In this document: positions 1 to 32,181 of the stretch, piece after piece
Position numbering within the stretch: position 1 is the first letter of the stretch
Layout of the letters: every line of letters starts with the position of its first letter
Origin: an uncultured Clostridia bacterium
Lineage (GTDB): Bacteria; Bacillota; Dehalobacteriia; UBA4068
Length of the DNA: 32,181 bases
Assembly: GCA_944393575.1 (NCBI GenBank)
Contig: CALYAP010000054.1
Location: 1 to 32,181 of the forward strand
Reading direction: 5' to 3'
Program-made: the position numbers and the translations under genes
Notes under the pieces: generated by a model
What the model was told of the DNA's origin: nothing
Seen by the model: only the letters and a program-made list of their open reading frames with translations
The model's database searches: none

Positions 1-2626
1 CGATGTTGAAGAAGGCCGTTGGAGCGAAGGTTACATCAATGCAGCTAATGCTAACGGCATCATGATCGGCCGTGGCAATGGCGTATTTGACCCGAAAGCT
101 AATGTTACCATGCAGGAAGTCACCACCGTACTGCTGCGTGCAGTAGGTTATGACGACAGACTGCCTGGCGCTTGGCCTTCTGACTACAACACCAAAGCAG
201 TCAACGTTGGTATCACCGAATATGTTGACTACATTGGTCCTAAAGCCGCTACCCGTGGCGAAGTTGCTTCTCTCGTAAACGAAGCTCTTGACCTCTGGAC
301 TGTCCGCTATGTTGATGACACCACTGGTCTTGGCCAGATTTTGGGTGGCACTGTAGAAATCAATGGCATAAAGGTTCCTGTGATTGACAAAGACAACTAT
401 ATGTACGTCCAAGATGCCACCAATGAAAGAGGCAACTATGGCACCACTTTGTTGAACCAGACCTTCAATGCTGATGTCATCGCCAATGTTCTCTTTGACG
501 ATGCTATGGCTGGATTCTCTGAAGCCAAAGCTTGGGGCTTTGAAGATTTCGCTGATTGGGAACTCGAAGCTTACTACGGTGATTACAACGATAAGAGCCC
601 CGTTACCAATGAAGAGACCCGTGAATTTGCTGCTCTGTACGGCATTTCTAAAGGTCAGGATGTTACCGATCTCGGCCTGCAGATCGCTGATTTGACCATC
701 AACTCCAAAGGTGAGATTATCTATGTTGACCTGACCTCTGATATCGTCCGCACTGCTGATGCTACCGCTGCTCAGGCCAAAGATTGCGATGGCGTTATCT
801 TCAGCAGCACTGACGAGATCGCTGAAGGCGACTATGGTGAAATCTGGTATGATGCTGATGGCAATGCCTATGCAGCCAAAAATTTCTCCCAGTTTGAGAC
901 AGGCACTATCGCTAAATTTGGCATCGTAAACGATGTTGATAAATATGGGGTCTATTTCAAAGACGATGCTCCTACCAGTCCGCTTAAAGATCTGGATCTT
1001 GATGATGATATTGCTTTCTACCTAGTAGGCGAAGGCTTTATCGAAGCTAACGACCTTGAAGAGGGCGATGTTATTTATACTGCAACACTCGATAGTAAAG
1101 AAACATTAGCTCTCGCTTTCCGCCCAGCAACTGGCACTCTCGATAAACTTGCCAGCACTTATGTTGAAATCGACGATGTTGATTATGACAAAGTAGAAGA
1201 TTTCAGCTTCTTCAGCGCTGATAGCGGTGCTACCTTTGAAGCTTACACCCTGGCTTCTGCTGATGAAATTGCCTGGGGCGATAAAGTATCCTTTGTTCCA
1301 GCTTATGCTTTCAATACCTTCGCATACTTCAGCGATGATGTAGCTCATTACAACATTGGTGTTCTCGATAGCTATGAATTAGCTGATGGCAATTACCGTG
1401 TTGACGAAGACTTTAATGATTACAAACTGATCAAGGGCATGAATGTTATGCTTGCAGACCAGGATAAGCTCACTTATATCGAATTCGAAGATGAACTTCT
1501 TAACGACCTTGGAGAACTTATTGAAGAAGGTTCCTTAATTGAATTTGTTGTTGATGGCGATGGTGTATGCACTGGCTTCAAGACTGCAAATAATGGTGAT
1601 ATCCTAGGCCATGAATGGCAGAATGGCAGAGGCGGCGACACTTTTGCTGACATGTCTGACGCTGGCATTCATGGTGGTGCTACTGAAGCTGTTTGGTCCA
1701 AAAATTATGATGACAGACTCGATTTGACCATTGATGTTGCTGATCCTGGCGCTGATGTTAACCAGACTTTCCGCTTTGCTAAAGATGCAGTCATCTTTGT
1801 TGTTGAATCTGAATCTGCCAGCTGGGTTCCTCAGGATAAGCACTTCCTCTATGCTTTCGATAGCGCTAAGGCCTATACTGTAGATGCATTCCAGAAAGAA
1901 TACGGTGATTTCTCTGCCCGCGACATCTGCCTCTATGATGTAAACAACGGCACCATCTCCGTAATGTATGTCTGCGATATCGATAAAGAAGCTGCCGTAT
2001 CTTATGGCTTTGGCCTCTATCAGGGCGAGCATTATAAGAGCGTTTCCGGCAATAGCTACATCTTAGAAATCGGCGATCAGCTGGTCAAGATCGAAAAAGA
2101 TGCCTACAATAAACTCGTTGGCGCTGGCTTTGAAAATTCTATTGGCTTGATTGCTTACGAAATGAACGATGGTATAATCGTTGATGGTACTCTCGGCAAT
2201 ACCTTCGATATGTTCCTCTTTGAAGGCTGCTACAACATCGATGGTAAGCCAAACGCCGAATATGGTATCGATGCTTGGATCGCAGAACATGAAGGCTTTG
2301 CTGATGTCTATGATTATCAGTATGTCTGTGGTGACATTGCCAGCTTTGGCGCTAACGGTACCCTTACCTTAGATAATCTCAATGGTCAGGAAGCCGATGA
2401 TTCTAACTACTTCTACATCAATGATGCAGAAGATGGCGACTACATTGCCGGCTATGACTTCACCGGTGACACCGCTAAAGAGCTGAAGGTTTCTGACCTG
2501 AATGCATATGCCGAAGATGGTAACAAACATGCATTGGTTGTTACCGATAATAACCAGGGCAATGATGCCAGCGTTCTCTACATCCTTGTTTTCAACGCTG
2601 ATGACAATGCCCATGTTCAACACTAA
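1..2626 (+). CDS. S-layer homology (SLH) domain protein, 5' end cut by window
   Basis: The reading frame is open from base 2 to the TAA at 2624-2626, so the gene starts upstream of the window; the ATG at 62 is internal. The first ~95 visible residues hold two SLH-type repeats: one contains GRGNGVFDPKANVTMQEV, and the next contains AVNVGITEYVDYIGP followed by ATRGEVASLVNEAL. SLH repeats anchor exported proteins to secondary cell-wall polymers. The remaining ~770 residues are acidic, rich in Asp, Gly, Tyr and Phe, have almost no Cys, and show no catalytic motif I recognise. This is typical of an S-layer or large surface protein. The start of the protein, with its signal peptide and any further SLH repeat, is missing. 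The gene ends at a strong terminator and appears to be the last gene of its transcript. SLH call is firm; function beyond a surface structure is inference. Confidence 0.85.
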   Translation, partial: DVEEGRWSEGYINAANANGIMIGRGNGVFDPKANVTMQEVTTVLLRAVGYDDRLPGAWPSDYNTKAVNVGITEYVDYIGPKAATRGEVASLVNEALDLWTVRYVDDTTGLGQILGGTVEINGIKVPVIDKDNYMYVQDATNERGNYGTTLLNQTFNADVIANVLFDDAMAGFSEAKAWGFEDFADWELEAYYGDYNDKSPVTNEETREFAALYGISKGQDVTDLGLQIADLTINSKGEIIYVDLTSDIVRTADATAAQAKDCDGVIFSSTDEIAEGDYGEIWYDADGNAYAAKNFSQFETGTIAKFGIVNDVDKYGVYFKDDAPTSPLKDLDLDDDIAFYLVGEGFIEANDLEEGDVIYTATLDSKETLALAFRPATGTLDKLASTYVEIDDVDYDKVEDFSFFSADSGATFEAYTLASADEIAWGDKVSFVPAYAFNTFAYFSDDVAHYNIGVLDSYELADGNYRVDEDFNDYKLIKGMNVMLADQDKLTYIEFEDELLNDLGELIEEGSLIEFVVDGDGVCTGFKTANNGDILGHEWQNGRGGDTFADMSDAGIHGGATEAVWSKNYDDRLDLTIDVADPGADVNQTFRFAKDAVIFVVESESASWVPQDKHFLYAFDSAKAYTVDAFQKEYGDFSARDICLYDVNNGTISVMYVCDIDKEAAVSYGFGLYQGEHYKSVSGNSYILEIGDQLVKIEKDAYNKLVGAGFENSIGLIAYEMNDGIIVDGTLGNTFDMFLFEGCYNIDGKPNAEYGIDAWIAEHEGFADVYDYQYVCGDIASFGANGTLTLDNLNGQEADDSNYFYINDAEDGDYIAGYDFTGDTAKELKVSDLNAYAEDGNKHALVVTDNNQGNDASVLYILVFNADDNAHVQH

Positions 2627-2676
2627 TCTTGCGGTTAATCATTAACTAACTTCAAACTTCGCTGATTACTTGATAG

Positions 2677-2711
2677 CAAGCGGGCAGCTTCGGCTGCCTG
2701 CTTGTTTTTTT
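2677..2711 (+). terminator. Rho-independent terminator of the SLH gene
   Basis: Two 12-base arms (2677-2688 and 2693-2704, one G-T pair) close on a TTCG tetraloop and are followed by seven T residues. It lies 50 bases after the SLH stop codon. Confidence 0.93.
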
Positions 2712-2790
2712 ATTCTATTACCATACCTAGCAGCTACCCTATTACCTCCCCTTTTCTGTCGAGAAAACTCCTCTCCCCCTTCCCGCACCC

Positions 2791-2819
2791 TTGCAAATCC
2801 CTTCTCCATTCAGTATAAT
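2791..2819 (+). promoter_or_regulatory. Sigma-A type promoter for the M4 protease
   Basis: TTGCAA at 2791-2796 and TATAAT at 2814-2819 are separated by 17 bases. Transcription would start near 2826, about 108 bases before the protease start. The remainder of the 2627-2933 gap, apart from the terminator, shows nothing else recognisable. Confidence 0.7.
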
Positions 2820-2933
2820 TTTAGTAGTGTTTTGCTGCGGCAGCATTCAGCCTCGCCTTAGCCATGACTGCTATGACAGATGCCGCTGCCCAAGCCCTGT
2901 CCGATATCGTATGTACCAAAAGGGAGAATGACT

Positions 2934-5900
2934 ATGAAATGTTCTAAATGCCAAGCCCCCCTGCCCCCCAAGGCTCAAGTTTGCCCCCGGTGCGGAGCCA
3001 AGAGAGCGGGCAAAAAGCCACTGATTATCGCAGCAGTCTGCCTGCTGGTGGTATTGCTCGTCATCCTCGCCTGGCAGTTGGGCTGGTTCTCCGGTGCAGA
3101 CGATAGAGAGCAGGATCTCACCTTGCTTTCCGGCGCCTTCACCGAGCGGACTATCACCGACCGCCAGTCAGCTCTGGAGGCCATCGGCGATGTAGCCGAT
3201 CTCGTCGGCATCACCAATGCCACGGCAGAGTTTGGCAGCTGCCAGGAAGATACCGCCTTTGACAATACTTATTACCGCTTCAATCAGCAATACGAAGGCA
3301 TCCCCGTCTATGGCCGGAGCATGGTCGTCTGTACTGATGCAGCTGGCAATGGCCTCTCCCTCTCTGGCAATTATCTGCCCATTACCGGTCTGGATACTGC
3401 TCCGGATATCACTGCCCAGGAAGCTATTGCCATCGCCGATAGCGCCTATCAGATGTCCGCCGAGATTACCAGCGAGGGATTATCCATCTATTCGCTGGAA
3501 GGGCACCAGGCAGAGCTGGCCTGGAGGCTCTCTGTCAATACCGGCACCAATGCCGAATACTGCTTTGTCTCTGCCGAGGATGGCGATATTCTGGCCGCCT
3601 ATGACCGCACTTATGCTGCAACAGCTCTTGGCCAGGGTGTTGATCTCGATGGAGTCTACCAAACCTTCAACACCACCATAGATGGCGATGAATATTTGTT
3701 GCAGGACGAGCGGAGAAATATTTTTGTCTATAATGCCAATGGCGGCACCATTGTCTATGAATATATCATCGCAGATAGTCAAAATAACCGCTATCATTAT
3801 AATGAAAACAAACAAGTCTGGGTCGATCAACAAGATAACCCTGTTTCCTTCCAAGGAGAAAATAATTATGGCGATTGGTCAGTGATCGATTCCTCCGGTA
3901 ATATCATCGGCGAGCATGCCTATCCTGCCTTCTATCTGACTACTAAAAATATCTTCACCGATGTCTATGCTGTGACCAATTCTTCCCAGGAGTGGCGCGA
4001 TAAAAAGGCCGTTACGGCGATGAGCCGCGTGGCTAATAGCTATGATTTTTATCAGCAGGTATTAGGACGCACCGGCTTCAATGGCATCAATAGTGAAACT
4101 CTCGTCGTTTATAATGACTATTTGAATGGCGATACCACCAATGCTTTTTCCACTTCCATGCGTCTGAGTATCGCCACCCTGCTCCGTTTTGGCACAGATA
4201 ATCCAATGAGCATCGATACTGTAGCGCATGAATACACCCACTCGGTGGAAACCTCAATCAGCGGCATGCTCTACACGGGAGAATCAGGGGCTTTGATGGA
4301 AGCCTATTCGGATATTTTTGGCGAGATCATCGAGGATTACTATGATGATGATAATTATCAGCAGCTGACCATCAACGAGCGGTTGAATGGCACTTGCGAC
4401 TGGCTCCATAGCACCAACCGCGACTTGGCCAACCCTAATAATAAAAAAGACCCCGCTACTTACGAGGGCCGTTTCTGGGCCGATACTGCCGCTGATGCCA
4501 ATGATAATGGCGGCGTTCATACTAATAATACGGTTATCTCCCATGCAGCCTATTTGATGGCGCGCGGCATTGATGGCGGCAGTTATTATGAGCCTTTGAG
4601 CACCCACCAGTTGGCCCAGCTCTTCTACCGCACTTTATTCATTCTTCCTTCAGACTGTGATTTCAGCGAATTCCGCTCTCTGCTACAGCATACGGCTTAT
4701 CTGATGTGTCAGGAGGGTGAGCTAAGCAATAGCCAACGTCTCTGCGTAGAAAATGCCATGTTCCAGGTAGGGATCCCCGCAGATGATCTTCCCCGTTATG
4801 CAGTTGCCAGACAAGTAGCGCTCACCGTATTCGGAGTCGATGCTGAACCATATCAAGATTACACCATCTCCATTCTCAATACCACCACCTCCAACAGCCA
4901 AGAGCTTACTGCCGCAGAGGTTGCTTCTTCGGGGCTATCCTTCCCTGCTGCTGGTGAATACGAGATTACTATTACTGATACGAAAAACCCACATAATGTA
5001 TCTTCTTTTATGATAGTGGTAAGAGATAACGGCGGCGCAGCCCAATTATCCCTGTATACCAATTGTGGCATGGCCAGTGCCAATGATATTATGCTCATGA
5101 GTAAACTCCGCGAGCAAATTCTGGGCATGTGGTACAATGAAGCAGCCCTATCCACTGACCAATCTATCAACTATGCTTCCGGTTATACTACAGAATTCCG
5201 CGATGACGGAACTGTGCTGCAAACAGGCTACCGCAATCAGGATAGCGGTACTTACCGGATTACCGGCGTTGATACCCTTCAGGCTACCTTTAACGCTAAT
5301 AGCTTCTATTCAGCAGAAACAAACGATTATGTTCTCAGCGAAGACTACCAATATACTGTGGTCTATACCTATGATGCCGAGGCTGATACCCTCTATGCCG
5401 ATTATTCCGCTGAATTCGAGGCAGCCGGTATGAGCAATGCCAGTGACGGCACACTGTACCGCATGGATACTGCTTCTGAACCAGAACAACAGGATACTGA
5501 TATCGGAGCACTGATCGGTGACCACAGCGGCTTTGCTGTTGATTATTTCTATGCGGAAATCCTGCCTCAATACCAAGATCAATCGTCAACAACGACTTTG
5601 ACCTATTATACACAGACTTATCAACCGAACTCTATCTCCTGGCTCACTGAATACAATTTATATAATGTAGAAGATATGCAAGGGTTATTGATCGCCTATA
5701 ATATTGCTGATTATGACGGCAATGGCGTAGAAGACCTGCTGACCATCACTTTAGAGCCAAGTACCGCCACCAATAGGGACTATAGCGGCATCACTGGTGA
5801 GGATAATGTCCGTCCGCTCATACTATATAAACATCTCTACCTGTTCGATTCCCAGGGCGAGGTTACTGCCAAAGGCAGCGGCAATGGTAATGGCGGCAGT

Positions 5901-6458
5901 GTCAGCGGCACACCCAAAAACCGCATCTTTGCCTTTTATGATGATAAAATCGTTGAGCTCAGCATCTATGATTATAGCGACCATGCTTATAGCAATATCC
6001 AGTATCCGGTAACTGATGATATTTCCTGGCATACCAATTCCTTGCAGGTATTGGAATATAATCCCAGTGCAGAGACCTTTGACTCCTGTTTGGATCTGAC
6101 CCGCTATACTCATGCTGATTCAGTAAGATACAACATAGATATCAACGAAGATATCTATAACAGCAATGGCGGGACATCTTCTACCGAGAGCGATGCCATC
6201 GCTGTTTTCCAGCAAATGTTGGCAGAATACGCGATCAATGATGTTGTTATCCCCTCCGCCTCCTGGGAAAACCGCTGGCAAACCTGCTTTAACATCAGCG
6301 AAACTGCCAACCACCCGGTATTCTCACTAATGATGGAGCCGACTAATAGCGTAGCCTGCTCTACTACCGGCCCGATCATTGAAAAATACACCTCTACCCT
6401 GGGTAGCTTATTGGGTGGCACCACTGGAACGATGACCTTTACCGTCACTAGCCGCTAA
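2934..6458 (+). CDS. Membrane-anchored M4 (thermolysin-family) metallopeptidase with N-terminal zinc ribbon
   Basis: A 1174-residue protein. The ATG at 2934 is chosen because AGGGAG ends 7 bases before it; in-frame ATGs at 2928 and 2880 lack a spaced ribosome site. Order of parts: zinc ribbon with two CxxC pairs (residues 2-22), one transmembrane segment (about 29-48), an FTP/PepSY-like propeptide region (about 60-230), then the M4 catalytic domain. The zinc site is HEYTH at 432-436 plus Glu456 in GESGALMEAYSDIFG, the same 24-residue spacing as in thermolysin; GGVH at 526-529 supplies the second catalytic His. After about residue 620 come an Ig-like stretch, a lipocalin-like beta region, and a region with a DYDGNGVEDL calcium-loop-like motif. 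Predicted topology is N-terminus inside and protease outside. Substrate unknown. It stands alone between terminators, next to a surface-layer gene. M4 assignment firm; C-terminal domains tentative. Confidence 0.9.
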   Translation: MKCSKCQAPLPPKAQVCPRCGAKRAGKKPLIIAAVCLLVVLLVILAWQLGWFSGADDREQDLTLLSGAFTERTITDRQSALEAIGDVADLVGITNATAEFGSCQEDTAFDNTYYRFNQQYEGIPVYGRSMVVCTDAAGNGLSLSGNYLPITGLDTAPDITAQEAIAIADSAYQMSAEITSEGLSIYSLEGHQAELAWRLSVNTGTNAEYCFVSAEDGDILAAYDRTYAATALGQGVDLDGVYQTFNTTIDGDEYLLQDERRNIFVYNANGGTIVYEYIIADSQNNRYHYNENKQVWVDQQDNPVSFQGENNYGDWSVIDSSGNIIGEHAYPAFYLTTKNIFTDVYAVTNSSQEWRDKKAVTAMSRVANSYDFYQQVLGRTGFNGINSETLVVYNDYLNGDTTNAFSTSMRLSIATLLRFGTDNPMSIDTVAHEYTHSVETSISGMLYTGESGALMEAYSDIFGEIIEDYYDDDNYQQLTINERLNGTCDWLHSTNRDLANPNNKKDPATYEGRFWADTAADANDNGGVHTNNTVISHAAYLMARGIDGGSYYEPLSTHQLAQLFYRTLFILPSDCDFSEFRSLLQHTAYLMCQEGELSNSQRLCVENAMFQVGIPADDLPRYAVARQVALTVFGVDAEPYQDYTISILNTTTSNSQELTAAEVASSGLSFPAAGEYEITITDTKNPHNVSSFMIVVRDNGGAAQLSLYTNCGMASANDIMLMSKLREQILGMWYNEAALSTDQSINYASGYTTEFRDDGTVLQTGYRNQDSGTYRITGVDTLQATFNANSFYSAETNDYVLSEDYQYTVVYTYDAEADTLYADYSAEFEAAGMSNASDGTLYRMDTASEPEQQDTDIGALIGDHSGFAVDYFYAEILPQYQDQSSTTTLTYYTQTYQPNSISWLTEYNLYNVEDMQGLLIAYNIADYDGNGVEDLLTITLEPSTATNRDYSGITGEDNVRPLILYKHLYLFDSQGEVTAKGSGNGNGGSVSGTPKNRIFAFYDDKIVELSIYDYSDHAYSNIQYPVTDDISWHTNSLQVLEYNPSAETFDSCLDLTRYTHADSVRYNIDINEDIYNSNGGTSSTESDAIAVFQQMLAEYAINDVVIPSASWENRWQTCFNISETANHPVFSLMMEPTNSVACSTTGPIIEKYTSTLGSLLGGTTGTMTFTVTSR

Positions 6459-6570
6459 AACGTTAATAGCAGCCCAGACATAGTACGGCAATGATTTTTA
6501 TCCTTTTGATAAAATCAACTTTTGCTAACCGTTTATTTCATTATCGATAATATTTTGCCAATCACCCGTT

Positions 6571-6617
6571 AAAATAAAATAGCCTCTCCTATACTGAGAG
6601 GCTGTTTTTATTTTATC
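6571..6617. terminator. Bidirectional terminator between converging genes
   Basis: An 8-bp perfect stem (AGCCTCTC 6581-6588, GAGAGGCT 6596-6603) is flanked by an A-rich tract on the left and a T-rich tract on the right. It can end both the + strand protease transcript and the - strand molybdenum operon. Confidence 0.8.
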
Positions 6618-6642
6618 ATTCTTCATATAGTTATCAATTTAC

Positions 6643-6663
6643 CCGGATACTAAATTTATCCGG
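6643..6663. repeat. Inverted repeat CCGGATA-7-TATCCGG
   Basis: Two perfect 7-base arms around a 7-base AT-rich centre, 54 bases beyond the stop of the last operon gene. There is no T-tract. It could be an mRNA 3' end structure or a protein site; no function can be assigned. Confidence 0.5.
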
Positions 6664-6716
6664 ATACCCAATATTCAAATATTTAATCATTCTTGAGCTG
6701 ATCGATGATAATCTGT

Positions 6717-7670
6717 TTAATAATCGCTAAAATGCTTTTCTAGCTGTTTAACGCTGTAGCGTTCCACACTGCGGCGAAATTTGCGGTAAGCATCAAGAAA
6801 TTTAGCGCCCCGGTTCGTCAAATGCGAGCCACCTCCACCTTCGCCACCGCGGCTGCTCTGTAAAAGAATAAAACCTAACTGCTCCTCAGCCCGTCTAATG
6901 CTCTGCCAACCATGGCTATAAGAAACGCCAGCCTGTTTGCAGGCACGTGCCAAAGATCCATACTTTTCCGTCAGCTCCAAAATTTTAGCCAGCTGCTCAT
7001 CAAAGAAGCTTTCAGTACGACATAAGGAGACCTTAGCCCGACAGGACAGCGGCGGCAGCTGGGCAGTACTCTCAGAATATTGCTCAAGACGGCGATAATC
7101 CTCTGGATTGTCTGCATCCATTACCAACCCCTGGTCGGGCAGAGCGATAATCACCTTCCGCGCTCCAGAGCTATCAATAGCGCCCTTCAGTCCGCCTTCC
7201 CCTTGATAGGCTATGAGCTCACCGATCAGCTCATTGGTAAAAAGCACCGGGTGCCCCTGCCGTCCATTATAGGCGGGGATAAGAATCTCACACGGGTACT
7301 GGTCCATATATTCATTCATCGCGGTGACGCTATAATGTGAAAATAGCGGCACATCTCCGGGGAGAAAAAAGACCCGATCTGCCCTTCCTTGGATAGCCCG
7401 CAGACCCAAACAAGCAGAGTAAAACATATCGGTGTGAGAATAGTCTTCATTCATCACCGTTTCCACACCCATATCGAGGATATGCTCAGTCAGCTCGCGT
7501 CCATTTCTGCCGGTAACAACGATGATCGGCGCTATCGATGCTTTCTGCAGCGTGCCAATCAGGGTTCGGATAACAGTAGCCCCGGCCAGCGGCAGCATCG
7601 GTTTGAACGAATGCATACGTGAACTCATGCCGGCAGCGACGATCACAGCTCCGGTGATCTTAGTGCTCAT
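6717..7670 (-). CDS. MobA/MocA-like NTP transferase fused to a ModE-type winged helix (DVU_1551-like)
   Basis: A 317-residue protein. The ATG at 7670 is chosen because GGGGGAG lies about 7 bases before it; the gene overlaps the preceding stop by 11 bases. Residues ~1-190 form a nucleotidyltransferase of the MobA/MocA/GlmU fold: GAVIVAAGMSSRM, then KPMLPLAG, and the metal-binding FLPGDVPLF. Such enzymes add CMP or GMP to molybdopterin. Residues ~235-317 resemble the N-terminal winged helix of ModE (ACKQAGVSYSHGWQSIRRAE, then a Gly-rich loop and LTNRGAKFLDAYRKF), which binds DNA in molybdate regulation. Likely role: making the cytosine dinucleotide form of the cofactor for the aldehyde oxidoreductase upstream, with a DNA-binding or regulatory add-on. 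It is the last gene of the operon. Nucleotide specificity cannot be read from the sequence. Confidence 0.85.
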   Translation of the reverse strand: MSTKITGAVIVAAGMSSRMHSFKPMLPLAGATVIRTLIGTLQKASIAPIIVVTGRNGRELTEHILDMGVETVMNEDYSHTDMFYSACLGLRAIQGRADRVFFLPGDVPLFSHYSVTAMNEYMDQYPCEILIPAYNGRQGHPVLFTNELIGELIAYQGEGGLKGAIDSSGARKVIIALPDQGLVMDADNPEDYRRLEQYSESTAQLPPLSCRAKVSLCRTESFFDEQLAKILELTEKYGSLARACKQAGVSYSHGWQSIRRAEEQLGFILLQSSRGGEGGGGSHLTNRGAKFLDAYRKFRRSVERYSVKQLEKHFSDY

Positions 7671-8046
7671 GACACTCTCCCCCAGAAGTACTGCCAGGAC
7701 AGCCGCTACCACCGATATCATCGGTAATCATCGGCAGTTGATCGTTGATAAAAAGCTTGACTGCCTCTGTCGCCGTCTTACCGGCACCATTATAGCGGCT
7801 GATACCTTCCCCAGCCAAAAGCTCGAAGGGTTCCTTACGGATCTCACCACAGACAATAGCTTCACAGTTTTCTTCTATCGTCCGTTGAGCAAAGGCCAAG
7901 TCGCGGTTCAGCGGCTCAGCTTCATAAATATGAGTGACCTCAAATCCCTCCACATCAACAATAAATAAATATTTAGCAGTAGAAAATTTGCTGGGGATAA
8001 AAGAATCCGCCTGATTCCCCGTAGTAGCAACAGATATCTTCATCAT
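7660..8046 (-). CDS. NifX/NifB-C-terminal-like (dinitrogenase FeMo-cofactor domain) protein with Cys/His tail
   Basis: A 128-residue protein starting at ATG 8046 (AGGAGG at 8055-8060, 8 bases upstream; the site overlaps the preceding stop). An upstream in-frame TTG at 8049 is less well spaced. The fold is the RNase H-like 'Nitro_FeMo-Co' domain: it begins MKISVATTGNQADSFIP, continues with a FIVDVEG strand, and has the NCEAIVCGEIRKEPFELLAGEGI segment. Proteins of this family carry or insert metal-sulfur cofactor precursors. The tail GSGCPGSTSGGECHEH adds two Cys and two His and probably binds metal. No nitrogenase genes are nearby, so a carrier role in molybdenum-enzyme maturation is the likelier reading. 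Family call good; role inferred. Confidence 0.85.
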   Translation of the reverse strand: MMKISVATTGNQADSFIPSKFSTAKYLFIVDVEGFEVTHIYEAEPLNRDLAFAQRTIEENCEAIVCGEIRKEPFELLAGEGISRYNGAGKTATEAVKLFINDQLPMITDDIGGSGCPGSTSGGECHEH

Positions 8047-8058
8047 CAACTAATCCTC

Positions 8059-9033
8059 CTATATTTTATGTCCCTCTACGGCATCCAAGCGCTTCAGCGG
8101 ACTGCCGCAGCGGCACGGCGCAACTATCAAACGGGAGATATCTCCGGTACGATACCGCAATAGAGGCATAGCCTCTCTGGTCAAAGTGGAGATAACTATC
8201 TCCCCCCATTGGCCGTCCGGCAAACGCTGGCCGCTTTGAGGGTCAATTATTTCCAAGAATAAATCAGCATGGCGGATATGGTGTCCATCATGCTCTGGGC
8301 ATTCCACCGCTCCCCCGAGACCTGTTTCACGCATTCCCCAATGAGAAAAGACTTCTGTTTGCCATAGTTGCTCGATCCTCTGTCTCAGCTCATCAGGGAC
8401 ATTATCAGCAGATAGCAGCACGGTTCGCGGCCGCAGCTGCGGATAAAACTCAGCTAAGGCTAATACCTGCTGCGGCACCCCCACCAAACAGTGCGGCTGA
8501 TGCTCAGCAGCATAGACAGCGGCATCTTTAATATCGCGAAGGTACCCATAAACCAACGGCTCAATATGATCCCGCCGCAACCCGCGAGCCAACAGATCGC
8601 CCAGCCCGTCGGGAGTCTGCCCATCCATGCAGATCATCACCCGTTCTCCGGGAGCAGTCATAAAAAGCATGCCATTGGCAAAGAAGTCAATCGTCAGCTC
8701 CAAATCTGCCTCTGAAAAATAGATCCGCTTGGGTGCAGCGGTGCTGCCGGAGGTCATCATCGTGACAATACGTTTGATCCGGCTTTGCGATAAGCAGACA
8801 ACACTGGTTCCGGCTGCCACGATATCCTCCGAAGAAATCAGCGGCAACGATAAGGGGTCGTCCAGATCATATCCAGCATAGAGCTGGCGGTAAAAGCGGC
8901 TATGTTCTACCACATAAGAGGCCTGGCGGCGTAGCGCTTCCAACTGATAAGCATCTACCGCCTGCTGGGTTATGGGGCCGTCGATTTGGCAATGCCGGCC
9001 GATCCATTGGTCAAAAAGCGCTGTCGCTGTCAT
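8059..9033 (-). CDS. PaaK-like adenylate-forming enzyme without C-terminal lid domain (DVU_1553-like)
   Basis: A 324-residue protein. The ATG at 9033 shares a base with the methyltransferase stop (TAATG) and has GGAGG 7 bases upstream; the longer frame to 9090 is not needed. Adenylation motifs: MMTSGSTAAPKRIYFS (phosphate loop), SHWGMRETGLGG (A5), and LLRYRTGDISRL (A7). A CRCGSP motif follows, as in phenylacetate-CoA ligases, and the protein then stops at EGHKI, just where the ~100-residue lid domain with its catalytic lysine would begin. Full-length PaaK enzymes are near 430 residues. It may therefore bind or adenylate a carboxylate without completing CoA transfer, or use a partner. The stop TAG is followed at once by the next gene's ribosome site, so there is no sign of a recent frameshift. 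Substrate unknown. Confidence 0.82.
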   Translation of the reverse strand: MTATALFDQWIGRHCQIDGPITQQAVDAYQLEALRRQASYVVEHSRFYRQLYAGYDLDDPLSLPLISSEDIVAAGTSVVCLSQSRIKRIVTMMTSGSTAAPKRIYFSEADLELTIDFFANGMLFMTAPGERVMICMDGQTPDGLGDLLARGLRRDHIEPLVYGYLRDIKDAAVYAAEHQPHCLVGVPQQVLALAEFYPQLRPRTVLLSADNVPDELRQRIEQLWQTEVFSHWGMRETGLGGAVECPEHDGHHIRHADLFLEIIDPQSGQRLPDGQWGEIVISTLTREAMPLLRYRTGDISRLIVAPCRCGSPLKRLDAVEGHKI

Positions 9034-9662
9034 TATCTTGCCTCCGCTACTAAAAGCAAATATCCAGCTCCGGCCTGCCGTAATGCGCAACGATCAAGTC
9101 CTAATCTCCGGTAGGCTTCATCTTTACCATAATCAAGAATCATCTGTCCCAGCATCGTCTTGAGAATCTCGCCGCAGTCCTCAGCATGCATCAGGTTAAA
9201 GCTGGCTGCTGTCAGCATGGAGCGAAACTGATTCACACTATATAGCTGTCTGATCATTCCTTCCCCGCAGATACCAACAGCATTACGGGCATAGGTATCG
9301 GTGATAATCAGTTTGCCACCCGGCATCAGCACCCGGTGAATCTCATTTAAGGCTACCGCTGGCTGCATGAACAGCGAAACGCTGCACTCTGCCAAAGCAA
9401 TATCAAAAGTAGCTGCCTCAAAAGGCAAATCTTCTGCACTCGCCAAAGCGATCTCCACCCCGGGATTATTAGCCAAAGCCTGTGCCCGCCGTTTTGTATC
9501 AGGCTCAATAGCAGCCACCTGACAGCCATATTCCTCTCTGATCATCGCCAGGCTTTCTCCATTGCCACAACCAATATCCACCAACCGGCTTTCTGGCTCT
9601 ACCGGCACAAAAGATAGGGCATGGCGAGTCAATTCCAGACCTCCGGGGCGCAAGCAACTCAT
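9033..9662 (-). CDS. trsM: SAM-dependent class I methyltransferase (DVU_1556/TrsM-like)
   Basis: A 209-residue protein. The ATG at 9662 overlaps the radical SAM stop (TAATG), indicating translational coupling. Rossmann-type SAM-binding motif LVDIGCGNGES at residues ~27-37, acidic end of strand 2 in AAIEPD, then a GKLIITDTY segment typical of the Methyltransf_11 family. The N-terminus MSCLRPGGLELTRHAL matches what I recall of the TrsM group; some members are said to be selenoproteins, but here the frame has ordinary codons and a Cys near the start. It sits between the radical SAM and the adenylate-forming gene and probably acts on the same substrate. Methyltransferase fold clear; substrate unknown; the symbol is a recollection of NCBI family naming. 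Confidence 0.85.
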   Translation of the reverse strand: MSCLRPGGLELTRHALSFVPVEPESRLVDIGCGNGESLAMIREEYGCQVAAIEPDTKRRAQALANNPGVEIALASAEDLPFEAATFDIALAECSVSLFMQPAVALNEIHRVLMPGGKLIITDTYARNAVGICGEGMIRQLYSVNQFRSMLTAASFNLMHAEDCGEILKTMLGQMILDYGKDEAYRRLGLDRCALRQAGAGYLLLVAEAR

Positions 9663-10981
9663 TACTCAGTCCCCCCCAAAGTCAAATAACGAGCGCAGAA
9701 GGGCATAAATTTGCCATCTTCATAAACATGGAGACTGCAACGGCGGATACGCTCAATATCCAGGTTATAAGCATCCTGGAAAGCCATTGCCGTCACGGTA
9801 AAAGAGCGCGTTTTGGCTTGCCGCAAAAAATCATCCAGATCATCCGGCTCACCTGCCACATATTGGGCTGCTGGCGCTGCCGTAACTTCCTCTTCCTGGC
9901 TGCGTGTCCAACGGCGGCCGATATATTCACGGTTCTGCTCCGCAGTAGTCACCCCGCAGCAGCAGCCTTCGCTATCCGGTTTGGTCAGCGCGATAAAGCG
10001 GCCGTCCTCCATAGCGATAAAACTGCTATGAAAGCCACAAAGCGGGTGATCGCAATGCGACGGAGCAATATTAGTGATATTGACCAACCCATTGGTCTGT
10101 CTTCCTAGATCTGCCACCAGCTCTGCCAGCGTATAGCGGTCCTCATTGGCCGGAGGAGCAGGATAGCGACCAAAGTATGATATCGGCTGAAAGTGGACGC
10201 CCCTTACTGCCGGCACTTGGCTGATGCCAAAACGGACGATATTGCCAATATCATCCGTATTGACCCTTGGTACCAAAGTTGGTACCAAGGTCACGCCGAT
10301 GCGATACTTGGCGCAGTTAGCAATCGCCTGTTTTTTAAGCTCCAAGAGCGGTTTACCCCTCAATTTACGGTAGATATCATCCCTAGTCCCATCGAACTGC
10401 ATGAAGACAAAAGACAACCCTGCTTCAGCCAGGGCAGCTACATAAGCCTCATCTTCAGCCAAACGAATACCATTGCTATTGAGCTGGAGATATTTACACC
10501 CCACGTTCTTGGCATAGGCAACAATCTCCGGCAGATCATCGCGGACAGTAGGCTCTCCGCCAGATAGTTGCAAAAAAGTCTTGCCTGGACGGGTCAAGGC
10601 AAGGATATCCTCTTTGATTTTGGCTAAGGGGATATCGTCGCCTGCACCACCTTCAGCAAAGCAAAAACTACAATGCAGATTGCAGCGCCGGGTCACTTCA
10701 TAGAGCACACAGCAGGTATCGGTGAGATGGTGTTGGCATAGACCGCAATCATAGGGGCAATTCGGATTATAATCATCTCCCAGCGGCTCATTACCACACA
10801 TCCAGGAGCTGATACTCAGCCTGCCCCTCCAGATCACTGTAGAAAAATCACCATGCTCCGGGCAACTCTTTTCCAAAAAAATATCCTCGCCATGCCGCAC
10901 TCTCTGTGCTGGCAGCTGTCTACCACAGACCGGGCAAATGCTGCGGGTATGACCAATGATGATATCTTTTGTTTCCTTCAT
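9662..10981 (-). CDS. trsS: Radical SAM enzyme (TrsS-like)
   Basis: A 439-residue protein from ATG 10981 (GAGG at 10990-10993, 8 bases upstream); an in-frame TTG at 10984 is less likely. The [4Fe-4S]/SAM motif CNLHCSFC has Cys100, Cys104 and Cys107. Before it are a zinc-ribbon-like stretch (Cys16, Cys19, Cys40) and a Cys-dense segment (Cys62, 75, 79, 82, 90, 91). Downstream are the SAM-binding LSGGEPTVRDDLPEI and FVFMQFDGT strands. The C-terminus carries CGFHSSF, a CCCG run, CSLHVYEDGKFMPFC and ends LGGTE. The many extra Cys suggest auxiliary clusters. The arrangement is similar to the radical SAM group that includes archaeal tetraether lipid synthase. In this operon it more likely modifies a cofactor, a protein partner or an enzyme substrate. 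Reaction unknown. Confidence 0.88.
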   Translation of the reverse strand: MKETKDIIIGHTRSICPVCGRQLPAQRVRHGEDIFLEKSCPEHGDFSTVIWRGRLSISSWMCGNEPLGDDYNPNCPYDCGLCQHHLTDTCCVLYEVTRRCNLHCSFCFAEGGAGDDIPLAKIKEDILALTRPGKTFLQLSGGEPTVRDDLPEIVAYAKNVGCKYLQLNSNGIRLAEDEAYVAALAEAGLSFVFMQFDGTRDDIYRKLRGKPLLELKKQAIANCAKYRIGVTLVPTLVPRVNTDDIGNIVRFGISQVPAVRGVHFQPISYFGRYPAPPANEDRYTLAELVADLGRQTNGLVNITNIAPSHCDHPLCGFHSSFIAMEDGRFIALTKPDSEGCCCGVTTAEQNREYIGRRWTRSQEEEVTAAPAAQYVAGEPDDLDDFLRQAKTRSFTVTAMAFQDAYNLDIERIRRCSLHVYEDGKFMPFCARYLTLGGTE

Positions 10982-11000
10982 CAATCTATCCTCTGATAAC

Positions 11001-11189
11001 TTATTTATCCTCTAACTCCGCTTCAGTATTACGCATCTTCCCCTCGGCCAGTTCTTTGGATACATAGACCTGGCCACAGCTGGGGCAACAAGGCAAGTCT
11101 TTATGCAAATGATGCCCATAATAATCAAAAAAGGTCTCCGTCATTTCCAGGCTTTTTCCACAAAGGGCGCAAATGATTTTTCTCTCCAT
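11001..11189 (-). CDS. Small double-CxxC redox/zinc protein, copy 2 (DVU_1557-like)
   Basis: A 62-residue protein. The ATG at 11189 is preferred over 11228 because AAGGAG lies about 6 bases before it and because it makes the protein the same length as its paralog at 12421-12609. CALCGKSLEM and CCPSCGQVYVS give two CxxC knuckles, and the end is EAELEDK. About half of the residues match the paralog. Likely binds zinc or an Fe-S/Fe centre and works with the neighbouring CCG-domain protein. Which metal it binds cannot be told. Confidence 0.85.
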   Translation of the reverse strand: MERKIICALCGKSLEMTETFFDYYGHHLHKDLPCCPSCGQVYVSKELAEGKMRNTEAELEDK

Positions 11190-11230
11190 AGCTGGCTCCT
11201 TCTCTTTACCCTGGCCATCCAGATCCACAA

Positions 11231-12388
11231 CTACTCACCGCTAACCCTCTCGCCATCAGCAGGAGGTCCTTCCACTCGTTCCATACGGTGAAAATAGACG
11301 CTTAACAATTGATAGGTGCGCTCACCCAAAGGCCGGTATTCAGCCCAAATCGTTACTCCGCACAATGGTAGATGAGCGATGTTGATACCAGCTTCATCGA
11401 TGAATTTCATCCCGCTTTGTTCGGCACGGGCGATCAGCCGCCGCACATGATCGGCTGAGATCAGACTGTCATCCATCATCTGTGCTACTTCATCGTCCAT
11501 CACTAGCTTGATGCCGAGACATTCCTCTTTCTCCTTACCAAGCGCCAATGCTTTGGCTAGGCGACGGTTATCGCGACGCAGACTTAGATGCGGCGTCGGC
11601 CGCTCCAAACCATTGAGTCCGGTGACTAGATCAAGAATATGTAGTGATTCTTTGCCAGCGCCGGCAAAAACATCACGGCAGTTGACACAATAAGCCAGAT
11701 AAGGGCGCGGCTCTGAGCTAATATGAGCTTTAGCGGCCGCTTGCGCCGCCGCCAAATTAGGCCCCTCGATATTACCGCCAAAGCCGCAACAGGGCAGAGT
11801 ATGCATATCCTCATGGAGAATATGATAAGGCACTCGCATCCTTTCCAACAGCGTACAGACTGCTTTACGCACCGCTGTCTCATCACGGGCCATGCATGGG
11901 TCGGCGAGGGCCAGCTCCGGCATTCCTTCGTAAATTGGCAGTGACAGATCATCCGCTGCGGCCAGAATTTCATACACTGTCACGGGTTGAACATCTGGAA
12001 GAACATAATCGATGATCTTCTTGCAGCTCATGCAGGCTAATACCAATGTTGGTTTTCCTAGCTGTTCCCATTGCTGATGCAGCGCATTTTGCACCGCACG
12101 GTACTGCTCAATCTCGCCCACCCAATAAGATGGCGCCCCGCAGCAACTCAGCCACATCGCTGTGGCTGGCTCTACTTGGCAGAGCAGCTGATAAACCGCT
12201 TGCGGATAGCGAGGATCCGAGGCTCCCAACTGGCAGCCGGGGAAGAAAAGGTATTTGAGTTTTCCCTCATACTGTTGTGGTACGATTAAAGCCTCAGCAT
12301 CGCCACGCGCCTGCTCCATCTCCTCCAGCCAAAAATCATGAGGAAACGGCGGCAGCTTCTTACGGGAGAACATCCTTTTCCAACCCAT
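11231..12388 (-). CDS. CCG-domain (HdrB-like) Fe-S protein, partial duplicate of the neighbouring oxidoreductase
   Basis: A 385-residue protein; ATG at 12388 with AAGGAGG about 10 bases upstream. After a short N-terminus (residues ~1-47) it aligns end to end with the C-terminal ~390 residues of the 751-residue protein at 12636-14891: YLFFPGCQLGASD, SCCGAP, ADPCMARDE, LPCCGFGGNIEG, YCVNCRDVFA, then a shared C-terminal domain (MDDEVAQMMDDSLIS, KFIDEAGINIAHL, TIWAEYRPLG). The Cys pattern forms two CCG repeats, which in heterodisulfide reductase HdrB hold noncubane [4Fe-4S] clusters. It lacks the FAD and ferredoxin-like parts of its larger relative, so it is probably a partner subunit or a stand-alone thiol/disulfide centre. 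A clear product of gene-module duplication. Confidence 0.87.
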   Translation of the reverse strand: MGWKRMFSRKKLPPFPHDFWLEEMEQARGDAEALIVPQQYEGKLKYLFFPGCQLGASDPRYPQAVYQLLCQVEPATAMWLSCCGAPSYWVGEIEQYRAVQNALHQQWEQLGKPTLVLACMSCKKIIDYVLPDVQPVTVYEILAAADDLSLPIYEGMPELALADPCMARDETAVRKAVCTLLERMRVPYHILHEDMHTLPCCGFGGNIEGPNLAAAQAAAKAHISSEPRPYLAYCVNCRDVFAGAGKESLHILDLVTGLNGLERPTPHLSLRRDNRRLAKALALGKEKEECLGIKLVMDDEVAQMMDDSLISADHVRRLIARAEQSGMKFIDEAGINIAHLPLCGVTIWAEYRPLGERTYQLLSVYFHRMERVEGPPADGERVSGE

Positions 12389-12420
12389 CCCGATCCCCTC
12401 CTTAAGGGCAGCTACTCAGT

Positions 12421-12609
12421 TTATTTATCCTCTAGCTCCATTTCCGCTTCGCGAACCTTTCCTTTAGCAAAATCATAAGAAATATAAGGCTGCCCGCATT
12501 TAGGACAACAGGGAACGTCCTTGCGGAATTCATGATCAAAATATTTGATAACTACCTTTTTTATCTCCAACTCTTCGCCGCATTTAGCGCATTTTACATG
12601 TTTATCCAT
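12421..12609 (-). CDS. Small double-CxxC redox/zinc protein, copy 1 (DVU_1557-like)
   Basis: A 62-residue protein starting at ATG 12609 with AAGGAG about 7 bases upstream. It starts MDKHVKCAKCGEELEIKK, has CCPKCGQPYISYDFAKGK in the middle and ends EMELEDK. Two CxxC knuckles predict a rubredoxin-like or zinc-ribbon fold. It lies between the large oxidoreductase and its truncated paralog, 26 and 32 bases from each, and has a second copy at 11001-11189. The matching pairs suggest each CCG protein has its own small partner. Confidence 0.87.
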   Translation of the reverse strand: MDKHVKCAKCGEELEIKKVVIKYFDHEFRKDVPCCPKCGQPYISYDFAKGKVREAEMELEDK

Positions 12610-12635
12610 CAGCAGCTCCTTCTTTCATCCGCAGC

Positions 12636-14891
12636 TTACTGCGGTATTCCCTCTTCCCGGTCTGGCTCAACGATAGTCATCCGGTGCATATAGCAGTTAA
12701 CCACCTCATATTCATTGTCGCCGATCTGCCGGTATTCTACCCAAATAGTGGGCAGACCGATCACTAAATGGCCAATGCTAATTCCATCGTCATCAATAAA
12801 TTTGCTGCCGGTACGCTCAGAATATTCGATCACCTGGCGGATATCCTCCTCAAAGATCAGGCTCTCGTCCATCCTGGCAGCGATCTCGTCATTATACACC
12901 AGTTTAATTTTCGGCTCCTCCATAATGACCTCCTCATTGGTAAAGAGAGCACGAGCTCTCACCCGGTTTCTCCGCCGCTCACTGATATGCGGCGGCTCAC
13001 GTCTGCCATCGTCATCTAACCCTGCCATGAGGTCGATGATATGCGCCGCTGCTTTGCCGCCGCTAGCAAAAATATCGCGGCAATTAGCACAATAAGCTAT
13101 ATAAGGGCGTGGGTCTGCCTCAACCCTGTTCTTGCGCATCATCTCAGCCAGTTCGGGATTAGCGCCAACGATATTGCCGCCAAAACCGCAGCAGGGCATC
13201 TCTTGGATCTTCTTATATAGCAACTGATAAGATACACCCATCTTATCCAGCAATGCACAAACGCTCGGCCGAGCCTGTTCATCAAATTTAGCAGAGCAAG
13301 GGTCGACCACTGCATATTCATCTTTATCAGCATAGGAAGGAAGCTGCAATTGTTCGGATTTGCTCAGCACCTCATACAAAGAGACAGTTTCAATCTCTGG
13401 CAAGAAATGACGGAACAAACGCAGACAGGTTTGGCAGGCACAGACCATCACTGGTTTACCGGCCTCTTCCCACTGATCGCGCACTTTTCCGAGCATTTCC
13501 TGATGCTGTGCCGCATCGCCAGCCCAATAGGCAGGCGCGCCGCAGCAGGTAAGCAGCGCTGCAGTATTTGGCTCCACCTGGCGCAAAAGGTCATAAGCTG
13601 CTTTCGGATAACGCGAATCAGAAGCGCCTAATTGGCAGCCAGGGAAAAAGAGATATTTAGCGGCGTGGCCTTCAGGAACAGGGAAATAGAGATACGCCTG
13701 GTCACCAACAGCATGCAGCATATCGCGAATCCAATAATAATGATAAGCTGGCGGTATCTTCTTGCTCTCGAACATCTCCCGCCTTGCTGCCAACAGTTGC
13801 GTACCGTTATCGATATCAAAGGGGCACATCTCTTTACAAACACCGCAGTCAGTGCAGGAATTAACCATACGGTTATGGGATTTTGGCTCCAGGTTCATGT
13901 CTGCCAAGCCAAAAGCAGTAAAATTGGCCACCTGGCGTGGATTATAGCGGTAGTATTGCAAAAATTCACAGTGATCTTGGCAATGAGAACAATCACAGCG
14001 CAGGCAGCGCTTGGCCTCATTAATCGCTTCCTCTTTGGTATAATGGCCATTGTCAGTGCCTACGGTACGCTGTTGCGGCGCTACACCATCAGTAAAAACA
14101 TGGAGGCGGGTCGTCCGGCTGCGTTCTGGAGTAAAAGCCATTGCCCCAGTCATAAAGTGTTTCTCAATATTGATGGCAGCCTCTGCCCCCTGAGCAATAG
14201 CCCAGGCAGTGTCAGCGCCCAGCACCCGTCCGCCAATAAACACCCCTTTGGGTCCATTGAGAGGATTGCCATTCTCATCTGCGGAAAGGCCAAAATTATT
14301 GCCGCCTTCACCTGTTGCGATATAGACAGCATCAAAATCCTTCAATTCATCCAATGATTTAATCTCACGGTTAAAGACTGTTTCATAGGATAAATATTTA
14401 CCCTGGGTAGCGATATCAGCCAAGAAGACCTCGGAATCCATCAGCTCCCACAGTTTACCGCCGATACGGTCAGTCTTTTCAAAAACAGTCACCTGGTATT
14501 TCTTAGCTGCCAATTTAAAGGCACAAGCCAGTCCACTAATACCGGCGCCGATAACAGCAATCTTTTTATCTTTAACCGGCACGTTGAAATTGATTGGGTC
14601 CAGGCTGCGGGCATATTTGACTGCTGCCCGTTCCAATTCCAACAGGTCAATAGCATCATCGATACCACCGCGAGTACAGTGATCCATGCAAGGATGCGAG
14701 CATAGTTCAGCGACAATGCGGGGGAAAACTACTGCATTGCGGTAAGTTTTAACTGCGGCATCAATGCTGCCACGGCGATACTTGCCGATAAAATCACGGA
14801 CTTCCAGATGAAAGGGACAAGCGCAAGCACAGGTTGGCTGGTCTCCCTGACAACATTTATCCGGATAGAATTGATCAAAGGATTCGTACAT
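12636..14891 (-). CDS. FAD/NAD(P)-type oxidoreductase with Fe-S and CCG (HdrB-like) domains (DVU_1558-like)
   Basis: A 751-residue protein; ATG at 14891 with GAGGTG upstream. Parts in order: GltD/dihydropyrimidine dehydrogenase-type Fe-S domain (CCQGDQPTCACACPFHLE, CSHPCMDHC; residues ~14-70), FAD-binding GAGISGLACAF with FEKTDRIGGKLWEL (~115-155), CLRCDCSHCQDHC (~300), ferredoxin-like CTDCGVCKEMCPF (~345), two CCG repeats (GCQLGASD, CCGAPAYW, CACQTC; DPCSAKF, PCCGFGGN, CANCRD; ~415-620), and a C-terminal domain (~665-751) shared with the 385-residue protein. This architecture suggests electrons pass between a flavin, several clusters and a thiol/disulfide or the partner molybdenum enzyme. 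The usual second NAD(P) nucleotide-binding motif is not obvious, so the donor is uncertain. It is first in the accessory block behind its own promoter. Confidence 0.88.
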   Translation of the reverse strand: MYESFDQFYPDKCCQGDQPTCACACPFHLEVRDFIGKYRRGSIDAAVKTYRNAVVFPRIVAELCSHPCMDHCTRGGIDDAIDLLELERAAVKYARSLDPINFNVPVKDKKIAVIGAGISGLACAFKLAAKKYQVTVFEKTDRIGGKLWELMDSEVFLADIATQGKYLSYETVFNREIKSLDELKDFDAVYIATGEGGNNFGLSADENGNPLNGPKGVFIGGRVLGADTAWAIAQGAEAAINIEKHFMTGAMAFTPERSRTTRLHVFTDGVAPQQRTVGTDNGHYTKEEAINEAKRCLRCDCSHCQDHCEFLQYYRYNPRQVANFTAFGLADMNLEPKSHNRMVNSCTDCGVCKEMCPFDIDNGTQLLAARREMFESKKIPPAYHYYWIRDMLHAVGDQAYLYFPVPEGHAAKYLFFPGCQLGASDSRYPKAAYDLLRQVEPNTAALLTCCGAPAYWAGDAAQHQEMLGKVRDQWEEAGKPVMVCACQTCLRLFRHFLPEIETVSLYEVLSKSEQLQLPSYADKDEYAVVDPCSAKFDEQARPSVCALLDKMGVSYQLLYKKIQEMPCCGFGGNIVGANPELAEMMRKNRVEADPRPYIAYCANCRDIFASGGKAAAHIIDLMAGLDDDGRREPPHISERRRNRVRARALFTNEEVIMEEPKIKLVYNDEIAARMDESLIFEEDIRQVIEYSERTGSKFIDDDGISIGHLVIGLPTIWVEYRQIGDNEYEVVNCYMHRMTIVEPDREEGIPQ

Positions 14892-14976
14892 ATCTACACC
14901 TCACGATTTATCAATGACACGGCAGCAGACTGCTGTGCCGATGAGTTCAAGATACCTTAAAACGCTCCTATCTTAT

Positions 14977-15005
14977 ATTCTACCAAAAGTATATAGATAA
15001 TGCAA
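14977..15005 (-). promoter_or_regulatory. Internal promoter for the accessory-gene block
   Basis: On the - strand TTGCAT (15005-15000) and TAGAAT (14982-14977) are 17 bases apart. Transcription would start near 14970, leaving an ~80-base leader that contains an imperfect palindrome at 14920-14940. The -35 box overlaps the left arm of the 15-bp hairpin at 15002-15035. Confidence 0.6.
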
Positions 15006-15035
15006 TGGTACTGTTCTGTCGAACAGTACCATTGC
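15002..15035 (-). repeat. 15-bp perfect hairpin downstream of the aldehyde oxidoreductase
   Basis: Arms GCAATGGTACTGTTC (15002-15016) and its exact complement (15021-15035) flank a 4-base loop, starting 49 bases past the enzyme's stop codon. On the - strand it is followed by TATC and an AT-rich run, not a clean T-tract. It could be a terminator or attenuator, an mRNA-stabilising 3' structure, or an operator over the adjoining promoter. Confidence 0.8.
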
Positions 15036-15084
15036 TATTGTTATATCGATTGGCTTTTGCGCTAATCTACTTTGCAGCTCTAGA

Positions 15085-17922
15085 TTAGACAGGATTGTTC
15101 TCGATCTCTTCGAGTTCATCATAGAGATCATTGCCGAGGAAGTAAGGAGCCGGTGGCTCGATCTTGCCGCCTGCAGCGAGAATATCCAGACCAGCTTTGA
15201 TCTTTTCAGGAGTTGCCGGCAGTTCGTAAATACGGACGCCGCAAGCACGGTAGATACCGTTGATGACAGCCATATGGCCGGCAGACTGATAACCTTCGGA
15301 GCAACCAGCAGAACCATGATCCAAGCAGGTACGTGGAGTTACGCAGTGATAGATGCGCAGATCATCCGGAGTATCGAGCGGATAAGGAACACCAGCGCCT
15401 TTCAGGTTGGCATGTTTCTTAACATCATCGTAGTTCTCAGAGAGAGCAAAACCGATGCTGTGGGAAGCGCCGCCATAAGCCTGGCCTTCAACAGAGATTG
15501 GGTTACCGATAACACCGACGTCATCGACGATGACAAAGCTCTTGCAGGTGGCTTTACCAGTAGCCATGTCAACTTCGACATCAGCCATGAAGAGGTTATA
15601 CATATAAGTCAAAGACATATCGACCTCACCGTTGTTCGGGTTGAGGTTAACCAGCTTCAAGTCAGCAGCCGGGATCTCATAGTTACCATCCCATTTGGTG
15701 GGCAGGCCTTCTGCGACCAACTCATCATAGGTGCGGTAAGTGCCGTCCGGTTTCTTCATATCCTTGAGCATTGCTTCTGCAGCCAGATGGGTAGCAGCAC
15801 CAGTCATCAGATGCAGACGGGAGGAAGAAGCCATACCGGTGTTCGGGCAGTACTTGGTATCACTGGAGTAAACTTTGACTTTGTCCGGAGTGATGCCGAG
15901 CGGTTTGAGGTAATGGCAGGTATGCAGGATGCAGCCTGCGTCGCCGCCCTGACCCTGGTCTTCCCAGGTGCCGAAGTGGGTTACGGTACCGTCAGGATTC
16001 AGTTCCAATCTAACTTTAGCGAAGTCAGCAGCACCACCGGTGCAGGAGAAACCGCCGACGGAAACGCCAACTGCTCTTCTCTTCTCAGGAGTGGATTCAG
16101 CAGCTGCTTTCTTGCACATTTCTTCGTAGATCGGACGGCCTTTCTTCATGATACCAGGCATGCAGTATTCACGGAAAGGATAGCCATTAACGGTCAATTC
16201 ACCAGGCTTAGCAACATTCAATTCACGGAAATCAAATGGATCCATGCCGCATTCATAAGCCATCATATCGGTCAGGGACTCAATGAAGGTAGCGGACTGC
16301 GGAGCACCGAAACCACGGTAAGTGGTAGCATAGTCATGGTTAGTGTAAGCAGTACGATACAGGCCACGGGCATTGGGGATTGGATATGGGAAAGCGGTGA
16401 AACGGACGAAACGGTTGGTGATGGAGTCAGCCATATCATGGTAAGCACCATGGTCGCAGCCGAAGTCGCATTCCATAGCAATGATGCGTCCGTTCTCATC
16501 AGCAGCCAGACGGCCATTGCTGAAGTGAGGAGCACGTTTGCCGGAGAAGTGCTGATTCTCTTCCCAAGTCATGGTCAGGGTAACAGGGGTCTTCAAAGCC
16601 ATTGCGCAAGCGCCGGCGATCGCATAAGAATGCGGGCTAACAGCAGCACCGAAGCTAGCGCCGGTCGGATTCTCGATCAAGCGGAGATCTTTCGGGTCAA
16701 CGCCGAGAGCCGGAGCGATATAGCTGTGCTGTTTATAAATACCCTGAGCTTTGCAGGCGATGGTCAAGATACCATCTTCATCATAGAAAGCTTGGACAGA
16801 GTCTGGCTCAATCATCAGATGCGGTTCACGGGTGCTGTAGAAGCTACCGCTGACCACATGCGGAGCAGTCTCAAAGATTTCACGAACATCTTTACCGCGG
16901 ATCAACGGCTGTTCAATATAAACATTAGGATAACCAGGATGGATCTCAATGGCATCCGGAGTAGCAGCATCGAGGTAGTTGCGGTATTCGGGCAGCGGCT
17001 CAACCTCTACTTTAACAGCAGCAGCGGCAGCACGAGCATGCTCACGGGTATCAGCAGCTACGCAACCAACAACGTCGCCATAGCGATAGATCTTGTCATC
17101 GCAGAAGACTGGCCAGGTTGGCTTGTCAACTTTAGCACGTGGATGGTTGACGCGAACACCCAGCAAATTGGTGCCCTGGATATCTTTAGCGGTAACGACC
17201 TTCACGACACCAGGCATTTTCTCAGCTTCGGAGCAGTCGATGTTTTTGATCTTAGCATGATGAGCCACACGGGGCATAACGATAGCCAGATGCAGGGTTC
17301 CGGGTGGCATTTTCAGGGAGATATCATCGCCGTAATCGCAGGTACCGCAGACTTTAGGCAGAGCTGCTGGACGCAAAACAGGAGTGCCATAGTACTCGCC
17401 GTCTTCAGGAAGCTGATATTCCAAGGTAGAAGGATCAGCCTCACCACGCATTACGGCAGCTGCTGCCATAACGCTGTCAACGAGCGGTTTGTAACCGGTG
17501 CAGCGGCAAACGTTTTTGTTTTTCTGGAACCATTCGCGGACTTCTTCGCGGGTCGGGTTGGGATTCTTCTGCAACAGAGCATAAGAAGAAACAATGAAAC
17601 CAGGGGAGCAGAAACCGCACTGAACGCCGCCGTAACGGATCCATGCTTTCTGCAGCGGATGAAGGTTGAACGGAGTGCCGATACCTTCGATAGTGATGAT
17701 CTCAGAGTTGTCCTTGATGTTCTTCATTTTCTTGGTGCAGGCGCGAACGACCTCGCCGTCCAAGATCACGGAGCAAGCACCGCAGATACCGATGTTGCAG
17801 CCAATCTTCGTTCCCGTCAAACCAATCCGGCGCAGCAAAGTTGCCAGCGTGTCTTTCTCAACATCGCAGAAGACAAAACGCTCAGCGCCATTGATGATCA
17901 GAGGGATTCTTCTGATGTTCAT
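15085..17922 (-). CDS. Molybdopterin-dependent aldehyde oxidoreductase (xanthine oxidase family; DVU_1559/Mop-like)
   Basis: A 945-residue protein; ATG at 17922 with AGGAGGAG upstream. The N-terminus carries both [2Fe-2S] domains: plant-type Cys42, 47, 50, 62 and helical-type Cys102, 105, 139, 141 (CGFCSPGF, CRCTGY). These are the D. gigas Mop positions shifted by two. The Mo-binding part follows, with GASFGAAVSPHSY, YRGFGAPQSATFIES and, near the end, GQAYGGASHSIGFALSEN, where the last Glu is the expected catalytic base. There is no FAD domain, so it is a Mop-like single-chain enzyme (Mop ~907 residues) rather than a three-subunit xanthine dehydrogenase. Expected reaction: oxidation of an aldehyde or hydroxylation of a related compound, passing electrons to Fe-S or flavin partners. 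Substrate unknown. Upstream on the - strand TATACT at ~17965 may be a -10 box, but no good -35 is seen. Confidence 0.93.
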   Translation of the reverse strand: MNIRRIPLIINGAERFVFCDVEKDTLATLLRRIGLTGTKIGCNIGICGACSVILDGEVVRACTKKMKNIKDNSEIITIEGIGTPFNLHPLQKAWIRYGGVQCGFCSPGFIVSSYALLQKNPNPTREEVREWFQKNKNVCRCTGYKPLVDSVMAAAAVMRGEADPSTLEYQLPEDGEYYGTPVLRPAALPKVCGTCDYGDDISLKMPPGTLHLAIVMPRVAHHAKIKNIDCSEAEKMPGVVKVVTAKDIQGTNLLGVRVNHPRAKVDKPTWPVFCDDKIYRYGDVVGCVAADTREHARAAAAAVKVEVEPLPEYRNYLDAATPDAIEIHPGYPNVYIEQPLIRGKDVREIFETAPHVVSGSFYSTREPHLMIEPDSVQAFYDEDGILTIACKAQGIYKQHSYIAPALGVDPKDLRLIENPTGASFGAAVSPHSYAIAGACAMALKTPVTLTMTWEENQHFSGKRAPHFSNGRLAADENGRIIAMECDFGCDHGAYHDMADSITNRFVRFTAFPYPIPNARGLYRTAYTNHDYATTYRGFGAPQSATFIESLTDMMAYECGMDPFDFRELNVAKPGELTVNGYPFREYCMPGIMKKGRPIYEEMCKKAAAESTPEKRRAVGVSVGGFSCTGGAADFAKVRLELNPDGTVTHFGTWEDQGQGGDAGCILHTCHYLKPLGITPDKVKVYSSDTKYCPNTGMASSSRLHLMTGAATHLAAEAMLKDMKKPDGTYRTYDELVAEGLPTKWDGNYEIPAADLKLVNLNPNNGEVDMSLTYMYNLFMADVEVDMATGKATCKSFVIVDDVGVIGNPISVEGQAYGGASHSIGFALSENYDDVKKHANLKGAGVPYPLDTPDDLRIYHCVTPRTCLDHGSAGCSEGYQSAGHMAVINGIYRACGVRIYELPATPEKIKAGLDILAAGGKIEPPAPYFLGNDLYDELEEIENNPV

Positions 17923-18054
17923 ATAGTCTCCTCCTCAACAAATAAAATATTATTTAATTAGTATATCCAATGCTTCCATGACCTAACATGGGCAAAGACC
18001 AAAATTATTTGCGCGCTCTGCTTAGCGCTTAACGATAAACAGGCAGTAGGATCA

Positions 18055-18498
18055 TTACTCGTCTTCGTTGAACATTTCTTCCAAAATAGCTATCGCATCT
18101 AAGACTAGGCCAGGACACAGCTCAAAAACTTTGCCCGTAGCAAAGGCTTCCTCGCGTTGCTTAGCGTCAGCAAAGTCATAACCAAGCAAATCGCGGCAAA
18201 TCAAACTTTTACGGCGATCGGTGAATTTCTGCTGAAATTCTTTGACTTTCTGTTGGCAAAGCGCGTCCTGCTCGATATTTCCCGGCTCGTCATTACCATA
18301 TTTCAGGCCAATAGCAATCATTGCGCCAGCTACCGCACCACAAGTATCTCCGCGGAAACAGCCGCCACCAAAAGCATTGGCCATTTTATACGCCTCTTCG
18401 CGGCTATAACCTAGTTCCTCTGCAAATTCACCAAGAACAATCTGCGAGCAGTGAATCTTGCTTTTAAACAAATCTGTTACTTGCGCTTTGGTCAACAT
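18055..18498 (-). CDS. C-GCAxxG-C-C family protein (DVU_1555-like)
   Basis: A 147-residue protein. The ATG at 18498 is chosen because GGGAGGG (18506-18512) ends 7 bases before it; an in-frame TTG at 18504 would sit inside the site. The family Cys pattern is visible: HCSQIVLGEF, FGGGCFRGDTCGAVAGAMIAIG, LCQQK, ICRDLLGYD, and LCPGLVLD. Members are small redox or metal-binding proteins of unproven function, often beside molybdenum enzymes and Fe-S oxidoreductases. It is 132 bases upstream of the aldehyde oxidoreductase on the same strand. A weak GCGCT/AGCGC stem at 18013-18028 lies between them, so the two genes may be separately transcribed. Confidence 0.87.
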   Translation of the reverse strand: MLTKAQVTDLFKSKIHCSQIVLGEFAEELGYSREEAYKMANAFGGGCFRGDTCGAVAGAMIAIGLKYGNDEPGNIEQDALCQQKVKEFQQKFTDRRKSLICRDLLGYDFADAKQREEAFATGKVFELCPGLVLDAIAILEEMFNEDE

Positions 18499-18518
18499 TA
18501 TCAAACCCTCCCAACCAT

Positions 18519-18608
18519 TTATAATTCTTCTGGCTCCGTGCTAGCATGAAATTTCTCAAATAACAATCCCGTCACAGCGGAAACCCCTCCGACAACCATC
18601 TGCCACAT
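18519..18608 (-). CDS. Possible 29-residue membrane peptide or C-terminal gene remnant
   Basis: On the - strand an open frame runs from an in-frame TAA near 18642 to a TAA at 18519-18521. From ATG 18608 it gives MWQMVVGGVSAVTGLLFEKF followed by HASTEPEEL: a hydrophobic segment then a charged tail. The stop lies 7 bases before the ribosome site of the C-GCAxxG-C-C gene, the spacing expected of an operon partner. No strong ribosome site precedes the ATG. It could be a microprotein, the remnant of a longer gene, or chance. Confidence 0.25.
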   Translation of the reverse strand: MWQMVVGGVSAVTGLLFEKFHASTEPEEL

Positions 18609-18848
18609 CAGGTCAACACCGGACTTAGAGAGAGTTTATTTTCAACCGGCTTTAGCAAATCAGCTACACCACATTATAAATACGCAGTTGTTTCTTCCAC
18701 TGCACCATTGCACCGGTTAATAGAACTCTTGGCCGTGTGTGCCATATAAGCCTGCTAGCACAACCCTTTCTCTTATCTGTTAAGCGCCATATGCTAAATA
18801 TTTGCCTGAAACATATAGCTTGCACATAAAACAAAACACCATTGAGCG

Positions 18849-18869
18849 CTTATGCCAAAATTGCATAAG
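18849..18869. repeat. Inverted repeat CTTATGC-7-GCATAAG
   Basis: Perfect 7-base arms around CAAAATT, in the gene-poor region. It has the size of a dimeric regulator site. No T-tract follows, so it is not a standard terminator. Confidence 0.45.
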
Positions 18870-18922
18870 ATTACAAATACTCATAGTGTTTTATAATTTA
18901 CGCTATCATTGTAACATCTTTG

Positions 18923-18941
18923 AAATATTAGTGCAATATTT
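18923..18941. repeat. Inverted repeat AAATATT-5-AATATTT
   Basis: Perfect 7-base AT-only arms around AGTGC, 54 bases to the right of the previous repeat. AT-rich context makes chance occurrence more likely than for that repeat. Confidence 0.35.
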
Positions 18942-19142
18942 TTTAAAATAACAAACGATAATATATTTTTACCATTATAACAGGTGTTTCATTAATTATT
19001 CTTATTTAAAAATAATATTTTTTCCATCATCAATGTTTTTGAGCCTATAGCAAAACCAATTTTTCTTGCCACTATCAACATTTAAATCAAGAACAAATCG
19101 CTTAGCAAAAACAAAAAATATTCCAAGATGGAAAAAAAGTAC

Positions 19143-19171
19143 TTGATTTTTTGGCAAAGATGCTTTATAAT
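19143..19171 (+). promoter_or_regulatory. Sigma-A type promoter for the NlpC/P60 gene
   Basis: TTGATT (19143-19148) and TATAAT (19166-19171) are 17 bases apart. Transcription would begin near 19178, which rules out the in-frame ATG at 19151 as the start of the protein. Confidence 0.75.
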
Positions 19172-19240
19172 TTTGTGCCAAGACGTTCTGCCCCCACGGC
19201 AAGAGAAAATTTTTATCCCAAGGAGTCAATATTTTTGCTT

Positions 19241-20233
19241 ATGATGAACCAATTTACATACACGGATATAAACTGTACTAAGCGATCAAAAAGCCAGCTT
19301 AACGATAACTCTAAGTGTCACAAAAAGACCTGCCGCCTGAAGACGATTCTCCTTCTGGCGGCTGCTCTATTTTTTACGGTCCCTACCGCAGCAATGGCTG
19401 TCAGCGGCGAAGAAGTTATTGATACCGCCATGGATTATCTTGGTTATCCCTATGGCTATCAATGCGCCGGTCCTGATGCCTTTGACTGCGGTGGTTTTGT
19501 CTGGTACGCTTTTTATCAAGCAGGAGTGGATTTTGAATTGCGCATCGGCTCCGCCGAGCTCACAGCAGATAATACCGCCATTTATGATATCGATGAGTTA
19601 TTGCCTGGTGATATCCTCTTCTTTGGTTATTCTGCCGATTCCATCTATCATTGGGGCATCTATGCCGGGGATGGTGAAGTTATCCATTCCTATAATGAGA
19701 GTACTGGCGTGGTCCTAACCCCTATCGAAGAAGTCATTCCTTCTTTCTGCTATGCTTGCCGTCTTGATGACCTCTCAGCTTCAGCCTCAGATATTCCTTA
19801 TTTCGCTTATCAAGGCACTATCGACCCCAATGATATTCCTGCAGAAATTCTCCAGGCTATTGATTATCAAATTCTGCCATTGACTTTTGGCGTCGATCTT
19901 AGCGTAGGATTCACCGAACAAGAAGTTACCGAGCTGTTAAGCAGTCTGTTTACCAATATTTTTACTGCGAATACTAATGAACAGTTGATCAAATCCGGCC
20001 TTCTGCTTAACGATCTCCAACTCAAAGCTAAATATGATCCTATGGAGTTGGCAGAACGAATCATCGCTATCGCCGAAAATCCAGATGAAGAAGCCCGCCA
20101 AGCCGAATACACTTCTTTAATCATCGATTCTCTACCACTGATCAATAGCCCGTCCACCGATACCGTGACCAACAATAATTCTGCTGATGGCTCCACCGAT
20201 GAAAGTGCGGATTCCTCCACTGACAGCGAATAA
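19241..20233 (+). CDS. Secreted NlpC/P60 family peptidase
   Basis: About 330 residues. The only good ribosome site (AAGGAG, 19220-19225) lies 15 bases before ATG 19241 but 9 bases before an in-frame TTG at 19235, which may be the real start. A basic ~38-residue leader precedes a hydrophobic export segment (TILLLAAALFFTVPTAAMA) with an AxA-like cleavage site. The NlpC/P60 domain follows directly: Cys in FDCGGFVWYAF, where the usual FDCSGF has Ser, and His in YHWGIYAGDG, with GEVIHSYN behind it. Such enzymes cut peptidoglycan stem peptides. The ~150-residue C-terminal region is helical and acidic, ends in a Ser/Asp/Thr-rich tail, and is not a domain I recognise. It stands alone with its own promoter and terminator. 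Confidence 0.87.
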   Translation: MMNQFTYTDINCTKRSKSQLNDNSKCHKKTCRLKTILLLAAALFFTVPTAAMAVSGEEVIDTAMDYLGYPYGYQCAGPDAFDCGGFVWYAFYQAGVDFELRIGSAELTADNTAIYDIDELLPGDILFFGYSADSIYHWGIYAGDGEVIHSYNESTGVVLTPIEEVIPSFCYACRLDDLSASASDIPYFAYQGTIDPNDIPAEILQAIDYQILPLTFGVDLSVGFTEQEVTELLSSLFTNIFTANTNEQLIKSGLLLNDLQLKAKYDPMELAERIIAIAENPDEEARQAEYTSLIIDSLPLINSPSTDTVTNNNSADGSTDESADSSTDSE

Positions 20234-20276
20234 GCCCAAACCATATCATAAAAACTGTTAGCAGTAAAAAACAGAT

Positions 20277-20305
20277 AAGCATGTACTTTTTAGTACATGC
20301 TTTTT
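20277..20305 (+). terminator. Terminator of the NlpC/P60 gene
   Basis: An 11-bp stem (AAGCATGTACT 20277-20287; complement 20292-20302) with a TTTT loop, ending in a T run to 20305. The A-rich left side may let it work on both strands. Confidence 0.9.
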
Positions 20306-20584
20306 ATCACCTATTTGATATTTACTTGATTTTATCTATATTCTTCCCGATAAATTACTACAAACCTAAATCTATACCTATAAAACAGAGCCTTATACCC
20401 CGTTATTTTTATTCTACTAAAAACCAGTCTCAGGAATAAATCCGGCACACATCCGCCTAATCACCTAACTAGCTTATAAACATCAAAAATAAGCATAGAA
20501 AATTGAACCTATATTTCTATTGCATCTCATGATAAAATATAACTAATAAAGCTAAAAGACGTCTAGCGAAAGGAGTTTCGCCCA
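20306..20584. other. Intergenic region before the TetR-type gene
   Basis: AT-rich, no gene. TTGAAC at 20503-20508 and TTGCAT at 20520-20525 are possible -35 boxes with only weak -10 partners, so the promoter of the regulator is not pinned down. Confidence 0.4.
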
Positions 20585-21130
20585 ATGGCCAACGATACCA
20601 AGAAGCTCATAGCAGATAGCTTAACTTCTTTGCTTGAGCATAAACAATTAGATCGTATTACAGTAAAATATTTGGTGGAGTATTGCGGCATCAGCAGGCA
20701 AACCTTTTACTACCATTTCCAAGATATTATGGATGTCTTGGAATGGGGAGCTGGACAAACAGTAGAACAAATGCTAAAAGAAAGCTTAAATGCAAGTAAT
20801 GCCCGTGATGCCATTAATATTTTCATTACTCATGCGATACAAAAAAAAGAGGTCAGCAGAAGACTACTAGAGAGCTCCCGCCGTGCGGAATATGAAACAG
20901 TCATCGCTAAAGCCATCCGCACCTATTTGCAGGAGTTATTCCGTCAAAAATATACTAATCCGCAAATAACCATATCTGATATCAATTTATTACTCGATTT
21001 TTATTCCTTTGGCTTAGTAGGGATCCTACTCAAATACTGCTCCGCAGAAAACGTCGATAAAACTTTACTGACAGAGCAGATCTACCGCCTCATCTCTGGT
21101 GAAATGCTTAAAAAATTAGCCAATTTATAA
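20585..21130 (+). CDS. TetR/AcrR-family regulator (DhaS-like)
   Basis: A 181-residue protein; ATG at 20585 with AAAGGAG 9 bases upstream. The N-terminal helix-turn-helix reads TKKLIADSLTSLL, then DRITVKYLVEYCGISRQTFYYHFQDI, the classic TetR pattern with the recognition helix around residues 38-48. The remaining ~125 residues are the helical ligand/dimer domain typical of the short DhaS-like branch. Repressors of this type usually control a neighbour. Nothing is close on either side except the P60 gene and the FtsH pair, both beyond terminators, so its target cannot be assigned; self-regulation is possible. Confidence 0.9.
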   Translation: MANDTKKLIADSLTSLLEHKQLDRITVKYLVEYCGISRQTFYYHFQDIMDVLEWGAGQTVEQMLKESLNASNARDAINIFITHAIQKKEVSRRLLESSRRAEYETVIAKAIRTYLQELFRQKYTNPQITISDINLLLDFYSFGLVGILLKYCSAENVDKTLLTEQIYRLISGEMLKKLANL

Positions 21131-21227
21131 TAATTACCCTTTTTATTGCTCGAGAAACAGCTTTAATTTATACTTCCCCTATAATTTTTAATTAAATACC
21201 CCTAGTCAATAATATTACATACAAAAC

Positions 21228-21266
21228 ACCCCGGAGATATCAAAAGTTGTACATCTCCGGGGTTTT
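21228..21266. terminator. Strong terminator after the TetR-type gene
   Basis: A 10-bp perfect stem (CCCCGGAGAT 21229-21238; complement 21253-21262) with a 14-base loop and TTTT behind it. ACAAAA on the left would give the other strand a T-rich tail as well. Confidence 0.88.
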
Positions 21267-21361
21267 GTATATGCAGAGCTATTATATTGCTAGTGGTTAT
21301 TAGCCCCAAAAACTGATATAAAAAAGATAAGGACTCCCATCAAGAAAGGAAGCTGATCACG

Positions 21362-21811
21362 ATGGAACTACAACAGGGGGTTTTAGCTGTAAAAATCTGT
21401 GAACTAGCAAAAGAATATGGCCTCTTACAAAGCAGGATCCAAATCTGCCAAGAGAAAAACCCAGAGCAGCTTCAGCAAATACTGGAACAAATCAATGATG
21501 AATGTAAAACTCATCGCATTATCCTCGAGCAAAATGCCCGCTATGGACGGTTACCGGCTGCTGCAGCATTGGCTCAAGCGCAGCTGACCTATGAACAGCA
21601 GGCAGACAAATTGTTGAATCAAGATCTGATGCACGATATGTACGGCAAAAATGCTACTGTTATTGAGGATAGCGCTGAAGCGTGTACGCTTTATGCAGAA
21701 TACGCTATTGATTTTGCTACCCAGGCTATGCGCTATGCGCTCGCTGCAGCTATTCAAGCTCTAGAACTACAAATACGAGCTGACCAAAACATCAAAGCAG
21801 ATAAGGAGTGA
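21362..21811 (+). CDS. Unknown helical protein coupled to FtsH
   Basis: A 149-residue protein; ATG at 21362 with AAAGGAAG about 10 bases upstream. No family recognised. It is almost wholly helical and rich in Gln, Ala, Leu and Glu, with heptad-like stretches (LLQSRIQICQEKNPEQLQQI; AALAQAQLTYEQQADKLLNQ), no membrane segment and no signal peptide. Its stop TGA (21809-21811) overlaps the FtsH ribosome-site region, 5 bases before the FtsH start, so the two proteins are translationally coupled. This suggests it is an adaptor, substrate or regulator of that FtsH. This role is inference from position only. Confidence 0.7.
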   Translation: MELQQGVLAVKICELAKEYGLLQSRIQICQEKNPEQLQQILEQINDECKTHRIILEQNARYGRLPAAAALAQAQLTYEQQADKLLNQDLMHDMYGKNATVIEDSAEACTLYAEYAIDFATQAMRYALAAAIQALELQIRADQNIKADKE

Positions 21812-21816
21812 ATCTT

Positions 21817-23646
21817 ATGAATGAAGTCAAAACGCCTAAAAAACCGCTATTATATTATTCTTGCATTGCCTTGTTGATTCTGCTGTTGCTTAATTTCTTA
21901 GCGCTACCGCTATTATCGCAGAGTCAGCAAAATCAAATCCAAGAAGTTGATTATGGCACCTTTATGACCATGGCGGAAAATATGGAGATCGGCCAAGTAC
22001 AGGTCAGTGAGAATGAGAACCAAATTCTCTTTACTAATAAAGATAACACCATAGTCTATCGAACCGGTATGATGCCTGACCTCAACTTAACGCAAATGTT
22101 GAGGGATTCTGGCGCCCAGTTTTCTAGCGAAATCATTCAGCAGGCTGATCCGCTACTTTCTTTTCTGCTGACCTGGATTTTGCCTATCATCATCTTTGTA
22201 GCTCTCGGCCAGTATCTGTCCAAAAAAATAATGAAGAGCGCCGGCGGTGCTAATTCGATGATGTTCGGTAAAAGCAATGCCAAAGTCTATGTCCAATCAT
22301 CTGCAGGGATCAAATTTGCTGATGTGGCAGGTGAAGACGAGGCTAAAGATAGCCTCAAGGAGATCGTAGAGTATCTCCATGATCCCAGCAAATATAAAGA
22401 TATCGGCGCCACTATGCCCAAGGGCATCCTCTTGGTAGGCCCTCCCGGAACAGGCAAGACCATGCTGGCCAAAGCAGTGGCTGGCGAAGCTAATGTCCCC
22501 TTCTTTTCTATCTCTGGTTCAGAGTTTGTCGAAATGTTTGTCGGCATGGGTGCATCTAAGGTCCGTGATCTCTTTAAACAGGCCAAAGAAAAAGCTCCCT
22601 GCATCGTTTTTATTGATGAAATCGATGCTATCGGTAAAAAACGCGATAACCGGATTGGCGGTAACGATGAACGCGAACAGACATTAAACCAGCTGCTGAC
22701 AGAGATGGATGGCTTTGAGGACAATACCGGCGTCATTATCCTCTCTGCCACCAACCGCCCGGAATCGCTTGACCCAGCCTTGACCCGTCCTGGCCGTTTT
22801 GACCGCAGGATCCCTGTGGAACTGCCAGATCTAAAGGGGCGCGAAGAAATACTGAAAGTCCACGCGAAAAAGATCAAAGTAGCTGAAGATATCGATTGGA
22901 ACAAGATTGCCCGCATGGCTTCAGGAGCCTCCGGAGCCGAACTGGCTAATATCGTCAACGAAGCTGCCCTTAGGGCGGTACGCGACGGGCGCCGCTATGC
23001 CACCCAGGCCGATCTGGAGGAGAGTATCGAGGTCGTTATCGCCGGCTATCAAAAGAAAAACGCTATCCTCACTGATCAAGAAAAACGTGTTGTCGCCTAT
23101 CATGAAATTGGCCATGCCCTGGTAGCAGCCAAGCAAAATAATTCTGCACCAGTACAAAAAATCACTATCGTCCCACGTACTTCCGGTGCCTTAGGCTATA
23201 CCATGCAGGTGGAAGAAGGCAATCATTATTTGGTAAGCAAAGAAGAGTTGGAAAACAAGATCGCTACCTTAACCGGCGGCCGCGCAGCAGAGGATTTGGT
23301 CTTCCATTCGATATCTACAGGCGCTGCCAACGATATTGAACAAGCCACGAAACTGGCGCGCGCCATGATTACCCGCTACGGAATGAGTGAAGACTTTGGC
23401 ATGGTGGCGTTGGAAACCGTCACTGACCAATACCTCGGCGGAGATACCTCTCTGGCTTGTTCTGCTGAAACCCAGGCAGAGATCGACCGCAAGGTAGTAG
23501 CCTTAATCAAAGCGCAGTACGAAAAAGCAGCTAAGATCCTCGCAGAGAACCAGCAAAAACTGGATGAGCTTGCTAGCTACCTCTATGAAAAAGAAACCAT
23601 CTCCGGTGAAGAATTCATGGAAATTCTCAACAATGAGGCGGCCTAA
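21817..23646 (+). CDS. ftsH: ATP-dependent zinc metalloprotease FtsH
   Basis: A 609-residue protein; ATG at 21817 with AAGGAG 8 bases upstream. Two membrane segments (residues ~13-33 and ~113-131) enclose a short extracytoplasmic domain. The AAA+ domain has Walker A GPPGTGKT (208-215), Walker B IVFIDEID, sensor LSATNRPE and arginine-finger motif RPGRFDRR. The M41 peptidase site is HEIGH (429-433) with the third zinc ligand Asp in [11 protein letters not shown]. FtsH degrades damaged membrane proteins and selected regulators. It is slightly short at the C-terminus and its partner is an unknown helical protein rather than the usual tilS/hpt neighbours, so it may be an accessory FtsH copy; the rest of the genome would decide. 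Confidence 0.97.
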
Positions 23647-23708
23647 CGACTGCACTTTATGATTTCTAATCAAAGCATTTTAGCAAAAAACAAAACTGAT
23701 TTCTTTTG

Positions 23709-23737
23709 TTCGATAAATTATTTAAGTTCTTTATAAT
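23709..23737 (+). promoter_or_regulatory. Orphan promoter downstream of ftsH
   Basis: TTCGAT (23709-23714) and TATAAT (23732-23737) are 17 bases apart, but no gene follows on this strand before the terminator at 23813. AT-rich context lowers confidence. Confidence 0.4.
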
Positions 23738-23743
23738 AAGGAA

Positions 23744-23851
23744 GAAAAATTTTCATAATAAAATCAGTTAAAAATCATATTCTATCTTCCTGGCCAGTTA
23801 AACATCTTCAAGAAAAGAGCGCTGACCAATAGTTTATCAGCGCTCTTTTTT
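23744..23851 (+). ncRNA. Candidate ~108-nt small RNA
   Basis: A transcript from the orphan promoter would start near 23744 and end at a strong terminator. It contains GGAAG (23740-23744 region) and CTTCC (near 23786-23790), which could pair, then the terminator hairpin. No start codon with a ribosome site lies inside. The terminator could equally belong only to ftsH read-through. Confidence 0.3.
23813..23851. terminator. Terminator between ftsH and the DUF4097 gene
   Basis: Nine-bp stem (GAGCGCTGA 23817-23825; complement 23837-23845), AAAA before and TTTTTT after, so it can work for both converging transcripts. Confidence 0.88.
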
Positions 23852-23932
23852 CAACATTTGTTCCCTTTTTCTTCCTTATATATAATTATAAAGATTAGCC
23901 GGTTGTGTTGTTCCTTGACAGAGGGAGATCAA

Positions 23933-24700
23933 CTATGCTGCTTCATCCAGCCGGTTCATTGCCTCAGTAAAAGACTGGATAAAATTGAGGTCAATATCAC
24001 CGCTGACCGTATTAAGCCAGATTTCCCGTGTGGCAGATGCTGATCCCTCAGCACCATTGAGTTCGACATCGCCGGAGATAGTATCATATTCGATACGGTA
24101 ATCTGCATAGTTACCTAAGATCGTCCCCTCAATATCGCCGCTAACACTATCCAGTCGCATAGTGGAAAAAGCGCAGCGGTAAAATTCGATTCCGCCGGAA
24201 ATCGATTCGACAGAAAGCGTTGCTCCCTGCAGATTATCAATAACTGCATCACCGCTAATCAGGCTTAGGCTAATATCCCCCTCCTGCAGAAAAGCTTCTG
24301 GCAGCCAAATATCGACCTGCATTTCTCCATCTACGTGCTGTTGCCAAATGGAATTAACCGCCACTCTTTGCTGATATTCAACTAATAAGGTATTTCCTGA
24401 GACAGCAACATCATAATCATAATACTGGCTATCAACACAGGTGATTTTGATCTCGTCACTGTCCGTATTCACATGCAGCGAAACATCATCTGCTACCGTA
24501 ATGACCTCCAGTCTCTCAATATCCTGGATTGCAAAACTGTACTCCTGCTGTTGATAATCCAGCGGCCCCAAACGGAGATAAAGACCTACCCGGTTCAATA
24601 AACCGCCACCGCCGCAAAAGAGTGCGATAGCGCACATAATAATGCCAACGATGATGAGAACTACCGCAATAATAACCACTGTTCTAGTCGTCTTGTTCAT
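23933..24700 (-). CDS. DUF4097-family envelope beta-helix protein
   Basis: A 255-residue protein. The ATG at 24700 overlaps the DUF1700 stop (ATGA) and has AGGAGG 7 bases upstream; the frame to 24766 is not needed. One N-terminal membrane segment (VVIIAVVLIIVGIIMCAIAL) is followed by an outside domain of repeated strands with the family's 'SGD' turns: LISGDAVI, SVESISGGIEF, DSVSGDIEG, DTISGDVEL, NTVSGDIDL. This is the putative adhesin / DUF4097 repeat. In Bacillota such proteins form operons with DUF1700 and PadR genes and are linked to envelope-stress sensing, a role that remains loosely defined. Confidence 0.88.
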   Translation of the reverse strand: MNKTTRTVVIIAVVLIIVGIIMCAIALFCGGGGLLNRVGLYLRLGPLDYQQQEYSFAIQDIERLEVITVADDVSLHVNTDSDEIKITCVDSQYYDYDVAVSGNTLLVEYQQRVAVNSIWQQHVDGEMQVDIWLPEAFLQEGDISLSLISGDAVIDNLQGATLSVESISGGIEFYRCAFSTMRLDSVSGDIEGTILGNYADYRIEYDTISGDVELNGAEGSASATREIWLNTVSGDIDLNFIQSFTEAMNRLDEAA

Positions 24701-25296
24701 TTGCTTGCCTCCTGTCTGGTAAATAATGAGCCTATTTTTCGCCCCAGAGCTTTGATACCTGACCAAATAGCTTTAATCAGATAAGCCACCGGGAAGGCCA
24801 GCAACATACCCAGACCAATGCCGATCAACCCCAGGCCAATAGCTAATACCGTGCTCATACCACCAATATCCAGATAGAAGAGAGCAAAAATCATCACCAT
24901 AATGCCGCCAATAGCCAGAGCTGCCACTAAGGCGAACAGAGAGACAATAATACCGAAGAGCAGGCCAAAAACACCCACCACTATAGCAAAAGCTAAGCAA
25001 AGCAACGGCAACCATATCGGCAAGCCCAAAATCGCCAGCAGAATCCAAATGCCAACAGGAATGCTGCTCTGTTTGGCCTTACGTACGGCCTTATTCACCG
25101 TCGGGGAATCATTGATGATACGCTGTGCCAGCACGCCGATCGGTTCCATTGAGGCTACTGCTTCTTCTTCGCTCATACCCTCTTCAATGCGGTCGTCGAT
25201 CATCTCTTCATAATATGCAACTGTTTTATCTATCTCAGAAGCGGGAAGTGAGACTAAGGCTGTGCGCAGCCCGTCCAAAAAGGTCCGCTTATCCAT
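24697..25296 (-). CDS. DUF1700 family membrane protein
   Basis: A 199-residue protein. The ATG at 25296 has AAGGAGGGG 7 bases upstream and overlaps the PadR stop by 8 bases. The soluble N-terminus carries the DUF1700 signature: FLDGLRTAL, YYEEMIDDRIEEGMSEEEAV, MEPIGVLAQRII. From residue ~75 on come several hydrophobic segments (four or so) and a short basic tail. The N-terminal module probably contacts the DUF4097 partner or the PadR regulator. Family recognised; mechanism unknown. Confidence 0.9.
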   Translation of the reverse strand: MDKRTFLDGLRTALVSLPASEIDKTVAYYEEMIDDRIEEGMSEEEAVASMEPIGVLAQRIINDSPTVNKAVRKAKQSSIPVGIWILLAILGLPIWLPLLCLAFAIVVGVFGLLFGIIVSLFALVAALAIGGIMVMIFALFYLDIGGMSTVLAIGLGLIGIGLGMLLAFPVAYLIKAIWSGIKALGRKIGSLFTRQEASK

Positions 25297-25606
25297 TTTT
25301 TTGCCCCTCCTTGATGTATTCATAGATCTTCATCATAGCATCCCATTCATGAAGAAAATCTATTACCCGCTGCCTTCCCAGCTCAGTGATGCTGTAATAC
25401 TTACGCAGCCGGCCATTATGTTCCACACTGTAAACAGTCAGGCATTTGGCTTGCTCCAAACGCTTTAAAATCGGATAAAGGGTCGATTCAGTGATCTCTA
25501 GCACTGCTGAGGCATCTTTAATGATCTTATAGCCATAAGAATCCGCCCGCTGCAAAACAGCCAGTACACAGATATCAAGCAGCCCTCTCTTTAATTGTGG
25601 GTCCAT
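25289..25606 (-). CDS. PadR-family transcriptional regulator
   Basis: A 105-residue protein. The ATG at 25606 has GAAGG about 7 bases upstream; a TTG two codons earlier is less likely. It starts MDPQLKRGLLDICVLAVL, followed by SYGYKIIKDASAVLEITEST and LYPILKRLEQAKCL, the PadR winged helix, then YYSITELGRQRV. Short PadR proteins of this type usually repress their own operon. It is the first gene of the PadR-DUF1700-DUF4097 unit and lies just behind the promoter at 25631-25659. Confidence 0.94.
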   Translation of the reverse strand: MDPQLKRGLLDICVLAVLQRADSYGYKIIKDASAVLEITESTLYPILKRLEQAKCLTVYSVEHNGRLRKYYSITELGRQRVIDFLHEWDAMMKIYEYIKEGQKNG

Positions 25607-25630
25607 AAGCAATACCTTCTTTCATGCCAT

Positions 25631-25659
25631 ACTATACAAAGCAGCGTATTAGATGTCAA
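25631..25659 (-). promoter_or_regulatory. Promoter of the PadR operon
   Basis: On the - strand consensus TTGACA (25659-25654) and TATAGT (25636-25631) are 17 bases apart, only ~25 bases before the PadR start. A PadR site overlapping the -10 region would fit autorepression, but no operator can be proven. Confidence 0.82.
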
Positions 25660-25670
25660 GAGGCATAAAC

Positions 25671-25690
25671 CATTCTTAAGTATTCTTAAG
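25671..25690. repeat. Direct repeat of ATTCTTAAG, two copies
   Basis: Copies at 25672-25680 and 25682-25690, spaced 10 bases, that is one helical turn, directly upstream of the PadR-operon -35 box. This is the position of an activator site or UP element. Confidence 0.4.
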
Positions 25691-25788
25691 CAAAACTTAA
25701 ATAATTACCGGGTTTGAGTCACGCTATACTATCATCCACCTAGACTATAACTAACTGCATAGTAATAGCGCTGTCAATCAGCTGGAGA

Positions 25789-25819
25789 TAAAAAAACCGG
25801 CTGCCCGTAGGCAGCCGGT
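25789..25819 (-). terminator. Terminator of the lipoprotein gene
   Basis: A 10-bp perfect stem (ACCGGCTGCC 25796-25805; complement 25810-25819) with a 4-base loop and, on the - strand, a run of T residues. Confidence 0.92.
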
Positions 25820-25865
25820 CACAGAGTTAAACTTATTCAGTTAAACTTGCTTTTAATAGCTGAGA

Positions 25866-26426
25866 TTATTCAGCAGGGGTGGTCTCACCGTCTACATTGG
25901 TGTTTTCATCAGTGGTCTCACCGTCTACAGGAGCGTTAGCATCTTCGCCATCAACGGGGGTATTCTCATCTGCAGGAGTGTTGGCGTCTTCACCATCAAC
26001 TGGGGTATTCTCATCTACAGGAGTGTTGGCATCTTCGCCATCAACTGGGGCGTTTTCATCATCCAAAGGCAGGTTGTCGATGTTGCTGGTAGCTTCATAG
26101 CGGAGCTCGATAACATCGCCTTCTGCAAGGGTGTAATCTGCAGCGCCGACAGTGGAGAGAGCATCATTGACATAGAAGAACCAAGAGTTCTCATCGCCGT
26201 TAGCAAAGCCATTGATGTTGTCATACATACCATTTTCGAAGGTGTAGGTGATATCGCTAGCATCCATGTTAGCATTGAGCAAATCAGCAGCAGTGGAACC
26301 AGCATCTTCAGCAGCAGCGGTAGCGGTGATTTCTGGAGCAACTGCATCACCCTCATCAGCAGGAGCGCAAGCAGCCAGAGAAACTACCAACATCAGAGAG
26401 ACCAAAATAAGTAAAGCTTTTTTCAT
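25866..26426 (-). CDS. Lipoprotein with DUF4430-like domain and acidic repeat tail
   Basis: A 186-residue protein; ATG at 26426 with AAGGAGG about 9 bases upstream. The signal peptide ends in the lipobox SLAAC, so the mature protein is lipid-anchored at Cys19. Residues ~55-115 (YTFENGMYDNINGFANGDENSWFFYVND, TLAEGDVIELRYE) resemble DUF4430, related to the C-terminal fold of transcobalamin-type proteins. I break the quotation here: the key features are NGFANG, SWFFYVND and GDVIELRY. The last ~70 residues are an acidic repeat of a 15-residue unit with core NTPVDGEDANTP, encoded by 45-base tandem repeats. Binding partner unknown; a link to cobalamin or another small molecule is only a possibility. 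It stands alone with its own promoter, long leader and terminator. Confidence 0.82.
   Translation of the reverse strand: MKKALLILVSLMLVVSLAACAPADEGDAVAPEITATAAAEDAGSTAADLLNANMDASDITYTFENGMYDNINGFANGDENSWFFYVNDALSTVGAADYTLAEGDVIELRYEATSNIDNLPLDDENAPVDGEDANTPVDENTPVDGEDANTPADENTPVDGEDANAPVDGETTDENTNVDGETTPAE
25928..26062. repeat. Three tandem 45-bp repeats inside the lipoprotein gene
   Basis: Copies at 25928-25972, 25973-26017 and 26018-26062 differ at only a few, mostly third-position, bases. They encode the acidic 15-residue unit. A shorter related repeat continues to the left. Confidence 0.88.
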
Positions 26427-26664
26427 CAGAAAATCCTCCTTATTGGGTCAGGGTTTCTAACGCCCCCCCAGGCGCGGAATTAATACTTCCTTCCCTGCCC
26501 GTTATTTATATTAGCTAAATAATACTCTGGATCAGCCTCCATCTCCTAGTGTCAAGGTTAGCCGATTTTGATCAATCAACCAACTAAAACCCATTTCACT
26601 ATTCGCGGCAGTTATCTGCGGGGAGTTAAACCCCTCAGCCGGTTTCCAGCACTCTCATTTAGCT
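26427..26664 (-). promoter_or_regulatory. Long structured 5' leader of the lipoprotein mRNA (candidate cis-regulatory RNA)
   Basis: The promoter at 26671-26699 would give a ~238-base untranslated leader. Near its 5' end three short hairpins follow one another: GCCGG/CCAGC (26638-26650), GGGG/CCCC (26620-26634) and GCAG/CTGC (26608-26619). Further on are a 7-bp AT stem (26502-26522) and a CGCC/GGCG stem (26461-26474) shortly before the ribosome site. It does not match any riboswitch consensus I can recall. Apart from this the 26427-26795 gap holds only two divergent promoters. Confidence 0.45.
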
Positions 26665-26670
26665 TCGCCT

Positions 26671-26699
26671 ATTTTACAATGCTAATTTCTAAATGTCAA
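26671..26699 (-). promoter_or_regulatory. Promoter of the lipoprotein gene
   Basis: On the - strand consensus TTGACA (26699-26694) and TAAAAT (26676-26671) with a 17-base spacer. Confidence 0.8.
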
Positions 26700-26731
26700 T
26701 AATATTAACATAAGTTTCAGATAATTTTTTA

Positions 26732-26760
26732 ATGCAAATTTCGCACTACAATACTATAAT
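26732..26760 (+). promoter_or_regulatory. Promoter of the RND transporter gene
   Basis: TATAAT at 26755-26760 with a weak -35 (ATGCAA, 26732-26737) 17 bases upstream. Transcription would start near 26767, 29 bases before the gene, divergent from the lipoprotein promoter. Confidence 0.5.
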
Positions 26761-26795
26761 TAAGATTAAATATCAATAAGTAAAGGGATCTGCCA

Positions 26796-29700
26796 ATGCT
26801 TGCAAAATTCAGTGTCAAAAAACCCATGACCATTGTTGTGGCCATTATTTTGATTATTATTCTCGGAGTAGTCTCCTTTCTCAATACCGGGGTAGATCTG
26901 CTGCCAGATATAGAGCTGCCCTATGTGATAGTAATGACAACATACCCTGGCGCTGCACCAGAGTCAGTGGAAAATGATATCACTAAACCATTAGAATCAT
27001 CGCTCAGCCTAGTCAGCGGGCTACAGAATATTTCCAGTGTCTCAGCAGAAAATGTCTCAATGGTCTTGCTCGAATTCAACCAAGAGATCAACATAGACAG
27101 TGTTATGGTAGAGCTCTCCTCACTGGTCGATACCGCAGCGGCCACCTTTCCCGATAATGTAGCTACGCCGACAATTCTACGGATCAACCCCTCTATGCTA
27201 CCGGTAATGATGATGACCGCTGACATGGAGGGCATGACGGATGTCGAGTTCTCCGAATTTGTTGAAGAAAATGTTATTCCCTCCTTTGAGCGTTTGGAGG
27301 GTGTAGCCAGTGTCGAGGCAATGGGTCTGATTACCCAGCAGGTCACACTGGAATGGAATGAAGAGGCTATCGAGCATTATAATGATCTGATTCTCAATGA
27401 AATAGACAGCCAACTGGCTCAGGCCAAAGTTGAACTGGATCAAGCTAAAGCTGAATTAGAACGCTCCAAAGCCGAGCTGTCAGATAGGCAAGAAGAGCTT
27501 TATAATGAGCTGGGCGAAGCCTCCTCTCAGCTGGAAGCTGGCCGGCTGCAATTACAGCTAGGCCTAAACGAGCTGGCCAGTGCTCCTGATGAACTCCGGG
27601 CTCAACGGGAGGAATTGGTTCAAAGCCGCGAATCCCTGCTGGCGATGTTGGATATGTTCACTGCTGCCGAGCAAATCGAAGATGGCTTAACTCAGCTGGA
27701 AGAGGCTATCGCTCAGATGACCGCTGTTTCCGATGAGCTCTCCGCCCAGTTTGGTAGCTCTGCTGCGGCAGTACGTGCACTAGAGGACCAGCAGTCAGCC
27801 ATGACTATTGCTTACCAGGACTATCAGACGGCATTAACCGGTGGTGATGCCCAACAAATCACTGCCGCCACCACAGAATTACTTACCCAAATACAAACCT
27901 CAGCTTCCCTGCTTAGCCAATTAGCTGCTATTCTTCCCGATGATGGCAGCAGCGGCTCCGGCAGCTTCGATCCCTCTATCCTCCAAGACCCAGATCTAGC
28001 TTATGCAACAATCAATGAGCTGTTTAGCCAAACCATCTCCGGCCTTGATGAGTTCATCAGCGGACAAAGAGAAGCCGAAGCAGCTTATACGGAACTCCAA
28101 ATCCAGCAGAGCAAACTAGAAATGGCCATGGCCATGGCTGGGGGAATGAGCGAACAGGAGGTAGAAGATGCTATTGACCAAATTGACGAAGGGATTATCG
28201 CTATCGATAAAGCCCTCCTAGTCGATCTGCCAGAACAACAGCAGCAATTAGAAGAACAAAAAGCTGAGTTGGATAACAGCGCCACGGAGCTGGAAACCGG
28301 CAAAATGGCACTCTCAACAGAGCTCTCCTCCGCCAGTGTGCAGCTGGCTATCGGCGAAAGTCAGCTCGATGCAGCCTATAGCGAATTTGAGCAACAACGC
28401 GACCAAGCCTTTAAAGACGCCGGTCTCCAAGGTGCGCTCACACCAGAGCTTTTGGCCACCATTTTGGGCGCCGAGCATTTCTCCATGCCTGCCGGATATA
28501 TCCAAGATGGCGCGGGCGAAATTCTGCTCAAGGTTGGCGATAAATTTCTCTCCTTGGAGGAGTTGTCTGATTTCACCATCATGAATGTCGATATCGAAGG
28601 TGTGGGAGAAATCAAAGTCAGCGATATCACTGAAGTCTCGATCAGCGATGATTCAGGTGAATACTATGCTTTGGTTAATGGCAATCCCGGCTTGATCATC
28701 TCCATTCAAAAGCAAAGCCTCTCCAACACCGTTGATGTTGCCGACAGCATCAATGAAACTATGGAAAGATTAATGGCAGAGAACGAAGGGCTTCATCTCA
28801 ACGCCATTTCTGACCAAGGATATTATATCAATGTTGCTATCAATAGCGTGCTCAACAATCTCCTCCTGGGAGCAATATTAGCTATTGCCGTTCTGGCTAT
28901 CTTCCTTAGAAGTATCCGTCCGACGGTGATCATCGCCTTCTCGATCCCCATATCACTGCTTTTTGCCCTCACGCTGATGTATTTCTCCGGGGTTACCATC
29001 AATATGATCTCCCTGGCTGGTCTGGCGATGGGAGTTGGCATGTTGGTCGACAACAGTATCGTGGTCATTGAAAATATCTTCCGTCTGCGCTCTGAAGGCA
29101 AGAGCGCCGCCACTGCCGCAGTGGTTGGCGCCAAACAAGTGACAGGAGCGATCGCAGCCTCGACGTTGACTACAGTCTGTGTTTTCCTGCCGGTGCTGTT
29201 TACCCAGGGACTTACCCGTCAGATCTTTGCCGATATGGGTCTGACTGTCGCCTATTCACTCCTGGCCAGTCTGCTGGTTGCCTTAACCTTGATCCCGGCT
29301 GCTGCCGCCAATATTCTTACCAAAGAGCCACCGCCCAGCAAAATGCAGCAGAAGATGGTCAATAAATATCTACATCTGTTAAAATTAAATTTACAGCATA
29401 AATGGGTAGTTTTTGTTATCGCCGGCGGAGTAATCGTTGTCACCGGTATCGCTATAGCCAGTATGGGTACTTCATTGATGCCCTCAGTCGATTATGGGCA
29501 GCTTTCGATCACCCTTACTGCCGAGGATGAGGAGGCCAGCGAAAGCGAAGTTCAGGCCTTGGCAACCGAAACAATGCAGCTGATCATGGATAATGTCGAG
29601 GGTTTGGATATTGTTGCGGCATTAGAAAACAGCGGTGGTGCGATGAGTATGTTCAACACCAGCAACGATAGCAAAGCTATCTCCATGTATGTGCTGTTAG

Positions 29701-30956
29701 ATACTGATTCCGGAGTCTCTGGAGCAGAAGCGCAAAAGGAGATCGAACAGCTCACGGCAGACCTGCCGGTGGTATTGGAGATCAATGGAGCCGGCGCTGA
29801 TATGTCGATGATCGGCAGCAGTGGCATTGAAATCCAGATCAAAGGCGAAGAGACTGATAGCATGGCTATGGCTGCCGAAGAAATCGCTAACCTGATGGCC
29901 GGCATCGAAGGACTGACTAATATCGATGCTGGGCTCGATGAGAACTCTCCGGAGCTGCGCGTGATAGTAGATAAAAATAAGGCCATGGAGTATAATCTGA
30001 CAGTAGCTCAGGTCTACCAGGCACTAGCCGCGGAAATTGCTACCGAGCAAGAGGTAATGCAGATTACCCTGGAAGATAAACAATATCCCGTCATCATCGC
30101 CTCTGATCCGGACCATCAGTTATCGCGCGAATCACTGGCTGATTTCAGCTTCGAGGTAGAAACTACTGATATCAGCAGCGGTGAGACCCAAACTCAAACG
30201 GTCTACCTCAGCCAAATCGCCACTATCCAGGAGGCAGAAAGCCCTTCCTCCATCAACCGCACCAACCAAAGCCGCGTCCATAGCGTTACCGCAGCGGTAG
30301 ATGATGAACATAATATCGGCTTAGTCAGCCGCAATCTGGAAGCAGCGCTGGCCGACTATCAACCGCCAGCCGGCTGCACCATCGAGATCGCAGGTGAAAA
30401 TGTCCAAATTCAGGATGCGATGCAAGATCTAATCATGATGATTCTGCTGGCAGCAGCTATGATCTACCTGATTATGGTGGCACAGTTCCAGAGCCTGCTG
30501 TTGCCCTTCATTGTTATCTTTACCATCCCATTGGCTTTCTCCGGCGGTCTGCTGACCTTGGTCATCTGTGGTATGGAAGTCAGCGTTATCGCGATGATCG
30601 GTCTGCTGTTGCTTGCCGGCATCATCGTCAATAACGGTATCGTCTATGTTGACTGCGTCAATCAGCTGCGGCTTGACGGTATGGAGAAACATGAAGCCAT
30701 GATCGAGGCTGGACGGCGGAGATTACGCCCGATTCTGATGACCGCCTTGACAACCATCTGCTCCATGTTTGCTATGGTCTTCTCCCAAGAAATGGGCGCA
30801 GAAATGATCCGCCCAATGGCGATCGTGGCTACCGGAGGACTGATCTATGCTACGGTATTGACCCTCTTCCTAGTGCCAGCCCTTTATGATCTGTTCCAGC
30901 GTAAGGCGGTCAAAGCAGTAGCCATAGAGGAAGATGAGATTGAAGAGAAGGAATAG
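26796..30956 (+). CDS. RND-family efflux permease with large coiled-coil insertion
   Basis: A 1386-residue protein; ATG at 26796 with AAAGGG about 10 bases upstream. The frame is AcrB/HAE-like: TM1 (residues ~11-30), first porter part with TTYPGAAPESVENDIT, TM2-TM6 (~690-850), TM7 (~870), second porter part, TM8-TM12 (~1210-1370). In TM4 the proton-relay pair reads LVDNSIVVIEN (one Asp kept, the second is Asn), and in TM10 the usual Lys is Asn (GIIVNNGIVYVD). Between about residues 190 and 540 is an inserted stretch of heptad-rich helices (ELDQAKAELERSKAELSDRQ and similar) absent from AcrB (~1049 residues). No adaptor or TolC-like gene is adjacent, in line with a monoderm cell. Likely exports lipids, peptides or drugs; substrate unknown. 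The P-loop NTPase lies 50 bases downstream. Confidence 0.92.
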   Translation: MLAKFSVKKPMTIVVAIILIIILGVVSFLNTGVDLLPDIELPYVIVMTTYPGAAPESVENDITKPLESSLSLVSGLQNISSVSAENVSMVLLEFNQEINIDSVMVELSSLVDTAAATFPDNVATPTILRINPSMLPVMMMTADMEGMTDVEFSEFVEENVIPSFERLEGVASVEAMGLITQQVTLEWNEEAIEHYNDLILNEIDSQLAQAKVELDQAKAELERSKAELSDRQEELYNELGEASSQLEAGRLQLQLGLNELASAPDELRAQREELVQSRESLLAMLDMFTAAEQIEDGLTQLEEAIAQMTAVSDELSAQFGSSAAAVRALEDQQSAMTIAYQDYQTALTGGDAQQITAATTELLTQIQTSASLLSQLAAILPDDGSSGSGSFDPSILQDPDLAYATINELFSQTISGLDEFISGQREAEAAYTELQIQQSKLEMAMAMAGGMSEQEVEDAIDQIDEGIIAIDKALLVDLPEQQQQLEEQKAELDNSATELETGKMALSTELSSASVQLAIGESQLDAAYSEFEQQRDQAFKDAGLQGALTPELLATILGAEHFSMPAGYIQDGAGEILLKVGDKFLSLEELSDFTIMNVDIEGVGEIKVSDITEVSISDDSGEYYALVNGNPGLIISIQKQSLSNTVDVADSINETMERLMAENEGLHLNAISDQGYYINVAINSVLNNLLLGAILAIAVLAIFLRSIRPTVIIAFSIPISLLFALTLMYFSGVTINMISLAGLAMGVGMLVDNSIVVIENIFRLRSEGKSAATAAVVGAKQVTGAIAASTLTTVCVFLPVLFTQGLTRQIFADMGLTVAYSLLASLLVALTLIPAAAANILTKEPPPSKMQQKMVNKYLHLLKLNLQHKWVVFVIAGGVIVVTGIAIASMGTSLMPSVDYGQLSITLTAEDEEASESEVQALATETMQLIMDNVEGLDIVAALENSGGAMSMFNTSNDSKAISMYVLLDTDSGVSGAEAQKEIEQLTADLPVVLEINGAGADMSMIGSSGIEIQIKGEETDSMAMAAEEIANLMAGIEGLTNIDAGLDENSPELRVIVDKNKAMEYNLTVAQVYQALAAEIATEQEVMQITLEDKQYPVIIASDPDHQLSRESLADFSFEVETTDISSGETQTQTVYLSQIATIQEAESPSSINRTNQSRVHSVTAAVDDEHNIGLVSRNLEAALADYQPPAGCTIEIAGENVQIQDAMQDLIMMILLAAAMIYLIMVAQFQSLLLPFIVIFTIPLAFSGGLLTLVICGMEVSVIAMIGLLLLAGIIVNNGIVYVDCVNQLRLDGMEKHEAMIEAGRRRLRPILMTALTTICSMFAMVFSQEMGAEMIRPMAIVATGGLIYATVLTLFLVPALYDLFQRKAVKAVAIEEDEIEEKE

Positions 30957-31006
30957 GTGTTATTAATATACTACTAAAAAGTTAATGCTAACAATGAGGC
31001 GATAGA

Positions 31007-31540
31007 ATGATGAAACATATCTTTTTAACCGGCCAAGTTCAGTGCGGTAAATCAACATTGATCCAAAGAGTACTATCAGCCCTCGATCCGCTGTGTCTCG
31101 GTGGGTTTCGTAGCATTTCCGTAGCCTCGATTATCCCTGGCGCCTTTGCCGAGGTCTATCTCGTTCCAGCTATTGATGATAATCCTAGATTAACAAGAGA
31201 TAATCTGATCGGTATCCGCTGGAACAGCTATGGTTTCACTGCCTATCCGGCAGCATTCGACAACTATGGAGTGCAATTGTTACAAAACTCCTCCCAGGCA
31301 CAGTTGATGCTAATGGATGAGTTAGGCATGATGGAAAATGAAGCACCCTTATTTATCGACCAGGTCAAACGTCATCTCGATGGCTCAATCCCCATTCTAG
31401 GCGTTGTTAAGCCACGCTCTACCCCTTTACTTGATGCAGTGCGCGCTCATCCTGCGGTTGAGCTTATAACAGTCAATGAAAGCAATCGCGAGGCATTAGT
31501 GCCATTAGTAACAGAGCGTTTGCGCCCCTCTATTAAATGA
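31007..31540 (+). CDS. Nucleoside-triphosphatase (THEP1/NTPase_1-like P-loop protein)
   Basis: A 177-residue protein; ATG at 31007 with GAGG 7 bases upstream (a second ATG follows directly). Walker A is GQVQCGKST near the N-terminus and the Walker B/catalytic segment is LMLMDELGMMENEAPLF. The length and the later KPRSTPLLDAV stretch fit the small archaeal/bacterial THEP1 NTPases, which hydrolyse nucleoside triphosphates in vitro. In anaerobes related genes are found near molybdenum hydroxylase loci, but here it follows the RND gene with no visible terminator between. Role unknown. Confidence 0.85.
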   Translation: MMKHIFLTGQVQCGKSTLIQRVLSALDPLCLGGFRSISVASIIPGAFAEVYLVPAIDDNPRLTRDNLIGIRWNSYGFTAYPAAFDNYGVQLLQNSSQAQLMLMDELGMMENEAPLFIDQVKRHLDGSIPILGVVKPRSTPLLDAVRAHPAVELITVNESNREALVPLVTERLRPSIK

Positions 31541-31594
31541 ATTACCCCGCTTCAGCCAGGCAAATATCTTATATTTTATACATAAATAGTTATA

Positions 31595-31625
31595 GGGAGC
31601 CGTCTGTTGACGGCTCCCCGTTTTT
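31595..31625 (+). terminator. Terminator after the NTPase gene
   Basis: A 10-bp perfect stem (GGGAGCCGTC 31595-31604; complement 31609-31618), TGTT loop, and five T residues at 31621-31625. Confidence 0.92.
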
Positions 31626-31708
31626 AACTAAAATCTATATTGTTATTTCCCAATAGAGTTATCGGTAATTAATTCCTGGCAAAAGTTAACCAAGGATTTT
31701 TGATACGC

Positions 31709-32181
31709 TTATTTATCAACAAAATCAGTGGGCATTAAGGAATAGCAAAGATCATCGAGAATATTTCCATCATAAAGCCTGCTAGCCTGCCGCAGCTTAC
31801 CCTCATACACAAAACCACATTTACGCAATACGGATTGAGAGCGCTGATTGTGGGGATAACAGTAAGCGGCAATCAATTCCAGCTCTAGCTGCTCAAAACC
31901 GTAGCTGATCACTGCCCTGGCTGCTTCGGTCATCAGCCCCTGCCCCCAAAAGCGCTCTGATATCGCATAACCTAGCATCATCGACCGCTCATTATCCCGC
32001 TTAGGGTCAGGCACCAGGCCAATGGTACCAATAACCAGCTTATCCTTGACGATGGCGAAAACATTTTCCTGGCCAATGAAGATCTGCTGCATGATCTCCC
32101 TAGTTTCTTCGATACTCTCATGAGGCTTCCAGCCGGCATTAGGACCGACATTTGGCTCCTGTGCATAAGCAAAAATATCTT
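31709..32181 (-). CDS. GNAT-family N-acetyltransferase (RimJ/RimL type), 5' end cut by window
   Basis: The frame stays open from the stop at 31709 to the right edge, past the internal ATG at 32092; the added residues read FAYAQEPNVGPNAGWKPHES, which is the expected start region of RimJ/RimL-like acetyltransferases, so the true start lies outside. The acetyl-CoA site is in SERFWGQGLMTEAARAVISYGFEQL, quoted in part here: key residues are the G-Q-G-L-M-T-E-A run. It is followed by CYPHNQRSQSVLRKCGFVYEG. Only a few N-terminal residues are missing. Acceptor unknown; related enzymes acetylate ribosomal proteins, small amines or antibiotics. Confidence 0.9.
   Translation of the reverse strand, partial: DIFAYAQEPNVGPNAGWKPHESIEETREIMQQIFIGQENVFAIVKDKLVIGTIGLVPDPKRDNERSMMLGYAISERFWGQGLMTEAARAVISYGFEQLELELIAAYCYPHNQRSQSVLRKCGFVYEGKLRQASRLYDGNILDDLCYSLMPTDFVDK

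Follow-up and report, generated by a model that had tools for sequence, protein, structure and literature searches.

A conserved Mop-TrsS aldehyde oxidoreductase operon in an uncultured Clostridia bacterium and a tentative small-molecule role for its helper genes

Introduction

The aldehyde oxidoreductase (AOR) of Desulfovibrio gigas (PDB 1sij/1vlb), a member of the Mop family, has for decades served as a model for molybdenum enzymes. Its crystals hold a pyranopterin cytosine dinucleotide (PCD) with an equatorial oxo ligand in place of sulfido, and sulfido is not needed for catalysis, with dioxo-molybdenum present in crystals of the active enzyme (PMC3877041). A Mop gene also lies in the Desulfovibrio vulgaris neighborhood DVU_1551-1559, the families of which have already been named (NCBIfam NF045645, NF045646, and NF045663 to NF045669). 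Since accessions NF045663 to NF045669 are consecutive (dicluster protein, XdhC_rel_AOR, DVU_1551 nucleotidyltransferase, DVU_1553 ligase, DVU_1556 methyltransferase, Mop, and DVU_1555 CGA), we infer that the NCBI curators treated the cassette as a set. Its radical SAM enzyme, TrsS, is among the selenoprotein families in a 2026 review (PMC13188914) that cites Haft and Tolstoy 2025, which may cover the neighborhood. Our literature searches on the DVU locus and related subjects returned no functional study, and the literature searched held no explanation for the gene neighbors of the D. gigas AOR. Selenium-dependent molybdenum hydroxylase systems (YqeB, EF2568 type) likewise combine a molybdenum hydroxylase with dedicated accessory genes.

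Here, we describe an operon of this kind in a 32,181-nucleotide stretch of DNA (the window) from an uncultured Clostridia bacterium (Bacillota; Dehalobacteriia; UBA4068; assembly GCA_944393575.1, contig CALYAP010000054.1, positions 1 to 32,181). A first-pass annotation made from the letters alone had noted a likeness to DVU_1551-1559 and called the chemistry unsolved; the NCBIfam family names back the match, and no published chemistry was found in the literature searched. L and G numbers below are our labels for loci and genomes.

Operon structure

The eleven genes proposed by the first-pass annotation are all present on the minus strand, from 18498 to 6717, with NCBIfam or Pfam identities and intergenic spacing that ranges from overlap to about 190 bp. 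A bidirectional intrinsic terminator (6576..6608; 13-pair stem on the plus strand, 8-pair stem on the minus strand, a T run for each) lies 3′ of the operon, where the scan gave 2 hits against 0.1 expected. Gene order is conserved among the loci from a sample of 199 genomes of the window's phylum; with this order and the co-occurrence described below, the grouping exceeds chance.

The first gene encodes a C-GCAxxG-C-C (CGA) protein (18055..18498; PF09719, 104 bits), which passes the generic model TIGR01909 (58 bits; cut-off, 47.4) and falls below the DVU_1555-specific cut-off (49 bits; cut-off, 103). The second encodes the Mop-type molybdopterin-dependent aldehyde oxidoreductase (15085..17922; 945 amino acids [aa], without an FAD domain), which matches NF045668 over residues 8 to 912 (1172 bits; cut-off, 1100) and aligns with D. 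gigas AOR 1sij at 46% identity (E = 6.7e-264). The catalytic Glu (E869 in D. gigas) is kept (E864 column, alignment A1), as are both 2Fe-2S ligand sets (invariant Cys columns, alignment A1); in the pocket, the alignment places V at F425 and F at Y535 of the D. gigas enzyme. The selenium-dependent xanthine dehydrogenase model TIGR03311 gave 375 bits (cut-off, 830). A profile search of the window's genome returned this Mop as its sole MoCoBD_1 protein. Family membership and the MocA-like gene in the operon point, indirectly, to a cytosine dinucleotide cofactor and aldehyde oxidation.

Directly downstream of Mop, as in 44 of the 55 loci that leave space for it, is a gene for an FAD/NAD(P), 4Fe-4S dicluster, and HdrB-like CCG protein (12636..14891; NF045663, 693 bits). 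Its distances correlate with those of Mop (Mantel r = 0.84); the corresponding values are 0.45 to 0.59 for TrsS, the methyltransferase, the ligase, and MocA and 0.27 for XdhC. The FAD/CCG protein is the probable electron-transfer partner of Mop. It is followed by a small CxxC protein of the DVU_1557/DUF7479 family (copy 1, 12421..12609; NF045645, 68 bits; cut-off, 60), an HdrB-like CCG protein (11231..12388; NF045663 positions 380 to 756, 327 bits), and a second DUF7479 protein (copy 2, 11001..11189; NF045645, 69 bits). The CCG protein is 46% identical over 372 aa to the C-terminal half (residues 371 to 742) of the FAD/CCG protein, and DUF7479 copy 2 is 48% identical over 62 aa to copy 1; the two genes seem to have arisen by partial duplication of the pair before them.

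TrsS (9662..10981; NF045646, 535 bits; cut-off, 490) is a radical SAM enzyme like the tetraether synthase Tes (PDB 7tol; E = 4.6e-69), with which it can be aligned over residues 13 to 306, covering the N-terminal zinc ribbon and the radical SAM domain. It scores 299 bits against the Tes family NF045702 (cut-off, 450), however, and differs from Tes both in its C-terminal region, which is distinct and bears a Cys/Sec motif, and in that its genes sit with Mop. The ribbon matches PF23545, a domain family named for a pterin methyltransferase, and Cys311 of the window protein aligns with a TGA (Sec) codon in two relatives (L092 and L241). Next come a SAM-dependent methyltransferase of the DVU_1556 family (9033..9662; NF045667, 179 bits; cut-off, 155) and a PaaK-like adenylating enzyme (ligase) of the DVU_1553 family (8059..9030; NF045666, 403 bits; cut-off, 300). 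The latter shares the adenylation domain with PaaK and coenzyme F390 synthetase, but it scores below both of their cut-offs and aligns with PaaK 4r1l only up to the hinge, with a tail of 26 aa after RYRTGD and no C-terminal lid with the catalytic Lys. A tblastn search of the window for a displaced lid fragment found none. The first-pass annotation's lidless enzyme was thus correct for the window but not for the family: a C-terminal part of 100 to 142 aa, often ending near a GKR/AKR-like motif, is kept in 23 of 29 relatives, which rules out lid loss as a family trait, and the short form occurs in the window, L112, L107, L080, L222, and L084.

The last two genes encode a NifX-like (Nitro_FeMo-Co) protein (7660..8046; PF02579, 47 bits; cut-off, 26) and a fusion of a MocA-like CTP:molybdopterin cytidylyltransferase with a ModE DNA-binding domain (6717..7670; TIGR03310, 121 bits; TIGR00637, 62 bits; both below the curated cut-offs). 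Both were seen correctly in the first pass, but neither typifies the cassette: NifX-like genes are sporadic (3 of 62 Mop loci), which rules them out as core members, and ModE fusions are a minority form, found in the window and three other loci, the D. vulgaris-like nucleotidyltransferase being of the MocA-HD type. ModE replaces HD in the window protein, which scores 195 bits against NF045665 (DVU_1551 nucleotidyltransferase; cut-off, 315).

The first-pass annotation had also treated the lack of XdhC as a clue. XdhC is indeed missing from the window but not from the genome, where contig C14 carries a copy with the AOR-type NF045664 as its best family (308 bits; cut-off, 350; generic XdhC, 145 bits). 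This XdhC probably serves the window Mop, since the genome has no other MoCoBD_1 protein. With this copy, and with XdhC lying within the cassette in D. vulgaris-like loci, the absence loses its value as a clue. In one other genome (G030), the Mop-TrsS locus is present without an XdhC match.

Mop, the dicluster FAD/CCG protein, DVU_1557, CGA, DVU_1556, TrsS, DVU_1553, and a MocA-type nucleotidyltransferase are thus common to the window and DVU_1551-1559, and the window's TrsS, DVU_1556, DVU_1553, DVU_1557, and dicluster proteins all score above the cassette-family cut-offs. The window differs in having no XdhC in the locus, MocA-ModE rather than MocA-HD, a lidless ligase, an extra NifX-like gene, and a duplicated CCG/DUF7479 pair, and in CGA and nucleotidyltransferase scores under the DVU-specific cut-offs. 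The accessory set is also shared with D. gigas: a protein of genome G290 is 100% identical to 1sij over 206 residues, and the D. gigas locus (L220) holds Mop, FAD/CCG, DUF7479, methyltransferase, CGA, TrsS, ligase, and XdhC. The D. gigas cluster differs from the window locus in its XdhC, and the pocket residues of the two enzymes differ as noted above. The long-studied enzyme is hereby placed in a conserved nine-family cassette, which makes the question of the helper genes testable in genetically tractable Desulfovibrio.

Co-occurrence of the cassette with Mop

In the phylum sample (TrsS, ≥469 bits; Mop, ≥950 bits), TrsS was found in 12 of 199 genomes, and Mop was found in all 12. Mop was present in 14 genomes, the two extra matches being fragments at contig ends. 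Of the 12 TrsS genomes, 11 had the DVU_1553 ligase at ≥275 bits and 11 had the full dicluster protein at ≥690 bits, whereas none of the 187 others had either at that level. Among 119 Desulfovibrionaceae, 71 had both Mop and TrsS, 2 had only Mop, 2 had only TrsS, and 44 had neither. Fisher tests for these two main samples gave p = 1.6e-17 and 1.2e-27, values that are descriptive, as kin genomes are not independent. One of the two TrsS-only genomes (G389) is no exception to the pairing, since the final part of a Mop gene lies at the start of its contig; the other (G276) has TrsS and the ligase without a detected Mop.

Beyond these samples, TrsS was present in 34 of 41 genomes reached via Mop loci of several phyla, and those without it were all metagenome assemblies. 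Among 36 control genomes reached via other xanthine-oxidase-type genes, TrsS and Mop occur in exactly the same 3. The profiles bear out a genuine cassette that is widespread and linked to Mop, and the co-occurrence of TrsS with Mop, for which the first-pass annotation had suggested profiling, is near-obligate.

The cofactor genes can be separated from the TrsS set. In one Mop clade (L101, L104, and L223), the flanks hold neither FAD/CCG nor TrsS; in L223 the order is Mop-XdhC-MocA-Mop, and TrsS is absent from the genome to which this locus belongs (G327). On the evidence of this small and possibly incomplete genome, Mop can have MocA and XdhC as companions in the absence of the TrsS set.

Other TrsS and Mop neighborhoods

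TrsS-like genes adjoin DMSO-reductase-type molybdoenzymes in L071 (3402-5585), L069 (2134-4320), and L072 (10458-12644), with TIGR04282-like transferases also present in L069 and L071; the pairing is apparently separate and undescribed. Another TrsS-like sister adjoins YqeB (L230). In L241 (9135-16570), a Sec-encoding TrsS, a ligase, a methyltransferase, and DUF7479 adjoin a tungsten aldehyde oxidoreductase (W-AOR) instead of Mop, a single case in a genome that also carries Mop. W-AORs as a class have no cytosine dinucleotide.

A tandem TrsS pair with a ligase and no Mop nearby was found in L221 (7234-12349), L228 (9220-16148), and L229 (1104-5112). DUF5714 and an MFS-like transporter (the latter read by eye) accompany it in L228, and a double-cubane/HGD-D-like (dehydratase-like) gene and, by eye, a DUF5714-like gene do so in L221. 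Distant TrsS-like genes (L237, L238, and L074), with neighbors that are Lgt-like by eye, were treated as a separate branch and excluded.

EF2568-type cysteine desulfurase genes lie near TrsS in L239, L246, L251, and L258, and ModABC-like genes, judged by eye from the sequence, do so in L245 and L251; the window locus has neither an EF2568-type desulfurase nor YqeB. Recurrent near Mop loci are MoCF-domain proteins (16 of 60; e.g., L112, 16361-17383) and alpha-ribazole-phosphatase-like histidine phosphatases (15 of 60; e.g., L084, 2932-3597).

Possible roles of the helper genes

We tentatively read the operon, at somewhat under even confidence, as one anaerobic aldehyde-oxidizing unit built of modules, in which the TrsS module would supply a small molecule used with Mop. 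Mop would oxidize an aldehyde at a molybdopterin cytosine dinucleotide center and send the electrons through its two 2Fe-2S clusters, from which they may pass to the FAD/dicluster/CCG and DUF7479 proteins, a module that appears partly duplicated in the window. Synthesis of the cytosine dinucleotide cofactor would fall to MocA-ModE, which may also act as a molybdate-dependent regulator, and its delivery to the AOR-type XdhC from contig C14. TrsS, the methyltransferase, the adenylating enzyme, and CGA would form a dedicated module that uses SAM and ATP, most likely in the synthesis or processing of a small organic molecule; this molecule would be either the aldehyde or carboxylate substrate of Mop or a redox partner for the CCG protein. 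The molybdenum cofactor of the mature enzyme would not be the target of the module. The substrate of this module is the weakest part of the proposal. What the sequences show directly is the gene content, the conserved co-occurrence, the presence of XdhC, and the way in which Mop, FAD/CCG, MocA, XdhC, and TrsS behave as modules, which sets the cofactor module apart from the unexplained radical SAM module; the reactions of Mop, the electron-transfer proteins, and the cofactor genes are deduced from their families.

The TrsS module might instead build a permanently methylated, sulfurated, or selenated molybdenum cofactor or modify a Mop residue. The first-pass annotation had offered a modified, sulfurated, or selenated cofactor beside a dedicated substrate pathway, and the naming of the TrsS ribbon family for a pterin methyltransferase, the encoded methyltransferase and MocA, and the cysteine desulfurase of some loci agree with permanent modification. 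The D. gigas Mop, however, is encoded beside the cassette and has an ordinary PCD with dioxo-molybdenum (PMC3877041). Because the crystallized enzyme has a plain PCD and an oxo ligand, a lasting change is unlikely in the D. gigas branch; the window branch is 46% identical with pocket changes, and its cofactor could differ, which tempers the argument. Overall, permanent modification is quite improbable, and the substrate or small-molecule pathway survives better. More plausible, though it too falls short of the small-molecule role, is a transient part in Mop assembly or activation, such as loading the cofactor, handling metal or sulfur, or reductive repair, with no permanent trace in the mature enzyme. 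Near-obligate co-occurrence with Mop fits such a part, as does TrsS beside a W-AOR. MocA, AOR-type XdhC, EF2568-type cysteine desulfurase, MoCF-domain protein, and ModABC-like genes, held by many cassettes, also fit it and count against a small molecule, as do the TrsS-like sisters by DMSO-reductase-type enzymes and YqeB, which suit a cofactor or assembly role. Yet for PaoABC of Escherichia coli, an enzyme with molybdopterin cytosine dinucleotide, the helpers described are MocA and the XdhC-type chaperone PaoD (PMC2997495), with no such set among them. A Mop clade with MocA and XdhC lacks TrsS, and one genome with TrsS and ligase has no detected Mop.

For TrsS, the methyltransferase, the ligase, and CGA, we accordingly favor the small-molecule role, although its chance stays a little below even. 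Besides the D. gigas cofactor, it is favored by the Mop-XdhC-MocA-Mop genome without TrsS, by the TrsS-ligase-methyltransferase-DUF7479 set next to a W-AOR, and by the tandem TrsS pairs with a ligase that stand apart from Mop, among them those beside an MFS transporter or a dehydratase-like gene. Weighing against it, no transporter is a regular cassette member, acyl-CoA formation normally requires the lid that is missing from the window ligase, the W-AOR case is one locus, and the genome without TrsS is small and possibly incomplete. That the helper genes are mere neighbors, functionally unlinked to Mop, could be argued from the broad superfamily to which each family belongs and from the TrsS and ligase genome without a detected Mop; the Fisher values, the significant distance correlations, and the occurrence of the genes together over several phyla contradict this and largely refute it, leaving it very improbable. 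A wider extension of the small-molecule role, which we consider unlikely though less so than permanent modification, is that TrsS-type enzymes as a general class are accessories to molybdenum and tungsten enzymes belonging to three families that are unrelated to one another (Mop, DMSO-reductase type, and W-AOR) and, with the methyltransferase and adenylating enzyme, would make an undescribed shared organic cofactor or redox partner.

Other features of the window

An 895-codon open frame runs antisense to Mop (15274-17961, plus strand) and is probably a codon-usage artifact. Elsewhere in the window are genes for a lipoprotein-like protein with a repetitive VDGEDANTP-type tail (25866-26426, minus strand) and for an RND-type transporter-like protein of 1386 aa with a long coiled-coil-like insert (26796-30956, plus strand).
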